Assembly: GCF_006228125.1 (NCBI RefSeq)
Contig: NZ_VDFY01000093.1
Coordinates: 1-64,000, forward strand
Length of the DNA stretch: 64,000 nucleotides
Source: Micromonospora orduensis
GTDB taxonomy: Bacteria; Actinomycetota; Actinomycetes; Mycobacteriales; Micromonosporaceae
Reading direction: 5' to 3'
Position numbers and translations under genes: made by a program. The notes below the pieces were generated by a model, which saw only the letters and a program-made list of their open reading frames with translations, did not search any database and was not told the DNA's origin. Below are positions 1-64,000 of the stretch, piece after piece (the first letter of the stretch is position 1; each line of letters starts with the position of its first letter).

Positions 1-672
1 CCCCTGCTCAGCCCCGGCTACAAGTCGACAGTGGCGCGGGCGCCGAGACACCCACTGGTCTACCTGCCGCAGCGGCTGACCGAGATCACCGGGCCGTTGC
101 TGGGGGAGGGGCGGCTCGGTGCGCTCGACCACGACCTGACCCGCCAGCACGACGGCGAGCCGCAGGGACAGCGGATCATCGTGCACGGGCGGGTCCGCGA
201 CGGTGACGGCCGACCGGTACCCCACACGCTTGTCGAGATCTGGCAGGCCAACGCCGCAGGTCGGTACCGCGACGCACGGGACACCTGGCCGGCGCCGCTC
301 GACCCCCACTTCGAGGGGGTGGGCCGGGCGCTCACCGACGACCAGGGGCGCTACCGGTTCATCACCGTGCAGCCCGGCGCCTACCCCTGGCGTAACCACG
401 ACAACGCCTGGCGGCCGGCGCACATCCACTTCTCCCTCTTCGGCCGCGCGTTCACCCAGCGGCTGGTGACGCAGATGTACTTCCCGGGCGACCCGCTCTT
501 CTTCCAGGACCCGATCTTCAACTCGGTCCGCGACCCGAAGGCCCGGGAACGGATGATCGCCCGGTACGACCACGCCAGCACCGCACCGGAGTGGGCGCTG
601 GCGTACGAATTCGACATCGTGTTGCGCGGCCGGGAGAGCACTCCTTTCGAGGACGAGGACGACGATGAGTGA
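1..672 (+). CDS. pcaH: Protocatechuate 3,4-dioxygenase beta subunit, 5'-partial
   Basis: This is the iron-binding subunit of the intradiol dioxygenase that opens protocatechuate to 3-carboxy-cis,cis-muconate. The frame is open back to base 1, and the family's conserved SPGYKSTVARAPR stretch begins before the GTG at 31, so the gene starts upstream of the window and that GTG is not the true start. Counting from base 31, the non-heme Fe(III) ligands are Tyr79 (GRYRD), Tyr118 (AYPW), and His131 and His133 (AHIH), with the spacing of the Pseudomonas enzyme. The C-terminus is unusually acidic. The stop overlaps pcaG by 8 bases, indicating translational coupling. Identity is very secure; only the N-terminus is missing. 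Confidence 0.95.
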   Translation, partial: PLLSPGYKSTVARAPRHPLVYLPQRLTEITGPLLGEGRLGALDHDLTRQHDGEPQGQRIIVHGRVRDGDGRPVPHTLVEIWQANAAGRYRDARDTWPAPLDPHFEGVGRALTDDQGRYRFITVQPGAYPWRNHDNAWRPAHIHFSLFGRAFTQRLVTQMYFPGDPLFFQDPIFNSVRDPKARERMIARYDHASTAPEWALAYEFDIVLRGRESTPFEDEDDDE

Positions 673-1237
673 GCAGTTGGGCGTCATGCCCGCGCAGACC
701 GTCGGGCCGTACCTGCACATCGGTCTGCGCTGGCCCGACGGCCCGTACGTGGTGCCCGAGGGCACGCCGGGCGCGTTCTGGATCAGCGGTCGGATTGTCG
801 ACGGCACCGGGACCCCTGTGGTCGACGCGATGGTGGAGAGCTGGCAGGCCGACCCGGAGGGCCGGTTCGACCATCCGGACGACCCTCGGGGTGCCCGGCC
901 GCCCGCGCTCGCGGGTTTTCGCGGATTCGGGCGGAGCGAGACCGACGGGCAGGGGTGGTACCGGCTGCTGACCGTCAAGCCGGGTGCGCTGCCCGAGCCG
1001 GACGGCGGCACCGAAGCCCCCCACCTGACCCTGTCGGTCTTCGGGCGTGGGCTGCTGCACCGCCTCGTCACCCGGCTCTACTTCCCCGACGAGTCGACGG
1101 CGAACGCCGCCGACCCCGTGCTGCGCAGCGTCGACGCCGACCGCCGTGGCACCCTGCTGGCCAGTCCCGCCCCGGACGGGTTCCGGTTCGACATCCACCT
1201 TCAGGGCGACCATGAGACCGTCTTCTTCGCCCTCTGA
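665..1237 (+). CDS. pcaG: Protocatechuate 3,4-dioxygenase alpha subunit
   Basis: Partner subunit of PcaH, 190 residues, the usual size. It has the same intradiol dioxygenase fold (TVGPYLHIGL near the start, then ESWQADPEGRF, LTLSVFGRGLLHRLVTRLYFP), but the iron-ligand tyrosines are replaced (GRF and GAL where PcaH has GRY and GAY). This is normal for the alpha chain, which contributes to the substrate pocket rather than binding iron. The ATG lies inside the end of pcaH, and the 3' end overlaps the pcaB start by 26 bases. It belongs to the pcaHGBDC operon. Confidence 0.95.
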   Translation: MSEQLGVMPAQTVGPYLHIGLRWPDGPYVVPEGTPGAFWISGRIVDGTGTPVVDAMVESWQADPEGRFDHPDDPRGARPPALAGFRGFGRSETDGQGWYRLLTVKPGALPEPDGGTEAPHLTLSVFGRGLLHRLVTRLYFPDESTANAADPVLRSVDADRRGTLLASPAPDGFRFDIHLQGDHETVFFAL

Positions 1238-2552
1238 CGGCCTGCTCGGCGGCCTCTCCGGCGCCCCGGACGTCGACGCGCAACTCAGCGACCCGGCAGT
1301 GCTCCAGGCGATGCTCGACGTGGAGGCCGCGCTCGCCCGGGCCACGGCGGACGCCGGCATCGTGCCCGTACCGGCGGCCGAGGCGATCGCCGAGCAGTGC
1401 CGCGCCGAGCGGTACGACCCGGCGGCGCTCGGCCGGGCCGCCGACGCCACCGGCAACCCGGTCGTCCCGCTCGTGGGCGAGCTGACCGCGGCCGTGCCGG
1501 AGCATGCCCGAGCCTGGGTGCATTCCGGAGCGACCAGCCAGGATGTGCTGGACACCGCGCTGGTCCTGGTGGCGGTGCGGGCGCTCGGGCCGCTGCTGGC
1601 TCACCTCGATGTCGCCGTGGAGGCCGCCGCCCGGCTGGCCGACGCCAACCGGGACACCGTGATGGTCGCCCGGACACTCGGGCAGCAGGCGGCACCCAGC
1701 ACGTTCGGGCTCAAGGCCGCGGGCTGGTTGACCGGTCTGGTCCAGGCCCGGGACCGACTGCGTCAGGCCCGCGCCGCACAGCCCGCGCAACTCGGTGGCG
1801 CGGTCGGCACCCTGGCCGCGTTCGGCCCGGCCGGTGCTGAGGTCACCGAGCGGTTCGCGGCGCACCTGGGCCTCCCGCCCAGCTCGCTGCCCTGGCACAC
1901 CCGCCGTCAACCCTGGCTCGATCTGGCCGCCGCCCTCGGTGGGCTCCTGGTGGCCGCCGGCAAGATCGCGCTCGACGTCGGGCTGCTCGCCCAGAACGAG
2001 GTGGGTGAGGTCGCCGAGGGCGGCACCGGACGAGGTGGCTCCTCGGCCATGCCGCACAAGCGCAACCCGGTGGACTCGATCCTCGTCACCGCCGCGGCAC
2101 GACGCGGTCCGGGTCTCGTCGCCACCCTGTTCGCCACGGCGGTGCAGGAGCACGAGCGGGCCGCGGGCGGCTGGCACGCCGAGTGGGAGCCGCTGCTCGA
2201 TCTGCTGCACGTGACCGGTGGCGCCACCGCCCGGTGCGCCCGGATGCTGACCGGGCTCCAGGTTCGCCCGGAGCGGATGCGGGAGAACCTCGACGCGACC
2301 GACGGCCTCCTGCTCGCCGAGGCGGTCGCCGCGCGCCTGGCGCCCGCCGTCGGCCGTCGCGTCGCCCACGATCTGGTGACCCGCGCCGCCGCCGAACCCT
2401 CGTTCCGCGCCGCGCTGCTCGCCGACCCCGAGGTCCGCGCCCACCTGTCCGACACGGAGCTGGCCGAGGCGCTCGAGCCGTACCGCTGGCTCGGCTCGGC
2501 CGGCCGGTTCGTCGACCGCGCCCTGGCCACCGTCCGGGAAGCGGGCGGATGA
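1212..2552 (+). CDS. pcaB: 3-carboxy-cis,cis-muconate cycloisomerase
   Basis: Second step of the protocatechuate branch, cyclising carboxymuconate to gamma-carboxymuconolactone. It is a member of the fumarase/aspartase superfamily, with the signature loop GSSAMPHKRNP at about residues 276-286 and an upstream HSGATSQD motif typical of the family. The frame is open further back, to about 1047, but that stretch is the antisense-like composition of pcaG. The ATG at 1212 gives a 446-residue protein, the family length. It ends in a four-base ATGA overlap with pcaD. Confidence 0.93.
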   Translation: MRPSSSPSDGLLGGLSGAPDVDAQLSDPAVLQAMLDVEAALARATADAGIVPVPAAEAIAEQCRAERYDPAALGRAADATGNPVVPLVGELTAAVPEHARAWVHSGATSQDVLDTALVLVAVRALGPLLAHLDVAVEAAARLADANRDTVMVARTLGQQAAPSTFGLKAAGWLTGLVQARDRLRQARAAQPAQLGGAVGTLAAFGPAGAEVTERFAAHLGLPPSSLPWHTRRQPWLDLAAALGGLLVAAGKIALDVGLLAQNEVGEVAEGGTGRGGSSAMPHKRNPVDSILVTAAARRGPGLVATLFATAVQEHERAAGGWHAEWEPLLDLLHVTGGATARCARMLTGLQVRPERMRENLDATDGLLLAEAVAARLAPAVGRRVAHDLVTRAAAEPSFRAALLADPEVRAHLSDTELAEALEPYRWLGSAGRFVDRALATVREAGG

Positions 2553-3328
2553 CAACCCGGTTGCACCTCACCGTCGACGGCCCGGCCGCCGCGCCGGTGC
2601 TGCTGCTCGGCAGCTCCCTCGGCACCGCCGCCGCGATGTGGGAACCCCAGGTGTCGGCGCTCGCCCAACGGTTCCGGGTCATCCGGTACGACCACCTGGG
2701 CCACGGCCGCTCGGCGGTGCCGCCCGGGCCGTACACGCTGGAACTGCTGGGCCGGGAGTTGCTGCGGACGCTGGACGACCTCGACGCGCCGTGGGTCCAC
2801 TACGCGGGGCTGTCCCTCGGGGGCATGGTGGGCATGTGGCTCGCCACCTACGCGCCCGACCGGGTGCGGCGGCTGGCGCTGCTCTGCACGTCGGCGTCGC
2901 TCGGCCCACCCGAGCAGTGGCGGGCACGAGCTGCGACGGTCCGGGCGGATGGTCTGCCGGCGATCGCCGACGCGGTGGTGGCCCGCTGGTTCACCCCGAC
3001 CTTCGCCGCCGCCCGGCCGGAGGTGGTCGCCACCCACCGCGCCATGCTGACCGCGACCTCGCCGGAGGGATACGCCGCCTGCTGCGAGGCGATAGCCACG
3101 ATGGACCTCCGACCCGACATCGGCCGGGTCGCCGCGCCGACGCTTGTCATCGCGGGAGCGGACGACCCGGCCACCCCGGTGGAGCACGCCCGCGAGATCG
3201 TCGGACACATCCCACGGGCCCGGCTGGCGGTGGTCGACGCGGCGGCGCACCTGGCCAACGTCGAGCGACCCGAGCAGGTGTGCCGACTCCTGTTGGAACA
3301 CTTCCACGAGGGACGTGGTGACGGATGA
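2549..3328 (+). CDS. pcaD: 3-oxoadipate enol-lactonase
   Basis: Alpha/beta hydrolase that opens beta-ketoadipate enol-lactone. Nucleophile elbow GLSLGG carries Ser89; the acid lies in GADDPATPVEH and the catalytic His in DAAAHLANVERP. The ATG at 2549 overlaps the pcaB stop by four bases; longer upstream reading is pcaB in another frame. At 259 residues it is a stand-alone PcaD, not the PcaL fusion with PcaC seen in some actinobacteria, since pcaC follows as a separate overlapping gene. Confidence 0.92.
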   Translation: MTTRLHLTVDGPAAAPVLLLGSSLGTAAAMWEPQVSALAQRFRVIRYDHLGHGRSAVPPGPYTLELLGRELLRTLDDLDAPWVHYAGLSLGGMVGMWLATYAPDRVRRLALLCTSASLGPPEQWRARAATVRADGLPAIADAVVARWFTPTFAAARPEVVATHRAMLTATSPEGYAACCEAIATMDLRPDIGRVAAPTLVIAGADDPATPVEHAREIVGHIPRARLAVVDAAAHLANVERPEQVCRLLLEHFHEGRGDG

Positions 3329-3705
3329 ACGACCGCGAGCGGCACGAGGCGGGCATGACGGTACGTCGACAGGTGCTGGGTGACGCGCACGTGGACCGGG
3401 CGATCGCCGGCACGGACCAGTTCACCGCCGACTTCCAGGACTTCATCACCCGCTACGCCTGGGGGGAGGTGTGGAGCCGGCCGGGCCTCGACCGGCGGAC
3501 CCGTAGTTGCGTCACCCTCGCCGTACTCGCCACCCTGCACCACGACGAGGAGTTGGCGATGCATGTCCGGGCCGCGCTGCGCAACGGGCTCAGCCCCGAG
3601 GAGGTGGCGGAGGTCCTGCTCCAGGTCGGCGTCTACGCTGGCGTACCGGCGGCGAACCGGGCGTTCAAGGTGGCCCGGGAGACCCTGCGGCAGGAGGCCG
3701 GGTGA
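3325..3705 (+). CDS. pcaC: 4-carboxymuconolactone decarboxylase
   Basis: Small decarboxylase of the AhpD-like fold, 126 residues, converting gamma-carboxymuconolactone to the enol-lactone. Family-typical stretches are RRQVLGDAHVDRA at the N-terminus, then DFITRYAWGEVWSRPGLDRRTRS and LLQVGVYAGVPAANRAF near the end. ATGA overlap with pcaD, and the 3' end overlaps the regulator start (GTGA). The functional order in the operon is therefore dioxygenase, cycloisomerase, hydrolase, decarboxylase, regulator; biochemically PcaC acts before PcaD. Confidence 0.93.
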   Translation: MNDRERHEAGMTVRRQVLGDAHVDRAIAGTDQFTADFQDFITRYAWGEVWSRPGLDRRTRSCVTLAVLATLHHDEELAMHVRAALRNGLSPEEVAEVLLQVGVYAGVPAANRAFKVARETLRQEAG

Positions 3706-4523
3706 GCGTGAGCGAGGAGGCGACGAGGTCGCCGGAGTTCGTTCAGTCGCTGGAGCGCGGCCTCGCGGTGATCCGGGCGTTCGACGGCGAACATCCGCAG
3801 CTCACGCTCAGCGAGGTGGCCAGACGGACCGGGCTGACCCGGGCCGCGGCGCGCCGGTTCCTGCTCACCCTGGTCGAGCTGGGCTACGTGCACACCGACG
3901 GCCGGCTCTTCTCGCTGCGGGCCCGGATCCTCGAACTCGGCTACGCGTACCTGTCCAGCCTGAGCCTGCCCGAGGTCGCGCAACGGCACATGGAGGCGCT
4001 GGTCGCGCAGGTGCGTGAGTCCTGCTCGGTGTCGGTGCTCGACGGTGACGAGGTGGTCTACGTCGCCCGCGTGCCCACCAAGCGGATCATGACGGTGGGG
4101 ATCAGCGTCGGCACCCGGTTCCCCGCGTACGCCACCTCCATGGGCCGGGTGCTGCTCGCCGCGCAACCGGTGGAGTGGCTGGACGACTACCTCGCCGCCG
4201 CGCAGTTGCGGCCGCTGACCCGGCGCACCGTCACCGACCCGGCCAAGCTGCGCGCCGTCCTGACGAAGATCGCCGCCCAGGGGTACGCCATCGTGGACCA
4301 GGAGTTGGAGGAGGGGCTGCGTTCGGTGGCCGCGCCGATCCACGGCGAGAACGGGTCGGTGATCGCCGCGGTGAACGTCTCCGCGCACGCCAGCCGGGGG
4401 TCCTTCGAGATGATCCGTCGAGAGCTGCTCCCGCCGCTGCTGGCCGCCGCGAAGCGGATCGAGGAGGACATCCGGGGCGGCCTGAGCCGGTCACCGACGG
4501 CCGACGGGCTCAGCTCAGCTTGA
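3702..4523 (+). CDS. pcaR: IclR-family regulator of the pca operon
   Basis: Transcription regulator with an N-terminal winged helix (TLSEVARRTGLTRAAARRFLLTLVELGYV) and an IclR effector domain (VGTRFPAYATSMGRVLLA, then QGYAIVDQELEEGLRSVAAPI). It closely follows the PcaR/PobR/CatR pattern of IclR proteins that sense pathway intermediates such as beta-ketoadipate. The GTG at 3702 overlaps the pcaC stop; the frame is open further upstream but only as a shadow of pcaC. Being co-transcribed as the last gene is direct sequence evidence; control of this operon is inference from position and family. Confidence 0.88.
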   Translation: MSVSEEATRSPEFVQSLERGLAVIRAFDGEHPQLTLSEVARRTGLTRAAARRFLLTLVELGYVHTDGRLFSLRARILELGYAYLSSLSLPEVAQRHMEALVAQVRESCSVSVLDGDEVVYVARVPTKRIMTVGISVGTRFPAYATSMGRVLLAAQPVEWLDDYLAAAQLRPLTRRTVTDPAKLRAVLTKIAAQGYAIVDQELEEGLRSVAAPIHGENGSVIAAVNVSAHASRGSFEMIRRELLPPLLAAAKRIEEDIRGGLSRSPTADGLSSA

Positions 4524-5154
4524 GGGCCGGCGCGGTGACGACCCGGGCCGGACGGCGCAGGTACCACTCGGCCACCGCAAGGTTGATCAACCAGCCGGCG
4601 ACCACCAGCCCGGCCCGGAGGTTCCCGTCGGGCTGCTCGCCGGTCGCGATGAGGTACGGCGCGTGGGTGAACGCCTGGGTGCCGGCGCCGAGGCCGATCG
4701 CGTAGCCGCGCACCATCCACCTGCGGTGCCGGGCGATGTCCCGGCGGAGCACGGCGGCGAGACCGACCAGGATCGAGCCGGCCATGGCCGAGCCGAAGAC
4801 GAGCCGCATACCGGCGAGCACGTCGTTGTCATGGGCCGGCAGGTCGTACGCGACGGCCATCCACAGCCCGGTGAACGCGACCGTCAGCCCACAGGGGACG
4901 AGCACCCGGCCGGCCCGCCGGTGCCAGCCGTGCCGGCGCAGACGGGGTACGAACTGGAACGCGCCGAGGATCGTGTACACCACCGCGCCGACGATGTGCA
5001 GCACCACCGGCAGCGGATCGGCGACGAAGCGCGCGTTCGCCGCGGTGACCTCCGGTCCGCTGCCCAGCTCGGTGAGCCGCCCCGCGCCGGCGAGCATCGG
5101 TATCAGGCCCAGCAGGATCAACGCGGCCGGTAGCCGCCACTCGCGCATCGTCAT
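4510..5154 (-). CDS. DUF2306-like integral membrane protein
   Basis: A 214-residue protein with about six hydrophobic helices, including LPAALILLGLIPMLAGA, VVLHIVGAVVYTILGAFQFV, a GLTVAFTGLWMAVAY segment and a last helix near VVAGWLINLAVAEW. Conserved polar residues (HxxGA, RHRRWMxR, HAP) match the pattern of DUF2306 proteins, whose function is unknown. It is convergent with the pca regulator and overlaps its end by 14 bases, so no terminator fits between them. Biochemical role cannot be inferred from the neighbours. Confidence 0.7.
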   Translation of the reverse strand: MTMREWRLPAALILLGLIPMLAGAGRLTELGSGPEVTAANARFVADPLPVVLHIVGAVVYTILGAFQFVPRLRRHGWHRRAGRVLVPCGLTVAFTGLWMAVAYDLPAHDNDVLAGMRLVFGSAMAGSILVGLAAVLRRDIARHRRWMVRGYAIGLGAGTQAFTHAPYLIATGEQPDGNLRAGLVVAGWLINLAVAEWYLRRPARVVTAPALKLS

Positions 5155-5252
5155 GCCACCGATGGTGGACGCCGCACCCGCCCCCGCTCATCGGCAGATG
5201 GGCCGCGACCGGGTCGGCCCATGGTCGGACGCCGTCGTCGTACTTCCGCCGG

Positions 5253-5915
5253 TCACCAGTGCCTCCGACCGCGGTTGGTCTCGTACGCCCACATCGCCAC
5301 CTCGACCCGGTTACGCACCCCCAGCTTGGTCATCAGGCTGGTGACGTGAGACTTGACAGTGCTCAGCGTGATGTACAGCTCGTCGGCGATCTCCTGGTTG
5401 GTGCGTCCCCGCGCGACGGCGACCAGGACCTGTTCCTCCCGGTCGGTGAGCGCCTCGATGGGCTGCTGGCGCGGCGTGGCCGGATCCGCGTCGGCGAACG
5501 CCTTCAGCAGCCGCGTGGTGACGCTCGGCGCGATCAGCGCGTCCCCGTTGGCGGCGGCGTGCACGGCCTGGCTGAGCAGGTCGGGACCGGCCTCCTTGAG
5601 CAGGAAGCCGCGGGCGCCGGCCCGCAGCGCCGCGTACACGTACTCGTCGAGGTCGAAGGTCGTGATGACGACCACCGCGAGCGGCTCCGGGACCGTCGGC
5701 CCGGCGAGCGCCCGGGTCGCCTCGATGCCGTCCATGCCCGGCATCCGGATGTCGAACAGACACACGTCGGGGCGGAGCCGACGGGCGAGCTCGACGGCCT
5801 GCCGGCCGTCGCCGGCCCCACCGACGACCTCGATGCCGGGCTGGGTGTTCAGGATGATGGTGAGGCCGGTGCGGACGATCTCCTGGTCGTCCGCCAGCAG
5901 CACGCGAACCGTCAC
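5253..5915 (-). CDS. NarL/LuxR-family response regulator
   Basis: Two-domain regulator of 220 residues. The receiver domain has the acidic pair at residues 9-10 and phospho-acceptor Asp55 in CLFDIRMPGMDG; the output domain is a C-terminal LuxR helix-turn-helix (LTDREEQVLVAVARGRTNQEIADELYI). GTG at 5915 is chosen because it overlaps the upstream kinase stop (GTGA) and matches the receiver's normal beginning VRVLLADDQ; a longer reading adds 14 unlikely residues. It is co-expressed with the adjacent sensor kinase. Target genes unknown. Confidence 0.92.
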   Translation of the reverse strand: MTVRVLLADDQEIVRTGLTIILNTQPGIEVVGGAGDGRQAVELARRLRPDVCLFDIRMPGMDGIEATRALAGPTVPEPLAVVVITTFDLDEYVYAALRAGARGFLLKEAGPDLLSQAVHAAANGDALIAPSVTTRLLKAFADADPATPRQQPIEALTDREEQVLVAVARGRTNQEIADELYITLSTVKSHVTSLMTKLGVRNRVEVAMWAYETNRGRRHW

Positions 5916-7060
5916 GCGCCGACCCCCTCGCGCGGAAGCACGGCCGTGACGGTCCACCCACGGTCGGGGTTGGGGCCGGCCTCGCAGGTGCCGCCGAGCA
6001 GGTCGGCGCGCTCCATCATGCCCACCAGGCCGAAACCGGGCGAGCCGGTCGGGCGGGCGGCACCGGCCTCGCCGTCGTCGCTGACCCGCAGCCGCACCGA
6101 CGTGTCGTCGGCCGCGACGCTGACCTCGATGCGGGTGGCGTGGCGCGCGTGGCGACGGGCGTTGGTGACCGACTCCTGGGCCAGCCGGTAGAGCGCGGAG
6201 CCGACCGTGGGCGGCAGGTCGCCGAGGTCGCCGCGCAGATCCACGTCGATCCTCGGCCCGGTGCGGAACTGGCCGGCGAGCCGTTCGATGTCGGCGACCT
6301 GCGGGTTGGGCCCCAGGTCGGCGGGCTGATCGCGGCGCAGGACGCGGACCATGGCGCGCATCTCGGCAAGCGCCCGGGACGCCTCGGCCTCGATGGTGTG
6401 CAGCGCCTCGACTGCGGCACCCGGCTGGCTCGCCGACGCGGCGATGCCGGCCTGGGCGCGGATCGCCATCGCCGACACGTGGTGGGCCACCGTGTCGTGC
6501 AGGTCCCGGGCGAGTCGTTCCCGCTCCAACAGCTTCACCTGATCGAGCTCGCGCAGTCGGGCGGCGGCGCGGAAGCGGATCGCGGCACCCAGCGTGGCGG
6601 CGGCGAACATCACCGCGAAGCCGGCGACCAGTTCGCCGCCGTCGATCGAGCCGACCAGGCCGGCGGCGATCACCTTGGCCACCACGAAGAACGAACCGAG
6701 CACGGCGTCCCGGCCGGAGCCCCAGCGGAACAGCGCGTAGGTCAGCAGGACCAGGAAGCTCGCCGTGAACAGCTGGCAGGGATCACCGGGCAGCACGTAC
6801 GGGGCGACCGTCGTGCAGCCGAACGCGATCACCACCATCGGCAGCGGCCGGGTCCGCCGCCACAGGATCGTGGGCAGCAGCGCGAGCGCGACGACGACGC
6901 AGCCCACCCGCCACGGCAGATCGGGCCGGAAGATTCCTTCCACCACGATCGCCGGAGCGAGGACCACGATCAACGCCCAGTCGCGCCAGACCCGGGCCGG
7001 GGTGGGGGAGACCCGCGGCTCGGCCAACACCGCGTGCAGGCGAGAGTGCATGGGTTTCAT
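5912..7060 (-). CDS. Sensor histidine kinase, HisKA_3 type
   Basis: Membrane sensor partner of the adjacent response regulator, 382 residues. The first 165 residues hold four or five hydrophobic helices with very short loops, so there is no large extracellular sensor domain. The dimerisation box ERLARDLHDTVAHHV carries the phosphorylated His188, and the ATPase domain includes ESVTNARRHARHATRIEV and a GFGLVGM G-box. This layout matches the DesK/LiaS-like kinases that usually report on membrane or envelope state (family knowledge). The signal cannot be read from the sequence. Confidence 0.92.
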   Translation of the reverse strand: MKPMHSRLHAVLAEPRVSPTPARVWRDWALIVVLAPAIVVEGIFRPDLPWRVGCVVVALALLPTILWRRTRPLPMVVIAFGCTTVAPYVLPGDPCQLFTASFLVLLTYALFRWGSGRDAVLGSFFVVAKVIAAGLVGSIDGGELVAGFAVMFAAATLGAAIRFRAAARLRELDQVKLLERERLARDLHDTVAHHVSAMAIRAQAGIAASASQPGAAVEALHTIEAEASRALAEMRAMVRVLRRDQPADLGPNPQVADIERLAGQFRTGPRIDVDLRGDLGDLPPTVGSALYRLAQESVTNARRHARHATRIEVSVAADDTSVRLRVSDDGEAGAARPTGSPGFGLVGMMERADLLGGTCEAGPNPDRGWTVTAVLPREGVGA

Positions 7061-7135
7061 CGTACGAACGGTGGTGCGACTCCAGATCGTCCCAAAGTAC
7101 GACCGGGTGGGCGCGGTTGTTGGTCGACGGTTCGA

Positions 7136-7947
7136 TTACGGGAGCTGGAGTTTGGCGCGGACGGCCGCGGCGTCCGGGTGGTCGAGGGCCGTGAGGATGT
7201 CCAGTGCCCGCTGCCAGTCGGCCCGGCCGGAGGTGGGGTCGCCGAGCGCGTGCCGGGTGTCGCCGAGCCGGCTGAGGGTGTCCGCCTCACCCCAGCGGTC
7301 GCCGAGATCGCGGGTCAGCTCAAGCGTGCGCTGGTAGCACTCCACGGCCCGGCCGTACTGGCCGAGGTGGTGGTGCGCGAAGCCGAGGCTGTCCCAGGTG
7401 GCGGCCCCGCCGGCGCGGTCGTCGAGTTGCTGGAGGAGTGCGAGCGCCTGCTCGCAGTACGCCAACGCCGCGAGGTGCTCGCCGAGCTGGGCATGGCACC
7501 GGCCGACCGCGTTGAGTGCGTCGGCCTGGGCCCTGCGGTGGCCGGCGGCCCGGGCCAGGACGAGGGTCCGCTTCGAGTGCTCAAGGGCCTTTCGCGGCTC
7601 ACCCTGCCGGTCCCACAGCGAGGCGAGGTTCTGGTGCGTACGCGCCTCGCCCTCGGTGTCCCCAGCGCGGACGTACAGGTCGAGGGCCCTCTCGGGGTGG
7701 CCCAGCGCGTCGGTGTACTGGTTGACCACGGTGTGGGCGCCGGCGAGGAAGCGGTGCGCGACTGCCCGCGCGACCGGGTCGCCGAGACGCTCGGCGGCGC
7801 GCAGGGCCGCCCGGCAGGTCTCGACCAGGTCCTGCCAGTGCCCCTGGCGGTCCAGGAACGTGTCGAGGGCCCGCCCAGCCGCCAGGTGTGCGCGTCGAAT
7901 CCGGCACCGGCGGCTTGGCGGAGTGCGGCGACGGTCAGCGGGCAGCT
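7136..7947 (-). pseudogene. C-terminal TPR part of an AfsR-like regulator, broken
   Basis: Translation in the minus direction gives tetratricopeptide repeats (ALDTFLDRQGHWQDLVETC, then repeats containing GDTEGEARTHQNLASLWDRQG, LGQYGRAVECYQRTLELTRDLGD). This is the pattern of the C-terminal third of large AfsR/SARP ATPase regulators. The N-terminal DNA-binding and ATPase parts are absent. The first 26 residues after the transposase start (CPLTVAALRQAAGAGFDAHTWRL) are in one frame and the rest in another, with the shift near 7870. It is directly fused to a transposase start at 7948, so it is a remnant left by an insertion and deletion. Confidence 0.75.
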
Positions 7948-8010
7948 CGGCTCGATGATCTCCCACTCGGCGTCGGTGAGGTCAGACGGATAGCGCCGCA
8001 CTCGATCCAT
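7948..8010 (-). mobile_element. Start of an IS5-family-like transposase (fragment)
   Basis: Only the first 21 codons remain: MDRVRRYPSDLTDAEWEIIEP, which is the characteristic opening of many actinobacterial IS5-group transposases. The frame then runs straight into the AfsR-like regulator remnant without a stop. The other end of the element is not present nearby. It marks the edge of an insertion that removed the 5' part of the regulator. Confidence 0.75.
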
Positions 8011-8128
8011 GCTCGCCCATCGATCGAGCCGCCTTTATCGATCGGACCCCCTGTGCGACACGCCCGACCAAACCTGATCCCAAACGCGCACCAAGTGTCA
8101 GCGATTACAACGCCTTGTAGTTGGCCTT

Positions 8129-8470
8129 CTACCTCTTGCCGTGTCTTGTAGCAGCAGCTTCCTGGCGCCAGGCGGGGGAGCGAAGCAGAAGGGCGGCCGC
8201 GTTGATCTTGCGGCGTTCAACTTCGCACGAGTTTCGCGGAAGCCGGGCAACTAGAGCTCGCGCCTCGCGCAACAGCTCCCACGCGGCTGACTCTCGCCCG
8301 GCGCGCATCGCAGCGACGAGATTCGTCAGGTCAACGTTCAAGCGGTTCCGAACGGCGTTCTCTCTGTTTGGCAGCGGCCTGCGAGAGGACGGATCGCCAA
8401 GAGGATCGCGGGGAGGGCGCAGGTCCGACGTCAGCCCGCCGGAGGTGAGGTTTACGCGTCGCGATTTCAT
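8129..8470 (-). CDS. Small hypothetical protein
   Basis: 113 codons from an ATG at 8470. The product is basic, with a disordered Pro/Arg-rich first half (PPRDPLGDPSSRRPLP) and an alpha-helical second half (LTNLVAAMRAGRESAAWELLREARALVARL). I recognise no family. The frame is open upstream too, but that part is antisense to the truncated domain at 8576-8902. It lies in a decay zone, so it may be a small orphan gene or a chance frame; the helical, non-shadow composition is the only support. Confidence 0.4.
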   Translation of the reverse strand: MKSRRVNLTSGGLTSDLRPPRDPLGDPSSRRPLPNRENAVRNRLNVDLTNLVAAMRAGRESAAWELLREARALVARLPRNSCEVERRKINAAALLLRSPAWRQEAAATRHGKR

Positions 8471-8575
8471 GCCACCTGCCTTGTTGAACAGACAGTTCCA
8501 CTCCGCCTGCCGGTGCCAGGCAGGGCCAGGCCAGCGTACTGTCGCGCACGCGGGACCCTGCCGCGCGGTGCGTGA

Positions 8576-8902
8576 ACCCGGGTTGGAGACGAGGACAACG
8601 ACCCCAACGACCTGCTCGGCCGCCCGAACGGCTACACGTCCCGTGCCTCCGCCGACCTCCCCGGGGGTGACACCGAAGCCGACAAGTACGACATCGACCG
8701 CGGGCTTGTGATCGAGGCCTGGCCGACCGCCGAGGATGCGGACCGGCGGTCCAAGTTCATTCAGGACACGCTCAAGAGCATGCAGATTTTGGGCACCGAG
8801 TACCACTACCGGGCGGACCAGGGGCGGGTGCTGGTACGGGTGTCGGGCAAGGTGAAGCCGTCGCTGGCAAAGAAGGTCGAGACGGCGATGGCCGGGCTGT
8901 GA
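8576..8902 (+). pseudogene. 5'-truncated conserved C-terminal domain
   Basis: From just after a stop codon at 8573 the frame reads DNDPNDLLGRPNGYTSRA, followed by a conserved-looking ending (RGLVIEAWPTAEDADRRSKF, KSMQILGTEYHYRADQGRVLVRVSGKV). This resembles a C-terminal domain I associate with actinobacterial membrane or lipoprotein hypotheticals. No ATG or GTG precedes the conserved part, and the only GTG (8708) would cut the domain in half. I therefore read it as the tail of a larger gene whose 5' part is lost. Function unknown. Confidence 0.55.
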
Positions 8903-8942
8903 CCCGATGGCCTGCGTACGGGAACGGGTGTAGCGTCGCGCC

Positions 8943-9449
8943 GTGCAAGCAGCTGCCAACCCTGATCTTCACGAGATGAGCATTCGGCAACTGCTCACGC
9001 TCTACTCCCGGATTCTCACCGAGCTGATCCGGCGCGGCGTTGTCAGGTCGCGCAACGCCCCTGCCGGCGATCTGGCTGAGTCCGTCGTTGCCAACGCCTA
9101 CCGAGGTCATCTCGCGCCGCAGTCTGAGAAGAGCTGGGACGTGCGTGCAGCAGACGGCACCTTGCTGCAGGTGAAATGTCGAGTGATCGAGCCAGGCAGC
9201 CGGCGTACTGCCGTCTATTCGCCGATTCGCAGCTGGAACTTTGATGCCTGCGTCTTCGTCATCCTGGACAGCGTCACCTATGAGGTCCAACAGGCTGTCG
9301 AGGTTCCCGTCGACCAGGTCAAGGCTGCTGCCCGGGAGAGCTCGTGGGTCGCCGGGCACAGGGTTACCGTAGGCCAGGTCCGTGCGGGCTTTGATGGTGC
9401 AGTCGACGTGACTGACCGGCTTCGAGAAGCCTACGGGGCGATGGACTGA
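8943..9449 (+). CDS. Nuclease-fold-like protein resembling DUF6998
   Basis: 168 residues from GTG 8943; an internal ATG at residue 12 (MSIRQLLTLYSRIL) is an alternative start. The N-terminal helix pair is followed by RNAPAGDLAESVVANAY and a strand with DGTLLQVKCRV. The acidic residue, beta-hairpin and VK pattern resembles the core of PD-(D/E)xK-type folds, and the overall pattern fits what I remember of DUF6998. A nuclease role is inference only. It stands alone between a truncated domain and an IS remnant, with no methyltransferase partner. Confidence 0.6.
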   Translation: MQAAANPDLHEMSIRQLLTLYSRILTELIRRGVVRSRNAPAGDLAESVVANAYRGHLAPQSEKSWDVRAADGTLLQVKCRVIEPGSRRTAVYSPIRSWNFDACVFVILDSVTYEVQQAVEVPVDQVKAAARESSWVAGHRVTVGQVRAGFDGAVDVTDRLREAYGAMD

Positions 9450-9455
9450 GCCTTT

Positions 9456-9700
9456 TCCAACCTGATCTTGCAGGTCGTAGCGGGTGTGTCTGCCTGATGG
9501 GCGATGGATACGATGCTTTAGGTAGGACAGTGGTCAACAAGACCCGAAGCCCCGGCCGGGAGCCTCGCCATGCTGTCCTACCCCGCCACGATCCCGTTGT
9601 TCAGCCGGGCCCTGAACCACTGGCCGAGCGCACTCGCAGCCACCGCAAGCAGCGCCGCCCTGGCTGATCTCGCAGCGGCGACACCTACGCCCGCGATTGC
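9456..9700 (+). mobile_element. Degenerate IS left end, copy A
   Basis: This stretch repeats the sequence at 10606-10830 in the same orientation. Both copies share the CGATGGGCGATGGAT box, GGTAGGACA, AGACCCGAAG, CCGGCCGGGAGCCTC and the transposase start MLSYPATIPL (ATG at 9570 here). After about 40 codons copy A shifts frame and loses homology near 9700. It is the left end of an IS5-group-like element whose transposase body is gone. Confidence 0.75.
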
Positions 9701-9786
9701 GGATGCCGGCGATGATCCTGGAGATGCCGGTGCACACGCAGCTGGCTACCTGCGTGCGTGGCCGCGCCCTAGGCATAATGGCGATC

Positions 9787-10605
9787 ATGGAAAATGATCT
9801 ATTGCTTGCTCGCCGTGCTGCTCTGACCGGCGCCGCAGTGGGTCTGCGGTACTTTGCAACCCTCGCTCAGCTTCCTCGGGAGCTCAAGTCGGACGGCAGC
9901 GTGGTGACGGAAGCTGATCGCGCTGTCGAAGCGGCTATCCGAGAGGTGTTAGCCGACGCGCGGCCCGACGATGCCGTCCTCGGCGAGGAGGGAGGGCAAA
10001 GCGGTCGGGGCGGGCGCCGTTGGATCGTTGACCCGATCGACGGGACCGCTCTGTTCATCGCTGGTGACGACCGGTGGCTGGTGCTCGTCGCGTTAGAAGA
10101 GGCTGGCGAGATCGTCGTCGGAGTGGCAGTGGTACCCGCTCAAGGGAGCATCTGGTGGGCGCAGCGGGGCGGCGGAGCATTCCGAGCGGACTTCTCCGGA
10201 CCGACGGCGACCGACGAGCGACGGATCACCGTCGACGTTGATAGGCGGGAGGCCCTGCGCGGAAGTCGACTCGGCGTGATCCCCACCGACGACGAGCTCC
10301 TCCCGGCTGAACGCGAGATGATAGCGCCGCTGAGCGTCATGACATCGACCGTGCCGTGGAGCACCCACGCCGCGCTGCTAGTGGCGAGCGGGAAGTTGGA
10401 CCTTGCCATCCAGGCTCGGGGACAGGTGTGGGACTACGCAGCCACCTCGCTCATCGTTGAAGAGGCGGGCGGGCGCTACAGCGGGCTCGACGGGCAGGCA
10501 CAGCCCACCCCCGGGCCAGCTCTATTCGCGCGCAGCGGCCCCATGCATGCCGCAGCACTCGAAGTCCTCAGGGTCGGCGCTCATCCATCGACCGAAGGCC
10601 GTTGA
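9787..10605 (+). CDS. Inositol monophosphatase-family phosphatase
   Basis: Mg-dependent sugar/inositol phosphatase family, 272 residues. Metal-binding motifs are present: GEEGG at about residue 70, WIVDPIDGT near residues 80-88 and WDYAATSLIVEEAGG near the C-terminus. The same fold includes histidinol-phosphatase (HisN) and PAP phosphatase, so substrate is open. ATG 9787 follows a CATAAT at 9774-9779 by only seven bases, which would suit a leaderless transcript. It contains rare TTA leucine codons (for example VLAD and ALEE) and sits between two copies of an IS left end, suggesting recent acquisition. Confidence 0.85.
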   Translation: MENDLLLARRAALTGAAVGLRYFATLAQLPRELKSDGSVVTEADRAVEAAIREVLADARPDDAVLGEEGGQSGRGGRRWIVDPIDGTALFIAGDDRWLVLVALEEAGEIVVGVAVVPAQGSIWWAQRGGGAFRADFSGPTATDERRITVDVDRREALRGSRLGVIPTDDELLPAEREMIAPLSVMTSTVPWSTHAALLVASGKLDLAIQARGQVWDYAATSLIVEEAGGRYSGLDGQAQPTPGPALFARSGPMHAAALEVLRVGAHPSTEGR

Positions 10606-11070
10606 CCAACTTGTTCGATCTTCTGTCAGGTCGACGGGTCCGGCCAACCTGCCCGATGGGCGATGGATGCGACGCTCCAGGTAGGACAAGTATCGACCAA
10701 GACCCGAAGCTCCGGCCGGGAGCCTCACCATGCTCTCCTACCCCGCCACGATCCCATTGTCTAGCCGGACCTGAACCACCTCGCCGACCGCATCCGCAGC
10801 CACCGCAAGCAGCGCCGCTCGCGGTGGCGGCGTCTGGAGCCCGGCCGGCAGGCCCTGCTCGCCCTGGCCCATCTCCGCAACGGCGACACCCACGTTCGCC
10901 TCTCTGCCGGCTTCAAGGGTCGCCACCGCCTGGCGCTACGTCCAAGGAGCGATCACCCTGCTCAGCACATCCGCCGACGACCTGGACACCGCGATGCGGC
11001 GCATCCGCACCCTCGCCTATGCGATCCTGGACGGCACGCTGATTCCGATCGACCGCGTCGCCGACCAGAA
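10606..11070 (+). mobile_element. Degenerate IS copy B with transposase remnant
   Basis: Begins right after the phosphatase stop and repeats copy A (9456-9700). The transposase starts at ATG 10731 (MLSYPATIPLSSRT), meets a stop after 14 codons, then continues in shifted frames as LNHLADRIRSHRKQRRSRWRRL, ALLALAHLRNGDTHVRLSAGF and MRRIRTLAYAILDGTLIPIDRVADQ. That order matches the N-terminal half of an IS5-group DDE transposase with helix-turn-helix. The C-terminal half is replaced by an ATPase tail at 11079. Non-functional. Confidence 0.8.
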
Positions 11071-11078
11071 CGGACCGG

Positions 11079-11306
11079 GCCTCACTACGCTCCATCGGCC
11101 TGGCAAGCGATCGGCTCCTGCTGTGGGGAATCGCTTTCGAACTCGCGTTCGCCGCCGCCATCGTCACTGTGCCCCCGCTACAGGCGATCTTCGGCACCGC
11201 CCTGCCCGACCCCGCCATGCTCGCCATCCTGATCGCCTTCCCGCTGCTCGTCTGGGCACCGGACGAGCTACGTCGAGCAGTACTACGCCGGACCGGAAGG
11301 CATTGA
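11079..11306 (+). pseudogene. C-terminal fragment of a cation-transporting P-type ATPase
   Basis: Seventy-five codons in one frame end at a TGA: ASLRSIGLASDRLLLWGIAFEL, then a hydrophobic helix, VPPLQAIFGTALPDP, another helix (MLAILIAFPLLVWAPDEL) and a basic tail RRAVLRRTG. This is the ending of P2-type (PacL/Ca-type) cation ATPases with their last two membrane helices. The rest of the gene is absent; the fragment begins exactly where the IS transposase remnant stops. It records an IS-mediated deletion. Confidence 0.75.
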
Positions 11307-11582
11307 GACTCCGCTAGCGGTGATCGACGTAGGGCGAACGAGCAGCCGTGAAGGATCAGATATCGGTCGCCTGGACGCCTCATCCTCCTGGGCGCAGCGT
11401 CCGATCTTGTGCGTACTACGGACGCCGTTTCAGTTCCCTGAGCGGGCGTCTCATCAGTCCGGCGGGTCGCTCGATGACCGGTTCCCCATCGCTGAACCCG
11501 ACAGGTTTCCTATTCGACCGCGAGCAACCTCGAAGCGGACGTACGTTTGCGGAAGGGGCAGCGGTGCGCGGGGGATGGTGCG
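11307..11582. other. Intergenic region upstream of the formate dehydrogenase operon
   Basis: Contains no recognisable gene. It should carry the promoter for the two-gene formate dehydrogenase operon, but I see no convincing -10/-35 pair and no clear inverted repeat. Confidence 0.5.
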
Positions 11583-13337
11583 ATGGGTGAGCCGCGGGAG
11601 GCGTTCGTCGAGTTGCAGGAGCGCCTGGGCCGGCCGGGCACGCGGATGCTGGATCGGCTTCGGCAGGCGCAGGACGAGGACGGGCGGGTCGACGCCGAGG
11701 ATCTGGCGCGGGCCGCTGGCGAGTTCGGCTGGCCAGTGGCGGCCGTGACCGGCTCGGCGACCTACTACGCAGACTTCGCCGAGGGCCGGCGGGGCCGACG
11801 CCACGTCCGGGTGTGCGAGGGCACCTCGTGCTTTGTGGGCAGCCAAGGCCAGCACATCGCACTCCTGGAGCGGGCACTGGGCGTACGCCTGGGCGAGTGC
11901 GCCGCGGACGGGTCGGCGTCCCTGCAGGGCGTTCGGTGCCTGGGCTACTGCTACGACTCACCCGCCCTCCTCGATGGGGAGCTACCAGCCACGGGGGATG
12001 TTCTGGGCGGACTGTTCGGTGACCCGCTCGCCGCGCAGCGACGAACGAGGCCCGGCTGTGCGGAACCGCTGAAGATGCAGGCGGCGCAGATACCGTACGC
12101 GAGCATGGTCGAGCGGCCGGTGGTGCTGGCCGGGCTGGTCGGTGGCGAGGAATCGTGGGCGGTGTGGCCCGGCGTGGTGACGGCCGGTTCCCGCGAGAAG
12201 ATCATGAACGAGATTGCCAGGTCGGGCTTACGTGGGCGGGGCGGAGCCGATTTCCCGGTGGCGGAGAAGTGGTCGATGACCGCCGGCGAGCCCGCACCCC
12301 GGTACGTGGTGGGCAACGCCGACGAGGGTGATCCCGGTTCGTACGGCGATCGACTGCTGATGGAGCACGACCCGCACCGGATCCTGGAAGGTCTGGCGTT
12401 GGCCGGCTTCGCGGTGGGCGCGCGGAACGGGCTGATCCTCGTGCGATCGGAGTATCCGACGGCGGCCGACCGGCTGCGTGTCGCGGTAACGCAGGCGCGG
12501 GAGGCCGGTCACCTGGGAAAGGGGGTGCACGGATCGCCGGTCGACTTCGACGTGGAGATCGTGGTGGGCGCCGGCTCGTACGTCGCGGGGGAGGAGACGG
12601 CGTTGCTGCACGCCCTGGCCGGCTTGCGGGCGGCGGTGCGGGCGCGTCCTCCGTACCCGACCAGTCACGGCTTCCTCGGTCGACCGACCGCGGTCAACAA
12701 CGTGGAGACGCTGGCGGCGGTGCCATGGATCGTGCGGCATGGTGGGACGGCCTACGCCCGGCTGGGCCACCCGGACGAAACCGGCACCAAGCTGGTCTGC
12801 CTGAGCCAGCGCTTCCGGCGACCGGGCGTGTACGAGGTGGAGTTCGGCGTGCCGCTGCGGCACCTCGTGGAGGATCTCGGCGGCGGGCTGCGGGAGCCGT
12901 ACCAGTTGCGCGCGGTGCAGGTCGGGGGACCGCTCGGCGGCTTTCTCACCCCGGATCAGCTCGACCTGCCGCTGCTGGCCAAAGCGCTTACGGAGGCCGG
13001 GGCCGCGTTGGGACACGCCAGTCTCGTAGCGGTCGACTCGACCGTGCCCGCTACGGCGATCCTGCGGCATGCCTGGGCGTTTGCGGCGGCGGAGAGCTGC
13101 GGAGCTTGCACTCCCTGCCGGGTCGGCACCAGGCGGGGTGTCGAACTGGTCGAGCGGCTAGGGGAACCCGGCCACGCGGCAGCGGCGCTCCTCGACCACG
13201 AACCTCTGCTCGAGGTCTTGAATGTGGCGAGCCTCTGCGCGTTCGGGCGGGGGGTGGCCGGCGCCGTGCGCAGCCTGCTGCGGGTGTACTTCGACGAGCT
13301 GCACCAGCCGGCCGCCACCATTGACGGGGGTGAGTAG
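11583..13337 (+). CDS. fdhB: NAD-dependent formate dehydrogenase beta subunit, NuoE-NuoF fusion
   Basis: Diaphorase subunit that hands electrons from formate to NAD+. Residues 1-150 form a thioredoxin-like [2Fe-2S] domain with CEGTSC and RCLGYC (the four cluster cysteines). Residues 180-584 are NuoF-like: GLRGRGGADFPVAEKW for NADH, NADEGDPGSYGDR for FMN, AGSYVAGEETALL, and SCGACTPCR for a [4Fe-4S] cluster. In many bacteria these are two genes (FdsG and FdsB); here they are one chain. ATG 11583 is preferred; an in-frame ATG at 11547 is possible. It contains a TTA codon in the SGLRGRGG motif. The stop abuts the next start. Confidence 0.88.
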   Translation: MGEPREAFVELQERLGRPGTRMLDRLRQAQDEDGRVDAEDLARAAGEFGWPVAAVTGSATYYADFAEGRRGRRHVRVCEGTSCFVGSQGQHIALLERALGVRLGECAADGSASLQGVRCLGYCYDSPALLDGELPATGDVLGGLFGDPLAAQRRTRPGCAEPLKMQAAQIPYASMVERPVVLAGLVGGEESWAVWPGVVTAGSREKIMNEIARSGLRGRGGADFPVAEKWSMTAGEPAPRYVVGNADEGDPGSYGDRLLMEHDPHRILEGLALAGFAVGARNGLILVRSEYPTAADRLRVAVTQAREAGHLGKGVHGSPVDFDVEIVVGAGSYVAGEETALLHALAGLRAAVRARPPYPTSHGFLGRPTAVNNVETLAAVPWIVRHGGTAYARLGHPDETGTKLVCLSQRFRRPGVYEVEFGVPLRHLVEDLGGGLREPYQLRAVQVGGPLGGFLTPDQLDLPLLAKALTEAGAALGHASLVAVDSTVPATAILRHAWAFAAAESCGACTPCRVGTRRGVELVERLGEPGHAAAALLDHEPLLEVLNVASLCAFGRGVAGAVRSLLRVYFDELHQPAATIDGGE

Positions 13338-16019
13338 ATGAGGTTGTCCGTAGACAACATCGGCGTCGAGGTGGCCGCGGGGGTGACCGTGCTGGACGCC
13401 GTACGGGCGGCCGGAGCGGTGGTGCCGACCCTGTGCTACGACGAGCGGCTCACCCCGCAGGGATCGTGCAGAGTCTGCCTTGTCGGCGTACGCGGGCAGG
13501 TGATGCCCGCGTGCACCACCCCCGCCGCCGAGGGGATGGAGATACACACCGACGACTCGGTCGCCCGCAGATCGGCACGGCTCGCCCTGGAGCTCCTCGT
13601 GTCCCAGCTGCCCGAGCGGGCGCTCGACATCCCCGCCGAACGCAGCGAGCTGGTACGCGCCTGCCAGCACGTCGGCCTGACCACCACCCGATTCCACGGG
13701 GCGACCCGGAACGCGGGCGTCGACCACTCCCACCCGTACGTGAAACTCGACCGGGACCTGTGCATCGCCTGCAACCGGTGCGTCCGCATGTGCGCGGAGG
13801 TGCAGGGCACATTCGCGCTCTCCCTAGCTGGACGCGGGTTCGACACCGTCGTCGTGGCCGGTACGGGCGGGCCGTGGGTGTCGTCCCCATGCGTGGCCTG
13901 CGGCGGCTGCGTCGACACCTGTCCGAGCGGGGCGCTGACCGAACCGGGGCTGGCCGACCCGCGCCCGGTCAACCGAACGGCCATCACCACCTGCGGGTAC
14001 TGCGGCGTCGGCTGCACTCTGCGGGTGCACGCTCGCGACGGGTCCGTCGCCGCAATCACCCCGGTGCACGGGGCACCGGTCAACCGCGGCCACGCCTGCG
14101 TCAAAGGCCGCTTCGCGCACGCGTTCAGCCGATCCCGGGACCGGCTGACCACCCCACTGGTCCGCGACGGCGGCCGGGACTCGCCGCTACGGCCGGCGTC
14201 CTGGCAGGAGGCCCTCACCGTCGCCGCGACCCGGCTGGCGACCATCCGCGACCGCCACGGGCCCGACGCCATCGGCATGATCTCCTCCGCGCGGGCAACC
14301 AATGAGGAGAACTACCTCGCCCAGAAGTTCGCCCGCGCCGTGCTCGGCACAAACAACATCGACAACTGCTCCCGGCTATGCCACGCCCCGTCCGCGGTCG
14401 GGCTCACCGCCGCGTTCGGCTACGCCGGCGGCACCAACTCAGTCGACGACCTCGACCACACCGACTGCATTCTGATCGCCGGCGCGAACCCCACGGAAGC
14501 CCATCCGGTCATCGGAGCCCGGATCAAACAGCTGGTGCTACGTGGCGCACGGCTCATCGTCATCGACCCCCGCCGCATCGACCTCGCCGAAATGGCCGAC
14601 GTGCACATCCAGGCCAGGCCAGGATCCAACGTCGCCGTCTTTAACGGCATCGCCCGGGTGCTACTCGACCAGGGATACGCCGACGAAGAGTTCCTCCACA
14701 CCCGCGCCAGCGGCCTCGACGAACTCACCACGCTGCTGGCCGACTATCCACCCGACCACGCGGCACGGCTCGCCGGCGTCGCACCGGAGACGCTGGTCGC
14801 GGCGGCCCGCCTCTACGGGACAGCGCATCGCCCGGCGATCGTCTACGGCCTCGGCATCACTGAGCACGCCCACGGCACCGACGGCGTACGCACCCTGTCC
14901 AACCTCGCCATCCTCAAAGGCGCGGTGGGCACTCCCGGCTGCTGCGGTGTGCTGTCCATGCGCGGGCAAAACAACGTACAAGGCGCCTCGGACATGGGGG
15001 CTCTGCCGGACATGCTCCCCGGCTACCAGCACGTTAGCGACCCTGACGTCCGCGCGCGGTTCAACCGGGCCTGGCAGGCCGAGGTGCCTGCCAGGCCCGG
15101 GCTGCGCATCCTGGACATGTTCGCCTCAGCAATCGCCGGGCGAGTGCGGGCGATGTATGTCATCGGCGAGGACATCGCACAGACCGACCCCGACAGCGGC
15201 AACGTGCGCCGGGCACTGGCCGCCTGCGACCTCGTCATTAACCACGACCTGTTCCTCTCCACCACCGCCGAACACGCCGACGTGGTGTTCCCGGCGGTGC
15301 CCTTCCTCGAGAAAGACGGCACATTCGTCAACTTCGACCGCCGCATCCAGCGGGTCCGTCCCGCACTGGACCCACCCGGACAGGCCCGCAGCGACTTCGA
15401 TATCCTGCACCTGCTCGCCCGCGCAATGGGCGCCGAACTCGGCTGCCCTACCCCCGACGGCGCGATGGCCGAATGCGCCGCGCTGACCCCCACCTTCGCC
15501 GGCATCTCCCACGCCCGGCTCGACCGCGACGGCCCACTGCACTGGCCCTGCCGCAGCACGAACCAACCCGGCGAGGGACGCCTCTACCTTGACTCGTTCG
15601 CCACCCCCGATGGCCGAGCCGCGCTGGCCGCCCGCCCGTACCTGCCGCCCGGAGAGCAACCAGACACCAGCTTCCCGTACGTCCTGATCACGGGACGTCG
15701 GCTGGCGCACTACAACAGCGGCTCGATGAGCCGCCGGACCCCCAACCAACAACTCCACCCACACGAGGTCCTCGACCTGCACCCAGACGACGCCGCCCGG
15801 CTCGGACTGACCGACGGCGACCTTGTCGAAGTGAGCAGCCGACGGGCAACCGTCACCTTCCCCGTCCACCTGACCGACTCGATCGCACCCGGCGAGATGT
15901 TCACCGCCTTCAACTTCCCCGACACCCCCACCAACGCCCTCACCTCCGACGCCACCGACACCGAAACCGGCTGCCCCGAATACAAGATCACCGCGGTGTC
16001 CCTGAACCCGGTTCCATAA
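13338..16019 (+). CDS. fdhA: Formate dehydrogenase alpha subunit, molybdopterin-dependent
   Basis: Catalytic subunit, 893 residues, oxidising formate to CO2. N-terminal [2Fe-2S] (LCYDE, SCRVC, ACTTP), then two ferredoxin-type clusters (CIACNRCVRMC and CVACGGCVDTC) and the Mo-proximal cluster TTCGYCGVGC. The metal ligand is Cys348 in NNIDNCSRLCHAPS; the E. coli FdhF equivalent is selenocysteine, so this is a Cys-type enzyme needing no SelC. The C-terminal molydopterin-binding domain ends near EYKITAVSLNP. It starts immediately after the fdhB stop. No fdhD sulfurtransferase gene is seen in the window. Confidence 0.92.
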   Translation: MRLSVDNIGVEVAAGVTVLDAVRAAGAVVPTLCYDERLTPQGSCRVCLVGVRGQVMPACTTPAAEGMEIHTDDSVARRSARLALELLVSQLPERALDIPAERSELVRACQHVGLTTTRFHGATRNAGVDHSHPYVKLDRDLCIACNRCVRMCAEVQGTFALSLAGRGFDTVVVAGTGGPWVSSPCVACGGCVDTCPSGALTEPGLADPRPVNRTAITTCGYCGVGCTLRVHARDGSVAAITPVHGAPVNRGHACVKGRFAHAFSRSRDRLTTPLVRDGGRDSPLRPASWQEALTVAATRLATIRDRHGPDAIGMISSARATNEENYLAQKFARAVLGTNNIDNCSRLCHAPSAVGLTAAFGYAGGTNSVDDLDHTDCILIAGANPTEAHPVIGARIKQLVLRGARLIVIDPRRIDLAEMADVHIQARPGSNVAVFNGIARVLLDQGYADEEFLHTRASGLDELTTLLADYPPDHAARLAGVAPETLVAAARLYGTAHRPAIVYGLGITEHAHGTDGVRTLSNLAILKGAVGTPGCCGVLSMRGQNNVQGASDMGALPDMLPGYQHVSDPDVRARFNRAWQAEVPARPGLRILDMFASAIAGRVRAMYVIGEDIAQTDPDSGNVRRALAACDLVINHDLFLSTTAEHADVVFPAVPFLEKDGTFVNFDRRIQRVRPALDPPGQARSDFDILHLLARAMGAELGCPTPDGAMAECAALTPTFAGISHARLDRDGPLHWPCRSTNQPGEGRLYLDSFATPDGRAALAARPYLPPGEQPDTSFPYVLITGRRLAHYNSGSMSRRTPNQQLHPHEVLDLHPDDAARLGLTDGDLVEVSSRRATVTFPVHLTDSIAPGEMFTAFNFPDTPTNALTSDATDTETGCPEYKITAVSLNPVP

Positions 16020-16065
16020 GCGCGAGGGCAAGACGGCGGGCGAACTCGCGCCACATGAATACAAG

Positions 16066-16260
16066 CTGCTGGCCGGCGCGGCCTGGCTGCTCAGCGGGCA
16101 GCTCATCCGCGCGGTGGCGGTCCTCGTGGTGGCCACCCCCTGTCTGCGGCTGCTGGCCACCCCGATCGCAATCGTCTCCGGGTCGTCCCGGGTGGCCCGC
16201 CGCGGCATGCTGGTCCGCGACGGCGGCTCGCTGGAGCTGCTCGGCCGCGCCGTCGACCGG
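16066..16260 (+). pseudogene. Heavy-metal P-type ATPase internal fragment
   Basis: About 65 codons read LLAGAAWLLSGQLIRAVAVL, then VVATPCLRLLATPIAIVSG, SSRVARRGMLVRDGGSLELLGRA. This matches the membrane helix with the TPC metal motif and the following segment of P1B-type ATPases (normally TPCPL; here TPCLRL). Both ends are missing and no phosphorylation DKTGT motif follows. It is a different ATPase class from the tail at 11079-11306, so the two are not halves of one gene. Confidence 0.7.
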
Positions 16261-16389
16261 TACGCCCGCCGCATTGCGGGCCGGATCGCCACCGCCGCAA
16301 TGGGCCTGGCGTCGTCGCGATGATCGTGCCGCCGGTCGGCTGCCCCCGGTCGCCGGGCGGCTCGCCGTTCCCGTGCGCACTCGCCTTCT

Positions 16390-17403
16390 CCGCGTTACCA
16401 CATGTTGGCGGGTGGTTGTGGAGCGTCGCCGAGCAGGTCGCGGAGCGCTACAGTCGTGCCCTCGACGACCGCGGCGGGCCGGGTGTGGCTGCGGCTGGCG
16501 CACGGCGCCTGCGACAGGGTGGCCTACCGCGCGCTGCGTGACAGCCTGGGTGGGCGATGCCGCACGGTCATCGTCGGCGGCGCGCCGATGGACGAGCGGT
16601 TGAGCCACTTCTTCCGTGGTGCCGACGTGCGCGTGCTGGAGGGCTACGGCCTGACCGAGACGTCACCGGCGTTGACCGTCAACCGACCCGACCGGCAGCG
16701 TATCGGCACCGTCGGGCCGCCGCTGCCCGACGCGCGGATTCGGGTGGCCGCCGACGGCGAGATCCAGGCTCACGGCCCGATGGTGTTCGGCGGCTACTGG
16801 AACAACCCGGACGCCACCCGCAACGCGTTCACCGACGACGGTTGGCTGCGCACCGGAGACCTCGGCCACTCGACACCGACGGGTTCCTGCACGTCAGCGG
16901 CCGCAAGAAGGATCTCATCGTGACGGCGGCGGGTAAGCATGTCGCTCCCGCCCCGATCGAGGAGGCCGTCCGCGCCCATCCGCTGGTCAGCCAGTGCGTG
17001 CTCGTCGGTGACGGCCGCCCCTACGTGGCCGCGTTGGTGGCCGTCGATTTCACCGCCTGGCAGCGGTGGCGGGGCACGCGAGGGGACCGTGGACGAACCG
17101 CGTGATGATCCGCGTCTGCGCGCCGAGGTCCGGCTCGCGGTGGACCGCGTCAACCACGGCCTGTCCCGGGCCGAGCAGGTCAAGACGTTTCGCATCCTGC
17201 CCCGTGAGCTCACCGAGGTCGACGGTGAGCTGACCCCGACGCTCAAGGTGATACGCGCCGTGGTGGCCGTGCATTTCGCCGCGGACATCGACGATCTGTA
17301 CCGGGGGCACGCCGGCGCACGCCCGGCGGACCCCGTCGCGGGACCGGCTGCCACCGCGAACCCGTCCGATGGCCCCCGCCCCGGATCACGAACGCCGCGG
17401 TGA
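16390..17403 (+). pseudogene. Long-chain acyl-CoA synthetase, 5'-truncated and frameshifted
   Basis: AMP-binding enzyme remnant of the FadD15 type. Conserved pieces occur in order but in different frames: VAEQVAERYSRALDDRGG; then VWLRLAHGACDRVAYRAL, VIVGGAPMDERLSHFFRG, EGYGLTETSPALTVN and GWLRTGDLG; then DTDGFLHVSGRKKDLIVTAAG; then VNHGLSRAEQVKTFRIL and DGELTPTLKVIR. Frame changes fall near 16475, 16870 and 17085. The N-terminal substrate-binding half is absent. With at least three shifts this is a decayed gene rather than a sequencing slip. Confidence 0.8.
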
Positions 17404-17420
17404 CCGACACGCGCCGGTGT

Positions 17421-19365
17421 TCACAGCAGCCGGCGGCGGGTCAGGACCCGGAAGGCCAAATAGTCCGGGGGTACCGCGGTGTCCAGCGGCAGCCCGTAGA
17501 GCAGCAGGCCGGAGACGAGTGCGGCTTCGGTGGCACCGAGCCCGCCGGAAGTGGGTGCGGCGGATGCGACACCCTCGCCGACGAGGCAGACCAGGATCAC
17601 CGGGGGCAGGTGCACCAGCGGGACCGGCCCGGTGGCGAGCAGCCCGAGGTAGAGACAGAGGCCGTAGGTGAGGGTGAGCGCCGTCGACGCGACGACGAGC
17701 CACCGCAGCCTGTGCTGGTGGCGCAGTTCGCGCAGTGCGGTCACGACCTGGCTGGCCGCCGCGCGTCCGCGCCGGCGGACCCGGGGTACGGCGAGCACCG
17801 CGGCGAGGACGAGCAGCACGGCCAGGACGCCCAGCAGTAGCGGCAACGCCCTGGTCGCATCGTGGGTGAGGATACGGGCCGGCTGTCGGGCGAACGGCAG
17901 CAGCACCGGCAGGAGCAGCACCACCGAGAACACGCCGGCGGTGCGGGAGACGGCCACGGCGGTGCCCGCGTCGGCGGCGACGAGTCCCTTCTGATGCAGG
18001 TACCGCAGGCTGAGTGCGGCGCCGCCGAGGCTGCCGGGGGCCAGCCGGTTGGCGAACGACGCGGCGACCTGTACCAGGGTGGCCTCGCCCAGCGGGACCC
18101 GGTCGGCTGCGGCCAGCCGGAGCACGAGGCCGCTGAGCAGGTAGGTCAGGGCGGAGCCGAGCAGCGTCGCGGTGACCGCGATCGGGTTGGCGAGCATGAT
18201 CAGGCGCACGGCGGTGCGTATCTCGCCGAGCTGGGGGAGCAGCAGGTGCACGATCAACCCCAGGAACAGCAGTTCCAGGACCGTGCGGCGGCTGATCCGG
18301 ACCACCTTTGCCGCCGGGCGGTCACGGTCGGGGTTGCGCCGCAGGATCTCCTGGCCGTAGGCAGGTCAGCATGCCGGGATGGCCGCGCAGGGCTGCCCGG
18401 CCGGCGCGGGACAGCACCGCAGGTTGCAGGAACGGCAGGCCGTCCGCGACCGCCTCGACGCCCAGGCGGTCGGCCGCGGCGGCGACCACGCTGGCCGGGT
18501 CGACCCGGGTGGACAGGGCGACCATCAGCTCGACGACGTCGCGGGCCTGCTGCTCGGCCGAGGCGTCGTCGGCGCCGAAGCCCAGGTCCACCAGGTAGGC
18601 GCAGTCGCGGCCGACGAGCACGTTCGCGGCGCGCAGGTCGCGGTGTGCGATGCCCGCCCGGTGCAGGCGCGCCACCTGTTCCCAGGCGTCGCGCACGGCG
18701 GCGAGCGGGACCGGCCCGACGACGGCGTGCAGTGGGGCGGCGTCGATGAACTCCTGCACCAGGACGGCGCTCGCCGCCGGGCATGGCGGCGGTCGTGACA
18801 ACGGCCGGTATCCGGACGCCGGCGCGCTCGGCCAGCAGGGTCAGGCACGTCTCGTGTTCGCTCTGCTGGCGGGCGCTCAGGTAGGGCGGCGCGTCGGCCA
18901 CGTGCCGGCAGCGCATTCCGCCGGTAGAGCTTGTAGAACCAGTCCGTGTCGCGTTGCTCGCCGCCGGTCACCTTGACGAACAGCCGCCGCCCGTCGGTGA
19001 TGACCGCCTGCCAGGGCTGCGACCCGCGGGCGTCGCCGTGGATCGGCGCCAACCGTGCCACCTCGAACCCGCGCCGCCGCAGCGCCGCCCGTAGGGCGGG
19101 CACCGACCTTTGCGGCCCGACCTCACCGACCAGGAGCCGGGTCAGGCACACCGCGAGCCAGCCGACGAGGAAGCCCCCGACCACGTCGACCGGCAGGTGC
19201 GCGCCGACGTGGATCCGTGCGACGGCGACCAGCCCGATCACCGTCCAGGCCGCGCGGCGCCAACGGGGGCCGCCGGCCCGCGCGGCGACGAGCGCCAGGG
19301 CGGTGGCGACCGCGACGTGTCCCGACGGGTATCCGTACCGCCCGGTGGATCTTGAAGGTCTTCAT
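17421..19365 (-). pseudogene. PAP2-kinase-flippase fusion gene, broken by frameshifts
   Basis: Minus-strand reading gives one long actinobacterial multidomain protein in pieces. A PAP2 phosphatase end (YPSGHVAVATALAL, RIHVGAHLPVDVV), a kinase-like domain (GRRLFVKVTGGEQRDTDWF; ADAPPYLSARQQSEHE; AGIAHRDLRAANVLVGRD with YLVDLGFG), and a MprF/LPG-synthase-type membrane domain from KVVRISRRTVLELLF with about seven helices (APTSGGLGATEAAL near the end). Frame changes lie near 18925, 18790 and 18360. The PAP2 N-terminus is missing at 19365. The flippase part (17421-18305) is intact as a frame and could still be translated from an internal start. Confidence 0.75.
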
Positions 19366-19419
19366 GTGGGCCGGGGGTGTTCGACCTGCGCTCAGACATT
19401 CGGTCCCGAGTCACCGCTG

Positions 19420-19561
19420 CACGACGGTCCGGGCGGTGGTCGACGAGCCAGCGGTCGAGGTCGTTCTGCCGCAGCGTGGCGAGGGTCAGCTTCTGCTGCT
19501 GGGTCCAGTCGAGGAAGTCGCCGGCGCGGAGGACCTGCTGGCCGAGGTCGTTGCGGGTGGC
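19420..19561 (-). pseudogene. Possible tyrosine-recombinase N-terminal fragment
   Basis: About 47 codons read RATRNDLGQQVLRAGDFLDW followed by TLATLRQNDLDRWLVDHRPDRR. The pattern resembles the SAM-like core-binding domain of integrase/recombinase proteins (leucine-rich helix, then TQ-DLDRWL). No catalytic domain follows. It directly precedes the truncated end of the PAP2-kinase-flippase gene, so it may be the agent of that truncation. The remaining sequence up to 19808 shows nothing I can name. Confidence 0.35.
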
Positions 19562-19808
19562 GCGGCTGACGGGTCCGCGCGCGGGCGGTTTACCACGTGC
19601 CCACGTGGGCGGCCTGGTCGATGGTGAAGCGAGGATGCCCGACTCCGCATAGCGCCCGGCTTTCTGACCGCCGACCAACGCCGGTCATGGGACGCCCTCG
19701 CGTCTGCTTGCTATCCCGCAACCCTTGGAGTCGATCATCTAGGGGTTGCATCGGCGATAGCCGGTGCGCGATGTCGGCGACAGGCACCAACTCCGATAGT
19801 AACTACGA

Positions 19809-20483
19809 TCAGTCGGCGAAGAGCCGGGTGATGGATCGGATGTGGTGGTCCATGGCGGCTCTGGCGACGGTGTCGTTGCGATCCCGGATTGCGGTTCGTA
19901 TCAAGTCGTGGTCGTGATTTCGGGCATCGACGGCGCCAGCGATGGGTGCGGCGCCGGCGAAGCCGTACATCAGGAAGTCTGACAGTACCCACATGCGCTG
20001 GCTGAGGTCGGCTATGAGCGGCGAACGTGCCATCCGGTGGATGACCCGGTGGAAGCCGGCGTTGTACTGGAAGTAGTCGCGACTGCGTTGGGCGACCTCG
20101 GGGGTGTGTTCCGCTTGATGTAGCAGCTCGAACGCGTGGTCGAGCTCTACGAGTTCCTCTGGGGTGTGTCGACGGGCCGCTGCTGCTGCGATATCACCCT
20201 CGAACGAGCCGAAGACGCCGAAGAAGTCGCGCGCCTCCTGCTGGGTGTACTGCCGGACAACACAGCCGCTCTGGGGCACGATCTCCACGAGTCCCATCGT
20301 GGCGAGTCGTCGCAGCGCCTCCATGACGGGTTGTTTGCTGACCCCGAACTCTTCCTTGATTGCATCGATCGGCACGCGGGAGCCGGGTGGGTACGTGCCC
20401 TCGACGAGCTGTTCTCGCAGGCGGTCGAAGAGCAGACGTCCCAACGGGACGTCTGTTCTTCCCGATTCGGTGGCTATGCTCAT
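19809..20483 (-). CDS. GntR-family regulator with FCD domain
   Basis: Regulator of 224 residues: N-terminal winged helix (LGRLLFDRLREQLVEGTYPPG, VPIDAIKEEFGVSKQPVMEALRRLATMGLVEIVPQSG) and a C-terminal all-helical FCD ligand domain with metal-site histidines (RDYFQYNAGFHRVIHRMARS and MDHHIRSI). ATG 20483 is chosen over an upstream in-frame start because the family begins close to the DNA-binding helices. It sits next to the extradiol-cleavage genes, on the same strand as mhpB and mhpC, and is the likely regulator of that catabolic region (inference). Confidence 0.88.
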   Translation of the reverse strand: MSIATESGRTDVPLGRLLFDRLREQLVEGTYPPGSRVPIDAIKEEFGVSKQPVMEALRRLATMGLVEIVPQSGCVVRQYTQQEARDFFGVFGSFEGDIAAAAARRHTPEELVELDHAFELLHQAEHTPEVAQRSRDYFQYNAGFHRVIHRMARSPLIADLSQRMWVLSDFLMYGFAGAAPIAGAVDARNHDHDLIRTAIRDRNDTVARAAMDHHIRSITRLFAD

Positions 20484-20531
20484 CGCGGTTCCCAATCTCA
20501 GGTGCTGGCGCTGGGCACAAGCCAACCATGT

Positions 20532-20546
20532 CGACGAGTCTCGTCG
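20532..20546. promoter_or_regulatory. Inverted repeat upstream of the GntR gene
   Basis: A perfect 7-bp inverted repeat with a one-base centre (CGACGAG-T-CTCGTCG) lies 49 bases before the GntR start and just past the mhpB stop. It could be an autoregulatory operator or a weak terminator stem; there is no T-tract. Confidence 0.35.
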
Positions 20547-20553
20547 GTCGTGC

Positions 20554-21495
20554 TCAGTCGAGGGTCACAGTGGTCAGGCCGAATCCCGCAATCAGCTCAC
20601 GGATCGGTCGGTAGTAGCTGTACTGAACGCTGTAAGCGCCACAGGATCCTAGTGCGGCATAGGCCGCGATCCAGGACCGCACCTCGTGTGAGGAGTTCCC
20701 GGCGATCCTGGCCATCTCCTCTGGCGTCCACGCATCCAGGCTGGTCAGGTCACCCGAGGCGAGGGTGGCCATGAGGGCGCGGTCCCAATCGGGGGCGAGG
20801 TCCTGGATATCGGCGGTGCCTGCTGCGAAGGCCCTGGCGGTCTCGACGACGCGCTGCTCTCGTTCCTTCCGCCAGCCCGGAGTCGCGGGCAGATGGTGAC
20901 CCAGCAGGACCCGGCGCTGCTCAGGCGTGGCAGTTGCCAGTCGAGCGACGGGCGGGTCGTGGGAGAGACCGCCAGAGGCGATGAGCAGGGTCCTCATCTC
21001 CAGTTGGGCGACATGGCGGCCGACTGCTTCGCCGAGAAGCCGGACTCGCTGGAGCGGGGTGAAGGGTGGTGCGACTGAGTTGAGGAAGATCGGCACCACG
21101 GGGCGGGCGGCGATGTCGCCGAAGAGGATCTCCATAGGCTGGACCGCGCCGTGGTCGAGCTCCATTTGAAGGGAGACCGCGAGGTCGATGCCTGCCGACA
21201 TGGCGGCCTCGGCGATCCCTCGTGCGATCTCCTCTGGCACGTTGAGGGGGCCCCGTTGGGTGCCGTAGTCGCCGACGCTGCTCGCCGCATAGCCGATGCA
21301 GAACGGCGGCATCAGGTTGTAGAAGAAGCCGTTGTAGTGGTCCGGCCCGAAACTGATCACAAGCTCCGGGTCGAAGTCCTCCGCGAAGCGCCGGGCGGTC
21401 GTGAACGCCTGATCGAGCTCGGCTGCCACCCCAGCCTCAAGGTCGGCGTGTTCGAGCAGAGGGCTGTGAGAGGTGGCAATCAGTGCAACGGTCAT
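20554..21495 (-). CDS. mhpB: 3-carboxyethylcatechol 2,3-dioxygenase (MhpB-like)
   Basis: Type II (LigB-fold) extradiol dioxygenase of 313 residues that cleaves a substituted catechol next to the hydroxyls, using Fe(II). Metal and catalytic histidines lie in ATSHSPLLEH, SFGPDHYNGFFYN and ASGGLSHDPP; LDHGAVQPM and PHE-like C-terminal features follow the MhpB pattern. It overlaps functionally with mhpC, whose stop is one base upstream of its start. No ring hydroxylase (MhpA) is in the window, so the actual catechol and its source are unknown. Confidence 0.9.
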   Translation of the reverse strand: MTVALIATSHSPLLEHADLEAGVAAELDQAFTTARRFAEDFDPELVISFGPDHYNGFFYNLMPPFCIGYAASSVGDYGTQRGPLNVPEEIARGIAEAAMSAGIDLAVSLQMELDHGAVQPMEILFGDIAARPVVPIFLNSVAPPFTPLQRVRLLGEAVGRHVAQLEMRTLLIASGGLSHDPPVARLATATPEQRRVLLGHHLPATPGWRKEREQRVVETARAFAAGTADIQDLAPDWDRALMATLASGDLTSLDAWTPEEMARIAGNSSHEVRSWIAAYAALGSCGAYSVQYSYYRPIRELIAGFGLTTVTLD

Positions 21496-21496
21496 C

Positions 21497-22375
21497 TCAC
21501 ACTGCTTCGTTTCCGAGCAGGAAGTCCAGGTGCACGCGGTTGAACACCGCGGTCTGCTCGTACTGTGGCCAGTGGCCGGCGTTTTCGATGACCTGCAGGC
21601 GGCCGTTGGGGATCAGCTCGGCGATGCGCCGGCCCTCGTCGACCGGGCCCGAGGGGTCCTTGGTCGTCCAGATCACCAGCGCCTCCGCCTTGATCGCACG
21701 CAGGTCGTCGTCGCTGAGCATGTTCCTCTTGCGTGTCTCGAGGTCCTGCAGAGCCATGTTCATCCGGCAGGCCCGCGGCCAGTCCGGCTGCTGGAAGATC
21801 ATCTGCCGGGTCTTGATGAGGTCGGCGGTGACCATGGACGGGTCGGCCATCAGCCACTCCAGGCGCGCCTTGACCCGCTCCCAGGACGGGTCCTCCGCGG
21901 CCTGCATGGACAGCGTGTAGAGGCGCTCCATCACCTGCGGGTTGGCCATCGTGCCGCCCATGGTGTTGAGCACGATCCGCTCCACCTTGTCGGGATAAAG
22001 CTGGGCGAAACGGGCCGCTACCCATCCGCCCAGCGATTCGCCGCTGAAGTACGCCTTGTCGTAGCCGAGCGTGTCCATGACGTGGTGGACCTGGTCGATG
22101 TAGTGGGGGATCTCAAGAGGGTGGTCGGGCTTGGCCGAGTAACCGTGCCCGATGAAGTCGATGGCGTAGACGTTGAAGTGCTCGGCGTGCGCCTTCAGGT
22201 TCCGCACGTAGGCCTCGGCGTGACCGGTGACACCGTGCAGCATGAGCAGCAGTGGCTTGTCCTGCGCCCCTGCCTTCAGGTAGCGGGTCCGGTAGGGCCC
22301 CGCCTGGATGAAGCCCTGGCTGAACTCCACCTGGGCGAGGTCTGACCACACACTGGTGAACTCACGCTCGGTCAT
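21497..22375 (-). CDS. mhpC: Meta-cleavage product C-C hydrolase (MhpC-like)
   Basis: Alpha/beta hydrolase of 292 residues expected to split the ring-fission product into 2-hydroxypenta-2,4-dienoate and a carboxylic acid. Oxyanion region LMLHGVTGHAEAY, nucleophile elbow SGESLGGW, acid in TKDPSGPVDEGRR and catalytic His in NAGHWPQYEQ. ATG 22375 is chosen over an in-frame start 11 codons upstream, which overlaps the palindrome at 22402. It is the first gene of the minus-strand unit with mhpB. Confidence 0.88.
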   Translation of the reverse strand: MTEREFTSVWSDLAQVEFSQGFIQAGPYRTRYLKAGAQDKPLLLMLHGVTGHAEAYVRNLKAHAEHFNVYAIDFIGHGYSAKPDHPLEIPHYIDQVHHVMDTLGYDKAYFSGESLGGWVAARFAQLYPDKVERIVLNTMGGTMANPQVMERLYTLSMQAAEDPSWERVKARLEWLMADPSMVTADLIKTRQMIFQQPDWPRACRMNMALQDLETRKRNMLSDDDLRAIKAEALVIWTTKDPSGPVDEGRRIAELIPNGRLQVIENAGHWPQYEQTAVFNRVHLDFLLGNEAV

Positions 22376-22401
22376 GTCCGTCCTTCCCCTCGACGTCTGA
22401 A

Positions 22402-22413
22402 CTAGCATGCTAG
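22402..22413. promoter_or_regulatory. Perfect 12-bp palindrome, candidate GntR operator
   Basis: CTAGCATGCTAG reads identically on both strands and lies in the divergent promoter region, 27 bases before the mhpC start and 157 bases before the dehydrogenase start. Size and position suit a dimeric FCD-GntR repressor. Inference only. Confidence 0.5.
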
Positions 22414-22491
22414 CTGGCCGATGTAATGTCCATACCGAGCGGCGTACGAAAGAAACTTTGCCAGGTAGTGGTTGTGGTAACGATCACCTCG

Positions 22492-22506
22492 TGCCACGAT
22501 GTGGCA
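22492..22506. promoter_or_regulatory. Second inverted repeat in the divergent promoter
   Basis: TGCCAC-GAT-GTGGCA, a 6-bp perfect inverted repeat with a 3-base centre, sits 64 bases before the plus-strand start codon at 22570. It differs in sequence from the palindrome at 22402, so it may bind another factor (for example a global regulator). Confidence 0.35.
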
Positions 22507-22569
22507 TGCCAATCTGCGGCGGCCCCGTTCCCGGGAGGCTGCCGAACGCCACCTGTGAGGAGTCCGAAC

Positions 22570-23685
22570 ATGGCAACGATGCGAGCCGCGCGGCTGCACG
22601 AAGTCGGCGGCAAGTTCCAGATCGACGAGATTGAGAAGCCGAGCCCGGGTGACCAGGACGTGATTGTCCGCGTCGAGGCGGCGGCCATCGTCCAGAACCT
22701 GCGCAACGTCATCAACACCTACCCGACAGTCAAGCCCTTCCTTCCCCTGCCGCAGCTGCCTGCTGTCTTCGGCATGGACAGTGCCGGCGTGATCACCGAG
22801 GTCGGTTCCCGGGTACGCAACCTCAAGCCCGGCGACCGGGTCTACATCAACCCCGGCCTGGATTCCGGGGACTCGTGGGCCGCCCGCAACGGCGAGCCGA
22901 TGAACGACCCGGCCTACACGTTCATGGGCTACTTCGGCTTCGGACCGGAGTCCGCCGAGATCCACAAGGACTATCCGTACGGCGGGCTTGCGGAGTACGT
23001 GAAGGCGCCAGTCAAGAACGTCATCGTCATCCCGGAGAACGTTCCGCTCGACCACGCCACGCGCTTCGGCTACCTGGGCACGGCCTACAGCGGCCTACGC
23101 AAGGGCGACGTCCGTGCCGGCATTAGCGTCCTGATCCACGGTGCGACCGGGACTCTCGGCGTCAACGCCGTCCTCCTGGCGCGCGCCATGGGGGCAACCC
23201 AGATCTTCGCCGTGGCGCGCGACAAGGAGCGCTTGGAGCGGGTCCGTCAGATCGACCCGGCACGCATCAAGGTCCTCTCCTTCGGCGAGCAGGAGGTTGG
23301 TGAGTGGGTCCGGTCCCACACGGATGGACGCGGCGTCGACGTGTTCCTCGACGCCACCGGTGACACCGCGACGGCTGACGTGACGATGGCTGGAATCTGG
23401 GCGCTGCGCCGTGGAGGCCGGATGGTCAGCATCGGCGCCATGCCCGAGGATCTCCCCATCCCCATGTACCGGCTCATGACCATGCATATCAGCATCATCG
23501 GATCTCTGTGGTTCACCACCGCCGAGGGTGAGGACATGGCCCGGATGGCGGCTGCCGGCACTCTCGACCTGAGCCACCTCGACGCCTACCACTTCCCGCT
23601 CGAGCAGGCCAACGAGGCCGTGCAGGCGGCGGCCAACCACCGCGACGGCGGATTCGCCAGCGTCATCGTCCAGCCCCACAAGTGA
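22570..23685 (+). CDS. MDR-family dehydrogenase lacking zinc ligands
   Basis: Medium-chain dehydrogenase/reductase of 371 residues. The GroES-like half (PAVFGMDSAGVITEVGSRVRNLKPGDRVY) and the Rossmann half (HGATGTLGVNAVLLARAMGA) are clear. The residues that bind catalytic zinc in alcohol dehydrogenases are gone: the usual GHE is GMD, and no Cys/His sits near residue 40 (AAAIVQNLRNV). It is thus closer to quinone-reductase-type members. ATG 22570 follows a GTGAGGAG ribosome site by eight bases. First gene of the plus-strand catabolic unit; substrate unknown. Confidence 0.75.
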   Translation: MATMRAARLHEVGGKFQIDEIEKPSPGDQDVIVRVEAAAIVQNLRNVINTYPTVKPFLPLPQLPAVFGMDSAGVITEVGSRVRNLKPGDRVYINPGLDSGDSWAARNGEPMNDPAYTFMGYFGFGPESAEIHKDYPYGGLAEYVKAPVKNVIVIPENVPLDHATRFGYLGTAYSGLRKGDVRAGISVLIHGATGTLGVNAVLLARAMGATQIFAVARDKERLERVRQIDPARIKVLSFGEQEVGEWVRSHTDGRGVDVFLDATGDTATADVTMAGIWALRRGGRMVSIGAMPEDLPIPMYRLMTMHISIIGSLWFTTAEGEDMARMAAAGTLDLSHLDAYHFPLEQANEAVQAAANHRDGGFASVIVQPHK

Positions 23686-23695
23686 GGACCCACTG

Positions 23696-24295
23696 ATGAA
23701 CCAGCTCAACGCGTCCAAGACGGCGCTTCTCATCGTGCATCTCCAGCACGACATCGTCACGGCGGGAACCGCCTTCGGGACGATCTTCTCTGCCGAGTAC
23801 ACCGCCCGCGACGTCATCACGAAGGTCAACGCGGCGGCAAAGCCACTGCGCGACAGGGGCGGAGTCGTGGTTCCGCTGCGTATCGCGTTCGCACCCGATC
23901 ACTCCGACCTGAACCCCACGCTTCCGCTGCTGCAAATGGTGGCGCAGGCAGGCTGTCTCAAGGACGGCACGGAGGGCGCAGCCCTCGTTCCCGACCTCAC
24001 GGTCACCGAGTCCGACGTGGTCATCACGCACAAGCGACCGGGCCCGTTCACCGACTCCGCACTGGCCGACCTTCTCAACGAGCGCGGAATCGAGAACGTC
24101 ATCGTGTGCGGCGTCGCAACCAACGCATCTGTCGAAGGCGCCGTGCGACAGGCCGCCGACCTCGGTTACCACACCGTGGTCCTTTCGGACGCGTCATCCG
24201 CCGCGGACGCCGGCGCCCACGAAGCATCTCTGGGCTCGATGGGGCTGTTCGCCGCCGTCGCAACCGTTGACGAGTTCACCTCTCAACTGTCTTGA
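23696..24295 (+). CDS. Isochorismatase-family hydrolase with Cys-to-Ser change
   Basis: A 199-residue isochorismatase-like protein. The N-terminal Asp (IVHLQHDIV) and the Lys (VITHKRPGPFTDS) of the catalytic triad are present. The third position, normally Cys in GVATNVCVE, is Ser here (GVATNASVEG). Amidase-type members need that Cys, whereas true isochorismatases such as PhzD do without it, so an amidohydrolase role is doubtful. It starts ten bases after the dehydrogenase stop with GAGGA before the ATG, in the same operon as mhpD/F/E. Confidence 0.75.
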   Translation: MNQLNASKTALLIVHLQHDIVTAGTAFGTIFSAEYTARDVITKVNAAAKPLRDRGGVVVPLRIAFAPDHSDLNPTLPLLQMVAQAGCLKDGTEGAALVPDLTVTESDVVITHKRPGPFTDSALADLLNERGIENVIVCGVATNASVEGAVRQAADLGYHTVVLSDASSAADAGAHEASLGSMGLFAAVATVDEFTSQLS

Positions 24296-24491
24296 CCGCT
24301 CGGCGCGCCGGCGAATCGCCCGCGCGCGCCATCTTCGGGGTCTCCGGCCATGTCAGCCGCATTTCCGGAGACCCCGACGCTCCACAGCAAGCACCGGACG
24401 CGTCCGCCCATCGCACGTCGTACCGATGACAGCGGTAGCCCAGCCGCGGGCCTGCCCGAGTCCTCGGCGGCGACCCGACACGAGGACACAG

Positions 24492-25313
24492 ATGACCCAG
24501 ATACCCACAAGCACCGATCGGGCCGCCGCCATCACTCAGGCGGCCGACCGGCTCGAATCCGCAGCGCGCAACGGCACGCCGTGCGAGCCGGTGCGTGACC
24601 TGCTCGGTGACAGCGACATGGAGCTGGCCTACGCGGTACAGCAGCGACTCACCAGGAACCGGCTCGCTGCAGGCGCGCGTATCGTCGGCCGCAAGGTCGG
24701 CCTCACCTCTCCCGCCGTACAGCAGCAGCTGGGGGTGGACCGGCCCGACTTCGGGGTGCTGTTCGACGACATGGATGTCTCCCACCTGCCCGTAATCCCG
24801 AGTGGGCGACTGCTCCAGGCCAAGGCGGAAGCGGAGATCGCGTTCGTACTGGGAGCGGACCTCAACTCCGAGAACTTGTCGGTCGACGTCGTCCGTGCCG
24901 CGGTTGACTACGCCGTCGCCGCGCTGGAGATCGTCGACAGCCGGGTGGCGGACTGGGACATCCGCATCACCGATACCGTCGCCGACAACGCTTCCAGCGG
25001 GCTCTACGTGCTCGGCTCGCAGCGGGTGCCGCTCACCGACTTCGAGCCGGTCGACGTCACGATGCGGATGTACGTCGACGACGACCTGGTGTCCGAGGGC
25101 TACGGCGCCGCGTGCCTCGGCGATCCGCTCAACGCGCTGCTCTGGTTGGCTCGTACCACCCGTGAGCTCGGCGAGCCGTTGCGTGCCGGCCAGGTCGTAC
25201 TCTCCGGCGCGCTCGGCCCGATGGTTGCCACTCCCACCGGCGCTAGGGTCCGAGCCGAGATCTCCTCCCTCGGCACCGTGACCGCCACGTTCTCGGCGAA
25301 GGAAATGCGATGA
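24492..25313 (+). CDS. mhpD: 2-oxopent-4-enoate hydratase
   Basis: Hydratase of the MhpD/fumarylacetoacetase-like family, 273 residues, adding water to 2-hydroxypenta-2,4-dienoate to give 4-hydroxy-2-oxovalerate. Typical motifs: [17 protein letters not shown], a metal-binding [21 protein letters not shown] and the ending with [13 protein letters not shown]-like spacing ([12 protein letters not shown]). ATG 24492 is preferred over upstream in-frame reading, which runs through 195 bases of spacer after the hydrolase gene. It overlaps mhpF by four bases (ATGA). Confidence 0.9.
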
Positions 25314-26272
25314 GCAAGATCAAGGTGGCCGTGATCGGCTCCGGCAATATCGGCACGGACCTGATGATCAAGGTCCTGCGACTCTCCGAAACCCTCCAGA
25401 TGGGCGCGATGGTCGGCATCGACCCGGAATCCGACGGTCTGGCTCGAGCCCGACGGCTAGGCGTGCCCACCACCCACGAGGGCGTGGACGGGCTGATCGC
25501 GATGGACGGCTTCGACGACATCGAGATCGTCTTCGACGCCACTTCCGCCTCCGCACACGTGGTCAATGCCAGGAAGCTTTCCCCCTACGACAAGAAGGTG
25601 GTCGATCTCACCCCCGCTGCGATCGGCCCGTACGTGGTGCCTCCGGTCAACCTCGATGAACACCTCGACAGCGACGTCGACAACGTCAACATGGTCACCT
25701 GCGGTGGCCAAGCCACCATCCCGATCGTGCACGCCATCTCCAGCGTCACACCGGTCCCCTACGCCGAAATCGTCGCCTCGATCTCGTCCCGCTCCGCCGG
25801 GCCGGGCACACGCGCGAACATCGACGAGTTCACCGAGACCACCAGGGCAGCGATCGAGAGGGTCGGCGGCGCCCTGCGCGGCAAGGCCGTGATCATTCTG
25901 AACCCTGCCGAACCCCCGCTGATCATGCGCGACACCGTCTTCGCGCTCATCGGTGACGCCGACCACAACGCGATCCGCTCCTCAGTGGCGGACATGGTCA
26001 AGCAGGTCGCGGCGTACGTGCCTGGCTACCGCCTGAAGCAGGAGGTTCAGTTCACCCCCATCCCGGACGACGAGCCGGTGCACACGCTGCTCCCCACGGG
26101 CGCCGGACCGGCGACGACCAAAGTAACGGTGTTCCTCGAAGTCGAGGGCGCAGCGCACTACCTGCCCGCCTACGCCGGCAACCTCGACATCATGACCTCC
26201 GCCGCGCTCCGTACCGCGGAGGCGATCGCCGCCCGCCTCACCACCAGGTTCGCCCGTGAGGTGACCCGTTGA
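25310..26272 (+). CDS. mhpF: Acetaldehyde dehydrogenase (acylating)
   Basis: CoA-acylating aldehyde dehydrogenase of 320 residues that converts the aldolase product (acetaldehyde) to acetyl-CoA. N-terminal Rossmann motif [13 protein letters not shown], catalytic Cys131 in [11 protein letters not shown], and the C-terminal region contacting the aldolase ([13 protein letters not shown]). Members of this family form a channelled complex with the aldolase encoded next. ATGA overlap with mhpD. Confidence 0.93.
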
Positions 26273-26301
26273 CGACCCCTGCCGACCGAGAGACCAACGC
26301 C

Positions 26302-27333
26302 ATGACCGACTCCGCCCCTGTGAATCTTTACATCCAGGACGTCACCCTGCGCGATGGAATGCACGCCGTGCGCCACCGGGTCTCGCCGGACGACGTCGCG
26401 AAAATCGTCGCCGCCCTCGACGCCGCAGGCGTCGACGCGATCGAGGTCGCCCACGGTGACGGCCTCGCCGGGGGGTCACTCAACTACGGCCCCGGGTCGA
26501 ACAGCGACTGGGAGTGGATCGAGGCCGCGGCCGACAACATCAAAACCGCCACTCTCACTACCCTGCTGCTGCCCGGCATCGGCACGGTCGCAGAACTCGA
26601 GCAGGCCTACCGGCTCGGCGTCCGCTCGGTGCGGGTCGCGACCCACTGCACCGAGGCCGACGTGTCCGCCCAGCACATCGCCCACGCCCGCGACCTCGGC
26701 ATGGACGTCTCAGGCTTCCTGATGATGAGCCACATGGCCCCGGCCGACGAGCTGGCGAAGCAGGCGAAGCTCATGGAGTCCTACGGAGCGGACTGCGTCT
26801 ACGTCACCGACTCAGGCGGTCGCCTCACCATGAACGGTGTACGCGAGCGGATCCGCGCCTACCGGGACGTCCTCGACCCCCAGACCGAGATCGGCATCCA
26901 CGCCCACGAGAACCTTTCGCTGTCGGTGGCCAACTCGGTCATAGCAGTCGAGGAGGGCGTGACCCGCGTCGATGCCTCGCTGGCCGGTCATGGTGCCGGA
27001 GCCGGCAACTGCCCCATCGAGCCGTTCATCGCCGTGGCCAACCTGCACGGATGGACCCACCGCTGCGACCTTTTCGCGCTCCAGGACGCCGCCGACGACC
27101 TCGTCCGGCCACTCCAGGACCGCCCGGTACGCGTGGACCGCGAGACCCTCACCCTCGGATACGCCGGCGTCTACTCCAGCTTCCTCCGGCACGCCGAGGC
27201 AGCCTCGAAGCACTACGGCATCGACGTACGCACCATCTTGCTCGAGGTCGGTAAGCGGCAACTCGTCGGCGGACAGGAGGACATGATCGTCGACATCGCG
27301 CTCGACCTGCTGGCCTCCCGCACGGCGAGCTGA
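26302..27333 (+). CDS. mhpE: 4-hydroxy-2-oxovalerate aldolase
   Basis: Mn-dependent class II aldolase (DmpG/MhpE type), 343 residues, splitting 4-hydroxy-2-oxovalerate to pyruvate and acetaldehyde. HMGL-like barrel start [14 protein letters not shown] with metal-binding Asp, and metal histidines in [10 protein letters not shown]; the C-terminal communication domain ends near [16 protein letters not shown] 26302 has a GAGAG nine bases upstream; a TTG at 26269 overlapping the mhpF stop (TTGA) is a real alternative that adds 11 residues. Last gene of the plus-strand unit. Confidence 0.92.
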
Positions 27334-27718
27334 GTCTCGCCCGGGGATGGTGTCCGCCGCTGTACGGTGCCAAAACGCCATGGTCCGCCATTCCCCCGCA
27401 GCGGATCGCAGTCGGGGACCTGCCAGCGGATGCGGTCGTCGGGCCAAAACAGGGCCGGCCGGTGGTGTCAGCGGCGGAGGCTGTCAGCAAGGCGCCCGTT
27501 GACGTGGGAAGTGCGTTCCGCGTCGAGGCCTACGATGGGGATCGCCGCGCTGGCGGACGGCCCGCGCGATCGGGCACCCCCCGACCGGACCTTCTTCGAT
27601 CAGGCAGCCCCGATTCTGAGCTGGCACTGGCGGCAGGGCGGCTGACCGGGAATGATCGAGGCACATCGCGGGATGTCCGGATCACTCGATCGGGGAGCGG
27701 GAGAGTGGGTCGACGCCG
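27334..27718. other. Intergenic region, no gene seen
   Basis: 385 bases between the aldolase and the LysR regulator. Frames through it have no recognisable protein features. It must hold the LysR gene's promoter, but I see no convincing promoter or operator; a small ATCACTCGAT palindrome-like box near 27680 is too short to call. Confidence 0.4.
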
Positions 27719-28675
27719 ATGACACCGACGCAGCTGCGTGCCTACGTCGCCGTCGTCCGGCTGGGATCTGTCAAGCAGGCCGCCGCGCAGCTGGAGGTCT
27801 CCGAATCGGCGGTCTCGCTGCTGATCGGCCAGTTGCGCAAGGAGTTCGGGGACCAGCTGTTCTCGCGGACGGCGGTGGGGCTGGCCTTCACCCCCGGTGG
27901 GCTGCGGTTGGCCAGCCGTGCAGCCGAGTTGCTGGGCCTGCAGGACCGTACGGTGCTGGAGGTGAGCGCGGCAGGACGCGGGCGCCGGCTGTTGCGGGTC
28001 GCCGCGTCCAGCCTGTTCGCCGAGTTCGCCGCGCCGGGACTGATCGAGCTGTTCGCGAAACGGGCTGCCGACCTCGAGGTCGAGCTGAGCGTGTGCAACC
28101 CGGGATCCTTCGAGTCGCTGCTGCTGACCCGGGCCGCGGACATCGCGATGGGGCCGCTGCCGCCGGTGGTCGACACGGCGATCGCCTGCCGGCCGGTGAT
28201 GAACTACCGGCTCGTGATAGTCGTCGGCCCGGACCATCCGCTGGCCGGCGTGCCGGCGTCGCCGGGGCAGTTGCGTGACCAGACCTGGCTGCTCGGGCCG
28301 TCGGCCGCCGCCGACCTGGGCACGATGCCGGCGATGCTGCGCCGGCTCGGTGTGCCCGAGGAGCGGCAGCAGATCTTCCAGAGCCACGCGGCCGCGCTGG
28401 GCGAGGCGAAGCGCGGCAAGGGTGTCGCACCGGCGCTGTCGTTCACCGTCGCTCCGGACGTCCGCAACGGCCAGCTCGCGGCGCTGTCCGGGCCGCACGC
28501 GACGGTCGACGCGGTGTGGCATTCGATGGTGCTCACCAACCCGGGTACCCCGTCCGCCGCGGCCGAGCTGTGCCGGTTCGCGTCGACGCCGCGGGCGATT
28601 CAGGCCATGATACGCGGCGTGGGCGTCGCGGTGAACCACTTCAGGCCGTCGGTGCACGTGACGCTCTGGAGCTGA
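27719..28675 (+). CDS. LysR-family regulator
   Basis: 318 residues with an N-terminal winged helix (LRAYVAVVRLGSVKQAAAQLEVSESAVSLLIGQLRKEFG) and a periplasmic-binding-like effector domain. Its composition resembles CbbR-like members that control lithotrophic genes. It is convergent with the CO dehydrogenase cluster and its 3' end overlaps the last gene of that cluster by 76 bases. That overlap and the cluster's lack of another regulator suggest, but do not show, that it controls the cox genes. Confidence 0.85.
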   Translation: MTPTQLRAYVAVVRLGSVKQAAAQLEVSESAVSLLIGQLRKEFGDQLFSRTAVGLAFTPGGLRLASRAAELLGLQDRTVLEVSAAGRGRRLLRVAASSLFAEFAAPGLIELFAKRAADLEVELSVCNPGSFESLLLTRAADIAMGPLPPVVDTAIACRPVMNYRLVIVVGPDHPLAGVPASPGQLRDQTWLLGPSAAADLGTMPAMLRRLGVPEERQQIFQSHAAALGEAKRGKGVAPALSFTVAPDVRNGQLAALSGPHATVDAVWHSMVLTNPGTPSAAAELCRFASTPRAIQAMIRGVGVAVNHFRPSVHVTLWS

Positions 28676-29835
28676 CGGGCGGCGTCCACGAGGTCCCGGA
28701 ACGTCGCGGCCGGCAGTAGCCGGTCACAGTAGGGCAGAGCTGCGGCCATGCCCGCCACCCGGGGAACGAACCCGGGGGCGCCGGCCCGTGGGTTCAACCA
28801 GACGATCCGGTAGGCGCGGCGGCGCAGCCGTGCCATGACGGCGGCGAGTTCGCCGGGCGGGTCGCTGTCCCAGCCGTCCGAGCCGACCACCACCACCGCC
28901 CCGCGGACCGCGTCGCCGTGATGGGACGCGAGCAGCGCCCGCAGGTTCGTGGCGATGCGGGTACCACCGAACCGGTCGGTCACGGCCGAGCTGGCCTGCG
29001 CGATCGCTGCGGTCGCCGACGTGTGTCGCAGCGCGACCGTGAGCCGGGTAAGCGTCGTCGCGAACGCGAACACCTCCGCGTCGGCGACCACCGCGAACGC
29101 CCGCAGCAGGTGCAGGTACGCGTGGGCCTGCGCCCGCATCGACTCGCTGACGTCGCACAGCAGCACGACCCGGCGCGGTCGTCGAACCGGCCGCTCGCGG
29201 ACGACCTCGACGGGTTCCCACGCGGTTCGGCGGGCGCGGGCGATCGTCGGGCGCAGCGCGACCCGCCGCCCGGCCGGGCCGACGGCGTGCCGCCTGGTGC
29301 GTCGGGTCGGCCAGCCGGCGACGGCCTCGCGCAGGGCGTCGCCGAGCAGGTCGACCTGGGCGCTGTCGAGGTCCTCGAACGGCCGGTCGACGAGCCCGGC
29401 GAGGGCACTGGGGCGCCGCTCGGGCAGCCGCATCGCGGCATCGGACGCTTCCGCCTCGGCGATGGGCGGTGGCAGCATCGCCCACGGCAGCCCACCGCCG
29501 CCGCCGGTGTCGTCGGTGTCCGCGGGAACCGGCAGGTGTACGTCGTCGCGGGCACCCGACAGGGCCGCGGACCGGGTCACCGGCAGCGGCGGCGCGTCGG
29601 CGAAAACGGTGGCGAAGACGCGGTCGAACGCGGCGAGGTGGGCGTCCCGCCGGACGAAGCTGATCCGGGCGGTCCAGTAGAGCGTGGACATCTCCACGGG
29701 TGTGCTGGCGGCGAGCGCCCGGACGAAGTCGTCGGCCTCGGTGAGCCCGGCGGGCACACCGGCGTGCCGCAGCCGGCCGGCGAAGGCCACCGCGAACGTG
29801 GCGCGGTCGGTCCCGCGCAACAGGCCGGAGCTCAC
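28600..29835 (-). CDS. coxE: VWA-domain protein, CoxE-like
   Basis: 411 residues, last gene of the CO dehydrogenase unit. A MIDAS motif (LLCDVSESM, the DxSxS pattern) lies in a C-terminal von Willebrand A domain, with Thr in the TRIATNLRALLA loop and Asp in GSDGWDSDPPGE. CoxE-type proteins work with the MoxR ATPase CoxD to mature the Cu-S-Mo active site (family knowledge). GTG 29835 overlaps the coxG stop (GTGA); the longer open frame is a shadow of coxG. Confidence 0.85.
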   Translation of the reverse strand: MSSGLLRGTDRATFAVAFAGRLRHAGVPAGLTEADDFVRALAASTPVEMSTLYWTARISFVRRDAHLAAFDRVFATVFADAPPLPVTRSAALSGARDDVHLPVPADTDDTGGGGGLPWAMLPPPIAEAEASDAAMRLPERRPSALAGLVDRPFEDLDSAQVDLLGDALREAVAGWPTRRTRRHAVGPAGRRVALRPTIARARRTAWEPVEVVRERPVRRPRRVVLLCDVSESMRAQAHAYLHLLRAFAVVADAEVFAFATTLTRLTVALRHTSATAAIAQASSAVTDRFGGTRIATNLRALLASHHGDAVRGAVVVVGSDGWDSDPPGELAAVMARLRRRAYRIVWLNPRAGAPGFVPRVAGMAAALPYCDRLLPAATFRDLVDAARQLQSVTCTDGLKWFTATPTPRIMA

Positions 29836-30644
29836 CGGCGCGCGACCAGCCAGGCGATCACCGCGGCGACGACGATCCCGACGAGCACCGGCACGAGGCG
29901 CTTGGTGATCGAGCCACCGGCGATGCTGAGCAGGTCGAGCGCCTCCGGTTCGGCGGCCGGCACGACGCGGGCGGTGGTGGACGGCCGTTCGACTGGCGTC
30001 GACGCGACCGTGGCCGTGTCGGGCGAGGCTGCGACGGCTGCGGGGGTATCGGGCGTGGCTGCGGGGATGTCGGGCGTGGTCGCGGTGGCTGTGGGGGTGT
30101 CGGGTGTGGTCGCGAAGGCTGTCCCGGCTGCTGCGGACTCGGGTTCGGGTCCCGCGGTGGACGCAGCCGGGCTGCCCACCGGCACCGTGCTGCCCATCTC
30201 CTCGGCCGCCAGCTTGGCCTCGAGGTTGCCGACGAACTGGGCGAGCAGCTTGCCCGACACCTCCTTGATCATGCCGCTGCCGAACTGGGCCAGCTTCCCC
30301 GAGATCTTGAGGTCGGTGTCCACGTTGACCAGGGTCCGGTCGCCATCCGGCCGCAGCCGGGCGGTGACCAGCGCGGACGCGTTGGCCGCCGACCGTGCGT
30401 CGCGGCCCTTCGCGTCGATCACTCCCCGGTACCGCGTCTCGTCCTTCTCGACGAACCGGGCGGTGCCCGCGAACTCGGAGACGACCGGCCCGACCTTGAC
30501 CTTCACCTTGCCCCGGTGGACGTCGCCCTCGACGCCGGTCAGCTGCGCGCCCGGCAGGCACGGCGCGATGCCCTCGAGGTCGGTGAGGACCGCCCAGGCC
30601 CGCTCGATCGAGGTGTTGACCGTGAACTCGTTGGTGATCTTCAT
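29832..30644 (-). CDS. coxG: CoxG-like SRPBCC protein with C-terminal membrane anchor
   Basis: Residues 1-145 are an SRPBCC/START-like domain (MKITNEFTVNTSIERAWAV, EGIAPCLPGAQL, GPVVSEFAGTARFVEKD), the fold that recruits CO dehydrogenase to the membrane in other bacteria. A linker rich in Pro, Ala and Thr follows, and the end is a single hydrophobic helix (LVPVLVGIVVAAVIAWLVA) with a basic RR tail. The linker is encoded by 30-bp tandem repeats. Overlaps both neighbours by four bases. Confidence 0.85.
   Translation of the reverse strand: MKITNEFTVNTSIERAWAVLTDLEGIAPCLPGAQLTGVEGDVHRGKVKVKVGPVVSEFAGTARFVEKDETRYRGVIDAKGRDARSAANASALVTARLRPDGDRTLVNVDTDLKISGKLAQFGSGMIKEVSGKLLAQFVGNLEAKLAAEEMGSTVPVGSPAASTAGPEPESAAAGTAFATTPDTPTATATTPDIPAATPDTPAAVAASPDTATVASTPVERPSTTARVVPAAEPEALDLLSIAGGSITKRLVPVLVGIVVAAVIAWLVARR
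30037..30117. repeat. 30-bp tandem repeats in the coxG linker
   Basis: Units at 30058-30087 and 30088-30117 match closely, and a 21-bp partial unit precedes them at 30037. They encode, on the minus strand, ten-residue Pro/Thr/Ala-rich repeats (PDTPTATATT-like). Length may vary between strains. Confidence 0.7.
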
Positions 30645-31510
30645 CCCGGGCTCTCCTGGTGGGCGCCGAGCGCGGCGGCGACGGCGGCGCGGTCGTCGGG
30701 GGTCTTGGCGATGGTGCCGATGGTCCGGAGGACGTCACCGGCGGCGATGTCGGCGGCGCCGAGCACGGATAGCGCGGCGACCCAGTCGATGGCCTCGGCC
30801 ATGCCGGGCGCCTTGTCCAGCTCCAGGGCGCGCACGTCGCCGATGAACTCGGTCGCCGTACGGATCAGCGGTTCGGCCGCGCCCGGAACGGCCCGGCGGA
30901 CGATCTCGGCGGCCCGGCCCGGCTCCGGGAAGTCGATCCAGTGGTACAGGCAGCGGCGGCGCAGCGCGTCGTGCAGGTCGCGGCTGCGATTCGAGGTGAG
31001 CACCACGACCGGCGGCGTGGTCGCGGCGAAGGTGCCGAGTTCGGGGATCGTGATCCCGGCCTCACCGAGGAACTCGAACAGCAGCGCCTCGAACTCGTCG
31101 TCGGCGCGGTCGATCTCGTCGATCAGCAGCACCGGCGGGACCGGCCCCTCATGGCGTATTGCCCGCAGGATCGGCCGTTCCTGGAGGAACTCCGCGCTGA
31201 ACAGGTCGGCGTCGGTGAGTGTCGCGTGCCGGGCCTCGGCGAGCCGGATCGCGAGCAACTGCCGCTGGTAGTTCCACTCGTAGAGCGCCTCGCCGGCGGT
31301 CAGGCCCTCGTAGCACTGCAGCCGGATCAGCGTCGTGTCCAGCGCCCGCGCCAGCGCCTTCCCGGCCGCGGTCTTGCCGACGCCGGGCTCGCCCTCGAGC
31401 AGCAGCGGCTTGCCCAGCTTCAGCGCGAGGAAGATGGCCATCGCCATGCCGTCGTCGGCCAGATAGTCGACGGCGTCGAGCCGGCGTCGCACGGCCAGCG
31501 GATCCTTCAC
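30641..31510 (-). CDS. coxD: MoxR-type AAA+ ATPase, CoxD-like
   Basis: 289-residue AAA+ chaperone-type ATPase. Walker A GEPGVGKTAAGKALA near residue 40, Walker B LLIDEIDRADDEFEALLFEFLGE, sensor VLTSNRSRDLHDALRRR and a C-terminal lid. In CO oxidisers CoxD partially unfolds apo-CODH to insert sulfur and copper (established in Oligotropha). Four-base overlaps link it to coxG and to the nucleotidyltransferase gene. Confidence 0.9.
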   Translation of the reverse strand: MKDPLAVRRRLDAVDYLADDGMAMAIFLALKLGKPLLLEGEPGVGKTAAGKALARALDTTLIRLQCYEGLTAGEALYEWNYQRQLLAIRLAEARHATLTDADLFSAEFLQERPILRAIRHEGPVPPVLLIDEIDRADDEFEALLFEFLGEAGITIPELGTFAATTPPVVVLTSNRSRDLHDALRRRCLYHWIDFPEPGRAAEIVRRAVPGAAEPLIRTATEFIGDVRALELDKAPGMAEAIDWVAALSVLGAADIAAGDVLRTIGTIAKTPDDRAAVAAALGAHQESPG

Positions 31511-32085
31511 CGCGCCTCGCCCGTCAGCAGCCGCTCGTAGTCCGCGCGGGTGTCCACGTCGATCGGCACCGGCCCGGCCGCGGGTACCTCCGTCACCGGG
31601 TGGCGGCCGGAGTGCAGCAGCTTCCAGACGGCCTTGTCACCGTGCAGGCTGCGCAGCTCCGGAAGGACCTCGCGGGCGAACCAGAACGGATGCCCCAGCC
31701 CGTCGGCGTACCGGCACACCGCGAGCGGAGTGCTCACTGCCACGACCCTCCGCACGTCGGCGGCGCGTACGCCGGGCTGGTCGCCGAGCAGCAGGACGAG
31801 CCCGTCGGCGCGCGGGTCCACCACCTGCACCGCCGCGCTGATCGACGACCCGCAGCCCGTGCTGAGCTCCGCATTCTCGACGACCTGGACCCCGGTCAGG
31901 TCCACCCGGTCGCGGACCAGGTCCGCGCCGCCGCCGAGGGTCACGAGCAGCTGGTCGAAGGCACACGAGCGAGCCAGCTCCAGGGTGGCGTCGAGCAGCG
32001 TCCGCCCGCGGTACGGCAGCAGCTGCTTGGCCTCGCCGAGGCGTACGGACGCCCCGGCGGCGAGGACCAGGCCGGTGACGAACAC
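31507..32085 (-). CDS. MobA/MocA-like nucleotidyltransferase
   Basis: 192 residues with the NTP-transferase start LVLAAGASVRLGEAKQLLPYRG and a GDQPGV metal loop. It resembles MocA, which makes molybdopterin cytosine dinucleotide, the cofactor form that CO dehydrogenase uses; the assignment to MCD synthesis is inference from family and neighbours. GTG 32085 starts two bases after the XdhC-like stop. The longer open frame upstream is a shadow. Confidence 0.85.
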   Translation of the reverse strand: MFVTGLVLAAGASVRLGEAKQLLPYRGRTLLDATLELARSCAFDQLLVTLGGGADLVRDRVDLTGVQVVENAELSTGCGSSISAAVQVVDPRADGLVLLLGDQPGVRAADVRRVVAVSTPLAVCRYADGLGHPFWFAREVLPELRSLHGDKAVWKLLHSGRHPVTEVPAAGPVPIDVDTRADYERLLTGEAR

Positions 32086-32087
32086 GG

Positions 32088-32954
32088 CTACGCCGCCGTG
32101 TAGCGCGCGAGGCAGCCGGCGCAGCAGAACCACTGGTCCTGCCCGTCGACCCGCGCGTGCGGGGTGTCCGGCCCGACCAGAACGGTCATTCCGCACACCG
32201 GGTCGATGGCCTGCTGAGGGCGCGCCGCGGGTGCGCCGGGGGAGGAGGCGAGCCCGTCCACCCTGAGCGCCCGGACCACCTCGGCCATGATTGACAGGGC
32301 GATCTCCTGCGGCGAGCGCGCCCCGATCTCCAGGCCGGCCGGGGTGTGGACGCGGGCGCGTTCGGCGTCGGTCAGCGCCAGCTCGTCGAGCAGGGCCGCG
32401 CCGCGCGTGCGGCTGGCGACCAGCGCGACGAAGCCCACGCCGGCGTCCAGCGCGGCGCGGACCGCGTCCTGCTCGCCCTTGCCGAGACCGGCCACCACGA
32501 CCGCGGTCGCGCCCGCGTAGCCGCCGGACGTGGAGACCTCGAAGTCGAGGAACGCGGCCAGCGTGGCCACCGCGGCGCTGATCGGCGTGCTGCCGGCCAC
32601 GCCCAGCACGGGCACGGGTAGCACCGGGCGCAGGAAGATCTCGATGGCGCCGCCCGAGTGGCATGGGTTGACCACGACCAGTGCCCCCGGGGTGTCGGGG
32701 AACGTGGCCGTGCCGTCCGGCAGGACCCGCAGCAGCAGGGTGATGCCGTCGCGCAGCGTGTCCAGGGCGGCCGCCCGCACCGAACTCTCGGCGCACACCC
32801 CGCCGACGAAACCCTCGATCGTGCCGTCCGGCAGGATCACCGCGTCGTCGCCGGGCCGCGCCGACGTCGGATCCTGGGCGCGGACCACGGTGGCGTGCAC
32901 GAACGGCGCGCGCGACACGGTCAGCTCCCGGGCGCGGTCGGCGATGGTCGTCAT
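32088..32954 (-). CDS. coxF: XdhC-family maturation protein with C-terminal YHS domain
   Basis: 288 residues. The N-terminal half has XdhC/CoxF motifs (PFVHATVVRAQDPTSARPGD, GFVGGVCAESSVRAAALD, NPCHSGGAIEIF), followed by a Rossmann-like part (VVVAGLGKGEQDAV, LEIGARSPQEIALSIMAEVV). The last 40 residues form a separate YHS-like metal-binding module (IDPVCGMTV, DGQDQWFCCAGCLARY). XdhC proteins bind the molybdenum cofactor and add its terminal sulfur; an appended YHS motif is not part of the classical protein. Confidence 0.85.
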   Translation of the reverse strand: MTTIADRARELTVSRAPFVHATVVRAQDPTSARPGDDAVILPDGTIEGFVGGVCAESSVRAAALDTLRDGITLLLRVLPDGTATFPDTPGALVVVNPCHSGGAIEIFLRPVLPVPVLGVAGSTPISAAVATLAAFLDFEVSTSGGYAGATAVVVAGLGKGEQDAVRAALDAGVGFVALVASRTRGAALLDELALTDAERARVHTPAGLEIGARSPQEIALSIMAEVVRALRVDGLASSPGAPAARPQQAIDPVCGMTVLVGPDTPHARVDGQDQWFCCAGCLARYTAA

Positions 32955-32965
32955 GGCGGCCTCCC

Positions 32966-35352
<2,387 letters not shown>

Positions 35353-35356
<4 letters not shown>

Positions 35357-35901
35357 GACAGGCTCCCGGCGGGCTGGCCGGCGTTCGCGATCTCACCGGC
35401 GTCGTCTGATTCGGTGGTCTCGGTGACCTGGGCCGCGGCGGCCGCCTCGTGCACGGCCGCCCAGCGCACCGACCGCACGATGGTGGCGTAGCCCGTACAC
35501 CGGCAGATCTGCCCCGAGATCGCCTCACGGATCTCCGCCTCCGTCGGGTCCGGGTTCCGGTCGAGCAGCGCCCGGGCCGTCATCATCATCCCGGGCGTAC
35601 AGAAACCGCACTGCAGGCCGTGACACTGCATGAACCCCTGCTGGACCGGGTCCAGCTCGCCGCCTCTGGCCAGGCCCTCGACCGTGCGCACCTCGTGACC
35701 TCCGGCCATCGCGGCCAGCACAGTGCACGACTTCACCGGCTCACCGTCCAGCCACACCACGCAGGTGCCGCAGTTGCTGGTGTCGCAGCCCCAGTGCGTG
35801 CCGGTCAGGCCCAGCACGTCCCGCAGGAAGTGCACCAGCAGCAGCCGGCCCTCGATCTCCCGAGTGACCTCGACGTCGTTGACGGTCATCGTCACCTGCA
35901 T
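35353..35901 (-). CDS. coxS: CO dehydrogenase small [2Fe-2S] subunit
   Basis: Iron-sulfur subunit, 182 residues, passing electrons from the Mo site to FAD. The N-terminal plant-type cluster cysteines lie in GCDTSNCGTCVVW and the VKSC that follows; the C-terminal helical cluster uses GLQCGFCTPGM and GQICRCTGY. It carries an Ala/Thr/Asp-rich tail of about 30 residues after the folded domain. Order coxM-coxS-coxL matches actinobacterial and Oligotropha cox operons. Confidence 0.95.
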
Positions 35902-35903
35902 GC

Positions 35904-36776
35904 TCAGCTCCTCGCCCGCTCCACGGCCCGGCGCAGGGCCCGTCTGGTCAGCTCGGCGGCCAGATGCCGCTTGTAGTCAGCGCTGCCGCGCTGGTCGCTG
36001 ACCGGATCGCAGCTGCGCGCCGCGATCGCTCCCGCCTGCTCCAGCAGGTCCTCGCTCGGCTGCCGGCCCCGCAGCAGCGCCGAAATCCCCGGGATGCCCG
36101 TGGTGTTGGGCCCCACCGCGGCCAGCCCGGCCCGGGCGTCCACGACCACGCCGCCGTCGAGCCAGACCGCCGCGCCGGCCGAAACCACCGCCCAGTCACC
36201 GGCGCGGCGCTCGACCTTCTCGTACGCGCTGCCGCCGCCCGGCCGCACCGGCAGCCGGATCTCGACCAGGATCTCGGCGTCGCCGACCGCCGTCTCGTAC
36301 GGCCCGACGTGGAACTCCTCCATGGGAACGACCCGCTCGGCGCCGCCCGGCCCGCGGATCACGCAGCTCGCGTCCAGCGTCGTGCACACCGCCGACAAAT
36401 CCTCCGACGGGTCGGCCTGGCACAGCGACCCGCCCAACGTGCCCCGGTTCCGCACCACCGGGTCGGCGATCACCCGCTCCGCGTCGGCGAAGATCGGGAA
36501 CGCCGCGGCCAGCTCCGCGGACTCGAGCAGTTCGCGGTGCCGGGTGAGCGCGCCGATCCGCAGCTCGTCGGGGCCCGGCCGGATGTAGCCCAGTTCCGTG
36601 TGCAGATCGTTGATGTCGATCAGATAGTCGAAGTTGGCCAGGCGAAGCTTCATCATGGGCAGCAGGCTGTGCCCGCCGGCGACCAGCCGCGCCCCGCTGC
36701 CCAGCCGCTCCAACAGGCCGATGGCCTGATCCACAGTGGTAGCTCGCTCGTACTCGAACGGTGCCGGGACCTGCAT
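35904..36776 (-). CDS. coxM: CO dehydrogenase medium FAD subunit
   Basis: FAD-binding subunit of 290 residues. Flavin contacts lie in VAGGHSLLPMMKLRL and RNRGTLGGSLCQADPSED; the C-terminal CODH domain follows (VERRAGDWAVVSAGAAV). ATG 36776 is preferred to an in-frame start 13 codons upstream because the family begins with MQVPAPFEYERA-like sequence. First gene of the minus-strand unit, so the promoter lies in 36777-36893 with the long inverted repeat. Confidence 0.93.
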   Translation of the reverse strand: MQVPAPFEYERATTVDQAIGLLERLGSGARLVAGGHSLLPMMKLRLANFDYLIDINDLHTELGYIRPGPDELRIGALTRHRELLESAELAAAFPIFADAERVIADPVVRNRGTLGGSLCQADPSEDLSAVCTTLDASCVIRGPGGAERVVPMEEFHVGPYETAVGDAEILVEIRLPVRPGGGSAYEKVERRAGDWAVVSAGAAVWLDGGVVVDARAGLAAVGPNTTGIPGISALLRGRQPSEDLLEQAGAIAARSCDPVSDQRGSADYKRHLAAELTRRALRRAVERARS

Positions 36777-36823
36777 GTCGCACCTCCGCAGTCCGGCAAA
36801 ATCTCGCCCCGGCACCCGGCAAA

Positions 36824-36863
36824 GTCAACGCCGACCTAAGCAGTTCCTTAGGTCGGCGTTGAC
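36824..36863. promoter_or_regulatory. Perfect 17-bp inverted repeat between divergent cox genes
   Basis: Left arm GTCAACGCCGACCTAAG (36824-36840), six-base spacer CAGTTC, then the exact reverse complement (36847-36863). It is the only obvious structure in the 117-bp space between coxM (minus) and the XdhC gene (plus), 48 and 31 bases from their starts. Since both genes read away from it, it is not a terminator; a large operator shared by the two promoters is most likely. Confidence 0.75.
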
Positions 36864-36893
36864 GGTGCGCCGCGGCTCGCGGATCGTGCCGCC

Positions 36894-37982
36894 ATGCGGG
36901 ACATCGCCGATGGGCTGATCGCCTGGCGCGCCGCCGGTGTCGCCTTCGCCGTGGCCACTGTCGTACGGACCTGGCGCTCGGCACCCCGGCAACCGGGCGC
37001 GGCCATGGCGGTCTCCGCCCACGGCGAGGTCCTTGGCAGCGTCTCCGGTGGCTGCGTCGAGGCCGCCGTCTACGAGCTGTGCCTGGCGTCCGTCGGGACC
37101 GGCCTGCCCCACACCCAGACGTACGGCGTCAGCGACGACGACGCGTTCGACGTCGGCCTGACCTGCGGCGGCACCATCGAGATCCTGGTCCGGCCGGACA
37201 CCGGGCTGACCGAACCCGACGAGGTGCTCGCCGCGATCCGGACCGGCCGGCCCGTCGCCACGGCCTCGGTCGAGGACGCGCAGCTGGTGGTCTGGCCCGA
37301 CCGGGTCGGGGGCAGCCTCGGCAACCCCGACCTGGACCGCGCGGCGGCGCAGCAGGCGGCCGGCATGCTCGCGCTCGGCACCACCGGCACGATCCACCTC
37401 GGGAGGCAGGGGGAGCAGCGACGCGACGAGGTCTCCGTCTTCGTCCAGTCGTACCTGCCGCCGCCCCGAATGATCGTCTTCGGGGCGATCGACTACGCCG
37501 CCGCGGTGGCGCGGATCGGCCGGTTCCTCGGCTACCGCGTCACCGTCTGCGACGCCCGCCCCGTGTTCGCCACCCGCAAACGCTTCCCCGAGGCCGACGA
37601 CCTGGTCGTGCAATGGCCGCACACGTACCTGGAGTCGACCACCGTCGATGAGCGCACGGTGCTCTGCGTGCTGACCCACGACCCGAAGTTCGACGTCCCG
37701 CTGCTGAAGCTCGCCCTGCGCACGCCGGCCCGCTACATCGGCGCGATGGGCAGCCGCCGTACCCACTCGGACCGGCTACGACGGCTGCGGGAAGAGGGTG
37801 TGGACGAGGCCGCCCTCGCCCGGCTCTCCTCGCCGATCGGGCTGGACCTCGGCGCGCGGACGCCAGAGGAGACGGCCGTGGCGATCGCCGCCGAGATCAT
37901 CGCCCAGGCCTGGGGGGGCTCGGGCCGTCCCCTCACCGGCCTTGGGCTCCCGATCCACCAGCAGCCGCACCCGTTGGAGTGA
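36894..37982 (+). CDS. coxI: XdhC/CoxI-family protein
   Basis: Full-length XdhC-type protein, 362 residues, divergent from coxM. N-terminal VVRTWRSAPRQPGAAMAVSAHGEVLGSVSGGCVEAAVYE and TCGGTIEIL motifs hold the conserved Cys positions; the C-terminal Rossmann part (MIVFGAIDYAAAVARIGRFLGY, YIGAMGSRRTH, GLDLGARTPEETAVAIAAEI) is complete. It is expected to deliver sulfurated Mo cofactor to CoxL. Together with the YHS-fused gene at 32088 the cluster has two XdhC homologues. Confidence 0.9.
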   Translation: MRDIADGLIAWRAAGVAFAVATVVRTWRSAPRQPGAAMAVSAHGEVLGSVSGGCVEAAVYELCLASVGTGLPHTQTYGVSDDDAFDVGLTCGGTIEILVRPDTGLTEPDEVLAAIRTGRPVATASVEDAQLVVWPDRVGGSLGNPDLDRAAAQQAAGMLALGTTGTIHLGRQGEQRRDEVSVFVQSYLPPPRMIVFGAIDYAAAVARIGRFLGYRVTVCDARPVFATRKRFPEADDLVVQWPHTYLESTTVDERTVLCVLTHDPKFDVPLLKLALRTPARYIGAMGSRRTHSDRLRRLREEGVDEAALARLSSPIGLDLGARTPEETAVAIAAEIIAQAWGGSGRPLTGLGLPIHQQPHPLE

Positions 37983-38142
37983 TCCGCTCGTGCCGCAGCC
38001 CGATCCGGCCCGGCGAGACCTGTCCGGTCACCCCACTAGCCTCGGCCGCGAATCATCGACATCAGCAGCCCGTGGGTCTCGGCGTCGCCGGCCACGACAG
38101 GCCCGCGGCCTGCCGGCCCGATCGGGGCGCCGTCGATCCTCA

Positions 38143-38380
38143 CGACTGTTCGCCGAGGTCATGCTCAGCTGGGAGATCCGCTCCTACCGCCAAGCCAGCC
38201 GGCATCCCGGACCCGTCTTCTTCGACCGTGGGATCCCGGACCTCGTCGGCTACTACCTCCTACTCGGCCAGCCCGTTCCCGCGCACCTGACAGCCGCAGC
38301 ACAGCTGTTCCGCTACCACCAGCGGGTGTTCATCGCCCCGCCCTGGCCGCAGATCTACACCACCGACAGCGAACGACACC
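38143..38380 (+). pseudogene. AAA-ATPase fragment, both ends missing
   Basis: Eighty codons in one frame read RLFAEVMLSWEIRSYRQA, then GPVFFDRGIPDLVGYYLLLG and FRYHQRVFIAPPWPQIYTTDSER. This matches the middle and late part of a small predicted ATPase family (P-loop kinase-like, AAA_28 type). The P-loop N-terminus is unreadable upstream, and the C-terminus is replaced at about 38381 by the 3' end of a tRNA-like sequence. A remnant of a mobile region. Confidence 0.6.
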
Positions 38381-38386
38381 AAGGGG

Positions 38387-38413
38387 TCGTCGGTTCGAAT
38401 CCGGCCGTCCCGA
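38387..38413 (+). other. 3' end of a tRNA gene (T-arm plus acceptor strand)
   Basis: T stem GTCGG (38389-38393), loop TTCGAAT, stem CCGGC (38401-38405), then acceptor strand CGTCCCG and discriminator A (38413). No D-arm, anticodon arm or 5' acceptor half lies upstream; that position is the ATPase fragment. It is therefore a partial tRNA copy of the sort left at an attachment site, and its amino-acid identity cannot be read. Confidence 0.65.
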
Positions 38414-38421
38414 CAGGCAAG

Positions 38422-38453
38422 AGCCCTGACCAGCGGAAACGCTGATCAGGGCT
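38422..38453. terminator. Hairpin terminator after the tRNA fragment
   Basis: AGCCCTGACCAGCG, loop GAAA, CGCTGATCAGGGCT: a 14-bp stem with one mismatch, followed by TAATTT on the plus strand. It fits the terminator of the tRNA and may also end minus-strand transcription from the LAL regulator. Confidence 0.65.
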
Positions 38454-38613
38454 TAATTTCGTCCATGGGGTTCTGAGCCGCCCCCCGAAAACCCCAAGGG
38501 GACGATGGGAACCGGTCCTTCGCCCGGCACCTGAAGTGAGCTGGGCCGTCAGGCCGGCAGCAGACGCTGACGAACTGTCGGCCAGGATGCCGCTCACATG
38601 ACCAGGATCGGCG

Positions 38614-41589
38614 TCAGCGGCTGCCGACGAGGCCAGCGCCAGGAAGCTCAGGGACCGGTCGGCCACTGTCGATATCGGTCGCGATATCGCTCAACGCGAT
38701 CCGGTTTGGCTGGCCGGTCTTGGTAATGAGGCTGGAGACATGCCGCTCCACCGTGCGCGGTGACAGGTGCAGGCGCTCGGCGATCTCGCGGTTGCTCAGC
38801 CGACCGGTGAGCAGCCGCAGCACCTCCCACTCGCGTACCGTCACGCCCGCCGCCCGTAGCTCGGGTGGGATCTCTGCGGCGCCGTACCGACGTTGGGTGA
38901 CCCGCGCGCCCGCCTGGCGCAGCAGCATGCGACACGCACCGGCAACCGGCGTGACGTTCGCCTGGTGGAAGTAGTCCTCGGCGGCACGCAGCCACTCCAC
39001 AGGGGTGCCCCAGCCATCGGCGAGCGCCGCCTCGGCGACCAGCCGCAGGGCGAGGTGCCGCCCCATCGCGTACAGCGCGCCGACCTCCATGGCCTCGGCC
39101 ACGGTGGCGGTCGCGGCGTTGTGTTGACCCGCACGGCCAAGCAGGACCGCCCGGGCGAAGAGCGCGAACTGCCGGTCCCACCGTAGTTGGCTCGCCGGTG
39201 TGCCGACGATCGCTTCGTACGCCGGAAAGTCGACCTCGCCGGCGATCGCCCGCAACAGCAACTGGAGGCCGAGCCGTCCACCCAGGTGGAACACGGTCGG
39301 GTTCGTCTCCTCCGCCCGTACCGCCAGGGACAGCTCGTCCAGCGCCCGCGGGCGGTCCTCCTCCAGCAGCGCGCAGAACGTGCCGGCCAGGCCGTGGACC
39401 CGCTGCGTGTGCAGGCTCTCGTCACCGCCCCAGCGCCGGAACTCAGCGAGCGCGTTCTGCATCTCCACCCGTCGGCCCCGGTGGGCGGCGAGCACCGCGC
39501 TGAGCAGCAGTACGTACTGGGTGGTCTCCATCAGCTTCAGGCGTGTCGTCGCGGTGAGGACCTGGTCGATCAGGTTCTGTGCGGCCGGGTAGTCACCGCG
39601 CATGATCAGGTGCAGCGCGATGCTCGCCTCGGCCTGCTGGCGGGCAGTCACCGCCCCGGCCCGCAGCGCTCGTTCCCGGGCCTGTTCCAGCCGGTCCAGT
39701 GTGCCGTGTAGCAGGGCGTCGTCGTTGCCGAGCCGGATCAGCGCGTGGACCTCCCAGATCGGCAGGCCGTGCTCGGCGGCGATGGACCGGGCCTGCTCCA
39801 GGCAGCGGGTGGCCTCGGCCGGGTCGCGATGCCGGACGAGCGCACCGAGCAACTGCCAGGCCTGACAGGCCACCACCGGCAGCGGCACCGCGGCGCCTAC
39901 CGTGGCGGCCCGGCGGGCCAGAGTCTCGGCGACCTCCATCTGGTCCCGCCCTGGCCTGTCCAGGGCCAGGTGTGCGGCGACGATGTCGATCGGGGCTTCG
40001 TCCTCCGCCGCGGGGTCCGGGCCGAGCAGCTCACGGGCGATCTCCACCTGGGCCAGCGCGTCGGTCAGCTCCCCGGCCACCACCGCGGTCCAGGCCAGCC
40101 GGGTGTGCAGCCTGGCTCGCCGTCGAGCGGGGAGACCGGCCACCTGGTCTGGACTGTTGACCAGCTCCAGTGCCCGCCGGACCATGCCAGCCTCGCCGAG
40201 GGCCTGCAGGAGTGTCTCCAGGGTGTCGGCGCGGGCCTCGGCCGACCCGTCGGCCTGGAGTTCCCAGGCCCGGTCGAGGAGGGCGACGGCCGAGGTGGCG
40301 GCACCCTGCGCGAGGGCCCTCCGGCCGGCTTCGGCAAAGAGTCGACCGGCCAGCAGGGCGTCGCCGGTCTCGAGCCGCAGAGTGGCGGAAATCTGGCACC
40401 ACTCACCCGACAACTCCGGGTGTACCTTCGTGACGGCCTCGGCGACGGTGTGGGCCAACTCCCGCCGGTCGGCCGGCTCGACCAGGGCGAGCAGCGACTC
40501 GCGGGTGACGCGGTGCCGGAAGGTGTACCAGTCGGTCAACTGGTCGTCCGGTGCCACCAACTGGGCGACGATGTCGCCGTGCAGATGGTTGAACAGGTCG
40601 CGGTCGCTGAGCCCTGTCGCCGACTGCACCACGGCCACCGAGAAGCGTTGCCCGATCAGAGCGCCGCAGGACAGCAGCTCCCGGGCCTGCGGGCTCAGCT
40701 TCTCGATCCGGTGCGCCATGCTTCTGGCGAAGGCGGCGGGCAGGGTGGCGGGCGCCTGCGGAGTGACGAGCCACCCCTGTGGACCGTGCCGGAGCAATCC
40801 GTTCTCCACCATCGCCGCGAGGATCTCCTCGATGAGGAACGGGTTGCCGCCGCTGCCGCCCCACAGCAGCTCGGCCGCGGCCGTGGGCAGCTCATCCGCC
40901 GTCACGCCGAGGCAGGCGCCGGCCATGGCGTGCAGGTCCTCGGGCCCGAGACCGCCCAACTCGATCACGGTGCATCGGCCGCGGCGGGCCGCTGCCCGAG
41001 CGACCTCCAGCGCGGGGGAGTCGTCCGCCCGGAGGACGCCGACCAGCAGGGTGGGCTGCTGGTCGAGGTTGTCGATCAGATATTCGATCACCATGAGCGT
41101 CTCGGCGTCGGCGTCCTGGAGATCGTCCAGGACCATCAGGCACCCGCGGTCCTGACCGGCGAGACCGGTCAGCCGGAGCACCGCCTCGGCCAGGATCACC
41201 ACCGATCCGGTCTCCTGGTCGGCGAGGGGGGTGCCCCAGTCGGGCACAAGTTTGCCGAGGATCGGCCCGTACGGGCCGAGCGCCGTGACGTCCATTGTGG
41301 CCGAACGGAGCAGGGAGAGCACCGCCTCGGTGAGCGGGCGCAGCGGCACTCCGGTGCCGAGTGCGCTGGCCCGCCCCCGCAGCAGACTCATTTCGTCGGT
41401 GTAGGCGCGCTCGGCGGCCGCCGCGGCGAGCCGCGACTTGCCGACGCCGGCCTCTCCGACGATGAAGACCGCGCCCCCGCGCCCGACGCGGGCAGCCTCG
41501 ATCATGCCGATCAGCACACCGAGTTCCGCATCTCGGCCGACCAGGACGCGTGATCGTTGCACGGCGGCAACGTTAGCGAGGCGGTCCAT
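38614..41589 (-). CDS. LAL-type LuxR-family ATPase regulator
   Basis: Large ATP-binding LuxR regulator, 991 residues. Walker A FIVGEAGVGKSRLAAA with Lys51, Walker B LMVLDDLQDADAETL, a long helical middle part, and a C-terminal helix-turn-helix (LTGRLSNREIAERLHLSPRTVERHVSSLI). Members commonly act as pathway-specific activators in actinomycete natural-product clusters. It lies 96 bases downstream of the lanthipeptide precursor on the same strand, so it may be the activator of that cluster (inference). ATG 41589; a later GTG (VQRSRVLVGRD) would also fit. Confidence 0.88.
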   Translation of the reverse strand: MDRLANVAAVQRSRVLVGRDAELGVLIGMIEAARVGRGGAVFIVGEAGVGKSRLAAAAAERAYTDEMSLLRGRASALGTGVPLRPLTEAVLSLLRSATMDVTALGPYGPILGKLVPDWGTPLADQETGSVVILAEAVLRLTGLAGQDRGCLMVLDDLQDADAETLMVIEYLIDNLDQQPTLLVGVLRADDSPALEVARAAARRGRCTVIELGGLGPEDLHAMAGACLGVTADELPTAAAELLWGGSGGNPFLIEEILAAMVENGLLRHGPQGWLVTPQAPATLPAAFARSMAHRIEKLSPQARELLSCGALIGQRFSVAVVQSATGLSDRDLFNHLHGDIVAQLVAPDDQLTDWYTFRHRVTRESLLALVEPADRRELAHTVAEAVTKVHPELSGEWCQISATLRLETGDALLAGRLFAEAGRRALAQGAATSAVALLDRAWELQADGSAEARADTLETLLQALGEAGMVRRALELVNSPDQVAGLPARRRARLHTRLAWTAVVAGELTDALAQVEIARELLGPDPAAEDEAPIDIVAAHLALDRPGRDQMEVAETLARRAATVGAAVPLPVVACQAWQLLGALVRHRDPAEATRCLEQARSIAAEHGLPIWEVHALIRLGNDDALLHGTLDRLEQARERALRAGAVTARQQAEASIALHLIMRGDYPAAQNLIDQVLTATTRLKLMETTQYVLLLSAVLAAHRGRRVEMQNALAEFRRWGGDESLHTQRVHGLAGTFCALLEEDRPRALDELSLAVRAEETNPTVFHLGGRLGLQLLLRAIAGEVDFPAYEAIVGTPASQLRWDRQFALFARAVLLGRAGQHNAATATVAEAMEVGALYAMGRHLALRLVAEAALADGWGTPVEWLRAAEDYFHQANVTPVAGACRMLLRQAGARVTQRRYGAAEIPPELRAAGVTVREWEVLRLLTGRLSNREIAERLHLSPRTVERHVSSLITKTGQPNRIALSDIATDIDSGRPVPELPGAGLVGSR

Positions 41590-41685
41590 CGATGACCAGG
41601 GTCAGCCAGTAGGCGCACCGAGCCCGGCAAGATTATCGTCCGACCGGCCTGATCGCGGCGCTGACCGGGGGGTATCCGCCCAGGG

Positions 41686-41925
41686 TCACACAGGGAAGGT
41701 GGGGCAGCAGGTGGTGAGCGCGAGCGGGACGGCGGCGTCGACGTCTCCGGCGTTGCCAGCGACCAGGTGTCCAACCAGGAGGCCAACCGGGATGGCCAGA
41801 CCGGCCAGGGCCGCCGTACGCAGGCCAAAGGCAACCATCGGGCTGACCTCTGGCTCCCCGGCGGGGTGCGGGTCCTCGACGTGGGCGGTGTCGGCGAGGT
41901 CGGCGGTGAGCTGGTGAGACATCAT
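41686..41925 (-). CDS. lanA: Putative class II lanthipeptide precursor, atypical
   Basis: 79 residues directly downstream of lanM, starting with two ATGs (41925, 41922) that overlap the lanM stop, after a strong GAGGAG site. The acidic N-terminal leader (TAHVEDPHPAGEPEVSP) is followed by a hydrophobic stretch (residues 36-57) and a short end with LALTTCCPTFPV. Two Thr followed by two Cys could give (methyl)lanthionine. GNAG at 57-60 could be a GA/GG-type leader cleavage point, leaving a 19-residue core. Position and Cys/Thr end support LanA; the membrane-like segment and adjacent cysteines are unusual. No sequence match to a named lantibiotic is recognised. Confidence 0.6.
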   Translation of the reverse strand: MMSHQLTADLADTAHVEDPHPAGEPEVSPMVAFGLRTAALAGLAIPVGLLVGHLVAGNAGDVDAAVPLALTTCCPTFPV

Positions 41926-44900
41926 TTTTCTTCTCTCCTCGGGGTGAAGGGGTTGGTAAGCGACAGCCAGCCGGTTCCGGTTGGCTGCGGGGTGGGTTCC
42001 AGGAGCAACGCGGACGGAATCCGTGCGGCCAGGGCGGAGCGCAGCAGTCCGTAGCCGATGCCGGCGAGGCCGGTCAGCAGCCCCGGTGTGAGCACTCCGT
42101 CGGGTGTGCCGCAGTAGCGCGTCTGCCATTGAAGGGAGTTGAGGAGCAGGGTGGTCCGCTGCCGTAGCGCGGCGGCTGCCGCAGGGCCGGCGGGCCCCGC
42201 GGCCAGCACAGTCAGCGCCTCGCCGACGCCGGACTCGCCGTGGCAGAGACTCAGGTCGCGGGACAGCGGCCGGTCGGCCAAGCGCCGGACGAGGTGAGTC
42301 GGCGCGTCCGGGTCCGCGGCGGGGGAGGTGCCCGCGTCGTGCCGGCCGGCGAGGGCGAGGGCCAGGCCGGCGGTGCCGGCACACCACCCGGACGAGTTGG
42401 TCGGGGTCCGCCGGGCGTGCCGCAGAGCTTTCCGTGCCGCGTCCCCGTGCTGCCGGGAACCGCCGCCGACGTCGACGAACCGGTGCAGGGCGTACGCGAT
42501 GCCGGCCGTGCCGTCGGCGAAGCCAGCCGGACTGGCGGGGTGATCGAACGCGGTCGTACCGGCCAGCTGGTCGGCGCAGGTCCGGGCCAGCGCCGCAGCC
42601 CGATCCAGGCCCAGCTCGGCGTGGATCGAGGTCATCGCGGCCAGGCAGCCGGCCTTGCCGGTGGCCCAGTCGTCGGTGGCGGAGCCGGCAACCGCGACCT
42701 CGGCGAGTTCGACCGCCGTGTCGACCCACCGACCGATCTCAGGGTCGTCGAGCAGCACGGCCAGCCGGGCCAGCCCGTAGGCCAGTCCGCCGAGGCCGTG
42801 CAGCCCGCCACAGCCGATCGCCGTGACCAGCTCGGGTCGATCCGAGAGCAGGCGTAGTAGCCCCGGCGTCGCGGCGACAGCCCGACGGGCCACGTCGCCG
42901 TAGCGGGCCACGCCGCTGATGTGGGCGAGCTGGCCGAGGAAGAGCGCCACGCCGAGATACCCGTTGGCCAGGCCGGCGCCCATCGGGAGCAGCAGCCACT
43001 GCCGGTCGTCGACCAGTTCCAGGCCGAGCCAGTTCACCCGGTCCCGGCCCGGCGCGCCACGGGCGACGATCTGGTCGGCGATCGCGCAGGCTGCGGAGAC
43101 CAACCGTTCGGGTGGGGCGGCCGTGCCGTGCGACGGCCCTGGCATCGGCGCCATGTCGCCATGCGCGCCGAGGGGCCGGCGGGTGGCCAGGCTGGCCGTG
43201 ATGACCCACTCCTGGTCCTGCCGGTCGGCCTCGCCGAGCCCGGTGATGCGGTCCAGTGCGGCGTCGACGCCACTGCGGTACAGCGGCACCGTGGTCGGCT
43301 CCCCGTCGGCTGCCAGGTGGGGACTGTCGGCCCGGGCGTGGAAGTACGGCACGTCGCCGCGCCACAGGGCCACGATCTCGTGGCGCGCGAACAACGGGTC
43401 GCCGGGCAGTGTGGTCCGGCCGCAGAGCTGCCCGAGGAAGCGGTCCCGGTCCAGACCGTCGCGCAGCAGGCTCGGGTGGGTGGACTCGTCGAGCAACGTA
43501 CGGTAGGCCCAGGTGGGCCGAACGACGAGTCGCACAGTCATGGCCGACGACGCCTTGACCAGTTGGGCGAATTCCCCGCGGTGCGCCTCGATCGCCTCGT
43601 AGCCGAGCCGGAAACCCTCCAGCATCGCCGCCTCGTGGTCCTCCGGATCGATCACCCGATCGCCGAGCCGGGGCCGGTTCGAGGCTCCGTCAAAGGCGGA
43701 CGCGCGACGTACCAGGCGCATCTGGTCAGTGCCCGGGTCCGCCCAGTCGATCCGCCTGACCGGGCTCTGCCGGCCCTCGTCGCCGCCGGCGCCGGACAGG
43801 TCCATGATGCCCTGATCACCGACGACGATCAGCGGCAGCAACGCGGTCCGGTGCACCGAGGCGGCGAGCAGGTCGGCGGCTGGGTCGCCGCTCTGGGTCG
43901 CGGGCCGCCAACTGGGGCTGAACAACGTCTCGACGTCGATGGCCACAGGGTCCTCGCCGCTGGCGATCACGTTCTCGTAGTGCAGATCGGTGGTGTTGAG
44001 CGCGTGGGCGAGCGCCAGCAGCGCGCCTTGCCGTCGATAGAAGCGGTCCGCGCCGTCCGTGTCGGCCAGCGGTGCCGCGATCACGAACTCGGTCCAGCCG
44101 TACTCCGGGCGGACCAGGCAGGCGGCTGTCCGCATGCCGACTGTGGGCACCATCCGGTTCATCCAGCTGACGAAGGCTGCGAGCCGGCCGTCGTGGGTGA
44201 GATCCCGGGGCTTGTAGACCAACCGCCGGCCGTCGGCGAACTGGACCACGGTGGTGGTCCTGCCGGCCCGGTGCGGGTCGCCCCGCCTGTCGTCGACGGC
44301 CACCAGGGGGCCGGGGTCGACGCCGCCCAGGAGGTTGTCGACCAGGCGGTCCCGGTCGGCGGTGTACCTGGCGAGCAGCTCCAGCATCGCGTCGGTGGCG
44401 TGCGCGGTGGCCTGCCCGAGCAGCCGGGCGAGGACCGGAAGATCGGTGAACAGCGCAGCCAGCCCCGCCGGGGTGGCAAGCTGGCGGACGAAGCCGACGA
44501 ATCGGGCGCGACTGTCGGCACCCGGCAGGAGGCCGGCGGTCCTGCGGCGGTGTAGTTCCTCGACGAAGGTACGGGCGGCCAGCGCGGCCAGTTGCCGTTC
44601 CAGGGTGGCCCCCAACGCGGCATCCAGCGCGCCCAGGTCGACCTGGGCATCGGTCACCGGGCCGGCGTCCCGGCGGAAGCGAGCCCTCGCCTGGTCGACC
44701 AACGGACGTAACGGCAGGGCGAACGCCGTCCTCCAGTCCGCTGGGACCGGCACCGACGGAGGCGGTGCGGCGGCGCGCACCGCGGACTCGATCAGGACCG
44801 CCCAGGGCGGCGGGTCGACCCGCGCGGCGAGGTGCCCGTCCTCCTCGGCGAGGAACGTGAGCAACCGATCCTCGTCGACGCCCAGCTCGCCCAGCCGGAC

Positions 44901-45140
44901 GTTCAGCTCCGCGCCACGGTCGGCCCGCCACAGGTCCAACCGCCGCCGCGCGTGGCCGAGCCGCCCGGTGTCCACCGGGTCGGTGCCGCCGCCGGCGGTC
45001 ACCCGCTCGTGCAGCGCCAGGCCCCGCGCCCACCAGCCCCGGCGGAGTCGGGGCGACTCGGCCGGAGCGAGGCTGGGTGGGCCGTCGGCGTCCGTGGTGT
45101 TCATCGATTTGAGGGTGCCAAGCGGCGGCGGGTAACTCAT
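41922..45140 (-). CDS. lanM: Class II lanthipeptide synthetase LanM
   Basis: Bifunctional enzyme that dehydrates Ser/Thr and closes thioether rings, 1072 residues. The N-terminal kinase-like dehydratase domain has VYKPRDLTHDGRLAAFV and TTDLHYENVIASGEDPVAIDVETLF; the C-terminal LanC-like cyclase has the zinc ligands GWCAGTAGLAL and LCHGESGVGEAL. ATG 45140 is chosen because GGTGGA lies eight bases upstream; ATG 45104 is possible. A much longer open frame upstream is antisense to the SARP gene. No LanT transporter or protease gene is nearby. Confidence 0.93.
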   Translation of the reverse strand: MSYPPPLGTLKSMNTTDADGPPSLAPAESPRLRRGWWARGLALHERVTAGGGTDPVDTGRLGHARRRLDLWRADRGAELNVRLGELGVDEDRLLTFLAEEDGHLAARVDPPPWAVLIESAVRAAAPPPSVPVPADWRTAFALPLRPLVDQARARFRRDAGPVTDAQVDLGALDAALGATLERQLAALAARTFVEELHRRRTAGLLPGADSRARFVGFVRQLATPAGLAALFTDLPVLARLLGQATAHATDAMLELLARYTADRDRLVDNLLGGVDPGPLVAVDDRRGDPHRAGRTTTVVQFADGRRLVYKPRDLTHDGRLAAFVSWMNRMVPTVGMRTAACLVRPEYGWTEFVIAAPLADTDGADRFYRRQGALLALAHALNTTDLHYENVIASGEDPVAIDVETLFSPSWRPATQSGDPAADLLAASVHRTALLPLIVVGDQGIMDLSGAGGDEGRQSPVRRIDWADPGTDQMRLVRRASAFDGASNRPRLGDRVIDPEDHEAAMLEGFRLGYEAIEAHRGEFAQLVKASSAMTVRLVVRPTWAYRTLLDESTHPSLLRDGLDRDRFLGQLCGRTTLPGDPLFARHEIVALWRGDVPYFHARADSPHLAADGEPTTVPLYRSGVDAALDRITGLGEADRQDQEWVITASLATRRPLGAHGDMAPMPGPSHGTAAPPERLVSAACAIADQIVARGAPGRDRVNWLGLELVDDRQWLLLPMGAGLANGYLGVALFLGQLAHISGVARYGDVARRAVAATPGLLRLLSDRPELVTAIGCGGLHGLGGLAYGLARLAVLLDDPEIGRWVDTAVELAEVAVAGSATDDWATGKAGCLAAMTSIHAELGLDRAAALARTCADQLAGTTAFDHPASPAGFADGTAGIAYALHRFVDVGGGSRQHGDAARKALRHARRTPTNSSGWCAGTAGLALALAGRHDAGTSPAADPDAPTHLVRRLADRPLSRDLSLCHGESGVGEALTVLAAGPAGPAAAAALRQRTTLLLNSLQWQTRYCGTPDGVLTPGLLTGLAGIGYGLLRSALAARIPSALLLEPTPQPTGTGWLSLTNPFTPRREEK

Positions 45141-45383
45141 GCGTGGGATCCACCCAAATTCTTGTCGGCCAGGCTGGTCGCCGCAGATCGCGCACTTTCC
45201 GGTGCTGCCCGGGCGACAGTCGGTGATGACCGCCCGGAGGGTGGGACCGCGGGCCGGCGTCGGTGCTGTGGCGATATCACGCGGGTGTGGACGACGGAAC
45301 TTGGGTGCCCGGCACAGATGCGTCGACGCGCGACGGTGGTCGACCCTCCGACTGTTCGATGGGCTGACCTGATCGGAGCAACT

Positions 45384-47204
45384 GTGGAGTTTCGCGTACT
45401 GGGGCCGGTGAGCGCCTGGCGCGACGGCGGTGAGGTCCCGCTGGACGGCGCCAAGCAGCGCACCGTCCTGGCCGTCCTGCTGCTCGCCCGGGGGCGAATC
45501 GTCTCCGACACGCGGCTCTGCCAGCTGCTGTGGGACGAACACCCGCCGGCGACGTTCGCCGCCCAGCTCTACAACTACGTCTCCCGCCTGCGGAAGTATC
45601 TCGGCGACGAGGTGGAGATCGTCAGGCAGTGGTCCGGCTACATGTTGCGGATGGGGGACAGCCGACTCGACCTCGACGAGTTCGAGCGAATGGCCGGGTC
45701 GGGTCGGGACGCACTGCGCTCCGGTCGGCACGAGGAGGCCGCACGGGAACTGCACGGGGCGTTGGCGCTGTGGCGCGGGGCGACGCTCGCCAACGTCACC
45801 GACCACCTCGTCGAGGCGGAGTCGCCCCGGATGACCGAGGTGCGGATGGCGGTCCTGGAGGATCGCATCACTGTCGACCTGATGCTGGGCCGGCAGGCTG
45901 AGCTGGTGGTGGAGCTGAGCGACCTGGTCGCCGCGCAGCCGCTGCACGAGCAACTGCGCAGCCACCTGATGACGGCTCTGCTGCGGTGCGACCGTCAGGC
46001 CGACGCGCTGGCCGTCTACCACGAGGGCCGGCGGGTGCTCGCCGACGAGCTGGGGGCCGATCCGGGACCGGCGCTGGCCGAGGCGTACCAGGTGGTGCTG
46101 GCCGGCCGTGGGATGCCCGATGTCGCGGTCGCAGCGCGGGCCGGAGCCGGCTGGCGGGACGTCCGGCCGGCGATGCTGCCGCCCGGAGCACAGGACTTCT
46201 GCGGCCGGGAGCAGGAACTGCGGGAGCTGGCCGGGCTGCTCGCCGAGACGTCGCCGTCCGCTCCGCAGCGGACGCTGCTGACCGGGATGCCCGGCGTCGG
46301 CAAGTCGGCGCTGGCGCTGCGGGCCGCGCACCTCTGCCGCGGCGAGTTCCCGGACGGGCAGCTCTACGCCGACCTCGGCGGCACCCGGGGCAACGCCACC
46401 GACCCGGGCGACGTGCTGGGCTGGTTCCTCCGGAGTCTCGGTAATGCCGAGGAGGCCATTCCGAGGCGCCTCGACGAACGCGAGTGCCTCTACCGCAGCC
46501 AGTTGGCCGGCCGCCGGGTGCTGGTGGTGCTCGACAACTCCGCCAACTATCCGCAGGTCCGCCCGCTGTTGCCCGGTGATCCGTCCTGCCGGGTGATCCT
46601 GACCTGCCGTGGTCGCCTCTCCGAGTTGCCCGGTGTCACCCGCGTCGAGGTGGGCATCCTCGATCCGGCGCAGGCGCTTGAGCTGTTCGCCACGATCGTC
46701 GGCTCGCGGCGGGTGGCCGCCGAGCTCGGTGCCGCACACCGGATCGTGCAGTTGTGCGGGCGGCTCTCGATCGGCATCCGGGTGGCTGCGGCGCGGCTCA
46801 TCGCCCGGCCGCACTGGTCACTGCGCTACCTCGCGCAGCGGCTGGCCGACGAACGGTTCCGTCTCAACGAACTACGGCTGGGGACGCTTGACGTGCGGGC
46901 CCGCATCGAGGGCAGCTACCAGGAGCTTGAGATCGAGAGTCAGGTCGCGCTGCGCCGGCTGGCACTGCTGAACACGGCCGACTTCCCGATCGGGGCCGCC
47001 GCCCGGGTGCTCGGCGTGACGCCCCGGGTGGGGGAGGAGGTGGCCGAGAGCCTGGTCGACGCCCGGCTGCTGGAGATCGCGGGCTCGGACGGCGGGCGGC
47101 GGCAGCGACACCGCTTCCACGATCTGGTACGGGTCTTCGCGCGGGAGAAGGCCGACCCGGTGGACCACCGCGTGGTGACCGCCCGGTCGGTGTTGTCGGC
47201 ATAG
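45384..47204 (+). CDS. SARP-family regulator with NB-ARC ATPase domain
   Basis: AfsR-like Streptomyces antibiotic regulatory protein, 606 residues. An OmpR-like DNA-binding domain (VEFRVLGPVSAWRDGGEVPL, QLYNYVSRLRKYLGD), a bacterial transcriptional activation domain to about residue 245, and an NB-ARC ATPase (GMPGVGKSALALRAA at about 300; VLVVLDNSANYPQVRPLL). The TPR tail of full AfsR proteins is missing. GTG 45384 follows GGAG by five bases. It is divergent from lanM, but the repeats that look like SARP sites are in front of the downstream acyl and NRPS genes. Confidence 0.9.
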   Translation: MEFRVLGPVSAWRDGGEVPLDGAKQRTVLAVLLLARGRIVSDTRLCQLLWDEHPPATFAAQLYNYVSRLRKYLGDEVEIVRQWSGYMLRMGDSRLDLDEFERMAGSGRDALRSGRHEEAARELHGALALWRGATLANVTDHLVEAESPRMTEVRMAVLEDRITVDLMLGRQAELVVELSDLVAAQPLHEQLRSHLMTALLRCDRQADALAVYHEGRRVLADELGADPGPALAEAYQVVLAGRGMPDVAVAARAGAGWRDVRPAMLPPGAQDFCGREQELRELAGLLAETSPSAPQRTLLTGMPGVGKSALALRAAHLCRGEFPDGQLYADLGGTRGNATDPGDVLGWFLRSLGNAEEAIPRRLDERECLYRSQLAGRRVLVVLDNSANYPQVRPLLPGDPSCRVILTCRGRLSELPGVTRVEVGILDPAQALELFATIVGSRRVAAELGAAHRIVQLCGRLSIGIRVAAARLIARPHWSLRYLAQRLADERFRLNELRLGTLDVRARIEGSYQELEIESQVALRRLALLNTADFPIGAAARVLGVTPRVGEEVAESLVDARLLEIAGSDGGRRQRHRFHDLVRVFAREKADPVDHRVVTARSVLSA

Positions 47205-47242
47205 CCGTACCTGCTGATCCCCGGGTTTCCGCCGTGCCCCGG

Positions 47243-47260
47243 CGTATGGAGAAGATATAG
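47243..47260 (+). promoter_or_regulatory. Candidate SARP box, copy 1
   Basis: Heptamers CGTATGG and GATATAG are separated by AGAA, giving the 11-bp period typical of SARP sites. It ends 22 bases before the GTG of the first dehydratase gene, close enough for a leaderless or short-leader transcript. Confidence 0.6.
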
Positions 47261-47282
47261 CCGGTGCCGGCACGGTCAGTGA

Positions 47283-47651
47283 GTGACCATCCTGATCCCG
47301 CCCGAGTGCGCGACCAGCGCGCGGATCGACCTCGACCACACCAGCGGGGACGAGATCGTCGCCCGGATCCGGCCCGACCGGGACGACCCGGTCTTCGCCG
47401 GGCACTATCCCGGGTTCCCCCTGCTGCCGGGTGTCTACATCGTCGAGTACGTGCACCGCGCCGTCCTCGCGGCGGTGCCGTCGGCGATCCTCGCCGAGCT
47501 GGTGTCCTGCCGGTTCCTCCGAACGATCGATCTCGACGACGAGCTGGTCGTCTCCATCCGGTGTGACGGCGGGCTCTACCGGGGCGCGGTCGCCGTGTCC
47601 GGCGTACCGGCCGCCGAGGTGGTGTTGCGTTACCAGGAAGGAGACGGTTGA
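47283..47651 (+). CDS. FabZ-like hotdog dehydratase, catalytic
   Basis: 122-residue 3-hydroxyacyl-ACP dehydratase-like protein. The signature HYPGFPLLPGVYIVEY carries catalytic His41 and Glu55 in the normal order. It is shorter than housekeeping FabZ and lacks the usual N-terminal IPHRxP stretch, which is instead in the next gene. The start is GTG 47283. The downstream gene overlaps by one base, suggesting the two make a heteromeric dehydratase. Confidence 0.8.
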   Translation: MTILIPPECATSARIDLDHTSGDEIVARIRPDRDDPVFAGHYPGFPLLPGVYIVEYVHRAVLAAVPSAILAELVSCRFLRTIDLDDELVVSIRCDGGLYRGAVAVSGVPAAEVVLRYQEGDG

Positions 47652-48115
47652 TGCTCGACCGCGACGACATCCGGCGGCTCATCCCGCACCGCCCGCCGAT
47701 GCTCCTGGTCGACCGGGTCAGCGAACTGGTGCCCCGGCGCCGGCTGGTGGGCAGTTACACGGTGACCGGACCCCGGCCGTTGCCCGCCGTGCTGCTGCTG
47801 GAGTCGTGGGGGCAGGCCGCGCTGGTGCTGATCCGGCACGACCGGCCGATGCCCGACGTGCTGACCGACGGGGTGCCGATCGCGGGTGCCTTCGAGGGGA
47901 TCCGCTTCGGCCGGCCGGTGCTGCCGGGCGAGACGGTCGAGCACCGGGTCGAGCTGATCCGGCTGATCGCCGACACGGGTTTCGTCCGGGGCGAGAGCGT
48001 GATCGGCACCGAGGTGGTCATGCAGGTCGGTCGTCTGGTCGGTGCGGTGCGCCCGGCGGCCGCGCTTCGCCCCGCCGTCCTGGCCGGGGTCTCCGACGTC
48101 AAGGAGTCGACATGA
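47651..48115 (+). CDS. FabZ-like hotdog protein lacking the catalytic His
   Basis: 154 residues. It has the FabZ beginning LIPHRPPMLLVDRV and the central-helix end LLLESWGQAALVL with the conserved Glu51, but the loop normally reading GHFPGxPxxPG is shortened to GPRPLPAV, with no His. It probably is the non-catalytic or substrate-binding partner of the preceding protein, as in split hotdog dehydratases. ATG 47651 shares a base with the previous stop (TGATG). ATGA overlap with the reductase. Confidence 0.75.
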   Translation: MLDRDDIRRLIPHRPPMLLVDRVSELVPRRRLVGSYTVTGPRPLPAVLLLESWGQAALVLIRHDRPMPDVLTDGVPIAGAFEGIRFGRPVLPGETVEHRVELIRLIADTGFVRGESVIGTEVVMQVGRLVGAVRPAAALRPAVLAGVSDVKEST

Positions 48116-48858
48116 GTGAAATCCGACGACCGGTCGCCCTGGTCAGCGGCGGATCCCGAGGGATCGGCCGGGCCGTGGTCCGGCAGCTCGCCGCGGACGG
48201 GTACGACGTGGCTTTCTGTTATCAGAGCAACCGGGAGGCCGCCGAGAAGGTGGCCGCGGAGGTGCTGGAGGCCGGTGCCCGGGTGCTGGCCCGGCAGGTG
48301 GACGTCGCCGACGCCGCGCAGGTGCGCGACTTCGTCACCGGGGTGGAGCGCGACCTGGGCGGGATCGCGGCCATGGTGACCGTCGCCGGGATCATCCGTG
48401 ACCGGCCGGTGGCGATGATGGCCGACGAGGAGTGGCAGTCGGTGATCGACGTCAACCTCGGGGGCGTCTACAACGTGTGCCGGGCGGCGATCCGCCGGAT
48501 GATGCGGCGTCGTGGTGGTGCCATCGTCACGGTCTCCTCGGTGGCCGGCATCACCGGCAGCCCGGGCCAGACGAACTACTCGGCCTCGAAGGCCGGCATC
48601 ATCGGCTTCACCAAGGCGCTGGCGAAGGAGGTCGGCCCGTACGGGATCCGGGTCAACGCCGTGGCGCCGGGCTTCATCGAGACCGACATGCTGAACGACC
48701 TGCCAGCCGGGCTGACCGTGGGCGTCCAGCAGCGGACCGCGCTGGGCCGGCTCGGCCAGGCGGAGGAGGTCGCCCCGGTGGTGACGTTCCTGCTCTCGGA
48801 GCGGGCCTCCTACCTGACCGGGCAGGTCGTCACGGTTGACGGTGGTCTGACGTTCTGA
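48112..48858 (+). CDS. 3-oxoacyl-ACP reductase, FabG-like
   Basis: 248-residue SDR. NADPH motif VSGGSRGIGRAV, catalytic Ser in VTVSSVAGITG, and Tyr and Lys in TNYSASKAG; the ending RLGQAEEVAPVVTFLLS, YLTGQVVTVDGGL is the FabG pattern. It completes a dehydratase-dehydratase-reductase set in one unit. The frame is open far upstream as a shadow; ATG 48112 overlaps the previous stop by four bases. Its 3' end overlaps the convergent SDR gene by 29 bases. Confidence 0.9.
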   Translation: MSEIRRPVALVSGGSRGIGRAVVRQLAADGYDVAFCYQSNREAAEKVAAEVLEAGARVLARQVDVADAAQVRDFVTGVERDLGGIAAMVTVAGIIRDRPVAMMADEEWQSVIDVNLGGVYNVCRAAIRRMMRRRGGAIVTVSSVAGITGSPGQTNYSASKAGIIGFTKALAKEVGPYGIRVNAVAPGFIETDMLNDLPAGLTVGVQQRTALGRLGQAEEVAPVVTFLLSERASYLTGQVVTVDGGLTF

Positions 48859-49717
48859 CCCGCTGTGCCGCGAGCCGGGCCCGCATGGCCTCCAGACGGG
48901 CCTGGCTCGCCTGCGTCCGGGCGCGGCGCGCGGTGATCCGCAGATAGGCCGTACCGAGTAACCGGGTGAGCAGGTCGGCCCGGCGGGCGTCCGCCCCGAC
49001 GATGATCTTCACCCGGTTGCGCCGGACCCCGCGCAGGATGATCCGGGCGGCCTGCTCGGCCGAGGTCGTCGCCTCCCGGGCGTAGCGCTCCCGGATTCCG
49101 CCGTAGCCGAGCCCTGTCGCGGCCCGGGCGTTGCTGAAGATGTCGGTCCGCACCGTGCCCGGGTAGACGCAGCTGACCTTCACCGGCACGTCGCCGACAC
49201 GCATCTCCTGCAACACCGCCTCGGTGAAGCCCCGGACGGCGAACTTCGCCGCGTTGTACGCGCTCTGCGCCGGCGCCGGGGTCAACCCGTACATGCTGGA
49301 GATGTTCACCAGGTGGCCCCGGGTGGCGACCAGTTGCGGCAGGAACGCCTGGGTGCCGTGCACCACGCCCCAGAAGTCGACGTCCAGCACCCATCGCATG
49401 TCGTCCCAGTCGGCCTCGGTGATCGAGGCAAGCAGGGTCACGCCGGCATTGTTGATCACCAGGTCGGCGCCGCCGAAGTCGGCGCGTACCTCCTTGGCGT
49501 GGTTCTGCACCGCGAGCCTGTCGGTGACGTCCAGCCGGTAGGTGCGGACCTCGGCTCCCCGTTCAGCGCAGCTCGCGGCGGTCTGCGCCAGGCCCTCCGG
49601 CACCGCGTCGGAGAGGGCCAGGCGGGCGCCCTGCGCGGCCAGCTCGACAGCCAACGCCCGGCCGATGCCTGAACCCGCACCGGTGACGACCGCGACCTTT
49701 GATCGGAACTCCTCCAT
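48830..49717 (-). CDS. Short-chain dehydrogenase/reductase
   Basis: 295-residue classical SDR. Cofactor motif VVTGAGSGIGRALAV, NNAGV, catalytic Ser in NISSMYGLTPAP and Tyr/Lys in SAYNAAKFAV. The Arg-rich C-terminal extension (LRITARRARTQASQARLEAMRARLAAQ) is not typical of FabG. It is the only minus-strand gene in the biosynthetic block and has its own candidate SARP box upstream, so it is probably a tailoring or acyl-modifying enzyme. ATG 49717 chosen by the fold start; upstream frame is non-coding. Confidence 0.85.
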   Translation of the reverse strand: MEEFRSKVAVVTGAGSGIGRALAVELAAQGARLALSDAVPEGLAQTAASCAERGAEVRTYRLDVTDRLAVQNHAKEVRADFGGADLVINNAGVTLLASITEADWDDMRWVLDVDFWGVVHGTQAFLPQLVATRGHLVNISSMYGLTPAPAQSAYNAAKFAVRGFTEAVLQEMRVGDVPVKVSCVYPGTVRTDIFSNARAATGLGYGGIRERYAREATTSAEQAARIILRGVRRNRVKIIVGADARRADLLTRLLGTAYLRITARRARTQASQARLEAMRARLAAQRVRTSDHRQP

Positions 49718-49784
49718 GCGCGCTCCCTCGGAATCGGCGTGCCGCCTGCGGCGACACACGTCCGCCGTACGGTCCGGGGCCGGG

Positions 49785-49802
49785 CTATCTCTTTTCCATA
49801 CC
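49785..49802 (-). promoter_or_regulatory. Candidate SARP box, copy 2 (minus)
   Basis: On the minus strand GGTATGG-AAAA-GAGATAG, again two heptamers at 11-bp period. It lies 67 bases before the start of the SDR gene. Confidence 0.6.
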
Positions 49803-49808
49803 GGGCGC

Positions 49809-49826
49809 GATGTAGAGAAGTTATGA
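49809..49826 (+). promoter_or_regulatory. Weaker SARP-like box, copy 3
   Basis: GATGTAG-AGAA-GTTATGA has the same spacer AGAA and period as copy 1 but a poorer second heptamer. It is 69 bases before the FabH-like gene and back to back with copy 2. Confidence 0.4.
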
Positions 49827-49895
49827 GAGCCCCGCCGAACACTGCCTCCGGACGGTGCCACCAGGACGCCGACCAGGCGTGGTGCGGAGGAGGCG

Positions 49896-50852
49896 ATGGC
49901 ACAGATGACAGGCGCGGCAATCACCGGGCTCGGGGCGTACCGGCCGAGCAGACTGATCACCAACGAGGAGATCTCCGAGGAAGCCGGCGTGACTCCGGAG
50001 TGGATCGAGGAGCGGACCGGTATCCGGTCGCGCTATCGGTCCGGGCCGGACGAATCCGTGACGATGATGGCCGCCGAGGCTGGCGGAAAGGCGCTGGCCA
50101 TGGCCAACGTCGACCCGGCCGAGGTGGACCTGGTCATCCTCGCCTCCGCGACGAAGAAGGACCGCATCCCGGGTGGGGCGCCGGAGGTGGCCAGCCGGAT
50201 CGGCATCACCGCCACCGGGGCGTTCGACCTGAACGCCGCCTGCGCCGGCTTCGCCTACTCGATCGGGATCGCGGCCAACGAGATCCGGATCGGCGGTGCC
50301 CGCAACGTGCTGGTCGTCGGGGCGGAACAGCTGAGCCGCTTCATCGACCCGGAGGACCCGGCGACGTACGTCATCTTCGGTGATGGTGCGGGCGCCGCGG
50401 TGGTCTCCCCGGCGGAGGTCGACGGAATCAGCCCGACCGTGTGGGGCAGCGACGGCTCGCGGTCCGACATCCTCGGCACCAAGTGGGACGCCAACGGCCG
50501 CGAGTTCGCCAAGATGGACGGCCCCCTGGTCTACCGCTGGTCGACGAAGAACGTGCCGAGGGTGGCCCGCAAGGTGTGCGCCCACGCCGGCATCGAGCTG
50601 TCGGACATCGACTGGTTCGTGCCGCACCAGGCGAACCTCCGCATCGTCGACCAGTTGGCCGAGATCCTCCAGATCCCGGACGAGAAGGTCGCCAAGGACA
50701 TCGTCGACACCGGCAACACCTCGGCCGCGTCGGTGCCGCTGGCGCTCAGCCGGCTGCACGAGAGCGGTCGGACCACCCCGGGCGACCGCGTGCTGCTGCT
50801 GGGCTTCGGGGCGGGACTCGCCTACGCCGGGCAGCTCATCCGGATGCCCTGA
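49896..50852 (+). CDS. FabH-like ketosynthase III
   Basis: 318 residues with a complete KASIII triad: Cys116 in NAACAGF, His244 in VPHQAN and Asn274 in GNTSAAS. Such enzymes start an acyl chain from an acyl-CoA and malonyl-ACP. It stands directly before the ACP gene, so it probably loads or primes the acyl chain of the nearby peptide cluster. No KS/CLF pair is present in the window. Confidence 0.88.
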   Translation: MAQMTGAAITGLGAYRPSRLITNEEISEEAGVTPEWIEERTGIRSRYRSGPDESVTMMAAEAGGKALAMANVDPAEVDLVILASATKKDRIPGGAPEVASRIGITATGAFDLNAACAGFAYSIGIAANEIRIGGARNVLVVGAEQLSRFIDPEDPATYVIFGDGAGAAVVSPAEVDGISPTVWGSDGSRSDILGTKWDANGREFAKMDGPLVYRWSTKNVPRVARKVCAHAGIELSDIDWFVPHQANLRIVDQLAEILQIPDEKVAKDIVDTGNTSAASVPLALSRLHESGRTTPGDRVLLLGFGAGLAYAGQLIRMP

Positions 50853-50892
50853 CCACTCCGATCACGACCCCTCCCACGAAAGGACAAGCACC

Positions 50893-51147
50893 ATGACGAT
50901 GACCGTGAACCAGGTGTCCCTCGACGTTGTCTCGCTCACGCGCAAGCTGATGACCGAGGACGTCGACCGGGAGATCAACGCCGGCGACACCTTCGTCGAC
51001 CTCGGGCTGGACAGCCTCAAGCTCGTCGACCTGCTCGCCGCCGTGGAGACCCACTTCGACATCGAGGTGCCGGACGAGAAGGTCGGCAGCTTCGCCAAGG
51101 TCCAGGATCTCAGCGACTTCGTCCTCTCCGCCCGGTCTCCGGTGTGA
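50893..51147 (+). CDS. Acyl carrier protein
   Basis: 84-residue stand-alone carrier. The phosphopantetheine site is Ser41 in DLGLDSLKLVDLL; helix II sequence and the acidic end EVPDEKVGSFAKVQDL are ACP-like. ATG 50893 follows GAAAGGA by seven bases. It overlaps the C-domain gene (GTGA), coupling carrier and condensation protein. Confidence 0.92.
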   Translation: MTMTVNQVSLDVVSLTRKLMTEDVDREINAGDTFVDLGLDSLKLVDLLAAVETHFDIEVPDEKVGSFAKVQDLSDFVLSARSPV

Positions 51148-52499
51148 CCGAGGACGTCCGGGAGTTGTCGGTCGGGCAGCGGGCGCTGTGGCTGGTCCAC
51201 CGGCTGGCCCCGGACAGCCCGGCCAGCAACGTGGTCCACGGTCTGCACGTCGAACCGGCGCTCGACCCCGACCTGGTACGCCGGGCGTTGGCGGTGGTGC
51301 GATCACGACACGACCTGCTCCGGTCCCGGTTCGTGCAGACGGACCAGGGTCCGGTGCGGGTCGTCGATCCCGACCTCGGGTGCGAGGTCGAGGTCCACGA
51401 TGTTCCCGACCTGGACGACGACGGGCTGGTGCGCCGCTGCCAGGAGTTCGGCGACCAGCCGCTACGGCTCGGGCGGGACGGTCCGATGCGGGTGGCGCTG
51501 CTGCGGCGGCGCACCGACTGCGTGCTGGTGGTGGTCATCCACCACATCGCCACCGACTTCCACTCTCAGCGGATCGTCTGGCAGGAGTTGGACGCCGCGT
51601 ACGGGGCCCTGCAGGCCGGGCGGGCGGTGGAGTTGCCGCCGGTCTCCGGCAGCTACGACGACTTCCTCGCCCGGGAACGGGCGGCCCTGGCCGGCGAGCG
51701 CGGCGAGCGGCTGCGCGCCTACTGGGATCAGGTCTGCGACGGTGCCACGGCGGCCACGCTGCCGACCGACCGGCCCCGTCCGCCGGTGCGCTCGTTCCGC
51801 GGCGGCGCGTTCAGCCAGGAGATCCCGGACGACCTCGCCGTCCATCTGCGGGAGGCCGCGGCCGCGGCCGGGGTGACGCCGTACAGCGTCGTGCTCGCCG
51901 CGTTCCAGGCGACGATGTACCGCTACACCGGGCTGGGGGAGCTCACCGTCGGTTGTCCGGCGTCGCTGCGCCGGGGGCGGGCGCTGCGCGGGGTGGTCGG
52001 CATGTTGATCAACACGATCGCGCTGCGTGGGTCGTTCGACGCGGACACCACGTTCGCCACGGCGATCACCGCGGCGAGTCGACAGCTCACCGACGCCGTG
52101 GCCCATGCCGCCTACCCGTTCCCGCTGCTCCGATCGGGCCGACGTAACCAGGATCCACCGGTGCGGGTGACCGTCACCCTGCTGGCTCACCAGCACGGTG
52201 ACAACTACAGCACCCGGCGGCACGCGTTCGCCGGGCACCGGATCCGGCTGCTGGACATCCCGTACGACGAGGGCCAGTTCGACCTGTCGGCGACCCTCAC
52301 CCAGTACCAGGACGGCCGGCTCCAGGCGGAGTTCGGTTACGACACCGACCTGTTCGACGAGCCGACCGTGCAGCGGCTGGCCGGGCACTTCCTCCAGATG
52401 TTGCGGGTGGCCTGCACTGCGCCTCAGACGGTCGTTTCCCTGGCGCCGATGGTCGACCAGGCGGAACTGCGCGAACTGCTGGCGCTCGGCACCCGATAG
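51144..52499 (+). CDS. Stand-alone NRPS condensation-domain protein
   Basis: 451 residues forming one condensation domain and nothing else: start ELSVGQRALWLVHRLAPDSP, HH motif IHHIATDFHSQ (HHxxxDF rather than HHxxxDG) at about residues 132-138, and late DxxL-like GQFDLSATLTQY. GTG 51144 overlaps the ACP stop. A free C domain next to an ACP and an NRPS that begins with an A domain is likely the N-acylating starter domain acting in trans (inference). Confidence 0.88.
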   Translation: MTEDVRELSVGQRALWLVHRLAPDSPASNVVHGLHVEPALDPDLVRRALAVVRSRHDLLRSRFVQTDQGPVRVVDPDLGCEVEVHDVPDLDDDGLVRRCQEFGDQPLRLGRDGPMRVALLRRRTDCVLVVVIHHIATDFHSQRIVWQELDAAYGALQAGRAVELPPVSGSYDDFLARERAALAGERGERLRAYWDQVCDGATAATLPTDRPRPPVRSFRGGAFSQEIPDDLAVHLREAAAAAGVTPYSVVLAAFQATMYRYTGLGELTVGCPASLRRGRALRGVVGMLINTIALRGSFDADTTFATAITAASRQLTDAVAHAAYPFPLLRSGRRNQDPPVRVTVTLLAHQHGDNYSTRRHAFAGHRIRLLDIPYDEGQFDLSATLTQYQDGRLQAEFGYDTDLFDEPTVQRLAGHFLQMLRVACTAPQTVVSLAPMVDQAELRELLALGTR

Positions 52500-52632
52500 A
52501 CCGGTGCGGCGTGACCCCGTGGCGCCCTGACGCCACCGGGACGGTGTGTCCGCCGCACGGGCCGGGATCCGGTCGGCGCGACCCCCGTCGCCGGCCGGAT
52601 CCCGAGGCCCGGCGGTGGCGGCCCGAGGCACC

Positions 52633-52650
52633 GGTATAGGGGCGGTATAG
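52633..52650 (+). promoter_or_regulatory. Candidate SARP box, copy 4 (perfect repeat)
   Basis: Two identical heptamers GGTATAG separated by GGGC, 11-bp period, in the 200-bp gap before the SbnA-like gene. A TTGACA follows at 52657-52662 and TAGGTC at 52678, spaced 15 bases, a possible weak promoter. Confidence 0.65.
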
Positions 52651-52702
52651 CGCCGATTGACAACGTCGTGGCATTGCTAGGTCACTCGTGGAGGGAGGAA
52701 CG

Positions 52703-53683
52703 GTGCGCGAGGGCATCCTCTCGACGGTCGGGAACACACCGCTGGTACAGCTGGTCCGGTTGTTTCCGGAGTTCCCCTCCCGGTTGTTCGTGAAGCTCGA
52801 ACGCTTCAATCCCGGCGGCAGCATCAAGGACCGCACCGCGCTGAGCATGCTGCGCGCCAAGGTCGAATCCGGGGAGCTCGTGCCCGGCCGGTCGGTGGTC
52901 GTCGAGTCCAGCTCGGGCAATCTGGCCATCGGCCTCGCCCAGGTCTGCGCGTACTACGCGATCCGGTTCATCTGCGTGGTCGACCCGAAGACCACCCGGC
53001 AGAACCTCGCGATCCTGACCGCGTACCGCGCGGAGATCGAGATGGTCGAGCATCCCGACCCGGTCACCGGCGAATATCTACCGGCCCGGCAGCGCCGCGT
53101 CCGCGAGTTGTGCGAGCAGGTCCCGCACGCCTACCGACCGGACCAGTACGCCAACCCGCTCAACGCCGCGGCGCAGCGGCAGACGATGGCCGAGATCGTG
53201 GCCGCGCTCGACGGGCGGATCGACTACCTGTTCTGTTCCACAGGCACCTGCGGGACGCTTGTCGGCTGCGCCGGATACCTGCGTGAGCACGGGCTGTCCA
53301 CTCAGGTGGTGGCGGTGGACGCGGTGGGCAGCGCCATCTTCGGCGACGAACCGGGGACCCGGTTGATCCCCGGGCACGGCGCCTCGGTCGTGCCGCCCCT
53401 GGCCGCCGACGCCACACCGGACGAGATCATGCACGTCTCCGACCTGGACTGCGTGGTCGGTTGCCGGTTGCTGCTGCACCGCGAGGCCATCCTCGCCGGC
53501 GGATCGTCCGGCGCCACGGTGGCCGCACTGAGCCGACGGATGGCGGACATCCCGGCGGGTGCCACAGCCGTGCTGATCCTGCCCGACAACGGTGACCGTT
53601 ACCTCGACACGATCTATTCGGATCAATGGGTTTCCCGGCATTTCGGGGAGATCACCCACCTGTGGAAGGACGCCACGTGCTGA
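52703..53683 (+). CDS. sbnA: SbnA-like N-(2-amino-2-carboxyethyl)-glutamate synthase
   Basis: PLP enzyme of the cysteine-synthase fold, 326 residues. The PLP lysine lies in PGGSIKDRTAL, the phosphate loop in FCSTGTCGTLVG, and substrate loop in ESSSGNLAIGLA. In staphyloferrin B synthesis SbnA joins O-phosphoserine and glutamate as the first step to L-2,3-diaminopropionate. Assignment rests on resemblance and on the adjacent SbnB-like gene. GTG 52703 is chosen for its GGAGGGAGG site; an earlier GTG at 52688 is possible. Confidence 0.85.
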   Translation: MREGILSTVGNTPLVQLVRLFPEFPSRLFVKLERFNPGGSIKDRTALSMLRAKVESGELVPGRSVVVESSSGNLAIGLAQVCAYYAIRFICVVDPKTTRQNLAILTAYRAEIEMVEHPDPVTGEYLPARQRRVRELCEQVPHAYRPDQYANPLNAAAQRQTMAEIVAALDGRIDYLFCSTGTCGTLVGCAGYLREHGLSTQVVAVDAVGSAIFGDEPGTRLIPGHGASVVPPLAADATPDEIMHVSDLDCVVGCRLLLHREAILAGGSSGATVAALSRRMADIPAGATAVLILPDNGDRYLDTIYSDQWVSRHFGEITHLWKDATC

Positions 53684-54711
53684 TCATCGGTCGGGCCGTC
53701 GTACGGGACATCCTCGACGGCGACGACGCCCGGGTGGTGGATCTGATCCGCCACGCGTACCTGCTGCACGAGCAGGGCCGCACGAGCCTGCCGCACTCGG
53801 TCTTCCTGCGCTTCCCGCAGCGACCCGGCGACCGCATCATCGGCCTGCCCGCCTACCTCGGCGCCGACCCGCCGGTGAGCGGGATCAAGTGGATCTCCTC
53901 CTTTCCCGGCAACCTGGCCATCGGGCTGGAGCGGGCCAGTGCGGCCATCCTGCTGAACTCGATGCGTACCGGCCACCCGGTGGCCCTGGTCGAGGGTTCG
54001 GTCATCTCGGCCCGGCGTACCGCGGCGAGCGCGGCGCTCGCAGCCGGTCTGCTCACCGCGCACCGCCGGCCGGACGGTCTGGCCCTGATCGGCTGCGGGC
54101 TGATCAACCAGCAGGTGCTGCGGTTCGTGGCCGGCACCCTCGCCCCGCCGCCCGCGCTGACGGTGTTCGACACCGACCCGCGCCGGGCCGAGGCCGTCGC
54201 CGAGGCCGCCCGGGCCCTGCTGCCGGAGATGCCGACGACTGTGGCCGGGACCGCCGAGGAGGCGTTGGCCGCGCACCGGCTGGTGTCGATCGCCACCACC
54301 GCCACCGAGCCCCACCTCGACCTGGCCGCCTGCCGGCCCGGCGCGGTGGTGCTGCACCTGTCCCTGCGCGACCTGCTCCCCGACGGGCTGCTGACCGCGC
54401 GCAACGTGGTCGACGACCCCGATCACGCCTGCCGCGAGGGCACCTCGTTGCAGTTGGCCGAGCGGCTCACCGGCGGCCGGGACTTCATTCACGCCACCAT
54501 CGGCGCGCTGGCCGACGGCCGGGTGCGACTGCCCGTCGACGACGTGCCGGTGGTGGTGTCCCCGTTCGGCCTCGGCGTGCTGGACCTCGTGCTCGCCGAG
54601 CACGTGCGTGCCACCGCCGACCGGCGACGCCTGGGCGTACGCGTCGACGACTTCCTACCCGTGGTGGACGCCACCGTGGCGTCCACCGGATCCCTGAAGG
54701 AGTGGCAATGA
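53677..54711 (+). CDS. sbnB: SbnB-like diaminopropionate-forming dehydrogenase
   Basis: Ornithine-cyclodeaminase/mu-crystallin family, 344 residues. NAD motif LALIGCGLINQQVL, plus GIKWISSFPGN and LVEGSVISARRTAASAALA in substrate binding. SbnB oxidatively hydrolyses the SbnA product to L-2,3-diaminopropionate and 2-oxoglutarate. GTG 53677 follows GAAGGA and overlaps the SbnA-like stop by seven bases. Together the pair should supply Dap for the NRPS. Confidence 0.85.
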   Translation: MLIIGRAVVRDILDGDDARVVDLIRHAYLLHEQGRTSLPHSVFLRFPQRPGDRIIGLPAYLGADPPVSGIKWISSFPGNLAIGLERASAAILLNSMRTGHPVALVEGSVISARRTAASAALAAGLLTAHRRPDGLALIGCGLINQQVLRFVAGTLAPPPALTVFDTDPRRAEAVAEAARALLPEMPTTVAGTAEEALAAHRLVSIATTATEPHLDLAACRPGAVVLHLSLRDLLPDGLLTARNVVDDPDHACREGTSLQLAERLTGGRDFIHATIGALADGRVRLPVDDVPVVVSPFGLGVLDLVLAEHVRATADRRRLGVRVDDFLPVVDATVASTGSLKEWQ

Positions 54712-54914
54712 CCGACAACCGCAGCTACCGCGTGGTGCTCAACGACGAGGAGCAGTACTCGGTCTGGTGGACCGACCGGGATCTGCCCGCCGGCTGGCGT
54801 GCCGAGGGCACCGAGGGCACCCGCGACGAATGCCTGGCCCGGATCGGCGAGATCTGGACCGACATGCGGCCGCTGAGCCTGCGCCAGCGCATGGAGTCCC
54901 AGGCCACGGCCTGA
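54708..54914 (+). CDS. MbtH-like protein
   Basis: 68-residue chaperone-like partner of adenylation domains. The three invariant Trp regions are present: EEQYSVWW, LPAGW and IWTDMRPLSLR. Overlaps the SbnB-like stop (ATGA). It is followed within 48 bases by the A-domain-first NRPS, which probably needs it for activity. Confidence 0.95.
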   Translation: MTDNRSYRVVLNDEEQYSVWWTDRDLPAGWRAEGTEGTRDECLARIGEIWTDMRPLSLRQRMESQATA

Positions 54915-54961
54915 CCACCTGATCCGATCCCACGCCCGCGCCCGGTCCCCGGAGGAGCACC

Positions 54962-57900
54962 ATGAGCATCGTTCCGCCAGCGGCGCCCGCAGCCGCAGCC
55001 GTCACCCAGGGGGCGGGCACCCTGTCCGAGCTGATCGCCCGGCAGGCCGCGCTGACCCCCACCGCCATCGCGGTGAGCGGCGAGTACGAGCGGCTGGACT
55101 ACGCCGGACTGGACCGGCGGGCCAACCAGCTCGGTCGGTACCTGGCCGAGCGGGGCATCGGCCCGGAATCGCTTGTCGCGGTCAACCTGGACCGCGGCGT
55201 CGACCTCGTGGTCGCGTTGCTGGGAGTGTGGCGAGCCGGTGCCGCGTACCTGCCGCTGGACCCGACCCACCCCGCCGAGCGGCGGCGGCGTCTCTTCGCC
55301 GGCAGCGGGGCCGCGGTGCTGCTCACCCGCGACGCGCTGCGCGACGAGGCGACGCCCGACCGGGTGGTCTGCCTGGACACCGACCGGGCGCGGATCGAGG
55401 GCTGCCCGGACACCGCCGTGGTGCCGTCACCCGACCCGGACTCGGTGGCGTACGCCATCTACACCTCCGGGTCCACCGGTGACCCCAAGGGAGTCCTGAT
55501 CACCCATCGCGGCATCGGCAACCGGGTGACCTGGACGATCGGGGAACACGGCCTGGGCCCCGGCGACCGGGTGCTGCAGAAGACGTCTGTCAGTTTCGAC
55601 GCGGCGGGCTGGGAGTTCTTCGCCCCGCTGGCCAGCGGCGGCACCGTGGTGCTCGCCCCGCAGGGGGCGCACCGGGATCCCGCCGCGCTGGTCGCCGCGG
55701 TCATCCGGCACCGGATCACCGTCCTGCAGGGAGTGCCGTCGGTGTTCGGTCGGCTGGTCGACCAGCCAGGCTGGGCTGACTGCACCAGTCTGCGGCTGGT
55801 CTTCTCGGCCGGGGAGCCGTTGCACGCCGACCTGTGCCGGCGGTTGACTGTCACGCCCGACGTGCGGGTGTGGAACACCTACGGCCCCACCGAGTGCGCC
55901 ATCGACGTGACCGCCCACCCGGTGGACACGGCACAGCCGCCCGGGCCGGTGCCGATCGGACGTCCGCTGCCGGGCGTCCGCGTCCAGGTGCTCGACGCCG
56001 ACCGACGGCCGGTGCCGGTGGGTGTGGTCGGCGAGCTCTACATCGGTGGGGCCAACCTGGGCCGGGGCTATCTGCACCGGCCGGACCTGACCGCCGAACG
56101 GTTCGTGCCCGACGAGTACGGGCCGCCCGGCGCGCGCCTCTACCGCACTGGCGACCAGGTCCGGTGGCGCGGTGACCGGAGCCTGGAGTTCGTCGGCCGG
56201 ACTGATCACCAACTCAAGGTCAACGGGGTACGGATCGAACCGGCCGAGGTGGAGGCGGTGCTCGCCGCGCACCCGGACGTCCAGACGGCGGTGGTGGTGG
56301 GGCACACCGACCCGGCGGGTCGCCGGCAGCTCGCCGCGTACGTCGCCGGCCGGCGGTCACTCGACCCGGCGGCCCTGCGCGCGTTCTGCGTCGGCCGGCT
56401 GCCCGAGGCGCTGGTGCCGGCTGTCTTCCAGCCGGTTGCGGAGTTCCCGCTCACCGCCAGCGGCAAGATCGACCGGTCTGCCCTGCCGGCGATCGACCCT
56501 CTCGACCGGCCGGCGCTACGGCCGCCGCGGACCGCCGCCGAACGGACGGTAGCGGCCATCTGGCGGGACCTGCTCGGCGTCGACGAGGTCGGCGTCGACG
56601 ACGACTTCTACCAGCTCGGCGGCTCCTCACTGGTGACGCTGCTGCTGGAGAGCCGGCTCATCGGGGCGGGCGGCACGGTGACGCTGCGCGACCTGCTCAC
56701 CCACACCACAGTGGCCGCGCAGGCCCGACTCGTGGAGGCGGCCACCGCAGCCACCCCGGCGACCCCGCCGGTGCTGCCGGTGGGACGCGACAGGCCCCTG
56801 CCACTCTCCGCCGCCCAGCACCGGCTCTGGATGCTCGACCAGCTCGACCCGGGCAGCAGGGAGTGGGTCGTTCCGGTGCACGTACGGGTGCCCGCCGCCG
56901 TCCATCCCGACCACGTCCGGGCGGCCCTGCACGCGCTTGAGGCACGGCACGAGCCGTTGCGCACCCGCTACCTGGTGGTCGACGGCGTGGCCCGGCAGCA
57001 GGTCGTGCCGCCGGCAGCTGTCGACCTGGAGGTGCGCGACGTCAGCCACGGCGGGTTGGCCGAACTCATCACCGCACAGCTCGGCCGGGGCTTCGACCTG
57101 AACACCGGTCCGCTGTGGCGGGCCGGGCTGGCCGTCGCCGCCGGCCGCGACCACCTGCTGGTGCTGGCCGTGCACCACATCGCGTCCGACGCCGGCAGCG
57201 CCGACGTCCTCGAACGGGACCTGCGGGAGCTGTGCGACGCCGCCGCGCAGGGACGGCCGGGGGACCTGCCGCAGCTGCGGGTGCAGTACGCCGACTACGC
57301 GGTCTGGCAGAAGCGGCAGCTCACCGACGAGGTCGTCGCGCGGGAGTTGGCGTACTGGCGGGAGACGCTGGCGGGGATGCCCCAGCTGGAGCTGCCGCTG
57401 GACCATCCGCGCCCGGCCCGGCGGGACGCGCAGGGCCGGATGCTCGGGTTCACCGTCGCGGCGGAGATCGTCGGCGCCCTGACCGAGGTGGGTCGGCGCT
57501 GCGCGGCAAGCCCGTTCATGACAGTGCTCACCGGCTTCGCCACGGTTCTCGCCCGCTACACCGGGCAGTGGGACGTGCCGATCGGCACCCCCACGTCGGG
57601 TCACCGGCCCGCCGAGCTGGACCAGATCGCCGGGATCTTCCTCAATCCGGTGGTGCTGCGCTGCACTCTGGACCCGGCGTCCGCCTTCACCCAGGCGGTG
57701 CGGGGGGTCCGCGACCGGACCGTCGCCGCCCTGGCCCACCAGGACCTTCCCTTCGACCGGGTGGTGTACGACCTGGTCGGTGAGCGGGACCTGTCCCGCA
57801 CCCCGCTCTACCAGGTGGCGCTGAACTACCAGGAGGGTGGGATCACCGGCCGGGTGGCCGACGACCCGCTCACGATCGAGGCGCTGCGGCAGGCGTCCAC

Positions 57901-59964
57901 AGTGGCCAAGACCGACCTGACCGTGCACCTGTGGCCGCAACCGGACGGCTCGCTCGCCGGAGCCGTGGAGTACGCCACCGCGCTGTTCGACGACGCCACA
58001 GTGCGACGACTGGCCGACCATTTCGTCCGGCTGCTCCGCGCCGCCGCCGACGAGCCGGACGCCCGGCTGGACCAGCTCGACCCGTTCTCGGCCGAGGAGC
58101 GGCACCGGCTCTTGCACGAGTGGAACGGGCCGACGGTGCCCCGGCCGGCCACCACAGTGGTCGACCTGTTCGAGGCACGCCGCGTGGCGACACCGCAGGC
58201 CGTGGCGTTGCGCCACGGCGACGCGCATACCAGCTACGCCGAGTTGGACGACCGGGCCAACCGCTTCGCCAACCACCTGCGCCGCTCCGACGTCGGCCCG
58301 GGCGCGACCATCGCCGTACTGCTGGAGCGGGGACCCGACCTGGTCGCCGCGATTCTCGGGTGCTGGAAGGCGGGTGCGGCAGGTCTTCCGCTGGATCCCT
58401 CGTACCCGGCCGAGCGGATCGGCTACCTGCTCGACACCGCGGGCGTCGGCCTCGCCATCACCGACTCTCGGTACGCCGACCGGTTCGGGGTGCCCACCCT
58501 CCAGGTGGACACCCACCGGCTGATGGTCAGTTCCGAACCGCCCACCGCGCCGGCTCGTGATCTCGACCCGGCGCAGACGGCGTACGTGCTGTTCACCTCC
58601 GGATCGACAGGCCGCCCCAAGGGGGTGCTGCTCTCCCACGCGGCGGTGACGAACTTCCTGGCCTGCGCCACGGAGACCGAGGCGCTCGGCGACCGGGGTG
58701 GCCGCCCGGCCGGCGGCGGGGCGCCGCTCTTCTCCACCATCGCCTTCGACCTGTCGATCTCCAACCTGTGGGGGCCGCTGGTGGCCGGGCAGCCGGTGAC
58801 CCTGCTGCCGCAGGAGTTCGACCTCACCCAACTCGGCGCGCTGCTGCTGGCCGCCGGCCCGTACGACCGTTTCATCATGACGCCCCCGCATTTGGAGTTG
58901 CTGGCGACGCAGGTCGACGCCGCGCAGGCGCAGCGGCTGGCCGGTCAGCTCTGGGTGGCCGGTGGGGTGCTGCGCCGGTCCGTGGCGAACCAGTGGCTCG
59001 ACCTGCTCGGTCCGGGCGGCCTGATCAACTCCTATGGCCCGACCGAGACCACCGTGATCATGTCGGCGTACCCGGTGGTGGAACCACAGACCAGCGAGAT
59101 CGTGCCGATCGGCCGACCGATGGCGAACACCGTGGTGCGGATCCTGGACGACGCGATGCGGCTGCTGCCGGCCGGCGCCGTCGGCGAGCTGTACATCGGG
59201 GGCGACTGCCTGGCCACCGGCTATCTCGGGCAGCCCGAGCTGACCGCCGAGCGCTTCGTGCCCGACCCCTTCGGCCCGCCGGGTGCCCGCCTCTACCGCA
59301 GCGGCGACCTCGGTCACTGGCGGCCCGACGGGACGATGGCCTTCGTCGGCCGGGTCGACGACCAGGTCAAGGTCCGCGGCTACCGGATCGAACCCGGCGA
59401 GATCAGTGCCGTCGTCGCCCAACACCCGCAGGTACGCGACTGCGTCGTCCTCGCCCACCAGGACCGTCTGGTCGCCTTCTACCGCGGCGAGGCGACCGAC
59501 CTGGCCGCGTACTGCGCCAGGCAGTTGCCCGACTTCATGGTGCCGAGCCTGTTCGTGCCGGTGGAGCGGATCCCCCTCAACGCCAACGGCAAGGTCGACC
59601 GGGATGCCCTGCGCGGCCGGCTCGACGCGGCGCTCGCCGACGGCACCGCCGATCCCGCCGAGTTCGTCGCACCGCAGACCGTGGTGGAGAAGCGGGTCGC
59701 CGCGAACTGGGCGGAACTGCTCGACGCGCGGATCGGCGCGACAGCCGATTTCTTCCTCCTGGGTGGTCACTCGGTGCTCGCCGCCCGGCTGATCGCCGGG
59801 TTGCAGGAGGAGTTCGACCTCGACCTGCCGATCCGGCTGGTGTTCGAGCACCCGACGGTGCGCGCCCAGGCGATCGCCATCGAAGACCTGATCCGGGCGG
59901 AGGTCGACGCGCTGGACGCCGCCGACCTCACCCACGACCTTTCGCGATCTGAGGAGTACCCGGC

Positions 59965-59968
<4 letters not shown>
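54962..59968 (+). CDS. NRPS, domains A-T-C-A-T
   Basis: 1668 residues. A1 (about 20-520) has YTSGSTGDPKG and carrier Ser556 (QLGGSS); the C domain (about 610-1040) has HHIASDA at 738-744; A2 (about 1065-1560) has FTSGSTGRPKG and carrier Ser1604 (LLGGHS). Read by eye, specificity residues are D-A-W-Q-F-A-T-I-D-K for A1 and D-L-S-M-W-A-S-V-I-K for A2; neither gives a sure call, but A1 or A2 is the natural candidate for Dap. No N-terminal C domain, no E, MT or TE domain. ATG 54962 after GGAGGAG. ATGA overlap with the next NRPS gene. Confidence 0.93.

Positions 59969-64000
<4,032 letters not shown>

Follow-up and report, generated by a model that had tools for sequence, protein, structure and literature searches.

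What reads the paired heptamers that stand in front of the biosynthetic operons of an acylated-peptide gene cluster of Micromonospora type, and which genes do they control? The cluster lies in a stretch of 64,000 nucleotides of Micromonospora orduensis DNA, here called the window. The literature looked up on it names no product. On the basis of the sequence comparisons described below, we consider it very probable that the SARP encoded within the cluster at 45384 has its operators in these four repeats, and that they would drive four transcription units. The regulon is new; the kind of regulation is already known.

The activator gene and the operons behind the repeats

The activator gene runs from 45384 to 47204 on the forward strand and encodes 606 residues. 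The protein matches AfsR in the PDB with an E value of 3.6e-124. It has an N-terminal OmpR-type DNA-binding domain (Trans_reg_C, PF00486, 1.7e-7) followed by a BTAD (PF03704, 8e-42), both above the Pfam cut-offs, which is the order that defines the SARP family, and also an NB-ARC domain (PF00931, 3.3e-7). No TPR family was matched in Pfam at an E value of 0.001, a domain that an AfsR ortholog should have. Size, NB-ARC and the absence of TPR fit the medium class. The domains bear out the first-pass annotation, which had placed a SARP gene beside the repeats. Medium SARPs such as CdaR, CpkO and FdmR1 are likewise cluster-situated proteins of about 600 residues with a SARP domain and NB-ARC (PMC10972967). 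In AfsR of Streptomyces coelicolor, too, a nucleotide-binding domain comes after the SARP domain (PMC10936776; PDB 8hvr, 8jke, 8k60), but AfsR is a global regulator, whereas the protein studied here is cluster-situated and shows no TPR match.

The sequence, position and spacing of the repeats are established here, and all four coordinates and strands agree with those first reported. Each box is intergenic and precedes a start codon. Box 1 (CGTATGG-AGAA-GATATAG, 47243..47260, forward) ends 22 nt before operon 1 (47283..48858, forward), which encodes an ApeI-like dehydratase (47283-47651, below Pfam's cut-off), a FabA-like dehydratase (47651-48115) and a FabG-like ketoreductase (48112-48858). 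Box 2 (GGTATGG-AAAA-GAGATAG, 49785..49802, reverse) lies 25 or 67 nt, depending on the candidate start, from the second target, a short-chain dehydrogenase (SDR) gene on the reverse strand (48830..49717). Box 3 (GATGTAG-AGAA-GTTATGA, 49809..49826, forward) lies 69 nt before operon 3 (49896..52499, forward), which is divergent from the SDR gene and consists of a KASIII (49896-50852), an acyl carrier protein (50893-51147) and a stand-alone condensation domain (51144-52499). Box 4 (GGTATAG-GGGC-GGTATAG, 52633..52650, forward) stands 37 or 52 nt before a candidate start of operon 4 (52703..64000, forward), with a PALP enzyme (52703-53683), an OCD enzyme (from about 53626 to 54711) and an NRPS (54962-59968, then an open frame up to the contig end at 71972).

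Direct heptamers at an 11-bp period in front of biosynthetic operons are what is expected of SARP operators. PimR and other SARP-LALs also use heptamers with 4-nt spacers, but the PimR heptamer is CGGCAAG, its main operator has three repeats without overlap with the -35 region, and these proteins have a LAL half where the protein at 45384 has NB-ARC alone (PMC5930380). The use of SARP genes as cluster beacons, together with a de novo search for double repeats, has been described (PMC12224297). The idea of matching a SARP gene to a repeat in front of its operons is similar there, but the setting is Streptomyces and the example repeat is TTGCAGT-N10-TTGCAGT. A literature search for the strings gtatag and ctatag with sarp gave, among the papers listed, nothing on antibiotic regulators, and the titles and abstract starts of the SARP-operator papers listed do not name the window heptamer; both are weak results, as motifs are often given in figures only.

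Scores and promoter geometry

A matrix trained on the four boxes places them at ranks 1-4 of 127,966 window positions. With each box left out of the training in turn, boxes 47243, 49785, 49809 and 52633 rank 3, 4, 5 and 1. An outside matrix, for which five other clusters supplied eight boxes, gives ranks of 2, 4, 7 and 1; it is not fully independent, because these eight had been found with the window-trained matrix. The outside matrix was run on 60 Markov-2 shuffles, in which the level of box 52633 was never reached, that of 47243 was reached 0.02 times per 64 kb and that of 49785 0.18 times. Box 49809 is non-significant by score (0.53 per 64 kb), and the case for it therefore rests on conservation. 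At a score of at least 12 the outside matrix finds four pairs at spacer 4, one of them the reverse strand of 52633, a single pair each at spacers 0 and 8, and none at the remaining spacers up to 20.

It could be argued that the repeats are chance matches to a degenerate motif picked from the sites themselves, given that the score of box 49809 alone is within chance and that the outside matrix was built on boxes found with the window matrix. The genome-wide search, the conservation and the placement of the -10 element, a feature by which the boxes had not been selected, argue against this, and we regard it as extremely improbable. Judged by these comparisons the boxes are not chance occurrences, three of them by score and box 49809 by conservation. 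A weak pair of similar appearance before the SARP gene (45273..45290, forward) is fifth by the self-trained matrix and falls to rank 46 by the outside matrix. It lacks both a -10 and conservation in relatives, and was rejected as a fifth operator. The earlier observation that no repeat lies between lanM and the SARP gene stands.

An xAxxxT element resembling a -10 follows three of the boxes after 10 nt, and box 49809 after 11 nt. These are CACGGT for box 1 (47271..47276, forward; predicted start 47283), GACCGT for box 2 (49774-49769, reverse; predicted start 49762), AACACT for box 3 (49838-49843, forward; predicted start about 49850) and CAACGT for box 4 (52661-52666, forward; predicted start 52673). 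The predicted start at 47283 is the first base of the GTG codon with which operon 1 begins, and its mRNA should therefore be leaderless. The orthologs of box 49809 also carry xAxxxT one base later. Of 16 non-redundant boxes, 14 have A at offset 11 and 13 have T at offset 15, while at all other offsets from 0 to 29 A never exceeds 5 and T never exceeds 6. These boxes come from loci picked by homology of the SARP or the condensation protein, the placement of the -10 having no part in the choice, and were reduced from 28 by merging near-identical ones (38 or more of 45 positions identical). Of the 16, that of L196 is probably a false positive, and a -10 is missing from one G288 box (14038 in L105).

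The 3' repeat stands over the -35 region, close to the -10 and at a set distance from it, as expected of a SARP operator. In AfsR the repeats lie at -40..-30 and -29..-19, the -10 of afsS is CACTGT, and the 3' repeat is 8 bp from it (PMC10936776). Counted from the heptamer, the distance in this geometry is 10 nt, so that both systems have two 11-bp direct repeats at an equal distance from an xAxxxT-type -10. Such a fixed distance might also suggest that an alternative sigma factor uses the repeats as -35-like elements and that they are no operator. This is very unlikely: there are two copies exactly one turn apart, the heptamers are 21 and 10 nt from the -10 and neither is at 16-19 nt, and the repeats associate with SARP loci in the family.

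With the repeats as SARP operators, we infer the binding, dimer mode, activation and start sites as follows. Two SARP protomers would sit side by side, one on each heptamer, with the recognition helix of each in a major groove and one turn of the DNA between the two grooves. Through this pair RNA polymerase and the principal sigma factor would dock on a promoter whose -10 (xAxxxT) has no usable -35 beside it. In this way the SARP would turn on the dehydratase-FabG operon, with a leaderless mRNA from the GTG at 47283, the divergent SDR and KASIII-ACP-condensation units, and the PALP-OCD-NRPS operon. Two relatives have a fifth box, which would add a TauD dioxygenase-thioesterase unit. An uncharacterised activator thereby gains a testable list of targets, namely four promoters with predicted starts and the fifth in relatives.

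Conservation and distribution of the boxes

Two of the four boxes are present in all 11 orthologous clusters read, with box 1 conserved as far as Phytohabitans suffuscus. The SDR box (49785) is found in 9 of the 9 clusters that have the SDR gene; gene and box are both missing in P. suffuscus and G112. Box 52633 is present in 8 of 11, and is missing in G324, G327 and G336 although the PALP-NRPS operon is there. Scores of the SDR and KASIII boxes in these three genomes are just 11.5-12.4, and box 1 of G336 has a degenerate 5' heptamer. Across the orthologous clusters the heptamers and the -10 are conserved while the flanks differ, in the manner of a footprint. In G324 an extra stretch splits the SARP gene from box 1, and the box remains with the dehydratase operon. 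In the 99.6 kb around the SARP gene of G165, five pairs score at least 14, every one with a -10. The fifth precedes the TauD dioxygenase-thioesterase unit, and the same box occurs in G225. In both relatives this fifth box lies beyond the range of the window contig.

The lanM gene adjoins the SARP gene in 13 of 13 genomes, with a LAL regulator gene beyond it in all 10 genomes read far enough, neither with boxes. The same arrangement without boxes is seen in two genomes whose read stretch contains no biosynthetic genes. The first-pass annotation had taken the motif to mark the operons of the pathway. This calls for caution: in 3 of the 11 clusters the PALP-NRPS operon has no box, and the boxes leave the membership of lanM unsettled, its order with the SARP gene being conserved without them. 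Where the SARP is present and the biosynthetic genes are absent (G307 and G201), no box was found in the 40 and 20 kb read.

The genome scan for heptamer pairs that had been proposed as a check was run. When up to one mismatch is allowed, a loose 18-mer finds five matches in the genome itself (6.9 Mb, 321 contigs), three of which are window boxes; the two others (C133:49723 and C188:14456) were rejected for want of a -10 at 10 nt. A strict operator-plus-minus-10 pattern, composed after the window boxes were seen, has two matches, both in the window, and its control none. In the family the pattern finds more putatively SARP-controlled clusters, with 41 matches in 31 of 354 genomes against 4 for the reversed control. 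The SARP most like that at 45384 lies within about 41 kb of a match in 25 of 43 pattern genomes: 22 of 31 inside the family and only 3 of 12 outside it. Eleven of the 25 were already known from loci found through the SARP, and the other 14 come from 18 tested, these being the 43 less the 11 known and less 14 with chance-like or coding-sequence matches. The 18 genomes without a link comprise four of those tested (G330; G325, with its match on a 3-kb contig; G560; G007), ten with no SARP in a stretch of up to 20 kb (G176, G212, G060, G036, G083, G706, G699, G390, G704, G424) and, also among the 14 set aside, four unread (G216, G396, G653, G483). G201 was examined alongside; it is no box genome and was left out of this count. 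The non-orthologous clusters with boxes partly share homologous biosynthetic genes, and common promoter ancestry therefore contributes to these positives.

The boxes might instead be bound by another regulator that uses 11-bp repeats, for example an OmpR-family response regulator of PhoP type encoded elsewhere, the SARP having different targets. PhoP does overlap the AfsR site at afsS (PMC10972967), and a conserved LAL regulator gene is next door. However, the box accompanies SARPs of the 45384 type in 22 of the 31 family genomes with the pattern, no box turned up in stretches that lack the biosynthetic genes, five non-orthologous box clusters (L102-L106) showed no LAL in their 20-kb loci, and the spacing to the -10 is that of SARPs. 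We consider this alternative unlikely. The proposal of a SARP regulon is supported by the domains of the activator, by a period and -10 distance like those of the AfsR complex, and by the conservation of the boxes and their co-occurrence, largely, with similar SARPs elsewhere, both established here.

Recognition helix and heptamer

The AfsR residues that contact DNA (W74, P79, S91, R92, R94, K95) are matched by W50, P55, S67, R68, R70 and K71 in the protein at 45384 (PMC10936776). R92 of AfsR contacts the third base of the repeat, a T, and T is present in 7 of the 8 window heptamers. The window heptamer is of (C/G)GTATAG type, unlike the CGTT(T/C)ATC of AfsR. In the recognition helix R87 of AfsR is replaced by Y63 and T88 by N64; the backbone contacts S46, Q48, S80 and Q81 differ too. 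Asn64 was dropped as the source of TATAG specificity, as both Asn and Thr occur with boxes. Tyr63 with Arg68 fits better, a choice made post hoc.

The helix class with Tyr or Cys at 63 and Arg68 has a box at 12 of 14 loci, and other helices at 0 of 30, with classes set post hoc and 7 of the 12 positive loci being orthologs. The 44 loci are the window, 3 retrieved with the condensation protein and 40 retrieved through similarity of the SARP, 20 of the latter hand-picked down the unfetched part of the similarity list; G349 (L160) is not among them. There are exceptions. G067 has the class helix and no box of 17 or more, with weaker pairs and a -10 present; the control locus L201 has a pair scoring 15.6 with a -10; and 4 of 14 box-linked SARPs (G058, G312, G248, G535) lie outside the class.

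This link of helix to heptamer is the newest part of the findings. It may amount to a code, in which SARPs with the helix AQ(I/L)(Y/C)(T/N)Y(V/I/M)SRLR(K/R) use pairs of (C/G)NTATAG with a -10 ten nucleotides on, and regulons and the limits of silent clusters would be predictable from the activator gene. We put this at a little short of an even chance, with the four SARPs outside the class counting against it. If true, activators could be matched to operons by sequence, which would be useful for switching on silent clusters. The leaderless count, computed without a control offset, is 7 of 44, and under such a code several clusters would have leaderless first genes.

The heptamer repeats and the cluster that they precede

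The source genome is 6.9 Mb in 321 contigs, the window being positions 1–64000 of contig C66, and the closest named relatives found are Micromonospora. A medium SARP gene (45384–47204, rightward) encodes a protein of 606 residues with a DNA-binding domain, a BTAD and an NB-ARC region. To its right are two dehydratase-like genes and FabG, a leftward short-chain dehydrogenase (SDR), and then KASIII, an acyl carrier protein and a stand-alone condensation protein. Beyond these come a PALP and an OCD enzyme, the pair that makes 2,3-diaminopropionate in SbnA/SbnB, and at the right end NRPS genes, with an open frame that runs on to 71972, where the contig ends. In genome G165 the orthologous cluster has genes at its right end (locus L276, 992–5126) for a carbamoyltransferase, an MFS exporter, a TauD dioxygenase and a thioesterase; together with PALP and OCD, these are reminiscent of diaminopropionate and ureido chemistry.

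The first-pass annotation described four heptamer pairs of 11-bp period (here, boxes), and their sequences are exactly as it gave them: at 47243 (plus strand, dehydratase operon), 49785 (minus, SDR), 49809 (plus, KASIII) and 52633 (plus, PALP). A weight matrix trained on these sites (the window matrix) places them at ranks 1–4 of 127,966 positions, and at ranks 3, 4, 5 and 1 when each is left out in turn. An outside matrix, made from eight boxes of five non-orthologous clusters, gives ranks 2, 4, 7 and 1, although those boxes were found with the window matrix, which leaves the two partly dependent. The window was also shuffled 60 times under a Markov-2 model and scored with the outside matrix; the score of 52633 (26.5) was never reached, while those of 47243 (19.0), 49785 (13.1) and 49809 (7.7) occurred 0.02, 0.18 and 0.53 times per 64 kb. 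Three sites thus rest on their score, and 49809 on its conservation. When spacers of 0 to 20 were tried, only a spacer of 4 gave more than one pair scoring at least 12. If one mismatch is allowed, the loose 18-mer occurs five times in the whole genome, and three of these occurrences are window sites; the pattern that includes a −10 element, composed after the window sites were known, occurs twice, both times in the window.

Promoter geometry and comparison with AfsR

The geometry was analysed in 16 non-redundant boxes, whose loci had been picked for homology to the SARP or the condensation protein and never by box. Counting offsets from 0 after the 3′ heptamer, there is an A at offset 11 in 14 of the 16 and a T at offset 15 in 13; the counts at other offsets from 0 to 29 stay at or below 5 for A and 6 for T. 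The consensus is xAxxxT, beginning 10 nt past the 3′ heptamer. Box 49809 has it at a spacing of 11, both in the window and in relatives.

AfsR of Streptomyces coelicolor is likewise a SARP and contacts direct 11-bp repeats. Its 22-bp box lies at −40 to −19 as two such repeats, contacted on the first eight base pairs of each, with 8 bp between the 3′ repeat and the −10, which in afsS is CACTGT (PMC10936776). If only the first seven bases of the repeat are counted and the −10 is placed, by inference, at −12 to −7, the AfsR distance would be 10 nt, the same as here. For box 47243 this spacing predicts that transcription begins at 47283, on the G that opens the GTG codon of the first dehydratase. 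A start 22 or 23 nt past the box, opening a frame of 100 codons or more, is seen at 7 of 44 boxes, a count without a control offset for comparison (window 47243, L031, L033, L103, L149, L158 and L185), so that a leaderless first gene may be a recurring trait of this class.

Aligned with an offset of 24, the window SARP keeps the AfsR contacts W74, P79, S91, R92, R94 and K95 (as W50, P55, S67, R68, R70 and K71), whereas S46, Q48, S80, Q81, R87 and T88 are changed, R87 to Y63 and T88 to N64. In AfsR, R92 touches the third repeat base, a T, and a T to A change there prevents binding (PMC10936776). Seven of the eight window heptamers have T at this position.

Conservation of the boxes and their link to SARPs

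Eleven orthologous clusters were compared: the window, G165, G197 (M. arida), G225, G349, G175 (Micromonospora sp. CP22), G057 (Phytohabitans suffuscus), G112, G324, G327 and G336. The dehydratase-operon box (5′ heptamer degenerate in G336) and the KASIII box occur in all eleven, and the SDR box in all nine that have the SDR gene; G057 and G112 are missing both gene and box. The PALP box is present in 8 of the 11 and missing in G324, G327 and G336, where the KASIII and SDR boxes score low (11.5–12.4) and retain the −10. In G324 the SARP gene is separated from the first box by what appears to be an additional gene, and the box remains with the dehydratase operon. G307 and G201 keep the SARP gene, full length and shortened respectively, but neither biosynthetic genes nor a box were found in the stretches read, of 40 and 20 kb. 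The G201 gene is missing part of its NB-ARC region by an apparent internal deletion (L116, 9114–10000), with LAL and lanM adjoining, and the locus is apparently a decayed cluster.

The window matrix finds five pairs scoring at least 14 in 99.6 kb around the G165 SARP, every one with a −10. One of them, the fifth (GATATCG-AGGA-AATATGG), precedes genes for a TauD-family dioxygenase and a thioesterase 40 kb downstream, and recurs in G225. We predict a fifth box in the unread right end of the window's cluster.

In the family, the strict pattern (pair plus −10) matches 41 times, in 31 of 354 genomes, against 4 matches for the reversed pattern; in a class-wide sample it matches 15 times (two of them the window's), in 13 of 394 genomes, and the reversed control again gave 4. 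The two sets contain 43 genomes with a match. For 11 of these the most similar SARP had already been placed beside the box by SARP-first searches. In 18 others, SARPs (6 to 41 per genome) were ranked by likeness to the first 241 residues of the window SARP, and in 14 the top one shares a contig with the box, no more than about 41 kb away. The other 14 were excluded from this ranking as likely chance or coding matches; in ten, no SARP was found in up to 20 kb read, and four were not read. Within the family, 22 of 31 matching genomes are SARP-linked; outside it 3 of 12 are, and the pattern is much less specific there.

The earlier reading of the repeats as a candidate SARP regulon is supported by the adjacent SARP, by an architecture that its protein class binds, and by SARP-linked matches in 25 of the 43 genomes; on this sequence evidence, the four boxes are predicted operators of the adjacent SARP. 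The kind of system is already known; none of the paper titles and abstract openings found on SARP operators names its heptamer. Related clusters with KASIII, PALP, OCD and NRPS genes and GTATAG-type boxes occur in another family (L186 and L187, f21) and another genus (L154 and L155, g16), with the SARP about 9–41 kb off; L187 is without a KASIII match, and L155 was left out of the gene-content comparison.

Recognition helix, lanM and upstream elements

Among 44 loci fetched by SARP or condensation-protein similarity, a box with −10 is found in 12 of the 14 whose SARP combines Tyr63 or Cys63 with Arg68, and in none of 30 with other helices. The Fisher value of 4e-9 should not be read literally, since the class was set after inspection, 7 of the 12 positives are orthologs, and several of the rest have homologous biosynthetic genes in common. 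The two misses are G201, with its shortened SARP, and G067, which has weaker pairs only. Three of the latter (L273; 3619, 3644 and 11438), no more than 30 kb from the SARP, combine CTTATAG or GCTATAG with CGGATAG, are followed by a −10 at a spacing of 10 nt and perhaps represent a variant heptamer. Of the box-adjacent SARPs from the 18-genome ranking, 10 of 14 have the helix (absent in G058, G312, G248 and G535), and a pair scoring 15.6 with −10 in control locus L201 counts against the class. Four later SARPs, orthologs at 66–67 per cent, have the same helix. Three of them come with biosynthetic genes and also with boxes, strong in two and with the first box degenerate in the other; the fourth has no such genes, and no box was found for it. 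A variant, AGTATCG-N4-AGTATAG, occurs within the 20 kb of SARPs with Gln63 and Ala71 (G058, G032, G120 and G078) and was not found in G104 (Gln63, Ser71). A link between helix and heptamer is attractive but post hoc.

The lanthionine synthetase gene lanM (38614–45104, minus) had been placed outside the pathway, as the repeat was absent before it. The absence holds, and a weak pair at 45273, upstream of the SARP gene, was rejected as an operator by matrix and conservation comparison; yet lanM adjoins the SARP gene in every one of 13 genomes, and may or may not belong to the same function. A LAL regulator gene lies beyond lanM in all 10 genomes whose stretch extended that far. These counts include the two genomes in which acyl-NRPS genes were not seen. 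Upstream of lanM and the SARP gene, the blocks TCATGCGTGGGATCCACCCAAATTCT (45137–45162) and AACTTGGGTG (45298–45307) are identical in six aligned genomes, and look like sites of another regulator.
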